This document shows, piece by piece, positions 1 through 64,000 of a DNA stretch of 64,000 nt; position 1 is the stretch's first letter; each line of letters starts with the position of its first letter. The notes under the pieces were generated by a model. It was not told the origin of the DNA. It saw only the letters and a list, made by a program, of their open reading frames with translations, and did not search any database. The DNA lies in assembly GCA_023053545.1 (NCBI GenBank), contig JAKZAN010000002.1:9668790-9732789 (forward strand), read 5' to 3'. This DNA comes from Lepidurus packardi (taxonomy: Eukaryota > Arthropoda > Branchiopoda > Notostraca > Triopsidae). The position numbers were made by a program, and so were the translations under genes.

Positions 1-40
1 AGTGTGTGCTTTGGTCCCTGTAACTTGTTTTTTGGCACTT

Positions 41-3000
41 ATGGACGCTTCTTCATCGAGTGATCGTAACACTTCGTATTTTTTTTTCTTTGACGAACTT
101 TTTTGGACATGCTCTTTTGACGTCAAGGAGACTAATGAAAGCTTTTATGTATTCAGGATCACAAAACTCGGCTGGTAGCGGATCGCTCAATGGTAGCGCG
201 AGTGGAGTCTTGACGGGAGGCGTGCCTGTGAATCGCGCTAATATCCGGAAATGGATCCATGAGAAGGACTTGGGTAAATTACAGCAGTTAGTCGTCGAAG
301 GATATGGAAACCGATTGCTCTACGAAACGGCCTCTTCCAGCGCGATACGCAAGTTTCTGGATACCGTTCCTGTGTCTATGGTAAATTACGTCATAGGTCA
401 CATTACATGTCTGTGGTACAATTATGTAAATTACGTCATTACTTAGTAAGTCATACGAACCCTACTTTGATATTACCGCTGTATAATATCTTAACTAATT
501 AATAATCCAACTCCTTTGTTATTAAAAGACGTTTTTATTTCTGTAAATTTCTTCCTAGGTGAATATTATTTTGTTAATGTTAGCTATTACTTATAGTTAA
601 TTATTCCTTGTACTGATTTCTATGTAATCAAAAACTGTTTATATTCGTTTCTTTATTATAAAACTTTAATTTGATAAGGAAAAATTGAGATTTGTAAAAT
701 TTAAGTTAGGATGTAAATTTCAAAAGTAAATTCGTGAAAGTATGAAGGTCGGTTTCTCAAAGCGAGTGTTTTAATTTTTAGCGATCTATTAAAGAAGTGC
801 ATCAAGCTGTAGTCGAAGGAAAATCTCGCGACTTGGAACCATATGCTAAACGAGAGGATATTTTGCAAAGTCGAGACCAGTACGGGCAGACACCGTTGCA
901 TAAGGTAATTATATTGTTGGTTCTGGCAAGCCTTTTTTGTGCTCCGGAATAGCTTGATAACTAATGCATGACCCGACAATTCATTGTGACACTGGCCTTG
1001 TTATGCTATTTCGTATATACTCGATCAATAGCTTCGAAACACCTTTATATCTCACCAAGGCCGAATCAATATTTACTTGAATGCACTTGGGTATGAATCA
1101 TTGAGTGATCTTGCCGTTGCACAGTTTAACTTTGAGAGTTTCTACCCTTTTATACTTTCGCAAACTAATGAGGATGTCGGATCCTTTTGTAGGCAGCAGC
1201 TTTGGGCAATCATGCTATCTCTGAGTTCTTAGTCCGACATTGCCGAGGAGCTTTGGAAGCCAGAGACCACGACAAGCGAATTCCATTGCATATGGCAGCA
1301 GCTCCGACCAATAATAAAGCTCGTGCTGCCATGTACGAGCTTTTGAAACGTGGATCGGATGTCAATGCTGTGGATTCGGTGATTAATTTTATGTTTTTTT
1401 TTTTTCGCAAGAAGTTCATATTTGGAACTTTCGTTTCTTTCAGAAAGGAAAAAATGCCAATTATTACCAAACTCATCCTAATGAGCTTACTCTCCAGCAC
1501 ATTCGTGAAATCCCCGAAGCACCGCGGGCTAGTTCCCAAACCCAGGATACTCGAAAAGTAGATGCTGCAACACCACCTAAGAAAAAGCAAGACTCGGGAG
1601 GCAAAGATAAGGAAAAACCACGAGTACGTTTTGTGACAATGCGAAACAAGAACGACTCGACAAAAGAATTCCGTGTACCCGACACAAGGACGCCAGGTCC
1701 ATAATCTTTTAAGGGACCAATAGAATGTCGAGTTTAAGAACTTTCTGCTCATTGGTTAGCGCCAACGAGATTAGAAAGTGATTAAGCCGTCTTAAAAATA
1801 CGTCACAAGGTTAGGTTACGTTAGATTAGATTAGGCGTACTTCTGTTGGGGCCCGGCGTCCTTGCGTCGGGTACACGGAGTCCTTTTGTCGAGCCGTCCT
1901 TGTGTCTACTTTCCTGTTTTGTAAAATGGTAATAATTGTTTTAAATTATCGCGTATCATATTTATTCTAGACTGCCAAATCGCCTCCGTCGGATCGTTAT
2001 AAAGAACAAGATAAAGACAAGAATCGTTCGCCTAAAACGCCCCCTTTAGATCCGCTTTCGGTTAGGAGCGTTTCGGAAGACCAGATTGAGAAATGGGTAC
2101 GTGCAGGGGACTTGGAGCGATTGGAACAGTTGGTCTTGGAAGGCAAAGGAAAGCGATTGCAAGGAAGAACCTCCTGGGATGACGACATGAGGCAATTCCT
2201 CAAAAGTGTGCCTAAAACTATGGTAACCTTACCTTAAAATGTTTTATCAAAAAAGTTTTTAAGTTTTTTTTTAAATTATTTATTTATTTATTGTTGTTAT
2301 TTCTACAGGATAAGATTGCTGCTTTGCATTCCGCTGCTGGGAAGGGAGATTTGGCACAAGTGAGGTCCATTTGTCGCGGCGCAGATGTCAGGTTAGCCGT
2401 AGCCAAAAACGAAGCTGGGGCCACGCCCCTTCACCAAGCTGCCTTGCAAGGGCATGTCGAAGTTGCCGGCTTTCTGGCCGATACGGCTCCCGATACTCTT
2501 CGCGTGGGCGACATGGTATTTCTTGCTCAGAATTAGTTTAAAATGGTATTGAGTGCTATTGTTTATTAGGATAAGCGAACTCCGTTGCACTACGCAGCAC
2601 TGGGAAAAGATCGCAGACGAGCAACGCAGTTATTTGATCTTTTGGTGCGAGAAGGAGCTGACAAAAAAGCCAAAGACGCGGTAGGTTTGTTTCCTTAATA
2701 TAATATATTAATAAAAATGTATAATATATACAGATTATAAAAAGAATCCTAACATGTATTTTCTGTGTAGAAAGGGAACCCTGCAGAGACGTATCTACAC
2801 GGAGCAGCTTTGCGAAAGTTTGAAGATACAGACGATAAACTTTCCGAATATCCGCCTCAACGGAAACCTATAACTCGCCAAAATACAGTTGATTTAAAAG
2901 ACAAATCTCGCGTGGAAAGCAGAAAATCAGCTCATGTAAAGGAGGATCTGCCTTCTTTCCGGACAGAACAAGGTCAATACTTGGCTTCTGGTAAGTAATA

Positions 3001-5146
3001 CGCACCATTTTCATTCAGTAAATTCAGTAAAAAATATTCATTTGAATGAGAAGTAGTTAATTAAGTAAAAAACAACGTTTTTTTTAGCACTGGGCGAAGC
3101 TTTAAAGAAAGGTTTGGCTGAAGTGGCCAGCAAACGCCCCAAGGATCCTGTGTCTTACTTGGGAACGTTCTTGTATTCCTATGCGGGTGTAAGTGACGAC
3201 CACAGAAGTGCTAAACATGGTGTAAGTATCGTTTTTTGTGCTACTTTTCGGTGCAATTGTCTTATTTAGCACGTCAGCCCTGTTTTTTAACCAAGTAATT
3301 ATTAGGAGGGAAGGACCAAAAGTACCGGCGAACGTACAAATCGTTCGCGAAGCCTGTCACACCTTGATGAAGACAAAGACGGACATCGTGATGACGTGAG
3401 TGCCCTTGCTGTTCTGTTTTTAGACTAATGGGGCTCTAATTTATTATTATTATTTTCCGTCCTTTGTTAAAAAGTATGAACATGAATTGCGTAATAAGAG
3501 GCATGATAAAGATGACAGGCGATCCAGCCGATCCACACGGAGTCTTCATGATGATCACGACAAAGAGCCACCAAGACGTCGTGTAAGTTTTTATTGATTT
3601 TCTTAAGATAAACTCCTTTTTTATCCGTGCTAATTAAATTTGCTTGTTTTTGTAGCATGATTATGATGATGATTTACACGATGAGGTCGATACTCGCCAC
3701 GCTAAGAGAAGAATGTCACAGGCAGAGCTAAACGCACGAGAAGACTTGCGTAAGGTAACGGCACTTCGGCACTAATGCAAACAGTCCTCTATGGAATGCA
3801 GAATGCGGTACTTCTCGGGGTCAGACCTTAACCTATTTTCAGCTGAAGATGTACATAGAATGTGTAATGTTCCGTCTCCCTGGAATCGTGACTGCTAATG
3901 GGTCTTGGTCAGTTGTTTGCTGGATTGCAGGTGTAATGTAGAGCACAAATCTGTTTGCCTGAATCACTATAACACGCGTATGTACATCTAAAACTCAAAA
4001 TTAACAGAATTGTTTCACCTTAAAGTCGCAAGTTGCCATACAATTAATAATGTGTCTGCCTAAATCATAACTTGTCTAACCTCCTAACGTCTTTCCGGCT
4101 AATGCCTTTCCTTCCTTCGGATATTGTTTGGTATGCTAAACCCACCGAATGTGCTAACCTTCTTTTAAAGAAAATCAAACCTAAGTTACGGGTGTTTTAC
4201 TTCAAAAAGGATCAAAATGGACAGACTGTCATGCACCGCGCCGCTGGATCGCTTACGGGAAAGGAAGAGCTGGAGAAATTACTGCAAGAAGCTTCACCTA
4301 CTGCTCTAGGACAAAGAGACGCGTGGCATAGAACCCCACGAGATTGCGCTGCGCGCATTGGACTAGGCGAACACGTTCAAATGATTGATATCTACGTGGC
4401 CAGGCTTGGATCGCAAGGCAAACATTATTAATAAAAATGGTTTATTTCGTACTTATTTTTGTTATGGAAAGCAGGAAATTTGAAAGCGTTAGAGAATTTA
4501 TTGGAAATGGGCTATGATCATTTGCTGGATGCGGAAGACTACAATGGGACAAATATTCTTACACTGACTGAACTGTCTGGACATAGTAAGGTGACCGAGT
4601 TTTTAAGGGAAACTTTAGGATTTGAAGAGAAGCGCGATTGGCTACATAAAACTATCCGTGATGGCAACCTCACGCGAGTTAAAGAGTGGATGGAAGAAGA
4701 AGAACCCAAACTTTTTCGAGTTAAGAATCGCCAAGGCCGCTGCAGTCTTCATGTGGCGGTTTTAGTTGAAGAGCCAGAGATTGTGGAGTATATCGTGGAC
4801 AAGTTTCCCGAGATAGTTCATGTGGTTGATGAGGTAAAACTTGTGTGTTCTTATGTGTAAGTTTTGACTTTATATTTTGGTATTTCTTTTTCTTCAAGAT
4901 GAACCGCACAGCGCTACATATGGCAATGGGCCTTTTTCATTCGGAAAATATGGCAGAGTGTTTGTTGAAGGCAGGAGCCGATAAGGAGGCCACGGATTTG
5001 GTAAGTTTGTGATCGTTATTTAGGAACTAGGTGTATTAATGGCGATGATTATGAATTTTTAGTTGAATCGAACGCCAAGTTATTATTCACTGCACAAAGA
5101 AGACATTGAAAAGCTGCACGAAGAAGAGAATCAGTTGAAACGCTAG
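41..5146 (+). CDS. Ankyrin-repeat protein with Dpy-30 motif, about 17 exons
   Basis: Exons read from frame, phase and GT-AG sites: 41-65, 157-380, 782-904, 1193-1378, 1444-1623, 1971-2222, 2309-2515, 2570-2680, 2771-2990, 3088-3221, 3306-3395, 3475-3582, 3656-3754, 4171-4417, 4472-4833, 4899-5000, 5063-5146 (TAG); about 917 residues. Ankyrin repeats (TPLHKAA, TPLHQAA, TPLHYAA, VMHRAA, TALHMA) form three blocks near residues 84-200, 300-450 and 655-900, each containing a helical lead such as KWIHEKDLGKLQQLV or KWVRAGDLERLEQLV. A Dpy-30 motif lies near residues 510-543 (LGEALKKGLAEVASKRP, then DPVSYLGTFLY). Dpy-30 motifs dimerise and dock amphipathic helices in histone-methylation and axonemal complexes, so a scaffold role is inferred. 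An Arg/Asp/His-rich linker follows. Weak points: exon 14 could start at 4210; a 21-nt exon at 3843-3863 is possible; the 4418-4471 intron needs a GC donor; a start upstream of the window is not excluded. No ortholog named. Confidence 0.85.
1645..1904. repeat. Foldback (MITE-like) element inside intron 5 of the ankyrin gene
   Basis: The segment at 1645-1700 is the reverse complement of 1848-1904 over about 57 nt, with roughly nine mismatches, nearly all transitions. The arms could pair into a long hairpin starting about 20 nt after the splice donor at 1624. The interior carries TTAGG-like sequence (1810-1836) and the word ctgctcattggtta, which recurs at 7752-7765 in similar surroundings, so a diverged relative may lie near 7660-7830. 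No coding capacity is seen. A non-autonomous inverted-repeat element is the likeliest identity; no target-site duplication was identified. Confidence 0.7.
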
Positions 5147-5554
5147 GTTCGTATGTGTTCGCCTCGTCGCCTGTCGATTTGTTTATTCGAATTAGTGGTA
5201 TATCGAATTATAGCCAAAGATGTTTTACTTTTTAACTCATAATATAAACTTCGTTATTCAAGATTTAACAGTTTTTGTCATGTTTGCCTGGATTATTGGT
5301 CGGTAGAGTAAACTCGGTTTAGGCGAGTGGCGTCAAAGTCAACGCCAGTTTCCCTTCAGAAAAACAAGCGAAGCAGGTATTACGTGGAAACACGTGTTCT
5401 TTCGTTTAAAAAGTGTTAGGCAGGAAAGGGTAAATATGTTTTTCGAATTACAATCCGTGTAATATTACGTAGAGAAAGTTATATTCCAGGAAAGGAACCG
5501 TGGGTTTGTTTACCTGGCTAAATTCACAAACGTAATTTTTGGTTGCGTCCTTAT

Positions 5555-5805
5555 AGTTGGAAGTGCCGTGAGATTGTGGAAAGTTTGTGTTTTTCTAAAA
5601 ATCCCCGAAACGGCGTGGCCTATAGAAAAGAACTAATCCTATTGGTGCATTTTTCCAAAAAGAGGTGTGGCGCGTTTTCAAACTGGGAAGGCTTTTCCCC
5701 AATGGTTTTCCCGTAAGAGATTGTACGAAGCCATAAGGGTTACCTCTTAAAAAATCGCGAAAAATGAGAAACTCGTCCCCTTTCCCTGTTCCCAACACAT
5801 CTACA
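5555..5805 (-). repeat. Dispersed repeat, copy 1 (inverted relative to copy 2)
   Basis: The reverse complement of this stretch aligns along most of its length with 6765-7000. Shared blocks include gggaacagggaaagggg, caccaataggatt and ggccac, followed by an A/T-rich end in each. The copies have diverged by substitutions and small indels. No protein domain, tRNA head or clear terminal inverted repeat is visible, so the family is not assigned. Confidence 0.7.
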
Positions 5806-6556
5806 TATTCCCGAAACACTTATACGTGCATCAAATCATACGACAGGAAGAGTGCACCATCACTGCACTAGAAGCCAGAATTAGGTAAAAGCATTGTTGT
5901 ATATAATTATAGGAAACTAAACTTATTGCTTTTATTACCTGTATTTATCATCGAAGTAATCTCCGCTGACATGTCCGCTGTCGGAATCAGAATCGGAAGA
6001 AGCGCCACGGAAATCCATGGTATTGTTAGTATTATTTACCGAGTGACCAGCGCGTTGGAATTCGTAGAACAAGTTGGACTAACTCAATACTTGGTTCATC
6101 CTAAAATTAAGGACAATTAAACCAAGTGAAATAACCACATGGTTTATTTTGGCTTCGAGACCAACTAATTGGACGTGATTGGTGGTTAAGTGCGCAGTCG
6201 ATAGCGACTATAGGTATAGGTTGTCACTGGAAAATTATATTGTATGTGGGAACTTTCAATAAAAATTATTTGAAGCAAACACATGGTCTTGTAGTTATTT
6301 TCATTTGTTTTTTACTCGTAAACCAAAATTATTAAGGATTATTTGGTAACATTTGAAATACGTACAAAAGAACAGTACAACTGTGCAAAAATTCTAGAGA
6401 ATATAAGCAATAGAAATCATACAATGTAAGTCAAATCAATAATACAAGCCATATTTGTATAAATCGAATAGAATATGGATTATAACCTAAAGAATACACT
6501 ACACGCCAGATATTGTGTATTTATAGAAGTTTCAACGCTTCATAAATATAGGCCTA

Positions 6557-6630
6557 TGACCAAGTAGTTATGGTGCAGACTTGGGGAACGAGAGGCTCCC
6601 GGTTCGCTTCCCGGTAGAGATACTTTATTT
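6557..6630 (+). repeat. Possible tRNA-derived SINE relic
   Basis: The stretch has a tRNA-like internal promoter layout. A box-A-like TAGTTATGGTG is followed about 30 nt later by GGTTCGCTTCC, which departs from the box-B consensus GGTTCGANTCC at two positions. An A-rich stretch follows. The bases flanking the B box cannot form a T stem and no acceptor stem is seen, so it is not a functional tRNA. Only one copy was noticed, which limits confidence. Confidence 0.3.
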
Positions 6631-6764
6631 CGTAAAAAAAACGAAATAAAATTGCATCCATTTTTCTGTATATTACGCCTTCCCAGCAATGTTCCTATAC
6701 CCATATTCTAAATTGTGAAGCTCCGGGATCACGAGCATGAATATCGGGGATAGGAAACCGAGCA

Positions 6765-7000
6765 TGAGAGTTGGGAACAGGGAAAGGGGCGAGGCTCTCA
6801 ATTTTTCACGATTTTTGAAGGGGACCCCCTTGATACAGCATTATTCCTTATGGGGAAAAGCCCAGAAAATGCGTTTCCAGATTGAAAAAACACCACGCCC
6901 ACTTTTTGGTCCAATCCACCAATAGGATTCGTCCTTTCCGGAGGCCACACCCTCTTTTTTAGCGGATTTTTTGAAAACTCACCCAAAATTTTCCAAATGT
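6765..7000 (+). repeat. Dispersed repeat, copy 2
   Basis: This is the plus-strand partner of the copy at 5555-5805, starting near gttgggaacagggaaagggg and running to an A/T-rich end. The copies lie about 1 kb apart in opposite orientation and could pair as a large interrupted inverted repeat. The short reading frames inside it do not stay aligned between copies, so I treat it as non-coding. Confidence 0.7.
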
Positions 7001-8034
7001 TCGATTTTATTTTAAATACTATAAGTCGTACAACAAAAAGGACACTTTTCGAAACTAGATTCTACGGGAAACCTTTTGGGAACATAGTAAGCAAATAAGG
7101 AATTTGGGGGGGAAGGAAAAAATCTCATTTGCATAATTTTAGAATCCAATTTTGGGAGGAAAACTGAGTGCCAGAATAACGTTTAGGAGGGATAAACTTT
7201 ATAAGAAAAGCAAAAAGTCGGGAAAACAAAGGCTACAATTCTAGTCAATTCTCACAAATTATACAATGAAACACAACGTCGAACCCAAAAGCTGAAATGC
7301 TGAACATCGCGACCCTTCCAATGGTCAATCTTGCCTTAAAGTACAACAGACGCAGTTGAAAGGTTTGTAATAATTGAAACGTAACGCATATAACCACCAC
7401 ATTTGCAACAGAAGATCCATCGGTACGTGAAAGCAGCAAGGAATCTTATTTAAGATCGACTGTCTTCTCCTCTTTTTGCATTTCCAAACCAGAAAGCCAC
7501 GAACGTTAAACACCTACGGAAAATACATTAGGTCTGAAACTAGTACAAACGCATAACAAATTATGTTACCAAGAGATTAGTGCTTTTACGGACGAAAGTT
7601 CTTAAAGCTTTCAACACCATAATTCAATAACTTTAATCTTGATCGTGGTAAAGCCACCTTGGCCGTAGACACGAGGACAATTCCATCTGAAGGACGACAG
7701 GAATCTAACCTTCTCAGGAGCCAACGTCCTATCAAGTTGAAGATGATATCTCTGCTCATTGGTTAACCACGAAAAGATACACAATTTTAAAGCCGCATTA
7801 ATACTATGTTATAAGGACGATGAATAGCGACTTCAGAAGGACTGACCATTACATTACATTTATGATTACCAACCTATTCTATTTCTTTCTAAATCCTTTC
7901 ATGACTCTTCTTTACGGATATCTCCTAAAAAATAAATAAGAATTGTAATTGCGAACTGGAGCTGACGGAGATGACAAAAAGTAACTTTGGACTTGTCCAG
8001 CCTAAACGAACAAAATCAAAGCTTCAACTGGGCT

Positions 8035-8260
8035 ACTTTAGGTCAGTTAAGCTACGTTAAATGTAATTAAATTCTGATTACCTTAGGTTAGACAGGCTAA
8101 CTAGGATTAGGTTTATTTAGGTTATATTAGTTAGGAGAAGTTCGGCTAGTAAGACTAGGTAGTTAGTTATGTTTTTTTTTTACGTTTTATGTAATGTAAG
8201 TTAGCTGGGTTAACTAAGCTAAGTCTTGTTAAGTTAGTTTAGATTAACTTCAGGTTATCA
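8035..8260 (+). repeat. Degenerate TTAGG-like interspersed repeat
   Basis: The words ttagg, ttaggtt, taggtta and gttagtt recur through this stretch, densest at 8088-8150. TTAGG is the telomere repeat unit of many arthropods. The phase is not kept and units are broken, so this is degenerate interstitial sequence, not a telomere. Similar wording occurs inside the foldback element at 1810-1836. Confidence 0.45.
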
Positions 8261-11200
8261 TCCCAACAAGAACCTACTTTACGTTTGACTAACTTCCATG
8301 GGGTAAGCTTTATGGTGGCAAATAAAATGACGCATCTAATAAGAGTCTTTTCGTGTCCAAAGGTGTATCTTCTAAATGTGAAAGGATCCGCGTGACGTAA
8401 TTGGACACATCTGAACCTAAAAAAGTTTCATAAATGAAGAACACGCACTAATACCACAAAAATACGCGAGTAAATTCGAACATTCTTACCTGCATTCTAT
8501 AGAAAATAATTCTCCCCCAAACACGGCTCCTTTCCTTGTACAAACTAATATGCATTCTAATAATCGTGGCTGTTTCACAGCTCCAACAATTTGCCAATGC
8601 CAATTCCAGCCACGTCATTCCTTGAATCTAGTTAAACAAACACATCCCACGCTTCCTTTCCTGCAGCAAAATTCATTCACAAACGGTTAAGTACACACAT
8701 TTGTGAAACACACTTACCGTACTTCCCTTTCCCACATAAAGCAGATAAAATAACATACCGATTTACCAAAATACGCATTTTTGCGAGCTCTGGTTCGTGC
8801 CGACTGATAATAGGAAGTGACAAGCCAGGAATCAACAAGTTTGTTATGCGACACTAGCGCCGTTGGTAATAAATCATGATGCATTACGCGGTGAATTCAA
8901 AACTATCTTTTCAGTTATTAGCCAAGGAAACCTCGATTTTGAAGAAAACAGCAAATGGCTTGGGTTTCTAATTTAAATAAGGACAATGCAAATTAATCAA
9001 ACAAATTCCTAACACAATCCAAGTTTTCTGCTATGAATATTAAGCATTTGTCTGAACTGACTAATATTTTAAAAACGTGTAAACGTGGGCAGTTAGGAAT
9101 TTGAACACTATTAAGGGTTGTCGTTTTTTTGGTTCTCTTTGCATAAATTAGTCAACATGATTTTGTTCCCGAAACATGCAAAACATAAACCAAATTCGCT
9201 AGTATTATCTAGTAAAAAACTGCAACCTTGGCGTATGGACATAAACGAAAACATGTGTGAAATGAAAAGCTATCAAAATTGTAGCAATTTAGTATTCAAC
9301 CGTTCAAAAACTGGTTCTTCACCAAGCACTTCTAAACTCACGGAAAATTGAGATTATATGGATACGGATATTGTAATCGAATAAAGAGATAAGCGCTTTA
9401 TGACTTGTCTTTATATATCGTGACAGCTATCGCTATCTTTAACAGACGGCGAAAATAAAACAGCTTGCCTTGCAATATTGCACTGTTACGTTAATTTCTC
9501 GGTCGTGTCCTCCTTTTCCCAAAGCTGGACACATCCATTTGCGACGTCCCGGGAATCTTCCGTCTAGCCTTGGTTGCCTCTAAACTGATATGTATGGAAA
9601 CTTTATCCTAGTCTTTACGACTTGGTCATATAAGGAATGAAGATGAGCTACTTTTACCACTTTAGACGGTCACACACACACCAAGGATGGCAAGGTGCAA
9701 CAATTTACAAGGCGAGCTGCTCCTGACGTTGAAAAAAGGGAGGCCTTGACGCCTTGAAAGAAACTGAGGCTGCTTATCTTCGCCATTGTTCCAGGAATCA
9801 GCTATAAAATCCTGCAAAAGAAGTACTTGCCGAGATTAGTTTTCACGAAAGTCAGGCTCCATAGACCTGTTCTTTTTTTGGTACTTTCTTGTCATCTTTA
9901 TTGAAGAGGTCACGAAAAGTGGAAGTACAGGATTACATATGGCTTGATAAAGGATACAGGAAAAACTCGATCCGGAAAATTAAGATTTGAATTCTTCCAT
10001 ACATTTGACTTCACAAAAATATAAATGTTTATCTAATGAATTATACGCGCGTCTTTTGCTTTCGAATCGGGGAATTAGACAACCAACATATCATTCCACA
10101 GTCCGGAAATGCACAGCAATATAAGTTACTACACAGTCACTGTTTACTTATAGTTATGTAAAATTTTCATGAAATACGAAAAGAACAGGTCATTTTTCTA
10201 TACCTTGGATTATATTTATGCTTTCTGAAATAAAATTATGTACTTTATAATGAACAAACGAGCGCCTTAAACTCCAGCCTTGTTCCTTTGTTTTCTACGA
10301 AGAAGTAGGAAGTGTTACAGGATACAGCGTATAATAAAAAAAAAAAAATTAAGAACGCGTGAATGAGAAGGGGGCAATTTTCTGTTTCTTGGGGTTTGCT
10401 GTGAGAGAGCTTGGCACATTTTTTGACTTTCCATGCAAGCGAACAATGGGAAATAATCCTCTGTGCAAAGCACCAGGCTAAGCGAATAGGGTTTTCATCG
10501 AATTACGAGAACGTGACTAGGATTTTTTTTATGAACGGAAAAAAGTAGTTTTCCTTTTCGGTCTTATGGATAATTTTCCAAAGAAATAGTTAAGTAAAGT
10601 AACACGAAGAAATCCAAGAAAATTGCCACGATTTGCTCCTTCTTTTTTAAGGGAAAAAAAGATAAAGTAAGAAACAGTTTGCATAGCTCGAAATTGCCAA
10701 TCGGAAGAGCGAAAATGGATTAAAAGTATTACGTAAAGTCACAAAATCCAAAACTTATATTGAGTATTTAAATAGCCCGCACCCCGCATGGCAATATGAA
10801 CTACTGACATAAATTGGCACCCACAACTCGGGGTGGCATAAAAATGTCTCCAAACGATATAAAAAATGAATGTTTTGAATGGAATGAGTATTATGGATGG
10901 TTAGTTGTTTTTTAAATGGCTATACAAAGGCGTTTAAGGCACACGTTTTCACATTCATGGATTCATACGACACGATAATTGAATTGGAATGTTTCTAAGA
11001 CCTTCAAGAAAAAATTCCCCCAAAAATTCTTAAAAAAAGGCTAGAGATATATTTTTCACCTTGGTTTGTTTTTTCTTCTCTTTTTAACGAAAATTCTTCA
11101 GTGTCAAGGAGTCTAAATCTATGTGAAAGTTAGTCTCATCTTCTTCCTTTTTTAAAAAAGCAGCCCAATCACAATTGCATCAGGTTACGAATGGGAGAAA

Positions 11201-11525
11201 ATTGATGGGAACATATCACGAACACAAGGCAGTCGATTTAAGAGCAAAAAATTACGGTAATTCCATTCCCTTATTGTGTTTGGCTTACGGGAACGACATC
11301 TCGGTCGACTCGACACAACACGGAGGGCTGGTTGTGTTTTGAACAGAACACAATTACGCTTGATTTGCCAATTGAAGAGGAACATGGCTTGGTCTTCCGG
11401 CATAAAATATATGCTTATTTTATCTTAGAGAAAAGGGACAATAGAAAACTATACCAGGAATAGACGGGAAAAATTAAAGTGAGAGAGAAAGGAAGAAGGA
11501 AGACCAGCTTCCGTGGAAAATCAGC

Positions 11526-11531
11526 TTTATT
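11526..11531 (-). terminator. Poly(A) signal for the zinc-finger gene
   Basis: The plus strand reads TTTATT, giving AATAAA on the minus strand about 220 nt beyond the zinc-finger stop codon. It is a canonical signal in the expected orientation and distance. Confidence 0.5.
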
Positions 11532-11750
11532 GCTTGCAATCCGGACGAGCAATGGTGCTAAAATTTCCATGGACTGTTTCGCCGCCAAAAAGAGATCACA
11601 TTTTTTCCTAGTAAAGGTTGCCGCATCTTCAAATGCAAAAAAATAAAAACAAAAAAAACTGCCCCCAATATGTATCTTAGTTCAAAAAGGTGTCTCGACC
11701 CTTCAACATAGACGTCTTGGGTGTGTCTGTTCAAACGATTTTTTCAAGCA

Positions 11751-14123
11751 TCATCTTTTGCTTTTCGATTGGGAGGGTCCGGGTACTTTGGAATGCGTTT
11801 GTTGGTGTTTGGCTAAATGGGCTTTTTGTCGGAAATTCTTCCCACACATTGGACAAGCAAAGGGCTTTTCACCCGTGTGCGTCCGAATATGAACATTGAC
11901 CGAGTACTTATCCTTGAAGCCCTTGCTGCAAATGCTGCAGTAATGTAGCAACCGCTCTTTTTTAGCTTCGAGAGAATCAGTTGAGGAAGACGTCTGGCCT
12001 GGGCTGGTTGAGAGATTTTCTTCGCTTCCAGTTGTACTACCCTCTGGTCTATTCGCGCATGCTGTTGACAACGCCAATTCTTGTTCTTGCAGTAATTTCT
12101 TGGCTTTCTTACTGATTCGCTTTTTCCGCACCGGAGGGCCGTTCAACTTGGGTCCATTGCCGATACCGGTACTGCTGGCAGTGTTGTTCTGATGTGGGTT
12201 CACGTTGCTCGAACTGGAAGGAACGGATGCGTCATCCGCACTTCCAAAGCTGTCGGGTCCAATAATGAAACTGTTGGAGTTCGAGTTGGAAGCCAAGACC
12301 GCTTCCAGCACGCTTTGCTGTAACTGATGCCGACTGGCTGCGTGGTACATCTGGTTAAGAGACTCGGCTACTTCTTTTTGGTACGTCTTGAGCTTGTCTA
12401 TGTCATCGATGTCACACATGAGCAGGTCGTCGATATTAGTGATGCCGCCCACTTCGACGTCGTCCATCAATAAACGCTGGGTCCCGGGCTCGAGTTTGAC
12501 GACCGACTCGGACGCGTAGACGCCAAAGTCAAACTCGGCGGCCATGTTGACCTCCCCAGCGCTCATCATGGGATCCACTGACACTAACTCGATCAGTGTC
12601 TGCGATTCCTCCTTGATGTCACTCATGGCTGTGTGGGATCTGTTGTCGAATTGCAAGACAAACTGTCTGGACGGACAGCTGGAGTCGCTCGTTGTGTTTG
12701 GGATGGGTGTACCGTTGGGAGTTTCATGGGCTAGTGTCATGGCGGGGGAGCCGTGTCCATTGCTGCCAAATTGCCGACTGAGAGAAACAGGCGTGGTTGG
12801 CGAGTTGAGACAAGACTCGGGACTGGGTCCGTTGTTGTAAGGACTGGCTAAGGCCGATGAGCTAACCGGCGTTAGAGGAGGAGTGCCTGTGTCAATTACT
12901 GTCGAGAGGGGTGATGTCACCGCTCGTGTGAACATGCTCACCGTCGCAGGCTGGGTCGACAACTGTCTGGAAATAACGTAAGGATTGGCCATCCCCACCG
13001 GTGCTGATAAGGCTTTGCGGAGTTCAGTGTGGCCCTTGCTGCTAAGCTGCTGGGTCGTTCCACAGTTTATGTCGCTGTTGAGTGGCTGTTGCTGGGGTGG
13101 TTTGCCTTGTAATGCATTCCGCAGTAAGGACATTTTCGGATTCAGGTCACTAATAGAAGAAGTGGTGGTCGTAGGAGCGGCGGAAACGGGGTTAACCCAA
13201 TAGTTCTTGCCGATACTCGACAAAGGCACTAAAGGAGGCGGCGGGCTATGGTAGGCAGGGCCGTAGTCACTCTTCATGCGTCGAGCTTGCGGGTGAATGG
13301 ACGCAAAAGGCTCTAAACGCTGCGGTCGACTGGAATTACTGCGAATTAAGGCCTCTTTCTTCTGATGGGCTTCATTTGGATCGCTATGATCATGGTTATT
13401 ATTACTATTGTGGCTATTGAAGGAGGCGATGCTCTCACCAAAGAGCGAGTCGGGATGCTGCGACGCACACGACGTGGGAACAGGCGACATGTTGTTGGTC
13501 GAAGCGAAACCGACCATCTGCAACAATGTGTCCAAATCCATGGGTTCTGTCCCTCCCGAGGAGGCGGAAGACGACGTAGCAGTATCGGCAGTGTTATTAG
13601 ATTCGGTTTCATGTTTGTTATTATCAATCCGGGCCGTAGCCCAGTTAACATCACAGCTTAGTAAGGCGACTGTCAAGGCAGCGTTGTTGAGGTTGTGCCC
13701 CGCGTCACTGGTCGCGTATCCGTTGGCGGAACCCTCGCTTTTCAACATGCTGGTGCAGTTATTGTTGTTATTATTGTTATTGCTGCTACCTGTCCAGGCG
13801 GCCACATCCATGTCATCTTCGGCGTGAGCTGAACCAGAAGCTGTGCTTCCTGCGTAGCCTTCATCCGGAGAGGGCGTGGCTAACCAAACGGTCTCAAAAC
13901 TCGTGTTACCCGTCGAACTTCCGTGGTTCACATTAGCCATATCTTTGCTGCTGTTCATGTTACTACCTCCAGCGGGATTGCTGCTGCACGAGAACTCCAT
14001 CAGTTCCTCCCGGTGGGTGAACAGGCCTAGCCTGAAAGGTTGGTGCGGTGTATCCGGACACACAAAGTCAAAGAGATCAGTCTTAGATAGGTCATCCACG
14101 CGTAAACCCCCAGCTAAATCCAT
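11751..14123 (-). CDS. Two-finger C2H2 zinc-finger protein, 790 aa, uninterrupted
   Basis: This open frame runs from an ATG at 14123-14121 to a stop at 11751 without introns. Two consecutive C2H2 fingers lie at the C-terminus: C729, C732, H745, H749 and C757, C760, H773, H777, joined by a consensus TGEKP linker. This linked pair indicates sequence-specific DNA binding, so a nuclear transcription factor is inferred. A basic stretch [11 protein letters not shown] (666-676) is a likely nuclear localisation signal. The first 650 residues are rich in Ser, Asn, Thr and Pro, with a poly-Asn run near residue 100 and an acidic hydrophobic patch ([16 protein letters not shown]) that could be a regulatory region. 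I do not recognise the ortholog. A 5' UTR intron upstream of 14123 cannot be excluded. Confidence 0.9.
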
Positions 14124-17100
14124 GTTGTGTGGTTGCTATTTGCCGTAAACAAACACACAAAATTTCCCCATAAAGGTTTTCTGATACGTTGATAGGGCCT
14201 TTTTCTCCACCAATTGTTTTTTGATTGCGAAGCTTAAAACAGCTGAGCTAGATAGCGTGGATTTTCAATAGATTTGGCAAGTCGGCTTTTCCAAATCTGC
14301 ACATGCAAAAATCCGTTAGTCTAGCCAAAAACGCATGCTTTTTGTATTCTCCTTTTTGCCCGAAACGCTTCACCTCGGATCAGCTGCACACCTATGGAAA
14401 AAGAAAAGAAAAGAACTCGACATGTATTACCGAAAAGCAACAGCAAACCCATTCATATGCAAAACAAGAATCATAGCTTCTCATCTCTGCACTAAGGCTC
14501 TTTTTATTATTTCAAACTTCTGTAGAGGGAGGGGATGGTTGGTTAGCAAGAGTTTTTCCAACGCACAAGCCGGTTTTCTCTTCATTCAATGCACGTGGGA
14601 CCCCTGTTTTCCCCAATACCCGAACCGTAAGTTAACCAGCATCTTTGGCTCACTGCACATGCCAGCAACAAAATTGGGTCAACTACATCGTAGAACCCCA
14701 AGTCCCCTACCGTCTTTTGGCATTGCTAGGAAGTAATTCACGTGCAGCAACGTGCCTGCCTTTTCCGAAGATGGCAGGATGAGAGGTGTTGGTTTTAACG
14801 AGCCACGCATGCAAATTATACTCGTTTATCGTACCAAAGCCCAACCCACCGTCAGATATTTAATTTTGATACACCTGGGGGCTCTCTTCCTAGAAATCAT
14901 CCATCTTCCAGTGCTATTTCCAAACCGAATGCCATATTTTCTTTCTTTTTTTTCCTTGTGGTAAGGATTGTCAATTCCAATTACTAATCACATGGAAGAA
15001 ACATGGATCAATTATACCCAAATCCTTTTCTTACCAGCTCTTTTCTACCCGCTGCGTACAAAAGAAGAGGGACAGTTGAAAAGAACTGAAAACAGGTGCC
15101 CCTTTCTGTACCCAACCTGACTCCAAAAACTCGCGCCTGGAAAGTTTCACCGTGGGTCTTCATTACAGTCATGCTAATTCTTTCCCCCAAGCCCTACCGG
15201 CAGATGGCCTCAATACACGCATCAAAACCCCCTTCCCTACCCGATGCTTTAGCTACTTACAGGGCCTTCCTAAGAAAAAGAAGAAACAAACAAAAAAGGG
15301 CTTGTAAATCAATCTAGTGCTGAACGTAAACTACAATTTGCCGACGCCACCGCATTAGGGGTACCGTATCGCCTTACTGCGTTGCTATGTTTTATACAGG
15401 TTTCCAATTGCCGACACGTGGCCAAAAAAGATGCCTTACGTCCTCGACACACACCAGAGGCCAATGACTGGCCTCCTTTATATTCTTGGCTTCCCTACAA
15501 CAGAAATTCAAAGCCAAGCTTGCTTTTTTGGTACCTGTTGTAACAACTCCGTGCCATGCCGCCCCCTTTTGCCTCCTTCGCTCCCCGCTATAAAAAGGAT
15601 AAAAATAAAAAAAGGTAAAAATAGAAAAGGAATTTGGTATTTACACAGAGCGGTACGGGTTTTTTTCGCACTTGTTGCTCACACCAAAAAGGTAAAAATT
15701 GAAAGAAAAATAAGAAACGAATGCTATTGTCTGGGATTCTGTCTGCTCCTTTACTTCACGACGACGACTTCTTCCTCCTTTTTATTTTTAGAGATTTTAG
15801 TTTCTATACCACGGAAAGTTGGTCAACCACCCACCCACCTCAGTACTCTTGCTTCCCCAAAAACGGGTTTAATTCGACTCCACTTTATACAAATAACGCC
15901 GGTTTTTTGCGCAGTCATACTGCATGGGCTAAGCATAACCAAGTAACACAAGCTACCGGACTATCTTTTACTTTAATATATTATTTTCCTATTTATTTTC
16001 GTTCTGTTAAAGTTTTCCTCGAAGTACTTTTGTTCTCCTCCTGAATCTGCTGGTCTTTTTTAATGCGCAAAGGCGGATAATGGCGGACGCTTTCTTTACT
16101 TTCCTTGCGTTCGCCTCGTCTACATGTTAAAGAAAAACAGTTACTAGGACTTAATGGGAAAAGGAAAGTGAAAAATGTTACTGTTTCATGTTCAGTCTTC
16201 CCACAAGAGAAATTCTTGGTTTCCGAAGCCACACATCAATCAAGCATGCTTTTTACGTAATGGTATTGGTCAAATCATTGCTGGTCGGAGAGGTAGGGCT
16301 TACTCATATATCAGTCATGCAACAGGTTGCACAAGCTGGCTCCAATAACACGGCGACACGTATAATTGGGACAGGCTGGAACGTTTTGAGCTTTAGAAGT
16401 AAAAGAAAAAAGGGGAAAATTTTGATATTGTCCTTTTCTTTTGGTTTTTGGACAGTTTTTGTGCAGGAGTGAGCTATATCGTACAAAGGAAGGCAACTGT
16501 GATGGCACAGAAAGATACGGGAAACCTGTCGACGTTGCTTTTGGGTATATAGGATTTCGGCGGTGATGGAATTAATTACAGGTTGTCATGCCAGGACTCT
16601 GTCGTGTCACGTTCGAGGAAATTTTCCACTTGAAAATCGTCCCACACTTAAAATTTTACTAGTATGCCCTGGTAACTCGTCGTCATTGGACTATGTCGTG
16701 GACACTCCATTGCGGCGCAACTGTGTGTCGCGACTCTTGGAGATATGGCTAGCATACCCAACTTTCTCTTCAACGGTCATTTCACCAAACAGAACCATCA
16801 ATAACACGGGACAATACTGTTCTTTAGCCCCCCTTCGAAAAGATCTTTCCCAACAGTTTATGGGGCATCAGACATCCCATTCGCTTCGTTAAAACGTTTT
16901 CTTACCCATTTATAAACTTATCATTGAGGAAGGCAGAGGGTACGATGGAGTACGACAGGGGGTATAACAGTGTTTTCCGCTTAAATGTTGCAAGACTATG
17001 TTTTTTTTTTTAAAGTTTAGCTACAAAGCTATGGTGCATCAAACTGCGCCAAGCTACACAATGTACACTTTCCCATCGCATAAAGGTAGGAAGTTAAGCG

Positions 17101-19519
17101 GAAAGTGAAACCGAGAGATAGTACTTTTCTTTTCTTTTTAAAATAAGCAAAATGGGGACGGTTTTAACACCTTGTCCAGCTAATACGATCTCTTGTCAAT
17201 TTTTCAGGTCCCCAATCTGGTTTGGTTCTGCTTCACGCAATATGACAGCTTATAATAGAGGGACAACGGAAAGCGAGTAAAAAGGGACGAATTCCTTTTA
17301 CCGCTATCAATGCAATCCACGATCTCAATACGGGACACTTCTGTTCCGCAATTGCGAAATCCTAAGACAAACTGGGAGGTGACAAAACTTTGTCTGACTG
17401 TGACTGACGTTTTTTCCTTATTTCACCCACCAGTTGCTTTACTGAAGTTTCCAGTATTGCGCCATCTGACCTTTTTTGTCTTCTTACTTGTCGCCTATTC
17501 CTTAATAACAATGAGCGAGTTACATTAACTCGTGCGTTAGCAGCGGCTTACTTTTGGCATACTAAAAACTTTTGCACGGAATTTTGGCCAAGGACTTTTG
17601 GCGAAGTCGCTTTATCCCCTGTTTTATCTTCTCTCTTCATTACCACGTGTTACTTTGCTGGTTTATATATTAGCAGTTCTTATAAAAACTGGCCAATTTC
17701 CTTTGCACACAAAACCTGCCTGCAACTTATTGGCCATTTATGTATCAACATGCCAAAACTCGAGCTCTAAAAACTAATTAAATTACAGCGTGATGTTCAT
17801 TCATTTAACGAGTTTCTTAAGGGGTTGACATTCCATACAAAGACAACGTTTCTACTTCCAGCAACTGCTAATAAAAAATAAAGACAGAATAATAGGAAAG
17901 TAGCCGATCCTCACAAAAAGGTGCCGAATTAGATTCTTGCATTCTCATAGCAGTATAATGAACGTCCTTGCCTGGAAACCCGGGAGTCGGTCAGTTTCTA
18001 CTGAACAATGGTCATAGAAATCTGGCAGCCAGCATAGCAACAAACTTCCTATTATAATATGTCGGCAAGTTTTGAGCAAATACAAATTCTATCAAGGATT
18101 GATCCACGAAGCGCCCAAACAGGAAGACTGGGAGTTGAAGGAATTTATTTCGATTTGCGGGATCCAGGGCCGAAAGATCAGTCACGATTTTCTCTCCCCC
18201 GTTTTGGCGTCACTGGGTCAACAGACTTCTCCTTCTTCTCTCGGACGCGCAACAATAGGAAACATGCTTGATATGATAGCGGTACTAAGACACCTCCAAA
18301 CTTGAGGTGTACTACTTACCACCTTTTTCCATTGTTAATCAATCCTCCCCATCAATACTCCAGTCACGATTCGGACGCTTATTCGGTTGTGGGTAGACTG
18401 CGGCGAACGGAAAATCGGAAAGATTTCTACCATGAGCCAAACAGGCCAGAGTCTACAAGATGTCTAGCATCTTACGACAGCGTGGTTCATGTACAATAGT
18501 AGGGACTGGGGCGAGAAAGTTCTCCAAGTTTGCGGTTTTGATGCGATGCTGCGCAATTGGCATGCCTCGACGCATAGTATTTAAGCATTAATATTGAGGT
18601 CACTTGTAAAGTTGCAAATACATGTCTGGTAATGAAGCCCCAACACGTCTTCAAAGTCACCATATCTTCTTGAGGGAAAACGAGCAAGATACGCAACCCC
18701 AACAATGAAGGACACTTTTTTTCTATATCAGGACCTACGCGGGGACCGTAAAGATAGCTTGCGTGTCACGGCTTTTATAACACAAGCAAGTGACACGAAT
18801 GCAAGTTAAAGGCAGGGCCATTACAATAAACCAAACCACTTTAAGCTCCCACATCGTAGGTGGTCTCTCTCTCGCAAACTAGAATCCTATGCCTTGTCCC
18901 TTCCATTCTATCATGACTATCATACTGTCGCGTTACTAGGAAAAGCCAACATAAAACCCGGGAGACCTAGAGCTAAACACTTCTGCTATAAACGTTAACG
19001 CGAATTTCGCCCTCCAAAAATACACACCATGGCGAAAGTCAGCTAAAATAACGAACAAGAGTTCGGGAAATACCGTAAACCATTCAACGGTTCCTTGGGA
19101 TGCCTTCCACCGCCCACAACTTCCTTGGAGTTTGCCCACCAACGTCATCGCGATAAAACAGCACAGTTTTGCTACCGCTTCATAATCTGGCCATCTTTCT
19201 TTAACTTCGAGACCCAGACAACCTAAAGGCAACACCCGAAGGTTCCGCTGAGTCTTCTCAACACGAAAACGATTGGTCCCGTCTTGTTGCAACAATGAAC
19301 ACAGTCGAAATAAATTTTTCAAGCACAAGCTGATGGCATGCATGAGCAAACCGTGCCGTCTAAAATTCTCTTTTAGTTCCAAAATCCCCAAATTATGGGA
19401 ATAAGGCTAGCTTACGAGAAAAGAAGTGTTTGCTTTCTTTTCCGATAAGTTTCTCCTAACGGAGGTTTAAAACACAGAGGGGGGCATTAGACTTGACTGA
19501 CAAGAGGGCGTTTCTCTAC

Positions 19520-19635
19520 GGATGTCTAAAAACGTTCGAATTTTCCTAGTGAAGAGGGGATGGGTATTTTCCTAGCGGTTTCTTAGGATGTCTAGAGAAG
19601 GATGTCTAACGTTCGATTTTCCTAGCGTAGAGGGG
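19520..19635 (+). repeat. Degenerate tandem repeat, about 80-bp spacing
   Basis: A block starting ggatgtcta, followed by acgttcga, ttttcctag and an agagggg end, occurs at 19520-19560 and again at 19600-19635. A shorter partial copy (aggatgtctagag) lies between them at 19585-19597. The copies differ by small indels. Confidence 0.55.
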
Positions 19636-22600
19636 CCTTCGCCTTCAAGTCCCGGCAAGGCTCTATAACGGAAACCGCCTCCTGCCACCACGCCGAGAAG
19701 GACCTTTGCGAACTTTTCTCAGATAGAGTACAGTTAGCCCTGATTGGGCCTGACGTCACAAATCAACAGAAAACTAACAACCGATTGGTACACGACACTC
19801 TCTCCTGATAGACATGATTTTTTTAAAGCGTTAGCTATGTCCGTAAACGTACTGGACGCTTGGCAAAAGTGCTCCAAAACCAGGCCCTCTATACAGCTAA
19901 TCAAACTCCTTGATGCTTATCCGTAAATCATTCATACAGCCGAGGAGACAATGCTATAACATGATAAAAAGGGAAAACGGGGTTCAGGAATGAACAGGGC
20001 AAACAGGCAACCAGTGCAAACACAATACAGGCAACTGTTATAGGTCTAACTGGAGGAAATTTGCATATCACTTCCCTTTATTTCATGCTTCATTTTATAA
20101 CTCTCCCAACCTAGTTAAATACATTATACACAGCATCAAACAAGCAGTCTAGAAAACTCTCCTGTCCAACAGTCTTAGGCGTGGTCCCTTTACGCGTTTT
20201 TTCACGCACTCTTTTTCACGATCCTTCAGCTACCGCGGAAACAAAAATGCTCCCGATTATGGTTAAAAATGCTCCCGAAAATGCTCACGGGAAAGCCACA
20301 TGGTCCCTCCAGACAAACTGGACCACTCTTCTCGTATCTTGTTTTTTTTTTTTAAAAAAAATTGGAATGCAAAGAATATTTTCTCTCGACATTTGACCCA
20401 CATTTTATATGCCTGCAGAAAATAGATATTGGGGAGAGAAAATTATGTCTAGAGGGGGACAGAAGCTAACTTTCCGTTTTCATTTCTGCTGAGTATGACG
20501 AAATGACTTCATCACGTCACAATAGCCCGTTACGCTTATCAAACTCAGGAGAAAAAAAGGGGCCCAGTTTTTGTCACCTTAGTGCGTTCTATAACCGACA
20601 CCATTTTTCCACGCGCTATGGGTTTGCGCTGACTTGGCGAAATTTGCTTTCGATCAGTTAACACGAAAACTGTTTCCCGAACGTGCTACGCTACATGTCT
20701 CGCAGTTTGGTCTTGCAATAATAAAGCCAAGATTGGATAAAAAAAAGGACAGCAGTCCCTTAGCGCGAAAAGAAAAAGCCGAGACTATAAAATAAAAGTA
20801 CCCGCTAGTCAGCAATAGACAAAAAGGACCCAAGGAGTTATAATATCCTGGGCCCTGCCCGAATGTTGCTCCAATTTTCTCCTCTATACAAAATGATCAA
20901 GCCAGAGGGTAAGGTATGCAATGGAAACTGATGTACTAAACGGCTAGCTTAGACCAACGCACTCGGGTAAAGTTTTTCGTAAACTACCTTGCCAAGTTGT
21001 ATGCCCCGTTGTAACTTGGCGTGTGACCCACATTAACCAAAGTTCCCTCTATACCAACAGGGTGTGGTGTGTACCAAATAACCAACAACTTCCAGGTGAG
21101 AAAAAGTGTAATTAAAAAGTAGATCAACTCTATAGGGCAATACGCAATGAAGAACTTTATTCGTCCAACTGGACGGTTTCGCTACGACTTTTACAACGGA
21201 AACCAGCGACCACACCCACGTCTCAATTCCAAGATTTGTTCAAACGGGAAAATAAACTAAACAAAACTTTGCCAAATTGGTATCACCCTCCAAACGAAGG
21301 TGTAAACGAACAAGGACGTTACAAAGACAGTGCCACTTGGGAGTCAATTCCTAGGACTCGGTATGACGTAATCAATGGGGCTCCCATATAATTGCAATTA
21401 CGTGAGAGGGAAAGTTACTATGACTCTTAAGTACGGCTTGGCGCAATAGTAGGTGAGGAGAAGTCTTGGAGGTTCAGGGCAAAAGCGTGAAGAGGATAGA
21501 AGTGACAGTAATCGCCGTTAATAAGTCCTGTTGACCGTTACGTTTTTCCTTGTTGCCCAAAGTCTCCCGTTCAGTCATGCATCTATAATCCTGCTTAAAC
21601 AGTAGTAGTAAGGTATTATACAGGCAAGAGGAATAATAAACCGACTAAGGGAATTGCAAAAAGCTGGTTTTCGTGACAGAGGATTGGCTATAGACTTCCG
21701 CCCCTCCAAGGCAACCCACTGTGTGTATATACACGACAGCCAAAGCATTGCGCTTTAGAAAACTCCACGAGGAGTTAATGAAACGAAAGTGAAAATTAAA
21801 AAAAAGCGTCTGCTGGCTTTTGTGTCGTTGTGGGCAAAGACGATAAAGTGGGTCACTGCGATGCCGAAAAAACGAACCCGGTTTTCATATGCGGGAGAGC
21901 GATTACATTGCTCCTCCCAGGGCACGCGAAGAAATGAAGTGGAGTCGGCCAAAAAAATACAAACCAGATCCATGTGGATACACAGAGACACACTTAATTA
22001 ACCAGTTCGAGAAATTGTTCTAACAGTATACCTCAAAACCCCCCAGAAGTGCACTCGACCATGCATACAGAGGTACAGTTGCGATAAAAAAGAACCCCAC
22101 AGATGCCAAATGCTGGGTTCTAGGAAAAGAAAAACCCGAATTGTACTGTATACGAGGAGCGACCATAAACGAAGGAGAAAGTGAGAATCCTTCCATAAGA
22201 AGAGACATATACACCACGAGACACTTCCAGCAAGACAAATTCACCGTTCTGGCAGTCCTGACGGGGTTAAACCCAGCACATCAAGATTTGCGACAGCATC
22301 GTTTTACGTTGGCAACTTCCCTATCCCAACGACCATAAATTTGGGGATTAAGGTTACAGAACAAGGAAAGACTAGTCATGCATAAAAGTGGTCGTCATGT
22401 ATGGTGTGATAGAATTATCTCGCGAAATATCTAACGGATGTGATGTAACTATCTGGATACTAGAAATAACTATCTAGAACTCGTAATCTCTGGGGATAAC
22501 AAAATTACCCATTTTTTTGGCGCCTTTGGCTTTGACATCGCTGAAATATAGGATTTATCTGCGGAAAATATAGAGCCTGTTAAAGCTGGAATCCAACATG

Positions 22601-25600
22601 CTCCGAATCGTGACTAATAGCACGCGAAAGCATTCCTATCACTCCTCAGTGCGTTACTAGACTCGGCGGATCGCGGATGCTGATCGTATAAAGTATTTTT
22701 TCAGTCCTGCTTACAGAGCACGCAAGAACGAAAACTTGGAGGAACCAGTTTCTATAAGACAACGCTATAAGTTTTATGGACACGCATGTCCTCTATTTTC
22801 TTCCTATAACACAGCTGCAAACAAACACTAACATCGACATTTGCATCTGCCAGTAAAAAAAGAGAGAAAACGCATAACAATCAGTGTCTGCCTGACCACT
22901 TATGTTCAATGGCAAAGTAGCAACATCTTGACATGTGAAAGATGTGAAACTAAGCCATGAGTAATCAAAAACTGGTAACTTAGTAACAAAAGGGTCCCCC
23001 TCAGGACCTCATTTGGAACTGTCAGCCCGGATCTAAACTTCGTAGAAACTCGAGAAAAAAATTACTATAAATTGCAACGTCACGATTTTCTAAGCCTTTC
23101 TTCGTAGGAACTGTTTACAAGTTTTCCAGCAAAATTAAATTTAACTAATTGAATAATCGGAGAAAGAAAGTCCCCAAGGATTTCCCAACGTTGTTCTATT
23201 CTTCGGGGGCTCCCTAAAATAGAGAGCAAATCCATTATGCCATTTCGCAGAACCTTGGCCCAATGATCTCACTAATTACCTTTCTACCATTCCGCTAGGG
23301 CGAAATAAAAGAGAGACGAGCCCCAATAAGCCTCTTCCAGATTTGCTGCGCTCAATTAAGGTGCTAAGTATCAAAACAAGTATCCTCCTTGTATTCAAGG
23401 GAACCCCAGACGGCTATTCAATTACAAAATTAAGAAAAGAACAGCGAGAAAAAGTAAGTGGGCAGATGTGGACACGTAAGTTCTTTTGTTTGTTCCAGTA
23501 AACTGTACATCACTGGCTTTTGGCAGTGCAGAACACTGCCAAATAAAAAGCGAGCTCTAACGGGAAATACACGGGGAGTTCCTTCTGGTATCTTATCCGA
23601 AGATAAGAAACCAACCCACGCCAACGCGGGCAAGGGAGGAGGAGGGAGTTGCTGCACACTTGCAAAGGAAAGGAAACTAGAAGAAACGGGAATGGAAAGT
23701 GGCAATGCAACCCGGAGGCAAATTACTTTACCTTGGGCAATACCTAGGACAAGAAAAGTGCATCTTGATGCATGCAAACCAAGTCGTGCGCCAGGAAACG
23801 CCGCTTTAGTAATGTTCGAACGCCAGCTTAGAAGCTTCTCTTTTTGTCTTAAAATAAAATAAAAATGAATTTTATGCTTTTTTTCGCTTCCATAACACGA
23901 GCGTTCAATCCTTTAAGCGACAAAAAGCGGTTGGGAATGACACTCATTTCTCTCAACAGTTTATCATTCAAAAGAGTACCGTTTGCGAGCTGTGGAGCGC
24001 TCCGGATGGCCTTGCCCAATCCCCGACTACCTTCGCGACATCCTGGTCGGCTCGGCTACACTGGAGTACCCCAACTCGGGACTCGCGTGGATTCCCAAAA
24101 CTCCTACTGCTTAGACATAACTCCCCAGCCAACAACCTACACAACAACCCACGTTTGCTGAAAAAGCCCTATCTCCGTAAGAAGGATGCTCAGGAAGCTC
24201 CACGACTCTAAAAATGCCTTTCCAGGTTTCCGCCCTGCCAAAGTTTGTCATGTGAAACTGAATCCACCAAGGATACACCAAGATGGATTGACGCACTTTA
24301 AAGCCGTAATTCCTTGTCCAAACTATTTGGCAAAAATACGCATCTGCGATGGCTCTTGATACGGCTTGGGTACCCACTCTGCAGGCTTCGGAATGCCTGC
24401 AAGGCGCACGGAAAAAACCCCGAGACCTACTTTCCGCCTGACCCAGATAAGAGTTTCTACCATAAAGCTAGCGTGGAATGGGACGACGGCATGCTAAAAG
24501 AACACACACACGTACTAAAGCAGTCCAAAGGCGACTTTTTTTTGCTAATAAATCCGCCTTCTCATGCCCTATGATTGACCTACGGAAACCTATTAAATTT
24601 TCACACTTGTTCCTTCACCTACTCCAGGGACGCCAAAAAAAAGTATTGCTCTCAATTCCTCGCTCTCCAATTTACAAACCCAGGGCTGGGTTTAAACATA
24701 ATAAAGCAGAAGCTAATAAGAAAAGAAAATACAACTTCTAAGATTTTCCCGAAGAAATAAAAAAAAGTATTGCTTTCAGTGCCCTGAATATTGCTTCAGC
24801 AATTCCTAACACTCGGAAAGGCGACTTTTAAAAGGAAAATATTCCAAAAATAGAACAGGCTAAACATTTATAAGAAATTCGGCTTATAATTCTATAAATG
24901 AAAAGTCGATGGGGAAAAATCTATTTTGGGCCTATTTCTGGGTTTCCCGTGTCCCCTAAGGGCAATACGGTTTAAATCCGCGCATGGTTACATCCATAAT
25001 AGTTTCACAACATCCGAAATTTTCTCTACACGCCTCACCAAACCTATCTCCTCTTTTGGTCTGTATCTTTCCCTCGTATTCTCGTATCCGCCCAGCATTT
25101 TCCGGCAAAACAAGGGGGTGGAGGTTGAGGATAGGTACCACATATAATACTAACAGAAATAAAATAAAGAAAAGTAAAGTCACTTACCGGTCACATACAC
25201 GGGTGATTTACGATGCAATGGTATAATTAATCCAAGAAAAGTCCGAAACTCCGGATCTGGCGGTTATTATAAAACTTCAACAAGTTACTTCCATTCGAAG
25301 CTGAGTAGCGTAAATATACCCGTCGCACTCCAGCACACATTCGTAGGCACAACTTGGAACCCCAAAATACAATTGCACCAGTTCTTTTAAAATTCGTGGG
25401 TATAAAATAATTTCCAGAAAAATCCTCAATCCAAAATCCAAATCCCCCAAAGTAGGAGTAGAATAGTTTCGTGTTCTTGGAGAGGGTACAGGATAAACAA
25501 GTCGGTAATATACACGAATTATGAACGTGTATAGTGTGCGCGTGGAAGGGTTTAGGAGTGTTGTGTTATTCAATGCTGGAAGGGTCCACCGACCGCCAGC

Positions 25601-25780
25601 ACACCTGTTCACCAACTAACCTACTCCCGGACTTTGCACAAGACCACAGGTAAAAGCCCCCAAAAGGACGGGAACCCAACCCAAAAAAACTTACCCACCC
25701 CACCTCTATCGGTTTATAAGGGAATGGAGGGGGATTTCTCCGCTATACACAGCCCATAGTCTCCACGGTCTCCCTCCGGG

Positions 25781-25900
25781 TCATCCATCCTTGTACCCCC
25801 TCTTTGTTAAAACGCGTAGGGTAGGCTCCCATACCCCAGGTTATCCATCCTTGTAACCCTACACCCCCTTTTCCGTTAAAAATGCGTAGGGTAGGCCTGC
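25781..25900 (+). repeat. Two tandem copies of a 60-bp unit
   Basis: Both copies open with (t)catccatccttgta, continue through a C-rich stretch and gttaaaa, and end in gcgtagggtaggc (25781-25840 and 25841-25900). Divergence is moderate. No coding potential is seen. Confidence 0.7.
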
Positions 25901-27289
25901 GACTATAACAGTGTCTATCCACGTTTTTACCGATATGTTTTTAGCTTGGAAAAAAGGCGCAGCACCAACCCAAAAGCGACGAGCAAAAAGGGGATTTACC
26001 CAAAAGCCACGAGAGATTTCTCCGTTACTTCACTTCACGCTTCTCAAAGGAAAAAAACAACAAAAAACAGACAAAATATAGGCTTTCCAAAAGCTTCAAA
26101 GCCAACCCTCCTTACCAAAAACTCCTTAAGGAACATGTCAGGTAGTCTGACAGGTAACCGCAAGCAAAATGACACTACCTTGCAAGAAGAATACTACCTT
26201 CCTTTCTCGGGCGTTTGGTAAACGCAATTGGAATGAAAGATTTGCGTGCGCAAAAATCGTTTCTAAGAAGCGCAGGGCAGCCACGTACACACATTTTTAA
26301 AACAACATAAACAAATAATAACTAAGAAGAAAAAGCAAAACATGTAAACCCCATTTCCCCATATGAATATGCGAAGCGTTTCGAGTTTCTGGTTTCGATT
26401 GTAGCGTACCTCAAGGTTTCTTTTTTTTTTTTACAGTTTGGCACAACCTGAAAAGCGAAAAGGGTTTCTATTGGTTATTACAAACTATAAAGGTTCGAAC
26501 TCATGACAGTTTTAGTATCCCTTTAACTTCCCGTTAATCACATGGCTTGAAGACTGTAATGTCTTAACTTCTGGCTTTGCAACTTTTTCTAGTGTCTGCA
26601 CGTGGTTGCAAAACATAAAAATTATGAAAAAATTGTGAATACAAAAAGAATCCCACAGGCTCAATCTTGTCATAAAGGTATGCTAGAGGAAAAAACAGTT
26701 CCTAGCGATCATAACTTTCTTTGTTTGGCATCGCCCACCCAATTTAAACTGCCAAGCCGTAACTCGTGAGTCCTTTTGTGTGTCGCAAAGACTCAAACCT
26801 TAACGATTCTTCCACCTTATTACGTACTAATATGGTAAACGGTTAAAAAGCATGTGGGTACGTCGGGAAGACATCGTGTTACGTGAATGGGAGTTTAGAA
26901 GCTGATGCAAGCAAACGGAGAACTCGTAAAAGTTCCGTTAGGAAACCCTTTAATAATGTTGGATTTTAGTAATATTTTTATTTCATCCTTGGCTTAAATG
27001 ACTGGAAAAGCCCTCTGGGCTCAAAACTGTCAGAATCTTTTATTTTTCACATCTTTAATTTTTGCTTTATGGTACCCTAGCAGTAATACTGCTCCCCATC
27101 AGGCTGTTTGGCGAAAGAGGTGTGCCCAGAACGTGTCGAGAAAAGGAGTTTTAAACACGTGTGGTGGCCAGTACGACTCATTAAAAGTAATCAAGCATGC
27201 AACTCCGGATGATTGTCGACTCATCATTGACACACTTTAAACCCATTTCCAGTACAAACAAAAATAATAAGAAAAAATACGTATAACAA

Positions 27290-27700
27290 ATACACTTAAT
27301 AAAATATAGAGAAAATAAATATACTAAATGGAAATAATTCGAATTAAAATATAATTATCTCTATACACGCCTCCTCACCTGCAACCCTTTTTCTTAAGAA
27401 ATAAACGACGGTAACAAGCCTTACAAGCCGTATTAAAAATAAATTTAAAAAATACATAAATAAAATAATAATATTATATAAATAATAAATAAATAAAACA
27501 GATAAGAAAATAGACAGATAAATCATAAATAAATCATACATAATATAGATAAATAATAGAATAATTAAGTTATAAAGTAACCTTAATAGAGTCAATGTAG
27601 TACAATACATACACTAACTACATTAAATAAATTCACTAAATAATTTACAATAGATAATGAAAATAGATAAAATAAGATAAAATTGAAAAAACACAGTAAA
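27290..27700. repeat. AT-rich low-complexity tract
   Basis: The stretch is built largely of ataaata, aataaa and agataaa words with very few G or C. Its hydrophobic open frame on the minus strand is a by-product of the composition, so no gene is called. Confidence 0.7.
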
Positions 27701-30700
27701 ATAAAAAACTAAAGAGGACAAATTGTTAACAACAATATCGTTCGCACCATAATTTGCATTTACTAATGGTTAAATACACCCCTCCCCTCTTCACCCCCGC
27801 TTGTGTCCCCCACCCCCTTGCCTTGGATCTCGCGTCGTCATAAGCCTGTATAAGAGGACCAGTCAAGTGTATTGGCTGATCTAGATGGCTAGCAACAAGA
27901 ATCAAAAACAACTAAATCGAATACTCCTGTTTTCGTTTCTTGAAGATTAGTTCTGATGAACATGGGGGAGTGGGGGGAGGTTGCAGTACAGTAGTAGTAG
28001 ACAAGGGAAAGGAGAAGAAATAGCGGGCGTTAGAATGGTTAGAACAAGACATTTATCAGCGAAGAGAGAAACTAACAGCGTCTAGTGCCCCCGGGCTTAC
28101 AAGGGTAAAAAGTCCAGGGGGTGAAAAGGTAAAAATCAGGCATAAATTAGACTTTGGGGGAGGAAACTTGCTTGTCCACGAGTGGAAAACAGAGATTCTT
28201 ACAAGGAAAACGAAAATATGTTTTTTTTTGCGTGTTATTTTCTTTTATTTTTCTTTCTTAACAAGGTAGAATCGCCAGTATATAGGTTAAACCTTTACAT
28301 TGTGGTACAATTTGCACTTGAGGTTGGCTACCTAACGACTGGTTTCTCGACTCGTGGCAATTACTCCGATTTGAGCTAGCCGGTTCAATCGGTGTACGTA
28401 TGCTACACATAAAGGAAATCAAATGAGAAGTTTTAAAAAATTATAAAAAGTAAAGCGATGTTGGAGATCCAACCAGTCCACCAAAGATTCGCCATTTTAA
28501 GCCAAGAACACCTAAACAGAGCTCCCAAAACTGTCTGCTTGCACAAGTCTTCTCGTAAATTTCCTACGTCTTTTTAATATCCTCTAGTTAAAAACGGTAC
28601 GGTAAAGGTTCGGTAGTGATGGGCAGTGAATACATAAACCAAAAGTGAGAAGTTTGTTTCATAGAGAAAAATTTTGCGAACTCGTTACCATAAATCTGAG
28701 CATGCACTCACATAAACACACGCCAAGAAAGACATGAGCCAAATCTTTTGGCGGAGACGCCAAAAAGGATTTTGATAAGTATACGCAAAGGAGAACTGTT
28801 GGTAAACCGAAGTGGGTACAAGACTTTCCTGGAAAGTCCAATCTTGATTCTGTTAATGACACTTGTACGCCTAGACCAGTCAACACGCTCAGCTGCAACT
28901 TAAAAGTGGCAATAAACTTGTGTCCGAAAAGAAAGATTGCAACGGGTTTGAAGATGCAAAAATGAGGTCGCTAAAAAGTATCCATCCATAAGTTTCAATC
29001 CTTTTAGCGATTTTTTGCACCACTTTTGGTGTTCTCCCTTCTCTTATCGCTACGGAAACGTCAGTTACCTTTACATAATTAAGCAACTTTTTGTGCATTT
29101 ATAAGCCCACGGCTATGTTTCTACGACTCCAGTAGCATTTAGAAATGCACATACATGTTGTGTGTGTGATACTTATTTCGGTATGTATTAAAACTCCCAA
29201 GTCAAACAAAGGCTTCCCATCCATGTATATATCCATCCATGTTTATTTGTGTTTTTCCACACTCTTTTTCTCACGCCATTACATGGACAGGGACATTAGG
29301 GAAAATGGGCAATAAATAGATTTTCTTTGCCTATAAAGGATGGGTTCATCCATGCATATTCGTACCCTATGACTTGGTGTTAGGCTTGGTCTTCAGCTTT
29401 GTCATCCAACAAAAGGCCTTCTAACTTAAAAAAACGAAAAAAGTAAAAACAAAAACAACAACAAAAAAAAAAAAGAAAACACGAGTGTTCTGTTATTAGC
29501 CTCAAGGAACTCATTTTCGGCTCCTTTTGGGATTTTTAGGGTCCAAGATTAGGCCTCTACCATACAAGAATTACCTTCAACATCACCCGCACGTCGTAAG
29601 AATCTTTGCTACGCAATTTGAGTACGGCCTAAAGGGACAACCGTATGTGCAGAACCAGTTTTGGAATGCGTAACCGTTACCACGCAATGAAACGATTTTG
29701 TATCCACAATTATACGTTTTCTGTAATCGGTTTTCCGCTTTTGGTTAGGAAAAAACTGTAAAGTTTGTCTCGCCCCCCCGCCTTTTTCCCAGAAAAGGAG
29801 AAGAACAGAAAAAAGAACTTTCCTTAAAGAGACGCTATTTACTTTTACTAAAGCTGATGTGTGGATATCCTGCCTCTTCAAACTAGAAAACCTGCAGCTA
29901 TTGGTCCAAAAGCGGTGATGTAATACCCTGCGTGCTGCGGCTAAACGGGGACGACCCGCAAAAGAAAAAGACTTTTCTTTATTAAGTTTAAAACCAAAAA
30001 ATCCGTAAATTTTCTTCCAGTTTAACGGCCAAACATACTACTCGACCTTTCTCCCGCAGCATGGTTTTCCTATTAGGCATTTTTACGGAATATTGAAACG
30101 TACCCCATAACCTTAAGAGTTTTGCACTTTTTACCTGTTCAACGCAATATTTTCTGTTTCAACTAACACTACTTCCCAATTTGACAAACTGGACTTTTAA
30201 AAGTAATCAGCCGGACAGTGACAGTGTGCTCATTAGGTTCCAAGCAGGTTTTTGTAGATACCCGTATTGGTTTTTTCCTATAGCTCGGTCCTTAGACGCC
30301 GGAAGGAAAAATAATTTAAAAAAAGTGTCCCCTTGACAACCTCAGCATCCTAATACAGACGGACCAAATACTCGAAATACTCCCATCCCTTAGGGAAAAA
30401 CGATTTCGCATAGCGACAAAAGTCAACTAACCGGCCTCGGAATCCAAATCACGCAAAGACATATAGGATACCGGTAAAAGGCCGGGGTCAGAATTAATAA
30501 TAAGGAGAAAGCTCTTAAATGCTTTTCTTTAAGACCGTTTGGGGCAAATGTGGCAGGTTAAAAGTCTACGAACTGGACCACAAGGAACTTCCGTTCTCCC
30601 AAAAGAAATTTACGAGGTAAAAAATCAGCCTTGACAAGGACGTTTCTTGCCCATTACTAGCTGGTGTGGTTTAATGCCTACCTTATAGATCGCACGATAT

Positions 30701-31659
30701 ATCACGTTCCTTGTGAAAATGCGGGCTTATCTCTAAAACAATAAAGGAAAAACGAAAAGGTTCCAACGCAAGCGCAACGCATTCCAGCGCAATCCAAAAC
30801 GGACAGCAGGCTGAATGGACGTTGCCAGCCTTGCCCGTACTGCTCCCGTCCCTCGCTTCGTATTGGCCCAACCAATCTACTGCTACTCGGTATTATACCA
30901 ACACGTGAATTGGTTATCAAACATGACCCACTTTTAAACGATCCAAAGGTGAGGATAGACAAAACGTGAAGGTAATCATGCGAGGTCTTGCAGTGTTTTC
31001 TGCAGATTTCGCGGCCCATTTGGCACTTCGTAACGGTTAACGGAAGACCAATTCGCCAAGAAGTTTTGCTCAACTGAGTGGCCAGAAAGCTCGAACCATT
31101 TGAAGGCATGTTCCCGTGAGATCATCCTTAAAAAAGCTTATAACTACACGGAATTACATTAATCCTTAGGAAAAAACTTTTATAATCAATGCTTCCGACT
31201 TTCAGCTGTACGTAAGAGCCATAGCATTCAAGCAAATTAATGCGGATTGGATAAGGCACGTAACTCGTAAATTTCAGCATGATTGCAATCCCAGAGGTTT
31301 CTGCACCTTGAGATCTTTAATCACTTTTTGACATGTAGCGTTTTTCAATCCATAGAACCTGCTGATACCGGGGAAAACGCACACTTATAATATATGGTTC
31401 AATGGACTGGCGGGCGTGGCTGGGTGGCAACAAGTTTGGGATTATGATTCGAGATTTACAAGAAAAACGGCATAAAAAGTTGCGTGAAACAAAGAAAAAT
31501 GGCTTAACACGCTTGGTGACTACAGTGACATGCAGAACAAATGTTTGACCATCTGAATAAGCCCCAAAAATGTCTAGCAAAAAAGCAATGGAAACTATAC
31601 AAATGGGTTAGGTTGAAATTAAACAGGTAAAAGTAGCTACATAAGTAAAAATATACTAA

Positions 31660-31744
31660 AAAACGTTTATACGGATAACATATATCACATTATTATAATA
31701 CAGTATTATCATAAGTTGATATATGTTATTCGCATAAAGTTTTA
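31660..31744. repeat. AT-rich inverted repeat with 28-nt arms
   Basis: 31660-31687 pairs with 31717-31744 at 23 of 28 positions around a 29-nt centre that is itself partly self-complementary. The following 250 nt is dense in short palindromic words (gtattg/caatac, gtacaa/ttgtac), suggesting a degraded inverted-repeat element extending to about 31990. Confidence 0.55.
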
Positions 31745-34700
31745 CACTATTTTTATGCATGTTTATGCACTGTATTCAATACACTTTCAATGTGTTTGAT
31801 CCTTGTCAGCACTTCCAAACATGTAATCGTATTGTCAATACAATTTATAGTACCTCCAAATAATTCTTTCATTTTACAGAACACTTTTGTACAATACTTG
31901 TACAGTATTGTACAACGCAAGTACACAATTTGAAATTCTCGACTATGATGATTACCATAGTATTGACACGTACATTAATACACTTGTCAACACTTGGTAA
32001 AGGAGTAGATTTTCTGCATACAAGGCGCAATTATTTCCTTTTGCTGACCGGATTTTCTAAACTTAATAGTAGTACAATACAAGATCGTATAACTAAAATA
32101 TAGGTATTGTATATAAGGTATTCTCGGAATCAGACGCATCATTAAAACCAGGTTGAGTTTGGCAAAAACCCGGCGGCCGCCAGACTTCACGTGTTCAGAG
32201 AATGAGAAGAGAAAAGGGGGCGACAAGTTCACACAACTCCAACCTTCTTTAACTATATAAGGTAAGCTTATACGTACATTTTTTTCTCTTTAACATGTCG
32301 TCTATGTTCCCTACAGAGGTCCATCGTCTCCGGCTGGAAACTCGAACGCCTTTTACCGTCTGTCAAACGGAGTCACGTCAGATACAACTTTCCCGCCACG
32401 TAAGATTAACCAGTAATTCCAGCCCAAGGGAGGCTTAATGCTTCACATCTCACATTGTGAAAACATGTTGGCCCTGTCCAACAGCCAGTATTGACAAGTA
32501 ACAAAACAGCTATTGAGGATCCTGTCATGTTTATGCATAAGCCAATAACAAAAAAAAAAAAATTAAAAAATAACACTACCTGTTCACTTCGCGTCGCGCA
32601 AAAATCCTTGGACCTTGCATCCGGGATTCTCGCGGCTTTCTCACCAGCGTTTTACGAGGTCCCCGCATAGCTTCTGTAGTCCAGAATCCTGACATGGAAT
32701 TTTCGATATTGCGATACGAGGAGTACTAAACTAGTCTGCATGATGTAGAGGAGTTTTGCTTGCAGGTAACAGGAGGGATTAGATTTTAAATTATCCATTT
32801 TGTTCTTCTTTTGCTTGTGTAGGTGGCGCCAAGCCACTTAACGCGTCAAATGGGTTCTTTTAACTAACAAAGTACTCTTGCACTGGTATTTACCCAACTA
32901 TGACTAACTAAAAACCCACGAAAAGTGTCTGGCTATATCATGCAAAAGACTTTGCGCCAAGTTTTGGCTTCTTCGTGAAATATTAAAGGTCGTATATATT
33001 CCAATTCGGCACGAGGTTTCACAGGTAATAATGCCAAATGTCAGGCGAACCTCTTCCATCGGGACCTGTAACAACCTGTAACACTATTTCAACACATACA
33101 ATATACTATACTATAAATAGGACATTTAGAATAGCCAATTATACACTTTGCATGCAAGTGTAGATGGAAATTACCAAATTACCCTTGCGCAAACTAAGTC
33201 TCACCTTGCATTCCTTCGTACATGTCGTGTTATGTATACGAAGTATATTCGAAGAACAAAACCGAACCAAACGGCAAAAACGACATTGAGAAAGACAGGC
33301 CATTTGATAACCAAACGGGTTGTTAGTTGTCATTCTCTATATTCAATGTAATTAAAATTTTGAGTAGCTTTTTAATACTAGAGCTAGTTAATACGTAGGT
33401 TTCTATTCTGTGCTGGAATAAAACTGGCTACAAATCTTAAGATGATACGAATTTGATTGCAGGGTCCTTTTGGGACTGAAAGCGCCTTAATGGAAATAGC
33501 ACTGAGCCTAGACGTCTTTGTCTGCGGTTACCGCTGGGCGCGAAAAACCACAGCTCGGTACAACATTTCCTAACGAGTCCAAAATACCCGAAAAAAGTTT
33601 AGCTCTTTTATTATTTAGCCCTTCGGGAAGTAACACAATGTATCGGTATGACTAGCAAATGTAGCTAATAATCTGTCTGTTTTCTATTGAAAACATAAAA
33701 ACCCGTCAAAAGTCCAAGTTTTTCTTGGCGGTAAATGAAAGCAACTCCGCCATGTGGGAGCCTGGTAACGCCTGGTAACGCCACCTAAAGTTGGTCTTGT
33801 TTGATAGAATACCTTGTTAGTAAAAATAACAGGGCGAAAAGCCCCCGTAGCTCCTTGCTTCCCACACTACTATTTACATAGCTACAAATCCGAAGCCAAA
33901 ACCCTATTCCATAAACAATCCGAGACGTTAAACTACCGTTGGGAATCGACAAGCAATGAATGTTTAACAAACTCTACAAAGTATGCAAGCATCCTACAGC
34001 TAACCTCAAAACTCCTTAACTAACAATCAAGGCTCAAAAACCATAGGCTCACGAGACGCTTTCTTCAAAAGCCTTGATTGGAGAAAGTTTGGTGTTGTAA
34101 TAAATTCAGTTCTTTTTCTGCAAAGCTTCCAACGTAACTATTAAACTCCATTAAAAAGATGCGCTATGTTTAGAGCTATGGGCGTTCTTCTTCCTTTTTT
34201 GGGGCAATGTTTTTTTTTTCACGTTCTCTGACATTTCTCACAAGGGGGAGTAATAGGACCGCCCCTAGCAGAATTCATTGCAGCTGAAAGTTTTACAGAG
34301 AAGGCTGCTCATACTAGTCTATTTCATAGCTATAAGCTCACAAGTAGGTGCTATGTTTGTGTGTATGTGCATTTTTAGATAGCGGCTTTCGGTAAGAGGA
34401 ACACGAGGGCAAGTTGTGCGGGCGGGCTCACGCTCACGAAGCACCCGAGGATGTGAAAACATGAGAATTTTGAGGGGCTTGTCAAAAGACATGCATAACC
34501 CAAACCGTGCCCAACAATCGGCATTTTTTTCGGATAAAACCCTAACTTTTCTTCTCTTTGACAAAGACAAGTGATGTCTTCCACTTAACAAGTCCTGACC
34601 TTTAACGAACCAACGAAACAATCCAATATTTCAAACGCAATCCAACGCTACACAATGCGACCAAGCGACAAAAAAACTCGAAGATACTGTTCCATTTACC

Positions 34701-36106
34701 TTCTCTTTTTAATATTTTTATTTCCAAACTATAGCGCCATAGCACTTACTAGAAACCTCGCCATCAATAATGGAGGTAGGAGAGGCAAAAAAACCTTGTT
34801 TCTATTGTTTCGCATGCCAGGACCTCTAGAAGTATTTGGATTTCACATTAAAAAAAATCGAAAATGGAATCCAAATGGTCCGTTACGGTTTCGCAATCTG
34901 GCGAAAAACGCAAGAAAATCGTGCACGACACCTATCCGGTTTGTCAAAGCTGTCTTATATGCTTGTGACCCATTTGGTTCTCGCAGATTTTATATAATAT
35001 CATACGGAGAAATAAGAAGGTAGTTTACTTTTTCCCTTCCAAACTTATACAACTAGAACAGCGTGGGCTGTGTATCCTGTAGTGCAATTAGCAAAAGGGC
35101 TGTAACTCTGACTTAAAAACAAAAGAAAAAGTAAACTGTTATCGGTTATTCACATATATACAGAGAAATGCTCTCCGTTTGAAGGCAGAAGCAAAAGTTG
35201 ATGTTATAAAACGATTGCCGCTGGCTTGGCGTTATTACGTTTTCCTTTTCAACCGTTTACGACTAGCAAAGATACGTGGAGCAGTTTAGAACTCGCATAA
35301 TTGCTAAGATGTCAATCGGGTTTTTTCGCTTTTTTTTCGGAATATGTGGCATCGAAACGTCCTTCCACGTGGGACACGAATTCATGCCACGACCTACCTC
35401 AATTATAATAGGAGCTCCCGTTGCAACTCTTAAAAAGAGAAGGATAATTGCAACAAATATTGACTATTTATAGAAGTATCAAGGATTTTGCAAAACCAAT
35501 TGAGAATAGGTTCGGCTAATTTTTTCCCCAGTAAAGCGCGAAGGACAGTTGAGGGATAGCCAACTGACAAACAGCAAGGTCCCCAAATTTCCTGATCAAG
35601 ACCTTTTCTTATACAAACTGCTATCAGTATAAGGACAGGATACATGGAAACGGTAAACGAGGGGAAAATAATGTAAGCAGGCACGCACGCCAAACAAAGG
35701 GAGTTAGCTACTGGCATGCATTATCGAAATAACTCAATGTAAGTGTGTCGACGATATGTACATGCCTTATAGAGCGATATCTGTACACACTGAAACAATT
35801 TCTTGCTAGCTGCTATCTTTTATGCCATAATACTTTTGCAAACATATTTGCATTATCCTAATTTGTCTCAGAAACGTAATTTGGGGGTATTCATTACTTA
35901 AATTTGTAGAATTTCAACTAAACTAATACGAATCTGTGCCAGCGGCGTTAGTGGGGAATTCTTACCAAGTGTATCTCTATTTGTTGCAAAATTACAGCAA
36001 CGTTTTCCCGTGTTCAGCATCCCTGTAAAATATAAAAAGATTCATTTTCTTCATTTTACTTTTTAACTCTTTATTTTATTTATATTATTTACTATAGTTT
36101 ATCTAC

Positions 36107-36251
36107 GCATTCACTTATTTTGCAACCTATTTTTATCCAATTTAATTGTACAAAGAAATATTGCAAAATATATACCATACGTACACTTACTTTGCAATCT
36201 TTCTTTATAGAATTGCATTGTATTAAGAAAGATTGCAAAATAAGTGAATGC
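36107..36251. repeat. Nested inverted repeat: two tandem hairpin units
   Basis: The inner arms 36184-36205 and 36225-36246 are complementary at 21 of 22 positions around a 19-nt loop. The outer arms 36107-36125 and 36233-36251 are perfectly complementary over 19 nt. The left half (36107-36175) is a diverged copy of the right half, so the structure looks like a duplicated hairpin. No protein is supported. It may be an element relic or a hairpin RNA. Confidence 0.65.
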
Positions 36252-37574
36252 TTCATTTCCCAATAAACATGCTTTGTATTTGTAGCTACAATTTGGTATA
36301 AATTGCCAATTATAACGATGTTTATAATATTTCGCGTGCAATTTTGTAAGTTTTGGTTATACATTAAAAGTAAATTTGCGCACTACAAACACTACTGGTT
36401 TGTTTTTTTAGTTTTATGGACCTACGAAGTATAGGGTGAGAGTGTCTTGTAAAGAGAGACGTGAACCTTTTTCTCAGAATTCTCATAAGTTATCCTCCAC
36501 GGCCGTTGGCGAAAAAGCGACACCATAAGAATATAAAAATTGTGCTGCCCTGAAACTTGCATGGCATAGATATTATCCGTGAGCAACGACCTGGCCTCAT
36601 ATCAAACCTGTTTTCTGCATTTGGACTTTATGCCATTGTGAGTGTCCTAATGACAAGAGTCTTTCCAAAGCCTTCTTTTTCCCCAAACTTCTTTCATACA
36701 GAGATACTTCGCCTTTAAGCTCGACTCCTCCTCCTCCTTAACCCCGACAGCGCCAAAATTCCATTCTCCCTTTTCATGGCATTCAAGTTTTTACAAAGAA
36801 ATGCCCTCCAAGAAGTCGAAATCATCTTATACCGTCTTCAGATACGTACCCAAACAATACCTACAGGCGAAATACTCCCAACTTGAAGAACGTAAAGATA
36901 TCACCTACGAAAAATACGAGTAAAACTCTTTTAACCCCCCCAACAAGGTAATCCAAGGCTGGTTAAAAACAATTTCCTGAATACCAACGTCGTGAACCTT
37001 CGCAATTTGCCGCTTTAGTATTCGCCAAGGCTGCGCATGCCGGAATTTGCAAAATTTTCCGCTTGGAGAGCCAGTGGAATTTTTCTTCTAAAAAAAGAAA
37101 AGTACCTCAGAATAAAAACAAATGTAAAATTCCGCCAGAAAAAGGTAAACGGCGCTTTTTCAACATACGAAATATCACCTATCAGGTGAGTGAGGACTTT
37201 AACGATTATGCAAACCGGGACATAAAACCAGCATGGCAATCCAAATGGATCCCAGCAAGACTTGATGCAAATTTCGATTCCTGTACCCTTCTACGTCACC
37301 TGTCACAATGGAACTAAACAAGCGTAGACACCAAAAGAGAATGCCGTTTTAAAAACATTTCGAGAAACGCCAGACCGGTACGTTAATGTTATTTTATATG
37401 GACGAATAAAATTCCCTGTTAATGTTTGGGCTCAACCGGAATTAGGTCACGGGGTACGAAGGAGAGCCGTTTTATCACCTAAGGTTTCCGAACGTACCCG
37501 AGTTTCTTTACATTGGAACCCGAAAACCAATTTTCAAATGGTTTGGCCTTTAGGGGCTTTTCGAGGCGGTGCGA

Positions 37575-37608
37575 CCCGAAACGTGTCCAAACAGGTTCAC
37601 GTTTCGGG
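37575..37608. repeat. Short perfect hairpin
   Basis: CCCGAAACGTG (37575-37585) and CACGTTTCGGG (37598-37608) are perfect 11-nt complements around a 12-nt loop. No neighbouring gene explains it. Confidence 0.5.
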
Positions 37609-40515
37609 CTAAAACCCCCCAATTTTACCTGCACTGCACTTCCCAAAGCTTCCACGAAAGCGCGGGAACTCATGACCCAAGCCAGCAGGAGAGGATGAGA
37701 ATCTTTTTGCTCTTTCGCCTTGTAAGTTCTGATGTATGGTGCTTAATAGCCAGAAAGAGAAACGCAAGGAAAACTTGTTCGCTTTTTCCTGTCTTTTTTC
37801 CCTTAAAAAGTGGGATACAGAGATCCTGTAATTTATTGGGATAGTAAATGTTACCTTTCCCGGTCACCATCTTTGCAAAAAATCATAAACATCTCTAGCC
37901 GAATGCTTTTTGACCACATGATAAAAGGTTGTGTACCTTATCAGAGATTAACTACTCTTTATACCACAGTATTCAACCCAAGCAGAAAGCGCCAACTCGA
38001 GCCAAGCACGTCGCGGAATGATCATCCCTGGGCCAAGAGAAAGTTTGGGCACTCCGAAACGGTTCTTGTATACCTTCTTTGTGAAAAGCAATAGTTACAA
38101 TCTTGGCCGCTCACAGTCAAAGTTCCCCCAACAAGTCTCTGGCATTTCATTTTTCCGGTTCGGCAGAATTTTCGGGCAGCTATGCTAATTAGACGATGAT
38201 GGATAAATCACAAAGAACTTTCGCACAGTTCACGTCAGGCGGTAGTATATCCTGTCTTTTTTAAAAAAGAAAGACCAACAAAATAAAATAAAAGACACTC
38301 GCTGCATAAAACCACCATATTTTGCAGACAAACGCTAATCAAAGCTGCATAAAAGACTGCCCAGGGGGTCGCATTAGTTTCACTGCTGAAACTGACACCC
38401 ACCGCTTTAAAATCTCTTTCTTATTTAAGATTTTGTCAACAAACGTTCCTACCCTTTTGTCCTAAAGGAATCGGCAAAACTTTTACAGTTCCCGAAATTT
38501 TTAATTACTCACTGTATTGTTCTTAACCGCTGAGTAACGACGAATTCAAAATTCAAACCAAGCTGAGCCGTTCCCCTTTCCCGCTTCTTTTTTAAACTTT
38601 CATTGTCTTTCATTGTTGCTCGCTCCTGTTAACAACGAAAATAGGCGTTAAAAGCCGCTTTTCAGCTTGTTCTTCTACCTACGCGCAAAGAAAATACAAA
38701 CAATAAAAGATTAGGAAAGAAGAGAAAATCGTTGAAGAATCGTGCCCTGGGGCTCGGACTGTTTACAAAATGGGCAAAAAGGGAGAGTAGTCAACTAAGG
38801 GTAGAATCCGCGACCGGGCGGGGCTTAACGTACGGTTCGGGTTGACAACAAGCTCCCGTTAACGTACCGTGGCATGATCGTAATGTTTATGTACTGTCTA
38901 AAAAGAGACCAAGAAATCGAATTACATACTTATGCCTCTCACAAGTAGAGAAAGATAGCGAAAGAAAACTCCCTTTTTGTGTGACAACTTAAAAACCGTC
39001 TAGGGAGAGTTTAATGGCTTTGCTTCCCACCTTCTCATAGCCAAAACACTTTGAAAAACGAACAGAATGAACCCCCTTTTTCTTCCAACGTTCTCTTTGA
39101 CCCTTATCTCTCCAAGTTCTTCGACCTAGATTCAAGCATTTTAAAAAACTTGGCCGCGGCCTTACAGGAGAGGTCATTTAAGTATGGTTTTGGGTATAAT
39201 CTTTTGGGATTCACTACTCACAACCCATGCGTTCTTCAGAAGTAAAACGGTTATTAATATTCAACAACAGCTCTCAACATAAGAGACTAGAACTCTATTA
39301 ATAGAAAGCTTAAACGCTGACGGGTCTAACATTATGGATGTTTGACCCTTCGTCAGCACCGCGAGGTTTGTAGCGTTATGCTTGGACCAACCAGGAGTGA
39401 CGTGAGCATCTGTCAACCATTAACTACCCAGAAGCTTACTTTTCGAGGCCGGTGAATGACAAACGTTCTTCCTAGAAATGGATATCTGATCCAACTAAGA
39501 GAACAAGCCTAAACCACCACACATAGCGGCATGATAAGCCGGGCTATAATAAACGATAAAACTTTCTATTGAAGTTATTCCTTAGCTGCCAAAAGTATCA
39601 ACATCCTACGGAGAAGAAATGCAAATTGGCTGATGGATTCCTCTCGAGCCTTTTTCATCAGAGAGCCCTTGTTAACTATAAATGCAAGGTTGTGTGGATG
39701 AGTGCCCTTATAATAAAAATACGCGCCCTTGTAGAGTCCCAAATGCCGATAAATGCCTGAACAGGATTCCTCTCTTACCAGCAACCATTTCGAAGAATTT
39801 TTTTTTTAAACAAAAAAGCTGGTGTAACGAGTAAGAGCAATTAATATGCAGAGACAACTTTCGCTCTCAGCTTTCTATCCATCTACAACCCTTAAATGCT
39901 ACGGTTGCATAAATTGCTGCGGGTATGGAATACTCATGAGGACGCTGCGTGGTACGTCTCGTACAACTCTTGTTGTCACTTTCGTTTTGATAGCTTCAAG
40001 GAAGATTTCTATGAACGCATCCTTAAATGAGCTCCCCAACAAGGTATGTACTACTATACCTGAGCAGCTGCTGGCCAAAAAACAGACCACACTTGCAACT
40101 GTTTATGATCTGGTAAATGCGCTATAGCACACTCATGGGGCATAGCACCTAACGCATGCGGAAATGCACATAAATACATATGTGGGATGGAGTTTTAAAC
40201 AAGGGCAAGAGTGTGAATGTGCCCACTGCTCATCCTCAACAAGTCCGGTCGGCTTCATTAGCCCATTTCCTGTTCCGTGTACTATGACCGAAGCCCCATA
40301 TGCCTAGTTATGTGTGTAGGTGTGTTCCAATGTGGAATGCAAATACAGGAGCTGGTTGACGAGAATGAGAATACCGTAATACTGGTCTGCTTAACAGCTT
40401 TTCGTACAATTAGATTCCACATGAGCGTCCATGTGTGAAAGACCAGAGAACATTCTGCCTCTATAACAAGTACACCTCCAGTGGGTTTTTTAACCGTTTC
40501 CAAGTTAAATAAGCT

Positions 40516-40663
40516 ACCCACTTCACTATTACCAATTGAAATAACAATTGAAGACCAAATAAGTTTATGATATTATAACAAATTGAGGGACCCAGTTCAC
40601 TATTACCAATTGAAATAACAATTGAAGACCAAATAAGTTTATGATATTATAACAAATTGAGGG
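40516..40663 (+). repeat. Recent 74-bp tandem duplication
   Basis: Copies at 40516-40589 and 40590-40663 differ at one base (acccac versus acccag). Such identity beside otherwise diverged non-coding DNA indicates a recent duplication or an assembly duplication. Confidence 0.9.
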
Positions 40664-41184
40664 ACGTTTTGGATTGCGTCCTGGTAACTCCGGACCTGTT
40701 CCTCGTGGAAAGTAAGCGGGTTTTTTTTTTTTAAATAATCGCTTGCTGACCAAGAGCGCATCTTGAACTTTCTTAACCATTCGTTTCGTGATTTTTTTTT
40801 TTATTATTAATGTGTTTCGCATGTGGAAAACTAATAAATAACTGAAAATTTTTTGGGTCGAAAAACTGTCAAATTTAGTTAGCATGTCATGAATAAAACG
40901 CGTTGTAGTATCTTGATTCGTACGACGTTATAAAACGCGTTTTATTGTCTTGGTGATATAGTTAATGTGTACGCCAATAAGAGTATATGTGTTAATATAA
41001 TGGGATTATGCAAATTGAATCTGAGAAGTATTACCATAATTGAAATCTTTACACTCCATAAATAAGACCACGTTGCTCTAACAAGAAACGGCAAAAAGTT
41101 CGCTGCAAATTGAAACCGCGACAACATTCGACCTTCGAAGTCCTGGTCCTATCTTGGAAGTCAATTAACTTTGCGAGGCTGAAA

Positions 41185-41198
41185 GCCATACGAAGTAT
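41185..41198 (+). repeat. Target-site duplication at the 3' side of the retrotransposon
   Basis: GCCATACGAAGTAT here is identical to 46127-46140 and the match ends exactly at 14 nt on both sides. The two copies bracket the retrotransposon reading frames with short flanks, as expected of target-primed insertion. Confidence 0.85.
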
Positions 41199-41287
41199 TA
41201 ATTTAAAGCCGGCGTAGGCTTGAAAGCCTGTTGCCAAACTATGTATTTGTCGTATCCTTGCAAGATATTATACTATAAAAACAGATA

Positions 41288-44200
41288 CTAATAACAGGGT
41301 TGGATGGATGGGGTGGGGGTCAAGAGAGAAGGGTGTAAGGGGGGTAGAAAAAGTACTGAAATGATTGGGTGAGCTTCTCGTCCTTGGCTGGTTGCTGAAT
41401 TGAAAGTCTGTTTGGCCTCGTTAAGGAAAAGTTTCACCGCTGGGAATAGTTTTGGGTCCATGAGAAAGTTCTGAGGTTTAAAGTGCAGTTTGAGGGAACT
41501 GTGGGCTCTAATCAACTTCGCTCTGCACTTGTTTAACCAACGACAATGTATAAAAACGTGGTGAAGGTCTTGGATAACCATTTCCGGGCATGGGCAAAGC
41601 TTAGTGGGCGAACGGCCAATTCTATACAAATAGCTCAATGTTGGGAAGTGCGTGGATCGGACCTGTATAATCGTTGCAATGGTATTTCTTGGTAGTCTTG
41701 AGTTGATGATTCCATGAAGAGATGGAACAGCATTCAAATCTTTTAAAGGGCTATTAGTTGATTCCCATCCATTTTGCCACGTTTTAATAAGCGCTTTTTT
41801 AATTTCTAGTAGGGCTTCTTTTTGGGTTGCGGGTGGGCTTGACCAGATTGCCCTGGCCAGGCATCTTGTCCTTTCTTCACAGGATGCATACATCTTGTGT
41901 CTCTGGGTTTCTACCTGTATTGGCCATTTCTGCCAGTTCTTATGCGCATAGTGTCGTAGAAGTGTCCATTTTAACTTTAAGTTTAATGGTAGGACGCCTG
42001 TATCAACCTCTAGGGCTATGGTTGGGGTTGAAGGAAGTGCTCCTGAAATTAGCAGAAGGCCTCTTCGGTATATTTGGGTGATAGGCCGAAGCCTGGTTTC
42101 CGAGGCATTGCACCAAGCTGGGTATCCATAGGTCAACTTTGAAACGATAGTTGCATGGAAGAGAGTGCGTACTTGGGAGCATGTGATGGACTTCGAAATT
42201 TTGATCAACCGGTGGATCCTCTGAAGGGTGTTATTACATTGAGCTGCTAGTAGGGAAATATGGCTTTGCCATGTGAGCCTGTTATCATAGATTACGCCCA
42301 GGTATCTCACTGCCTCCTTTGGGTAGATAGTTGTCGTTCCCCATATTAGCGGGGCAACCTCTTCTGTTCTTTTTCTTGAGAAGTGTATCAACTCGGTCTT
42401 GTCCCTGGAGAATTCTAGCTCAAACTTCCTTCCCCATTTTTCTAGTGAGCATAGATTGTTCGCTAAAAGTCTTGTGTTCCATTCGCTGGACGAACCCGAA
42501 GTGTGGAGGAGCAAATCATCGGCGAAGGCACCGACGTGAATTCGTTTCCGGTTTATTACACTTAGCGCCCCGTTGATATATAACAAAAAGATGATAGGTG
42601 ATATTGGAGATCCTTGCGGTACACCTTTTTTTATGGCATATGTTTGACTGTTTTCCGTTCCGTGTACGACGAATGCTCTCCTGTCTTGGAGGAAGCTCTG
42701 TATCCACTTGACAATCTGTGAGGGCACCTTTAGTTTCTTCATTTCGGCAACCAGTTTTTGATGTACTACGTTGTCAAATGCTCCTTTAATATCAAGTAGG
42801 AGGGCTGTTTGAACTTTGCCTCTGTCAAAGCTGTTTAGTACGGAGTTACTGAGTTCCATGAGGGCATCTGTTGTACCTCTCCCTGGTCTAAAACCCCATT
42901 GCATATCCGACAGCTTGTTGTTGTTTTCAAGGAAAGTTTGCAGTCTGGAAGCTACTGCTTTTTCAAGAATTTTTCCAAGAATAGGTAAGAGGGCGATTGG
43001 CCGGAAACTTTTTATTGAGCTGTAGTCCTTCTTGCCGGGTTTCGGTAAGGGCAGTACTTTCGCTATCTTCCACAAAGAGGGATAGTGACCAAAGGTGAGA
43101 GAGGCGTTAAAGATTTTGACCACGGTTGCAGAAATGGTCGTCCAAATTTCCTGAAGCACGATCGCTTGGATACCATCCATACCAGCGGCTTTTTTTGAAT
43201 GTAAGTTGTTCAAGATATTGGAAATTTCTTCTATAGTGAAGTCTGAGGAGATTTCACATTGGGTAGATCTCGTGAAATGATGCTTACAACGGGGACCTTG
43301 GTATGTTTTTGTTGGGGCGTCCCACATTTCTCCGACAATAAGGTGTTCAGCGATGAAATTGAGCCTAGCGACTGGGTTATCAAATGGCGTACCATCCTCT
43401 TGTTTAAGTTGCTGAACAAGTGACTTGCTGTTCTCGTTACGTAATGTACGATTAAGATTCCAGATGACCTTATTCTCGGTGGTAGCCATCTTGTCTGCCC
43501 AGTACTTGTCCCGACGCTCTCTAGTCTTGGTCCTGTAGTGATTTCTTGACGCTTTCCATAGGGTCTCTCTTCTTGTGCCTCCATAAATTCGATAAGCGCG
43601 TAGTGCTTTCGCCGCTTGTTTACGGAGTTCCGCTAGTTCTAAGTTCCACCAGGGATTATTCCGGTTTTTACTGGTAAAGGTGGGTATGTTTTGGTTCATA
43701 GCATTTTGTATGATAGTTGTCAGTTTATAAGCAGCTGCATCGATGTCCTGTGTGTTGGAGAGCTTTGTAAAGGAGTTTTTAGAGTTTTTTAGTCCCAAAG
43801 CCGTGTCATGGCGTGCTTTCTCCCAGTTGGCCTTTTGGTAGTGCCAGCTTTTGTTCGATACTTTGTTGGTGTTGTGTATGAGGTTTAGAGAAATCACTAT
43901 GGCTTTGTGGTCGGATTCGTTGTAGTATTTTGCTTCATCAAGGACGTGCCAGTCTGTGATTGCAGTTAATTGAGGGGAACACCACGTGAGATCGATTGTC
44001 GATTTATGTCCACGTTCGTTGTGGAAAGTTGGGACATTCCATTGGTTTATCAAGTCCCAGTGCTGTTCTGTAGCGAAGTCATATAGTTGTGTTCCCGATG
44101 AGTCTGGTGTTTTATCCTCCCACTGCCAATGATGAGCATTGAAATCTCCTGTGATGATTACTGGGTCCTGTTGATTGTACTTTCCCCAGGCTTCTTGAAG

Positions 44201-44530
44201 AAGCGACGTCGTGTTAACAGTATGTCTTCTGTAAATTGCGAGTAGGGATATTGCTCGGCCTTGTTGATTTCCCAGTCTGATTTTTGCGTACAGTTCCTTT
44301 ATTTCAATGACATGGAAAGGGCTGTCTGGCTTACGAAGGAGCATTACTCCCTCATAAGCAAGAGATGTTGTAATGACGTCAAAACCTAGGATGTGTGATT
44401 GAGTATAGTGCTGTGGTGGTTCTAGAACAATAACCAGGGTTATATCCTCACTGTTGGCCTCTCTTGCCACTTCGTTAAGTTGGGATGTACTTTTCCGGAT
44501 ATTCTGTACAATCAGTCGCACTATTCCCAT
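41288..44530 (-). CDS. Retrotransposon ORF2: AP-like endonuclease and reverse transcriptase, 1080 aa
   Basis: The N-terminal part is an exonuclease-endonuclease-phosphatase domain, with GDFN at residues 128-131, IDLT at 179-182 and SDH at 206-208; this family nicks the target DNA. The reverse transcriptase spans about residues 446-740: D580 with GAFDNV, GVPQGSPISP at 636-645 and the catalytic FADD at 669-672. A C-terminal C-x-C...H...C cluster lies near 978-997, as in related elements. No RNase H motifs are seen. The ATG lies three bases after the ORF1 stop and in the same frame. The reading frame is uninterrupted. Confidence 0.95.
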   Translation of the reverse strand: MGIVRLIVQNIRKSTSQLNEVAREANSEDITLVIVLEPPQHYTQSHILGFDVITTSLAYEGVMLLRKPDSPFHVIEIKELYAKIRLGNQQGRAISLLAIYRRHTVNTTSLLQEAWGKYNQQDPVIITGDFNAHHWQWEDKTPDSSGTQLYDFATEQHWDLINQWNVPTFHNERGHKSTIDLTWCSPQLTAITDWHVLDEAKYYNESDHKAIVISLNLIHNTNKVSNKSWHYQKANWEKARHDTALGLKNSKNSFTKLSNTQDIDAAAYKLTTIIQNAMNQNIPTFTSKNRNNPWWNLELAELRKQAAKALRAYRIYGGTRRETLWKASRNHYRTKTRERRDKYWADKMATTENKVIWNLNRTLRNENSKSLVQQLKQEDGTPFDNPVARLNFIAEHLIVGEMWDAPTKTYQGPRCKHHFTRSTQCEISSDFTIEEISNILNNLHSKKAAGMDGIQAIVLQEIWTTISATVVKIFNASLTFGHYPSLWKIAKVLPLPKPGKKDYSSIKSFRPIALLPILGKILEKAVASRLQTFLENNNKLSDMQWGFRPGRGTTDALMELSNSVLNSFDRGKVQTALLLDIKGAFDNVVHQKLVAEMKKLKVPSQIVKWIQSFLQDRRAFVVHGTENSQTYAIKKGVPQGSPISPIIFLLYINGALSVINRKRIHVGAFADDLLLHTSGSSSEWNTRLLANNLCSLEKWGRKFELEFSRDKTELIHFSRKRTEEVAPLIWGTTTIYPKEAVRYLGVIYDNRLTWQSHISLLAAQCNNTLQRIHRLIKISKSITCSQVRTLFHATIVSKLTYGYPAWCNASETRLRPITQIYRRGLLLISGALPSTPTIALEVDTGVLPLNLKLKWTLLRHYAHKNWQKWPIQVETQRHKMYASCEERTRCLARAIWSSPPATQKEALLEIKKALIKTWQNGWESTNSPLKDLNAVPSLHGIINSRLPRNTIATIIQVRSTHFPTLSYLYRIGRSPTKLCPCPEMVIQDLHHVFIHCRWLNKCRAKLIRAHSSLKLHFKPQNFLMDPKLFPAVKLFLNEAKQTFNSATSQGREAHPIISVLFLPPLHPSLLTPTPSIQPCY

Positions 44531-44533
44531 AAG

Positions 44534-45904
44534 CTACTTGCTCTTTGTCGCGGACTTCTTGTCCTTTGCTTCTACTTCCTTCAGTCGGGTAGGACAGTTT
44601 GAGTCAAAAGCGTAGTGTTGGTCTTTGCAATTTGCACATTTCTTCATTGCCTCTGTGCATTTCCTTGTGTCGTGGTTTTTGGCACATTTTCCGCAGGTTG
44701 GAGTCTTCTCGCGGCAAGACGCTGACATGTGGCCATAGGCTTGACAATTATAGCACTGAAGGATCTGGGGGTGTTTGACGTTTTCCACTTGTACTATGCG
44801 GTTGAAAGCAAAGATGGCTCCCACTTCTATCAACCGTTTCTTCTCTTCTTCTGATTTACAAGTATACTTGATGGAACCGTATGCTTTTTTTACATCCGGG
44901 TTTAGCCATTTCGCTTGATCCGCTTGGAAGACGACTTCCAGGTTTGAGTTTTTTTCGGAGATGTGTTTGCATATTTCTGGTAGACTCTCGTCCTTTGGTA
45001 GCTGGTGAATAATCATCGTCAGGTTTGGTTGCCTCTTTACTACCTTTACCGGACCCAAATTTGGCAATGTCGCCGATTCAAAAATGTTTTCAGAAGTTGT
45101 TTTTTCCTCTATACTCTTGTAGGTGAGTGCGAGTCTGTTCGTTCTGGTCTTTCCTACTAGGACAGGTTTCGGTGCTTTTGGGTATGCTTTGGACAGGTCA
45201 TCTTCGATTGTCTTCAGAAGATCTTTCCTGGGAATGACCGCGTTTCTCTTAGTCTCGTCTTCTTGCTGAATGAATAACGTTAGACCATCGTCGTCTTGAG
45301 CGCTTGAATCGTGGCTGGCAGGGGTGACACTTGGGGTGCTTGTCACCTTGATTGATGGTTTGGTTCTCTTCCTTTGGACAACTTGTGTCCAAGTGCTTGT
45401 TTGAGCCGGAGACGAGGAGACTTGGTTTGTGGCGTTAATTTGCGTAGTTGAGAAGGAAGGTTTCATGTGTTCTTCCTGTAGATCCTTGCGGAGTCCAATA
45501 ACTTCCGCTTTTAATGCCATGACTTCCTGGATTAGATTCTCGTTGCTCTCTTTAAGTGATCGAAGTGTCGACAGGATGACATCCATGGTAGATACTTGGG
45601 TTGGATCTTCGATTGAAAAACACCTTCTGCGATACGTCTGATCATTTGGGGGGGAGGGTAGGGGACGTTTCTGACCCAGAATTGGGTTTGCAGTCGCTTT
45701 TTTGTCACGACATGGTTTGCAGTTCTTGGCTGCAGGTTTGTCTTTTAGAAACAGGTCACCACAGGTTTGGCATTTCACTTGGGGTTGTGATGTGACTGTT
45801 GGGTTGGGCGAGTCTATTTCAATGTTTTCAAGCACACGGGAAGGGCCTGGTTGAGAAAACCGGATCCCCCCTTTAACGGGCGAGTTTTCAGGTGTCCTTA
45901 ACAT
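44534..45904 (-). CDS. Retrotransposon ORF1: Gag-like protein with zinc knuckles, 456 aa
   Basis: The frame starts at the ATG at 45904; nine upstream in-frame codons begin only with TTG. Three C-terminal zinc knuckles are present: residues 384-397 (CX2CX4HX4C), 404-416 (CX2CX3HX4C) and 423-437 (CX2CX3HX6C), the arrangement typical of Jockey-type ORF1 proteins that coat element RNA. An extra C45, C48, C62, C65 set could form a zinc ribbon. Residues about 125-155 are predicted by eye to be a coiled coil, suggesting self-association. The frame ends in TAG and is followed in the same frame by CTT and the ORF2 ATG. Confidence 0.93.
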   Translation of the reverse strand: MLRTPENSPVKGGIRFSQPGPSRVLENIEIDSPNPTVTSQPQVKCQTCGDLFLKDKPAAKNCKPCRDKKATANPILGQKRPLPSPPNDQTYRRRCFSIEDPTQVSTMDVILSTLRSLKESNENLIQEVMALKAEVIGLRKDLQEEHMKPSFSTTQINATNQVSSSPAQTSTWTQVVQRKRTKPSIKVTSTPSVTPASHDSSAQDDDGLTLFIQQEDETKRNAVIPRKDLLKTIEDDLSKAYPKAPKPVLVGKTRTNRLALTYKSIEEKTTSENIFESATLPNLGPVKVVKRQPNLTMIIHQLPKDESLPEICKHISEKNSNLEVVFQADQAKWLNPDVKKAYGSIKYTCKSEEEKKRLIEVGAIFAFNRIVQVENVKHPQILQCYNCQAYGHMSASCREKTPTCGKCAKNHDTRKCTEAMKKCANCKDQHYAFDSNCPTRLKEVEAKDKKSATKSK

Positions 45905-45954
45905 ATTGTCACTGGGCAAAGCCCAAAACAATCACTTAAGAGGTCCTCGTTCAT
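45898..45954 (-). CDS. Short upstream frame in the retrotransposon leader (18 codons)
   Basis: An ATG at 45954 in the 5' UTR opens an 18-codon frame whose TAA overlaps the ORF1 start in the string ATGTTAA. This arrangement could couple termination of the short frame to ORF1 initiation. There is no evidence that the peptide itself has a function. Confidence 0.3.
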   Translation of the reverse strand: MNEDLLSDCFGLCPVTIC

Positions 45955-46126
45955 GCACAAATATGCAAATAAACGTTATGAAAAATTCCACAAAGGTGCA
46001 ACAAGCACTTAACTAAACCTGGTAACGAGAACTACCTAAACAAAACTTTGGGTACACCAATAGAATTACAAAAACAGGAGCGCACTTCAAAAAACGACCG
46101 AGCTTCCCGCCAGTCTCAACGACCCC

Positions 46127-46140
46127 GCCATACGAAGTAT
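46127..46140 (+). repeat. Target-site duplication at the 5' side of the retrotransposon
   Basis: Identical to 41185-41198 (GCCATACGAAGTAT). The retrotransposon reads away from this copy on the minus strand. Confidence 0.85.
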
Positions 46141-47680
46141 AAGTAAGTACCAAGTCCAGTGTAAAACCAAAACCCACCGTAATTACTTGATCAAGGCAAG
46201 CCAAATATGTAACTACGGTGGGTTTGAACCCACCACAAGTACTCCACATGATCTTGGTCGGTATAATGACGGCAAACTCTTAAGTTCCATATGGTTCCGT
46301 TCTTGCGGAGTTAATATGCGACGTCTTCTTCAACCAAGAGAAAAAAGCTCCTCCCAAATCCATACATGAAAGCCTTCCATATAAAAGCTGAGGCTTTGTT
46401 GCTCCATATACCACACACTTCTTTCGTCTCTTCCTGGCAACAATAAGTGAACTGTGCATATCCCCTGAAAAAGTGCCCCAGACTTAATCTGAATACCAAA
46501 ACTTCCTTACCAGGTAACAAAAAGGGGTAATTTAATCCCCTTTTTCCAATCACAAACAAAAGCTAAGTACGGCAGTCCAAGTGCGTTTGTGTGCAGCCAA
46601 GGAATTACTTCCTTGCAAAAAAAAAAAACTTAAAAAGAAGGTATGTAGTTGGCAGTTCATCAAGGAACTTAATAGAATATGGTTAAATAAATCTCGGCAC
46701 CCTAAAAAGTACTTCTTAGCATTTTGTGTCACGATTTTCAACGTGTAGAACAAAAGAAAGACAGGTGAAGAATGTTCTTGATATGGCCATTAGTCTAATT
46801 GGCAGTTTTGCATAGTCCAGGCTTGCCAAAATGCGACCTTGCTTGCTTCTATATGCACTGGAATATTCGATTAAATCTCCCTGAAAAATTGCCAAACATT
46901 TGTCCACCACATTCGCGAATCTATTCCGACAACTCAGGAGTCTCTACGTGCAAACACCTGTCAGCGGCAGGGGCACAATGTAACCACGAAGCGGTTCCCA
47001 ATTGAATGCTAAAAAACAGGCTAAAAAACGAAGAGACTGCCGCATAAAGTTTTTGTGTCGTTTTTTCCGTCTCGTTTTTTCTTTTTTTCATACGCGTACA
47101 GCTACCGAAAAGGCCAACAAATGATTACCTGTCCATACAGCAGCCTGTATACTCGTATGTGAAAAATGCTACACACAAACACATGCACACGCAAGTCGTC
47201 GCGGTAGCTTCCGACATGGGGGGGCGCACAGAAGCAGAACAAGTTACGGTTTTTGCCCGTAGTAATGACGAGATAGATCACACATACGTTCTCAAACTAA
47301 GATCAAGCTAAAAAAGAGCCACTAGTCTCCCGCTGTTCTATTTTGATAGATTACGCAACGACACATGCTCTTATGCGTATTTCAGCGTTCTCTGAAGCAT
47401 TCCTTAACAGTTACGAGACGTGAGAGACATCCCAAGTCAGTCACAAAATAGAAGCAGAGACCTAAATTAGCTCATGCATACCACATGTTAACCTTCCTAA
47501 TCGTTCCGGAACGGAGAAGTAGAGCTTCTCCTTGTTTACGAGCATAAGAAGTCGGCTGAACCTAAGCTTCAAAAAAGATAACTTGTCAAAACAAAAAGAA
47601 AATCATCTTAGAACAATGACTTGCCTAGTCCTTCCGTTTCCCGCACTTATCTCCATTTTTTTCATTTTCAGCGCTTAAGA
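46141..47680. other. Intergenic stretch before the membrane-protein genes
   Basis: No gene is seen. It holds the overlapping hairpins at 46171-46234, a 9-bp hairpin at 46519-46545 and the upstream region of the gene at 47681. A TCAGTC initiator-like word at 47437-47442 lacks a convincing TATA box. A T-rich stretch followed by AG at 47671 could end a 5' UTR intron. Confidence 0.45.
46171..46234. repeat. Overlapping alternative hairpins
   Basis: aacccaccgtaattac (46171-46186) pairs with gtaactacggtgggtt (46209-46224) at 15 of 16 positions. The second arm can instead pair with the adjacent aacccacc (46227-46234) over a perfect 8-bp stem and 2-nt loop. GGTTTGAACCC resembles a tRNA B box, but no tRNA fold is seen. 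Confidence 0.5.
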
Positions 47681-48223
47681 ATGTCGCAAAACTGGAAATC
47701 CTTCGCGCTGATCTTGGTTGCGGTCTGTTTCGTGGACATTTGCCGTGCATCGACGTCTGAAGCTGCTGCGGAGGATCGCATCGACGGCCTAGGCAATGTA
47801 AAAGAACGGGAAAAACAGAATCATTAAATATTGAAAATTTTATTGTATTACATCAACGCTTTCTCTTGGGCAAATTTGTAGAACCCAAGGCCAGCGAATA
47901 AGCATGGAGGAGGCAGCAATTATGGAGGTAGTGAGTATGGAGCCCAAGAATACAGCAGTGGTGGTGGAATCTTGGACGGACTATTGGGTTTCAAGTCGGT
48001 GGTTCTCATCCTCACTTTGGCAGCTTTGATCGGAACCATCGCCTTACTTTTATTGGGAGGAGGGTCTTTTGTCACTCTCAATCTCGGGCGTAAGAAGCGT
48101 GATTTGGATGGACAAGAGAGCAGACAATCGTGGATGGACTTGCTTACCTCCGTGGTGCAGAGCAGTTTGGATGGCGGGATCCAAGGCGTCGTTCAAACCT
48201 TGGCAGATGCTTTGGATTCATAG
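47681..48223 (+). CDS. Small secretory or membrane protein, 152 aa, two exons
   Basis: Exons 47681-47797 and 47882-48223, joined in phase 0 through a GTAAAA donor and a TTGTAG acceptor; the stop is TAG. Residues 1-25 form a clear signal peptide (hydrophobic core, cleavage near CRA-S). A Gly/Tyr/Ser-rich stretch follows (about 47-70), then a hydrophobic membrane segment at about 78-98, a basic GRKKR site (108-112) that a proprotein convertase could cut, and an amphipathic C-terminal tail. It has no cysteine domain. The layout resembles the membrane exons at 55.6-59.3 kb, but here the frame ends normally without a donor. The family is not recognised and the function is unknown. Confidence 0.75.
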
Positions 48224-48418
48224 AATTAGCCGTCAGCCCTCCTTTTACTATGTGACTAACGACTTAAAAAATGAAGAGGACCTCGTTGCGTGAAAAAGAA
48301 GAACATCAAGAGAAATGGAAGCGGTGATTAAGAACGTGCTCGACATCCCAAATCCTGTGTAATTTATCACTATTTATTTCTTAATTTATTTGTACATTTG
48401 CACACCTGGAACTGTTAT

Positions 48419-48436
48419 CCCCCCCCCCCCCCCCCC
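48419..48436 (+). repeat. Poly(C) tract of 18 nt
   Basis: The run lies between the stop codon of the preceding gene and its probable poly(A) signal, so it would be in the 3' UTR. Its length is likely to be polymorphic or prone to sequencing error. Confidence 0.9.
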
Positions 48437-48537
48437 TACGGTTCATCTCTCCAGGCTCAGAAAAGGAACGAAAAGAACGTTTGTACAATACTAGTGGTTG
48501 TAAGTAACGCCGTTCAGGTCTTTTCATGCTGGACACA

Positions 48538-48543
48538 AATAAA
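48538..48543 (+). terminator. Poly(A) signal after the 152-aa protein gene
   Basis: Canonical AATAAA about 315 nt beyond the stop codon, followed by T- and G-rich sequence. Confidence 0.55.
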
Positions 48544-51500
48544 GTTCTTGAATGACTCGAAAACTAACCTTCAATTGGTTTGCGGTTGAGACAATGCCAA
48601 TTTTGCTTTTTGCGGTTAACGTACCTAGTTGATTTGCCTAATATACTTGCTGCTATGTGTCCATCTGGTGTTAACCGTCCCATTAGACCAAGACACCGCA
48701 AGAAGTAGCACAACAGCAATAAAGAAACCTGAAACAACCGCCAAACAGGTGCTGTGTTTAGAAGGCAACGACTTTAGAACAAAGCCCACGCCAACTTTGG
48801 CGGGTTTAAAAGTACTCGCCCCTGCCATCTGTTAATACATTCACAACTACACAGGTATAGTATATTGCCGACTCTGCAGGATTCATGCAAGTGTTTCCGT
48901 AATTTAATTCACAAAGATTGGAAGTAACTTTCCCCAGGAAAATTATACGTTCTTTACACAGAACTGGTCCACAAAAATGAAGAGATCGCGTGCGCCTTCG
49001 AATACAATTTATTCGTATTTTCGCTATGCATGAACTTTATCTTTAAAACACAATTCATTTCGAGTACAACACCAATTGTGATTAAGATATTCAAGGATTC
49101 AAATATATTCAAATTAATTTCTAATTTATCTCCTCAAACAGGAAGAACGCATTTGTTTCTAAACGTCAGAATTTCAATAGATTTTTAATTCAAAATTATG
49201 ATTGGATTCAAAAGAGCTAGCGCACTGTGATAGCTAATTACTTATTCAATAGGATACGTACAGAACTCTTCGGTGGAATGCATACTTGGTGGAGGCCCCA
49301 TAAATTTAATAAAGAAATATAAAAAGTTCATGTGCAAAATCCTTATACGTTGCAGGTTACTCAAAACAACAGTTAAGCTTGCCTAGGTCAATCCTTCGCA
49401 AGAGAAACCGGCTTCTAGGAAGCTGAAATCTGCTACACAGGCTGCATATATCAGTTATGTACGTATACCTCACTTCGACGTATCCTGCAGGCCAATTTTC
49501 CCCAACTTTTTGGGGGGTCTTTACTTGCATAGCTCGTTTACCATATGGACAGCCCAAATTTCGTGAGCTGGCTGGGGAAAACGTTAGGAAATCACTCCGG
49601 TGGCTTTAATAAAGAAAAACACGACTATATTTCGTTAATCGTGTGTACATAACGAAGAAATTTTGAAAGGTTACGAATATCGAGTAGTCGTTGGCGGGAA
49701 CGGGACGTGAGTGAATAACGTTAGCGAGGACGAGAACATTCAACAAATTCAATTTTGAATTGAAAAAACGAACATTTCAAAAATGAAGCATTCAAAATTC
49801 AACAGTGAATTTTGGAAACAATGAAATACACCTTCCGTATCTAGTACGGAATACCACACTTGGTTGGTAATTTAAGCAAGCTAGTCCCGAACGTCCTACT
49901 GCAGCCTACTTCCACTTATCTTATCTTCAATTCTTCTGGTCCCTAGCCCATCATTTTAGATTAATACACCCATATAATAATCTATTTTACTACACGTGTA
50001 AGTTTGGGTCTTCTTTAATCATCCTGGAGCAATAAGCGAAGGCCTAATTAGGTAGAACCAACAGCGAAATCTGTTATAATTAGCTCTCACATAGACCTTT
50101 TCAAAAATAAACGAAAATACAAGTAAAAATATAATAAATATCCTCATTAAGTTGCTGTTTTACAACTAGGAAGTTTCTAGTTACGAAGTCTCTAATTACA
50201 GTAATTATACCTGTTATCTCTTTTACGGAGCGTTGGAAAGGAACGAAATTTGGAAAATGGGTTTCAGCATTTTAAAACAACTTTAGAACGAATTTGTGTC
50301 ACTGTCGCAGGGACAAATACCTCTAGGGTGAGTAAACTAATAATATCAAGGACAGCAAATCCTTTTCCCGATGGATATCTCGTCTGCCTACGGCTTGGGC
50401 TCAAAGTGAAAGCGAAAAGATGGAATCAATAAGGCTACTTGAGTTAAATCTCTCGTTCTCTAAGAAAAAAGGCTTACGCTCCCTTATAGGTGAAAAGATC
50501 CTTCACACTCACAACTGGACAAAAAGAAGTGCTAACAGCGAGATCAATTGGGAGTAAATGCCTCCTATGGTTCTTTTTAAGCCTTTCAAGTCCATGTTGA
50601 TTCAGCTTTTGTCATGCGTGCAACCACACTGAGTATAAAAAACCGAATAAACCTCCAGGTTAGCCCTTTCCTCTAGTACCTGCTCCGCTACAAATGTATA
50701 TATTCGGCTACCTTTTAACGACTTTTTGCTCTCAACATTGACACTTTTGGCAGCTATTAACAAACGCCACTTCCAATGTGTACTATCTAAATTTGCACTA
50801 TGCTTTGCACAATTGCAATAACTGCACAAGTGCAATTGCACAATTGCACTTTGCAACAGCTCAACTTATTACGTCATTCAACAAGAAAAAAAAAAGCAAA
50901 TACAGCAAGAAAATAAAATAAAAAATCCTACAGTACATCCGCTTTAGCATAGGAATTCCCAAGACCTCAAAACCTTCTAAACCCCTTTTTAAATATTTTT
51001 TTATTCAATACCAAGAGCCTGAATGATTTACATAATCACATATCATACATTCTTAATTACCAAAAGAAAGAATGGAAAGGCAGTATTGCCTCGGGAAAAA
51101 ATGGAAGGCTGTATTGCCTCGAGATAACAAGCCACTTAGCCGTAGCTAATTGAATCCGTCTTGCTGCTTTTTGTTACGGTACTAAGGAGCAAGATCCTAT
51201 ACTTTTAAAGAATGTTAAAGGATCCTCGCTGCATGCATTATTCCACTAATGCCTGTTAAACTAACGCTTCTGCTTTTTTGAGTTTAAGCCTGAACCCAAC
51301 CTGTAAGCTGTAAGCACAGTTGACCTAGAAAATGAAATTCCGCAGGTTCGTACCAAAATCTCAGAAGGCCTTCAAAAGAGTTCCATAACGGCCAACCCAA
51401 AAGTCACCCCAAACAACCGTCTGGAAACTATGCGACTTCTCGCTTACGGGAAAGCTCACCCCCGTGACCCAGTAACCTCCTCCTATTATGCGGAGGCCGA

Positions 51501-54500
51501 AAGCTTGAACGGCCCAAACTTCTAACACTGTTAGACCAGCAGCAAGGTAAAACGTAAGCATATATAAAGGCAAAACCCGAGTCCCCTCTCTTTCTCTCTT
51601 CCCTCTCCCAACTGGGAGCGAAAAGCATGTAACTTCTCCAAACCAACCTGTTGTAACCATCGCCTAACTTAATGATGTAACGGTATTTCACCTTCTTCAC
51701 CATAACCCTGGGTTGACGTGCGGCGGGTACCGGCCGTACGCCTGACCTGGTCATAAAGCAAAGCTCCCCCCCCCTCTCTGGGTTGTGATGGCGAGAAATA
51801 CCTGGCTAGACATCGGCCGTGAAAAAAATTCCATCGTAATCAACATTCTTGGAATCCTACGAACCTGTTCCTGGCCAAGAGAACCCTGTATTATTTTTTT
51901 TAGAAAAAGTAGAAAACGTGGTCTAACACCTAATGTTATTGCCGACCTCCAAATAACCCTGGCTCTGAATCCATAACTTATCTCCGAGTTCATTTTCTGG
52001 TCCTTTTCTCCCAGAAAACCGAGCTGTGCTCCAAATTGATGTGTTCTAATTATATCAAAAGAAGAAAAGGGAACTCAAAAAGACGTCTCTACAGAGTTAG
52101 AGGATATTAGTATGTTCACTTTTTTCTTGACTTTTGTTTGTGTTTAGAAACGTGCTCAGGAATTGGGTCTACGGAACTAGGACTCCGACTTAAAAAACAA
52201 AAAAGGACGAGATCAAGTTTGATTTCTAGGACTGCCCACCTGTCACCGTGTCTGCTCCTTAATGTCGCGATATGTTGTTTTAGATTCCAAACTCGTCCCG
52301 TCATTCCACTAAAAAAGTAATAGAAAAACAGATAACCCCAGGATCTATGCTCCCCTTAGCAGCCAACAACACACCAGAAGGAAGGTGGAGTACAGTACAG
52401 TACACTGGATTAGGAGCAAATAGGAAACGCTTTGTCGGTTGTCAACCTTCTTCCACACAACAATCCGTGCGTTAACACCATAATGCTGACACGAGACGGT
52501 CGGAACGTTTATATGCAAAGTTACATGACATCGTTTCCGCATAACATAACTTCCAGTCTGTCAGGCGTGTATTGCGTCAATGAACCGCTATCTATGGCAA
52601 CACTGTAACGCAGAAAACGTGTAAAGTGCTAGAAGGCACTGGATACGACGATACGACCATGAATTAGACTTAGACAGCCTTGACCTGACTTATGGTCATA
52701 AGAACGACCGTTTTCTCGCTACAGGAGGTACTCAGTGGGCTTTTAAAGGGATTGTAGGTTGGGCTTGGGATTGGAAGAACTTCCTTCGAAATCTCCAAAA
52801 GTAACCGAACGCAAGCAAAGAAGCCTTCAAGATTCCCGAAGTGCACTGTACACCTCAATGTCTTTGGCTTTGCCTACAGGTTGGAAGAAGAGTTCCCGAA
52901 ACTTGTCCGAAAAGCATCTGAGAATGGTCCGCCAGCGGTTTTCGTCGTTGACTTTCGACCTACAAAGTCTGACGTATAAGCAACGTCTCGTCTGCCTTGC
53001 TTGTTTCCTAACTCTTTAACATTTGCATATCTGACCCGTTAGATAACCAACAAAGCAGATTTTGGCATTACTCCATTACCATGTAGCATGAAACCTAGTA
53101 CTAAAACGCCGCATCGCATTCCTGCGCTAAAGCGAATACAAGAATCTCATTAAACCATTCCAGTCAACAGCCCAGCCACGTCTCAAGTCCACATTCTTTC
53201 AGTCTAACGACCGTTATTACACCTTCCGTGAACCTCCACAGTACCATCGGCGAAGTTTTAACGTTAGCGAACGTTTTCTGGGTCGAGCGAAAGTTTATAT
53301 GACAGCAAGAAGGTATCATTTTTTTGGGAGGTCGGCGTTCATTTCTTTGTTGTCACGTTGCGTCCCTTTACAAATGAGGTAATCGAACGTTTTTAAAGTC
53401 CTTTTACCTAAACCGGTACATGTATGACTTTTCTTTGTTGACCTACTCATTGCTATTGGTATGCTTTCCCGACAGTACCCAAGACCCGCAACGGGGCGAA
53501 CTTTTTTCCCAATGAAAATGCGCATTATGCTCAGTAGTCAAAAAGCAAAGCCTCTCCGTTCCACCGGATGGGTTAAGTTCTCGCCCAAAAACTGTCCAAA
53601 AAGGAAAGATCAACACGCCCAATGCAGTTTCTCGGCATCTTCTCGTTGGGAGTAAAAAGATACAAATGAAAAAGGTGCTTTCTCTCTTTCCCACTGAGCC
53701 AAGGCACTCTTTCCGGGTTTTACTTTTCAGAACCAGGAAGAAAACATGATCCCAAAAACAAAAAAGTTATGAGCAAGATTCACGTGCGTTATGCTTTTCT
53801 CACATCTTGCGCTGTTGCACGCGCCCCACCCAATGCTTTCACCATTTCTTCTCGTGGCCATTCCCCGTAACGCTTTCACAACGTGATTATTCGATACGGA
53901 AAAGGGTTTACACGAAAGATGCCCGAGTTGATGATGGTTCCTAAGGAGATGACCTCCACAAAAAAAAGTCGACAATCCTGAAGAACCACTTTCAGATTTG
54001 CTGTCGGACTCCGTATCCGCCAACCAAGTGTAACGGTGAAGGCCCGCTAGTGTAACCCTGTGCGGATAAGACCGTACAACTATTACGTTACTCAGACTCG
54101 AACAAAACCAGTTATTAAGAAATAGCTTACCTGAAGACGTCTGGTTTTCCGACTTTTTTGTACTTTTTGTCTTTTTGATCGCCCGCAAAGGCATTGATAC
54201 TGTATTTCACTGGTACACCGGTTACGTCCCAAAACTCCACTGAAAAACACTTGCGTGATTGTTGAAGTTCTCTTTCCCAGACGTAATTCGTAGGCAAGCT
54301 AAAGGGCTAGACAAAAAATGCAAATTTCGGAGAAATTTCGTTCCAACATATGCCAGAAGTGACCTGGAATCCTCATTTGCCTATACACTTACCCAAAATG
54401 CACCATGTACCGTCCCAACAGCTAAAAGATGCTCCTTGGTCTTGCTTACAACTTACGATTGAAGCAAAAACCACATCCGGCAATAGTAGAACCCAAACCC

Positions 54501-55210
54501 GAAAGAAAGAAAATACCTCTGCCCAAACCATCGATCTCTCTTTCACACTGCAATAAAGCTATCCATCGTTTCAATATGCATTTTCTCAGGGGTTGGCTGA
54601 GATGTAGGCCAAAAAGATGTCAGAATTGGACCAAAAACCCTGGGATGCTTGAGGTAAAAGTCGGGGAACTTTGACATGATACAGCACTCGCTAAGGTACC
54701 AAACTGTATCGGCTATCGTCCCTTTTTGCATAATTAACTGTTAATATTTCCTTAATATCTCATGAGGTGGTATACTACGTGAAAGAGCGGAAGCGGAACA
54801 TGGTTTATTTCGTCACCGAAGCGCGGAAATAAGGGATGGAAGCTTGACAGGAAAATTTTTAACTTCTCCAAGAAAAAAGTAGGAAGGGACGTGACGTTTG
54901 TGACACAATATAGGAAATGGATAGAACACCTTCCCTTGTTAAAGCTAACCAGCCCCCTTCAAGAAAAGCGCACTCCTTCGAGTTAGCACCCGGCTGAGTA
55001 TGGTTTTCTCCTCTCGATACGGCCTACTAACGAGCCAAAAACAGTTTCTACGTTATTTGCCCGTAACTTTGGCACCAAATCCGAAAAGGAATTGGTCTTG
55101 GTATAGTGCATCGGAGGTCCCACCCCAACCACCGAAAGCTATGACGGGTGTGGGTCGTGGCCCACATGACGTATTCTTGAGTCAGTGTGTCTTCCCCAGG
55201 TAACATGGGG
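48544..55210. other. Intergenic stretch of about 6.7 kb
   Basis: No gene is supported. Small repeats are visible: a cluster of gcacaattgca-like words at 50793-50857, and two copies of aatggaagg(c)..gtattgcctcg at 51071-51121. A 68-codon hydrophobic-start frame at 48629-48835 lacks an ATG. Confidence 0.45.
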
Positions 55211-55250
55211 TATATATAGAGGTAGGGTCGTCCTTCCTAAAGTGTCAGTC
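55211..55250 (+). promoter_or_regulatory. TATA box plus initiator upstream of the first membrane exon
   Basis: TATATATA (55211-55218) is followed by TCAGTC (55245-55250), which matches the arthropod initiator consensus TCAGTY. With the initiator A at 55247, the TATA box sits about 30 nt upstream, the usual spacing. The predicted leader to the ATG at 55684 is about 437 nt and may contain an intron. Confidence 0.6.
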
Positions 55251-55683
55251 GCATCGCCAAGTGTTGAGCCAAGTGATCCCTTGAAAAGCTTCACAAGAGT
55301 TTCAGCTTACGCAATCCAATCCTTGTGTGACTTAAATACCTAATTAGTCGACGTCTCTTCCTAAAAACTTGAAATACCCAAGGTAACATTACATTCCAAC
55401 CTCCTTCAAATTCCAGTGTTTTTCTCTCAGCAAACGAAACAATTTACTAGTGCATGCCGTAGATCTTTCTTCAAAGCAAAGCCCCCAAATAACTAAAGCC
55501 GTTTAAAGAATTTAATTCAACTTGAAAAAAGACTTTCATTACAATTTGACATGGGACTAACGACGACTGTGAAAAACACTCATTGCTTCATTGTTTTTCA
55601 TTCACTCCTTAACTCACACCTTCCCAATTTCCATGGTTTTTGCCCACACAGCACTTTTTGGCACTTTTACGAGCACCCCAACG

Positions 55684-56288
55684 ATGCACCTGAGTAAGTT
55701 CACGTTAAGTGCGGGCCTTTTGTGCCTCGTGCTGGTCCTAGCGGCGGCCACCGAAGAAGCTCAACCTAAAGAAGACGCTGGAGTGGACAACAGCCAACGC
55801 AACGTGGGAATTAGCCTGGGCAAGTGGAATTTGGGAAATTTGGGGGGACTCGGCAATTTGCTCGGACTCGGCGTCTCATCTCCATCATCTGTGCCAAGCG
55901 GTATTAGCGTGGGTACCGGCATCAGTACCGACAATGCAGCCAGCGCCGGTGGTACCAGTATCGCTATCGGTATTCCATCCGGAACAGATGCACTCGCTGG
56001 AGGTCTTGCGGCTGGAGGTCTTACGGCTGGCGCTCTTGGGGCTGGCGCTCTTGGGGCTGGCGCTCTTTCAACTGGGGCTCTAGGCTTTGGCGCGGGTGCC
56101 CTGGCTGTATTGAAGGCTTACTTCAAAGCCTTCACCTTTGGTCGACTTGTCACCATGGGTATGGGCGCCGCTTTACTGGCCACCGGTGTCGGCCTCATCA
56201 TCGCCTTCGGCGTCCTCGCTTCAGAACTCAGACGTCGATCTGGCTACGATTCCGACCCCGTCGACGAAGACTACAATGCCCAATTCCG
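55684..56288 (+). CDS. Membrane protein exon 1 (variable exon B), phase-2 donor
   Basis: Reading from the ATG at 55684, residues 1-22 form a signal peptide (MHLSKFTLSAGLLCLVLVLA). A Gly/Ser/Leu-rich segment follows, with a GALGA-type repeat at about 105-139 built from three 15-bp units at 56026-56070. A membrane segment lies at about 156-179, followed by a basic RRR (183-185) and an acidic tail. The frame appears to stop at 56290-56292, but that TAA belongs to CG|GTAACG, a good splice donor, so residue 202 (Arg) is probably completed by a downstream exon. No cysteine-domain exon or AATAAA occurs before the next exon. It most likely splices to 59359. The alternative is a single-exon 202-residue protein. 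An in-frame ATG at 55633 is less likely, because it would bury the signal peptide. Confidence 0.75.
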
Positions 56289-56539
56289 GTAACGTATACA
56301 AAAACTCCCCTGCCCTTCAACAAAATCCCTTCCTCTCAAGAAAAGAGTTAAACTCTCCAGAAAGAAGTTCAAAGAAAGTGATCAGATTAAACAATCTCTT
56401 CGGTGAATTGACGTAGCACAATTTTGGCAAAGAAATCACACACACACCACAGAACCTAGGGGTAAAAAAATCGGGCACGCACACCAAACGATTCGCGCAC
56501 TTTGAATTTTTGTTAAGCTCCTGGATTCTTTAGTAGATC

Positions 56540-56949
56540 ATGGCAGTACGAAGCAATTTGCTAGTATTCTTCATCTGGGCCAGTGTAGCAGCCCTCGCCT
56601 TTTACCCCGCTACAAGCTGGGCGCTATCCGATGGGGCGAACCTCGATAACCAGGACAGGGGTCGTATTTTTCTGAACACTAACTCCCTGAATAGTACCCT
56701 CATTCCCATCAACGCGACCGCCATTGGATCCATCATTGGAGTAGTGGCCATCATTGCCCTGATAGTTGTTGTCGGCTTCATTTTCTTGGGCGCCCTCGGA
56801 CTGGGAACCTCCGCTTTCGGAGGTTACGGTGCCAACAGTCTCTATGGCGGTTCGAGCTACGGATCCGGTGGCTACCAACAAGCCAGCTATGGCTACTCAC
56901 CCTACAGTAAGCTCGCGAACCCTGGTGCCTACAACGCGTACCAGAGCCG
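56540..56949 (+). CDS. Membrane protein exon 1 (variable exon C), phase-2 donor
   Basis: The ATG at 56540 opens a signal peptide (residues 1-28). A short extracellular stretch carries two N-glycosylation sequons (NST at 51, NAT at 58), followed by a strong membrane segment (about 62-86) and a Gly/Tyr/Ser-rich tail. The frame appears to end at residue 137, but the TAA lies within CG|GTAAGC, a near-consensus donor in phase 2. Its juxtamembrane text (RIFLNTNSLNST) resembles that of the next two variable exons. The 880 nt after it contain no cysteine-domain exon and no AATAAA. It probably shares the constant exons at 59359-59842; otherwise it is an intronless 137-residue protein. Function unknown. 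Confidence 0.75.
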
Positions 56950-57314
56950 GTAAGCCTACGTGCACCCGTCAACGAAATATTCGCAGCAGCACTTCCGCAC
57001 CTTGCTCGGGCACTTGACCTCTCTCTCTATTGTGTATATACGGAGCATTGATCTCTAGGGGCTCCACAGCCTCTTCTCCAAGACTCGGCCAAGACTTTTG
57101 CCGCACTTTTGCTGACACTACCCAAGACGCTTCTGAGCTTAAAGGGACGACAGGTCTATCACATTACAGACCTAGCTGAAACATTCGGGGTTTTGCCCTA
57201 CAACAATAATGACTTGAAACAACGACTAGCTCCTAGACTTTTTCGAGAGCGATAACGCAGTCAGTCAATAGAAGGAACCTTCTACGCATTTTTTCACTGT
57301 TGCGCTGTTAAGCT

Positions 57315-57346
57315 TATTTAATCTTGTTTATCCTTCGGGTTCAGCT
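57315..57346 (+). promoter_or_regulatory. Weak candidate promoter for variable exon D
   Basis: TATTTAA (57315-57321) precedes TCAGCT (57341-57346) with 28 nt between the box start and the initiator A. Both are imperfect and the exon ATG is about 490 nt away, so this is only a candidate. Confidence 0.25.
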
Positions 57347-57833
57347 AACGCGGTTTTTAGTTACGATGTTGAAATTAGTAGTTACGACAGACGGAAGTAA
57401 CAGTTAGGACGGTCGGGGTAGCAGTTAACGACAGCTAAGTTGGTGACGTTTACGACAGTCAAACAATACTACCATCCACAGCAGTTTCCACCATCATGAA
57501 AAAGACCTTAATCTCAAGTTGTTTGCAGGCTTGTGAGCCTGTACTTTCAGGTTGAATAACTTCGTTTGGTACGTAAAAAAGTTAAACTCCACCCTCGGAT
57601 GCTATTAGCTCCTATCAATCTTCTCTACTATCAAGATTCGTATTCCATACAAATAACTGGAGAAACGACTTTCTGAACAAACAACTGGAATAACTTACCG
57701 GACTGAGAATTTAAAATTTCACTAAATAATTTTAGCTTCGAATTTATAAAATTTTAAAGAACAATTTGAACTAGAAATCCGATCTTGAACAAATACGTTT
57801 GAATAGAAAAGCGGTGTTTTAAAGAATAAGTTA

Positions 57834-58462
57834 ATGAAAGCGAAAAAAATAACTCAACTAACCTTCCCATTTTCCTATACTAATAACCATACTATTAACC
57901 AGACGATGCAGGTCGGGTTTCTTACGGGTCTGATTACAGCCATGACCTACAGTCTTTCCGCAGCACCAACCATAGAAGCATGGAACGAAACCTGGAGCGA
58001 AAACTTGTGGCTACCAGCTTGGCCTCCGAGTTCGGATCCTCCTTTAATCTCGCGTCTTCCCGTATTGCCTTACCCTCGACCCTCACCCCTTTTCGGAGAA
58101 GACAAGGAAGGTCTAGCTGCTCAAAAGATTGCATCTCCTTTGGTCTTTCCAGGCCCTAGTGCCGATAATATGGGCCAAATCCCCCAATCGCTCTATTACC
58201 CGCCAAAATTAGGGCTGAACCAGCAAAAGGCAATCCAGAAACTCGATGGTCCTTCGGAACGCTACTTCATATTCAGCAAGACTAATTCCAGCCTCCTATT
58301 TGATCATCCTTTAAACCTAAGCTATTTGCAAAGCGACAACGTAGTCCGCGCTAGTATCGTTTTGATTGGTATTATCATTCTACTCTTTCTATCTAACCAA
58401 TCCACAACTACTCCTATCCAAATTGCGGTCGCCTCAGCTTCAGGTCGTAACTCTGAATCAAG
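57834..58462 (+). CDS. Membrane protein exon 1 (variable exon D), phase-2 donor
   Basis: The frame is open from an ATG at 57834. The ATG at 57906 (residue 25) is the better start, because it places a signal peptide (MQVGFLTGLITAMTYSLSA) at the N-terminus. A Pro-rich extracellular region follows (about 60-125), then a juxtamembrane stretch (RYFIFSKTNSSLL), sequons at 151 and 161, and a membrane segment at about 170-187. The apparent stop is the TAA of AG|GTAACA, a phase-2 donor at 58463. No cysteine exon and no AATAAA lies between it and the next exon. It probably splices to 59359, giving Arg at the junction as in the other variable exons. Function unknown. Confidence 0.7.
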
Positions 58463-58784
58463 GTAACAAAAGTCAACTTAGGTTTAACTGTCAACGACTG
58501 CAATTCCTTGCGAAATTACCCAAAAAAATGCACCAAAATCTTTTCAATCGTCTTGCGAAAATTTTTCACCTTTTAAGACCAAACCCAGTTAATTAACTGA
58601 CAGGTAGAACGAGTTCCTGACAAGGAAGACAATAGTTCCTCGAATTTCTATAGAAGATCACGAAATACGGATTTGCGGCGCAGTTAAAAAAGCTTTGGTA
58701 AAAAGTAATTGAAGCATAAATTCTCACTTCCATCGACAATGCACAACCCCGAAGCCGTTAACCTTCTACTTCCAGCTTAATCCC

Positions 58785-58822
58785 TTAAATACCGCCATCG
58801 CGTGCCCATTAGCAAGTCAGTT
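58785..58822 (+). promoter_or_regulatory. TATA-like box plus initiator for variable exon E
   Basis: TTAAATA (58785-58791) lies about 33 nt before the A of TCAGTT (58817-58822), an arthropod-type initiator. The predicted leader to the ATG at 58893 is only about 74 nt, so this promoter probably drives the exon directly after it, independently of the one at 55211. Confidence 0.55.
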
Positions 58823-58892
58823 CTCAATTAGCGCTTTGATCAGCATCCGAATTTAAATTAACACAAAAAACATTACATTAAAATCCGCAAAA

Positions 58893-59842
58893 ATGCAAGT
58901 ATTGAGCGCAATTCCAGTTTTCATCCTAACAACTTTAGTGGTAGTCTTGCCGATAGTAAGAGCCAACGGGGATTACGAAGATTATCACGACTTAGCATCC
59001 TCCAAAGTGGACCCTCGCTTGTTTGTCATCGTGCCATCCAGCAATGCGCTTAACGCTAATTCAACCGCCGGCGTTTTGTCAGTTTTAGGCACAGTAGGCC
59101 TATTCACGGCTCTAGTGTTTGCTTTCTGGTTCTTTGTGACCACCAGAGTACCCTTAAATCGCTACGGGTACGGCGGGTATTATTACCAACAACAACAGCC
59201 CAGCTACGGTGTCAACTCTCCACATTCGCATAGTACCAGTTACCAACGCAGGTCTTCAGAACTAATTCCACCCATTCGTACACTCACTTAATTACTTAAT
59301 TCATAAGAAAATCATAAAAAAATATTCTAAATGTTCCCCTTTCAAATGTTAAATACAGATCCACCAGTGACAGCATTGACTGGGCTAACCTCAACATCTT
59401 GGACTACATTTCCATGATGGAAGAGATGTGGCGCAAGTTCGACGTTAAGGATGTGGAATGCCAAAAGCGAGTACTCTGCGAATTGCACCAGAACCAAGCA
59501 TCTTTGGGCCAACCCGCCGAGAAAGTCGTCAACGCTTTTGGGTAAACAAAAACCAATTTTCAAAATGTTCGATTTTCAAACATTTCAACGTTTTTCGATT
59601 GAATGGAGTTAAGTTCAAGGAGTTTTCAAGGGAACTAATACCCATTTCGACGTTATAGATACCTCCGTTATTTGTCGTTCATGAAATTGCCTGCTGATTT
59701 GAACTCACTGTTTGATGAATACCAAGAGGCTGCCGACAAAGGACGCACCTTTAACAAAGACTGCGGTGAGATTTACAACGCCTGCAACTTCTCGTTTAAG
59801 GACACCTACCTCAAGTACGTGGGCAACAAGAACTCCCTCTAA
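58893..59842 (+). CDS. Membrane protein with C-terminal four-cysteine domain, three exons (variable exon E plus constant exons)
   Basis: Exons 58893-59251, 59359-59541 and 59659-59842 give 241 residues ending in TAA. Residues 1-24 form a signal peptide, 61-83 a membrane segment (with RLFVIVPSSNALNANST before it), and 90-118 a Tyr/Gln/Ser-rich tail. The last two exons encode residues 120-241: helical text with C154, C160 (CQKRVLCEL), C216 and C223 (CGEIYNAC). The C-x5-C..C-x6-C spacing and the EYQEAADKGRTF stretch resemble a widespread arthropod family of small secreted or membrane proteins of the DM4/12 type; that assignment is tentative. The first donor (CAG|GTCTTC) is weak; reading past it gives a stop at 59289. 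GG|GTACGG near 59171 is an alternative phase-2 donor. The last two exons are probably shared by the upstream variable exons. Confidence 0.75.
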
Positions 59843-60230
59843 AGAAGCAAAAAAATCCCTCACTACAGTTAAGAACCGAAAAAAAAGTAAAGAAAACACT
59901 TCGGACGATGACTTTTTTGCATAACGATACACCCAAAGAAGGCGTTAAGTTGTATAAAGCAGAGAATGTTGACTGAGTCTCAATGTTATACCAGTCCCTG
60001 TTGTAGTGTGCTTGTCTTGTTGGAAAATTGTGTAGTTTTTACCCCTTTTTTAAGTTCTTTTCGCAACCATTATTTTCCTATCCTCCACTCAATCATTCCA
60101 TGTAAGTAAGACAATCCCCAATTTTAATTTAAACCTTTAGCGGGAGTCCTAAACGCCCTGGTGGCGATTTATGTGACTTTTTTCTTGGTTTAAACTTGTA
60201 CTTAATTTATTCTGAACCAGTGCACCTCAC
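59843..60230 (+). other. 3' UTR of the constant exons
   Basis: No further exon is apparent between the TAA at 59842 and the poly(A) signal. The sequence is A/T-rich. It would be common to all transcripts that use the shared terminal exons. Confidence 0.5.
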
Positions 60231-60236
60231 AATAAA
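60231..60236 (+). terminator. Poly(A) signal of the membrane-protein cluster
   Basis: Canonical AATAAA about 390 nt beyond the stop codon at 59842. It is the first canonical plus-strand signal after any of the four variable exons, consistent with one shared 3' end. Confidence 0.6.
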
Positions 60237-60255
60237 CATATTTAAATTTAAAAAT

Positions 60256-63200
60256 TGTCTTTAATAGCCATAATTTCTTCCAAATTAATCTTACAAGAAA
60301 GGGGTGTAACCTGAAAATAATTACTAATAATTTAGTGATTTAAAGTAATAAATCAATAAATATTCTAACAAAAATTATGAACAAATTTACCCCAAATTAC
60401 TAAATGTTGTGTTTTTTCCCTTAAAATTATGAAAAATAAAACGAACAAACGGTACGTGCAGACTAAAAAGAACAAGGGTATTCAACTATGAGACTACGCA
60501 TAGCAGACGAAAAGAAGGCAAGGTATAGGTAGGTCGAGGTGAACGACCAAAGGTCTAACCACGTTTTGAATAACATATATTGCGTCTTGGAAGTCTCCCA
60601 AAATGAAAGAAGGTTTGGACGTCAGAGAGTTTAACTCATTTGAGAACCTTCCCAACCGGAAAGGAATAAGTATACGAAAGAACAGAGGTATAAAAATACC
60701 GGTTTATTACCGAAAATGCTCCAACATAACAAGACACGCAACACCAGCATCACGGTTACCCGTGACCTAAAAGTATAGGCCTATATATGTCCCTCAAACC
60801 CGAAGCTTCCCAAACTTGATTCCTGATTGATACGAGAACCTGTAATTTCAGTTACGGATGCGGTTCTATAAAAGGCTCGACTCAATTTGGAAAAGATGCC
60901 CGTAGTGCAGATCATTAACAAGATTAATATACGAGTGATGTAATACGTCACAAGACCCACTTTTCGATGGACTTTCGGTTACCTTAAATATGTCAGTGCC
61001 ATCTTTCGACCAAAAATTATCAATTACTTGCAGTACACGTGTCGTTTAATTCTTCACAAAAAAGGGTTGGGGAGTACATCTTTGCACAATTACTTTTCTA
61101 TTCAATTATAATTATGCTAATATTATGTCTTAGACAAATTCTTAAAATAATCGCTAACTAAAACAATTGTGTGTTATGCCTAAACTACAGACAATTTCTG
61201 GAACTATTTTATACCTTTATGTCCATAAAATATTTACAAAATCAGAATGAATCCTTAGAATTGCTGAAGTTTACAAAATTACAAATAAAATAGGTCGTTA
61301 CAGTTAGGAAATTGCAACACAAAATACATATCAAATCCTAGAGAATTAACTTTAAGAAAAACGAGTAGTTTTGAAGTAGCGTGCACTGTTACTGTTGCAG
61401 TGCTCTTAAGAGCTATCATTCTCTTATCAGCGCTTTAGATATTTGGTCAAGGTTGGCCATGCTCCTTCATTTGGCACCTCGGGCTAGGAATTAGCAAAAT
61501 CCTTTGCAAGGTTAAAGAAAAATGTGCAGGACTCGCCGTTTTCAGAACTTGCTCTTTTATCGATTAGCTAGAGGCCAGATCTAGTCGAACCGGATTCTGG
61601 GAATTGATTGCAGGTGACCAAGAAACAGACGCTCAAGAAAAAGCACGTGAAATTACACTTGTACGTTAGATCACAAAGATAGGAAGTGTACTAGATAAAA
61701 TATACGCCGAATGTTGCGAATTTTGCTAATAAAATATCCTGGTATGGACGCCAACAAACCCGTTAATCCAATTGTATGTTGTTTCCTGGAAGTATTTAGG
61801 TATATTTCCCTCATTATATCCTAATACGGCGTAGAAGCAGCTTACAGCCAAGGTTGTTCTGCAATCGCATTTTAATCTTAAGATTTTGTCTAAAACCACT
61901 CTCTGCAAAACATTCAACACAACTTTCTAAAATGATACAATAAATGGTAAATACAATAAAAAATAGTTTTTAGACATTTTTACTTTTTACTGTCGTTTCC
62001 TTTTATCTATTGAATCACAAAACTGCCGGTTCTTTACGACTTTCAATATAGTTCAAAGATAAAATTCTTTTATTCAAGAAATTGAAGTTTCAGTCGTTAA
62101 ATTCTGTTTATATACGGAGTGTTTGTTTTAAAAAATAATTGGAATTTATTGAAAAAACAAACTTAATATGTTATTTTAATTCTATAATTTTGACGAATTC
62201 TAAACAACACATAGCAGGCTGAGGTCAAGGGATCATCGATCTTCGGATTTTTGCCAAACCAAGGTTTCATTCAACGAACTGTTAAAAAAATGAAACAAAA
62301 AAAAATCTTACAATGAAAACCTAAAAAGGTATACATTAAAATACTTTTATTTGTCCAATCGATCCTAGTCACTGAAAACAAGCTCACTCTATTGTCCAAA
62401 GGACCAAACCGTTCCCGCAAGCACAGACTCAATGAAAAGACTTCTTCCCTCAAATGAGGTCAAATTTAAGCGCCAAGCTTCAACGGTCGACCAGCAATCT
62501 TCATATAGGGAAAGACGGATCAAATACTATCAGCCAAGAGCAAATGCTCATGTTATGTAAAGATTTAAAAAAGGGTCATATACCTGCTTAAGCTTATTGT
62601 GTATCCCAACCATAAAACTGGCCATTACCCAAACAGTCCCATCTTGTCTAAACCAAAACAGAACCATCTTGTCTTCGGTTTTAAAAACTACACGCATTAC
62701 GATTAATGAATCACAACTGCATTTACAACTTACGACCTTATCAGTTTTATACCAAATATGGTAGTGCTTGTTTAATACCAAAACATCAAAAACTGTCTAT
62801 TATTCACCTCAAGCATCCAAATGTACGTAAACGCTCACATTCTTGTTAAACTTAGTAATTTTCAATAAAAAATAATCGAAATTTTACCATTTAAAACACA
62901 GTAATACGACTTACATGTTAGAAGTAGATAGGTTAATAAAATTTCTAATGCTCATAAAACATTCGAAGGTATAACCAGAAAAGGGAGCTGAAGTATGCTT
63001 TACTACAAACATTGGTTCACATTAAAAGTTACATATTCTAAACGTCGCTATTAGAAAAATTGCCCATACATTAGCGTCAAACTAAGTAAACATTTTTAAG
63101 CTCAACGTCTATTATAACGAACTTTTGTGCATTTCTTATAACATTGATGCCCGTCTTCTTCGTGATTTGACAGTCGGGGTCCTGGGGTCATGTTAGTGGA

Positions 63201-64000
63201 ACCTATTTGGAACGTATATTCCAATACAGCTCTATAGGGAACAACGAACGTTCTCTGTGACTGGAAATCGTGTCCCGCCTTGGGGATATCTCTACACGTA
63301 TCCCTGCCTAGTTCATTTCCCAGTTCTTCTACCTTTCTTCCCCGCTAAAACTTTAAACTTCGGTTCTTTTTTGACTTAATTATCTCCTAATTAGTCAACC
63401 TAACGATGCATATCTTGGCGGTCTTTTAAGAGACTTCTACAGGAAGGGCAATGCCTCTATATCTTACTTTTCGGTCCTTGTTACGGAAGAGGAAATTCAA
63501 TTCACAGCTCCTTAGCGCCCGTTAATGTGACGTTGCCGTCGTTTGTCTATTCTTGCCTAAAGTTTAACCGGCGTTCTATTCCAGTTTTAGGCCGCTCTAC
63601 CGTGGAACATTACCGAGAATTTCGAGTTTCTTATTACGGGAATTGTGAAAAATGCAAATCACGAAGTCAAGGTCCCTTAAGCCATGTTATAAGAGGCTAA
63701 AAATCCTCCTCCTTTTATCTTTCCTTGCAGCTCCGCCTTTTAGATCGTTCAAAACGCTTCCAAACTCTTGTAACTCCTGCTATCTGTTTTAAAAACTCGT
63801 TTTCACCTATTCTGGATCTGAGCTCCTTCTTCCCTCGAATCCTACTCGGGGCTTTGGCAGTGTAGCACACTAAACACATACACGGCGCGAGTCCCAATTT
63901 GGCGAAGGGAACGAACGCAGAGGCCCCAGCGTCCAGCATGAGCAGTTACGTTCCATCCATGCTGCTGCTGGAACACAAAACACAACACCTAACAGTGGCC
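60256..64000. other. Gene-poor 3' end of the window
   Basis: The stretch is AT-rich with no supported gene. A frame opening at the ATG at 63938 stays open for 21 codons to the window edge and could be the start of a gene continuing beyond it, but nothing in it is recognisable. Confidence 0.4.

Follow-up and report, generated by a model that had tools for sequence, protein, structure and literature searches.

Do four consecutive membrane-anchor exons that precede one cysteine-domain exon pair belong to a single gene, and how would each of them be joined to that domain? The question is raised by a locus on contig C2 of the 108.6-Mb genome of Lepidurus packardi, which we analysed in a window of 64,000 nucleotides (the whole stretch of DNA under study). 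A sequence-only reading of this window had proposed a cluster of alternative first exons. Our analysis makes it likely that a single gene of the DM4/12 family occupies the locus and that its four upstream coding exons are alternatives, each spliced to one shared domain.

Results

Architecture of the locus

The coding features are as follows; coordinates are those of the window, and a slash within letters marks a splice position.

55684..56288, + strand: variable exon A (coding part), with signal, Gly/Ala-rich segment, membrane segment and tail; donor CCG/GTAACG, phase 2
56540..56949, + strand: variable exon B (coding part), with signal, sequons, membrane segment and Gly/Tyr tail; donor CCG/GTAAGC, phase 2
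57906..58462, + strand: variable exon C (coding part), with weak signal, long sequon-bearing segment and membrane segment; donor AAG/GTAACA, phase 2
58893..59251, + strand: variable exon D, with signal, sequon, membrane segment and Tyr/Gln tail; weak donor CAG/GTCTTC, phase 2
59359..59541, + strand: shared exon 1, first part of the DM4/12 domain, phase 2-2
59659..59842, + strand: shared exon 2, second part of the DM4/12 domain and stop TAA

The four open exons ending in phase 2 at 56288, 56949, 58462 and 59251 were found as the earlier reading had described them, except that the start of B was corrected to 56540. Several variable exons thus stand in tandem ahead of a single constant set, and all four (4/4) carry a phase-2 donor that matches the constant acceptor, that of D being weak. 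When joined in silico to 59359-59541 and 59659-59842, each of A, B, C and D yields a continuous stop-free protein, and the junction codon (CGA, CGA, AGA and AGA, respectively) encodes Arg in every case, in agreement with the earlier claim. The claim that only one acceptor serves is not fully accurate: because shared exon 1 is phase 2-2, the acceptor at 59659 is frame-compatible as well, and A-D joined straight to it stay in frame.

Hydropathy analysis detected a strong membrane segment in each of A-D and an additional Gly/Ala-rich hydrophobic stretch in A. The starts of A, B and D are hydrophobic; that of C is weak, without a 19-residue peak (1.66 over 12 residues). A crude filter for signal plus membrane segment was passed by 8 of 244 ORFs (at least 90 codons, both strands of the window and of 11 further 10-kb loci), and A-D are four of those eight. 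Exons B, C and D encode sequons N-terminal to the membrane segment, A has none there, and the translations of A and D show basic residues after the membrane segment. These features suggest a predicted topology with the N-terminus outside and the C-terminus inside; a cytosolic placement of a four-cysteine domain would be unusual.

A single DM4/12 domain at the locus

The tail obtained by joining the two shared exons matches the DM4/12 profile, a type that is common across arthropods, over positions 6-86 of 86 (PF07841, E 1.9e-8, 35.4 bits, above the gathering cut-off of 22). Its four cysteines, at 23, 29, 85 and 92 of the domain query, are invariant in 4 aligned members from this genome. Four conserved cysteines characterise the DM4/12 domain in a paper that terms it 'function-unknown' (PMC12825958). 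A search of solved structures with the tail gave nothing convincing: 14 sequences appeared at E<=1, the best at 0.17, and all were HCN channels. Weak Pfam matches below the cut-off (the tail to a phage family, B to DUF1361, C to DUF2177) were taken as chance, and the Pfam scan, which covered the tail as well as A-D and reached E values of 10, listed no cadherin family.

When either shared exon was searched against the genome, one copy was found at the locus, and a search for the DM4/12 family identified 13 places genome-wide, one of them here. We rejected the possibility that A-D are remains of separate complete genes with decayed DM4/12 exons of their own, because no DM4/12 remnant was found in the A-B, B-C and C-D gaps. 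There, none of six DM4/12 exon queries gave a convincing match (18 comparisons, the lowest reached by 7/100 shuffles), nor did any in 59843-64000 (lowest 46/100). In the short stretch between D and shared exon 1, two of the six queries reached 6/100 and 1/100, which we took as chance. The positive control for this search gave 0/100 for five of the six queries and 32/100 for the sixth.

Donors or stops

The stop codon of A-C had been read as the TAA of the donor. This is indeed what the letters show, but a phase-2 exon with a GTAA donor acquires an in-frame TAA automatically, so the stop by itself says little; the informative part is the GG that precedes it. A, B and C all end in xGG TAA (3/3), as opposed to 33/888 control ORFs overall and 33/394 of those ending in TAA (the controls are ORFs of at least 60 codons, among them that of D but not A, B, C or shared exon 1). 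Given TAA, this corresponds to ~6e-4 if the exons are treated as independent, and the comparison is conservative because some control ORFs are possibly real exons. The rarity of xGG TAA among the controls makes the ends of A-C look like splice donors. In another DM4/12 gene of this genome (L026), the first domain exon closes with the same TTCCG/GTAACG.

Donor scores, computed like the acceptor scores below from general metazoan-like frequencies instead of a matrix trained on this genome, were 1.52 for A, 5.52 for B, 2.48 for C, -0.59 for the donor of shared exon 1 itself and -3.58 for D; among the GTs on the + strand of the window, A, B, C and D rank at percentiles 95.0, 99.7, 96.6 and 65.7. 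Both A and C have C at donor position +5. The GTCTTC donor of D is the lowest of the six scored at the locus, even though D adjoins the shared exons. Because the donors of A-C score higher than that of D, the weak link is D rather than A-C.

Poly(A) signals

60231..60236, + strand: AATAAA, the nearest canonical poly(A) signal downstream of exon A

Within 54500-60400, AATAAA occurs only at 54552, 60231, 60347 and 60355, which confirms that no such signal follows B, C or D before 60231. The one ATTAAA variant that had been placed near 56382 exists, at 56386 (after A), and a second one, at 58877 after C, had been missed. Weaker variants are TATAAA at 57745 (after B) and CATAAA at 58715 (after C) and at 59313 (after D).

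Similarity among the heads and paralogous loci

Clear duplication among A-D was expected and was not found. In block shuffles, exon A had no detectable similarity either to the other heads (470, 989 and 847 of 1000 shuffles reached the score for A-B, A-C and A-D) or to three membrane exons of paralogues. Similarity involving B, C and D is marginal, with 31 to 240 of 1000 shuffles reaching the score in 12 comparisons (B-C 31, B-D 99, C-D 123), and a test on the membrane span together with the segment preceding it likewise gave nothing firm (lowest 45/500). Genome searches with A, B and C returned no match beyond the exons themselves, and that with D returned itself and two weak places (E 0.18 and 0.43).

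The closest paralogue of the locus is at C2:9003138 (+), with E 8.6e-5 (9.5e-5 in the reciprocal search). Adjoining it, at C2:8998.9-9000.4 kb and ~0.73 Mb from our locus, lies a minus-strand paralogue (L020) that matches the shared exon weakly (E 0.15). This minus-strand gene has two consecutive membrane exons followed by a single DM4/12 exon; the two are alike (1/2000 block shuffles reaches the score), and both can be read as phase 1-1. The splice models of both paralogues are supported by their spliced domains, which pass the PF07841 cut-off of 22 with 35.0 bits for the C2:9003138 gene and 24.1 bits for its minus-strand neighbour. The intron between head and domain is in phase 2 at our locus as opposed to phase 1 in both close paralogues.

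Two membrane exons, both readable as phase 1-1, ahead of one DM4/12 module resemble the arrangement studied here, and this tandem pair supports the reading of A-D as swappable heads on a shared domain. The paralogue differs in that its signal peptide seemingly lies in a shared upstream exon, so that the swapped unit would be an internal cassette, in phase 1 instead of 2. The chances appear even that a protocadherin-like device operates at two DM4/12 loci, with four heads here, two membrane cassettes at the paralogue and the domain fixed. By eye, no similar membrane-exon duplication was seen in the other DM4/12 loci fetched, in ORF lists filtered by length and hydrophobicity, a procedure by which small extra exons could be missed. 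The weak match at C3:7759633 (L005/L022; E 0.17) looks spurious from its ORFs. One of the DM4/12 loci (L028) appears instead to contain a tandem pair of complete genes. TTAGG arrays occur in many places, one of them at the extreme end of contig C3, as fits an arthropod.

Are A-D first or second exons?

55213..55250, + strand: candidate core promoter upstream of A, TATATA plus TCAGTC initiator with A+1 at 55247 (consensus match only)
58785..58822, + strand: candidate core promoter upstream of D, TTAAATA plus TCAGTT initiator with A+1 at 58819 (relaxed TATA set)
55247..55382, + strand: putative non-coding leader exon ending in AAG/GTAACA, a donor at percentile 96.6 of the + strand GTs of the window

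Across both strands of the window, the candidate upstream of A is the sole strong pair of TATA and TCAKTY; it lies on the + strand and comprises two TATA starts that overlap. With the relaxed set, the whole window contains 6 such pairs on the + strand and 5 on the - strand, overlapping ones being counted apart, and no pair was found before B or C. Possible 3' splice sites are present at 55651/55652 before A, at 56536/56537 before B and, after a TACTAAT element, at 57902/57903 before C. The best AG before the ATG ranks at percentile 95.9 of the AGs of the window for A (55652), 94.7 for B (56537), 84.7 for C (57903) and 98.8 for D (58776). Splicing of A to B at 56537 would shift the frame into a stop, so that mRNAs encoding A with the domain would have to skip B.

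Accordingly, the proposal of alternative first exons stands in part. Swappable heads on one domain are the best reading, backed by the paralogue with two tandem membrane exons, but separate promoters for B and C are not supported, given that TATA plus initiator pairs precede A and D only. From the sequence, splicing of one shared leader to any of A-D is about as good a possibility as four promoters. A-D might then serve as alternative second exons that follow a non-coding leader common to all (~55247-55382), D perhaps having a promoter of its own as well, a variant that is compatible with our best explanation and to which we give a little less than an even chance. It would accommodate the plausible 3' splice-site-like AG before each ATG, the leader donor AAG/GTAACA and the missing promoter pairs before B and C. 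The acceptors are, however, less telling than they look, because each stretch offers several AGs, so that an acceptor at percentile 95 within ~120 nt is no rarity, and because the acceptor matrix was not trained on this genome. The TATA-like plus initiator candidate of D sits downstream of the acceptor of D, and a TCAGTC without TATA occurs before C, at 57261; both speak against this variant.

Discussion

Under the model that we favour, each head exon would supply a signal peptide and a juxtamembrane tail as well as an ectodomain and a membrane segment particular to it, and would be spliced in phase 2 onto the single shared DM4/12 exon pair. Which head is chosen would depend on the promoter, on splicing from a shared leader, or on the two together. 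The products would be predicted type I membrane proteins that vary in the outer face and the membrane part and have the C-terminal DM4/12 domain in common. The points against this explanation are the weak donor of D, the C at donor position +5 in A and C, the dissimilarity of A to the other heads, an intron phase unlike that of the paralogues, the ATTAAA hexamers after A and C, and the weaker variants after B, C and D.

Two other readings deserve consideration, each of which detaches part of the cluster from the domain. A, B and C could be stand-alone genes that arose as old duplicates of the 5' end and do not encode DM4/12, their frames stopping at the TAA of a former donor, with only D or none of the exons joined to the domain. 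A former donor containing TAA yields exactly such stops, and each of the three is followed by a variant hexamer (ATTAAA after A and C, TATAAA after B), although no AATAAA occurs after any of them until 60231. We nevertheless regard this reading as unlikely: the heads have diverged so far that the GG of a donor no longer in use would be expected to be gone, yet it is kept in all three, as opposed to 33/394 controls, and the donors of A-C outscore that of D. Conversely, D could lie outside the gene, GTCTTC being no donor and only A-C sharing the DM4/12 exons, as its donor score might indicate; the frame of D stays open until a stop at 59289-59291, and CATAAA follows at 59313. The CAG/GT of D is nonetheless intact and in the required phase, the intron to shared exon 1 is short (107 nt), and D matches the membrane exons of the paralogues about as well as B does, so that we consider the exclusion of D still slightly less probable than the separation of A-C. 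One gene with four alternative heads remains our preferred reading.

If this is correct, the membrane anchor and the outer face vary while the C-terminal domain is fixed, and one locus could make several surface proteins. A constant domain behind a changing front would hint at how the roles of common effector and address are divided between the parts. No description of such a layout in the DM4/12 family was found among the matches listed in the open-licence literature, where PMC12825958 was the sole relevant paper found. The parallels that had been drawn, to UGT1A and the clustered protocadherins, are apt with respect to the variable and constant parts, the protocadherins being the closer of the two.

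In the clustered protocadherins of vertebrates, ectodomain, membrane segment and juxtamembrane tail are all encoded by the variable exons, which share a set of constant C-terminal exons. Our locus resembles them in combining exons for a variable head, membrane segment and tail with a shared constant C-terminal part, and differs in having no cadherin domain, four exons instead of tens, and DM4/12 as the shared part. The clustered protocadherins use promoter choice (PMC4835542). At our locus, promoter candidates precede A and D only.

In UGT1A, the membrane segment belongs to the common part, unlike our locus, where it is in the variable exon; variable upstream exons joined to common downstream exons are found in both. 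Given the predicted topology, the layout of the locus resembles the clustered protocadherins more than UGT1A. The variable first exons of UGT1A each have their own promoter upstream and are followed by common downstream exons (PMC3325998).

The chelicerate sDscam genes carry tandem 5' cassettes of one or two Ig domains, encoded in two or four exons, and combine alternative promoters with alternative splicing onto a constant exon (PMC4835542). They offer an arthropod precedent for tandem 5' cassettes with promoter choice and splicing acting together. Their membrane part would seem to be invariant. They differ from our locus, where a single exon holds the entire head and the membrane segment. 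Taken together, these comparisons indicate that the locus is probably a new case of a known gene layout within the little-studied, 'function-unknown' DM4/12 family. It would add to the layout known from protocadherins, UGT1A and sDscam a compact four-exon case, small enough for complete testing.

DM4/12 paralogues and candidate DM4/12-like genes elsewhere in the genome

Two 10-kb loci carry genes or candidate genes related to the cysteine domain family DM4/12 (PF07841), one of them (L020) on C2, the contig carrying the window, and the other (L028) on contig C3:

C2:8995001-9005000, locus L020
about C2:8998.9-9000.4 kb, minus strand, DM4/12 paralogue
C3:8703000-8712999, locus L028
about 6957-8670 within L028, candidate DM4/12-like gene pair, based on ORFs and a family match scoring under the cut-off

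In the minus-strand paralogue at L020, a single DM4/12 exon is preceded by two similar membrane exons in tandem, both of which can be read as phase 1-1; a second DM4/12 gene (C2:9002.8-9003.8 kb) lies head-to-head with it.

Other features of the window

11751-14135, minus strand, 794-aa ORF with C2H2 zinc fingers at its C-terminal end
4435-4860, plus strand, ankyrin-repeat exon (Ank_2)
41288-45931, minus strand, non-LTR retrotransposon-like ORF pair

In the retrotransposon-like pair, the 465-aa ORF contains a CCHC zinc knuckle, and the 1081-aa ORF, judged by eye, looks like an endonuclease plus reverse transcriptase. Exon A, the first of the four variable membrane exons, includes a tandem repeat (55996-56085, plus strand; about six copies of a 15-nt unit) encoding mostly Ala-Gly-x-Leu-x.

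Comparison of locus layouts

L028 seemingly holds two DM4/12-like genes in tandem, whereas exons A-D are each predicted to join one common DM4/12 exon pair.
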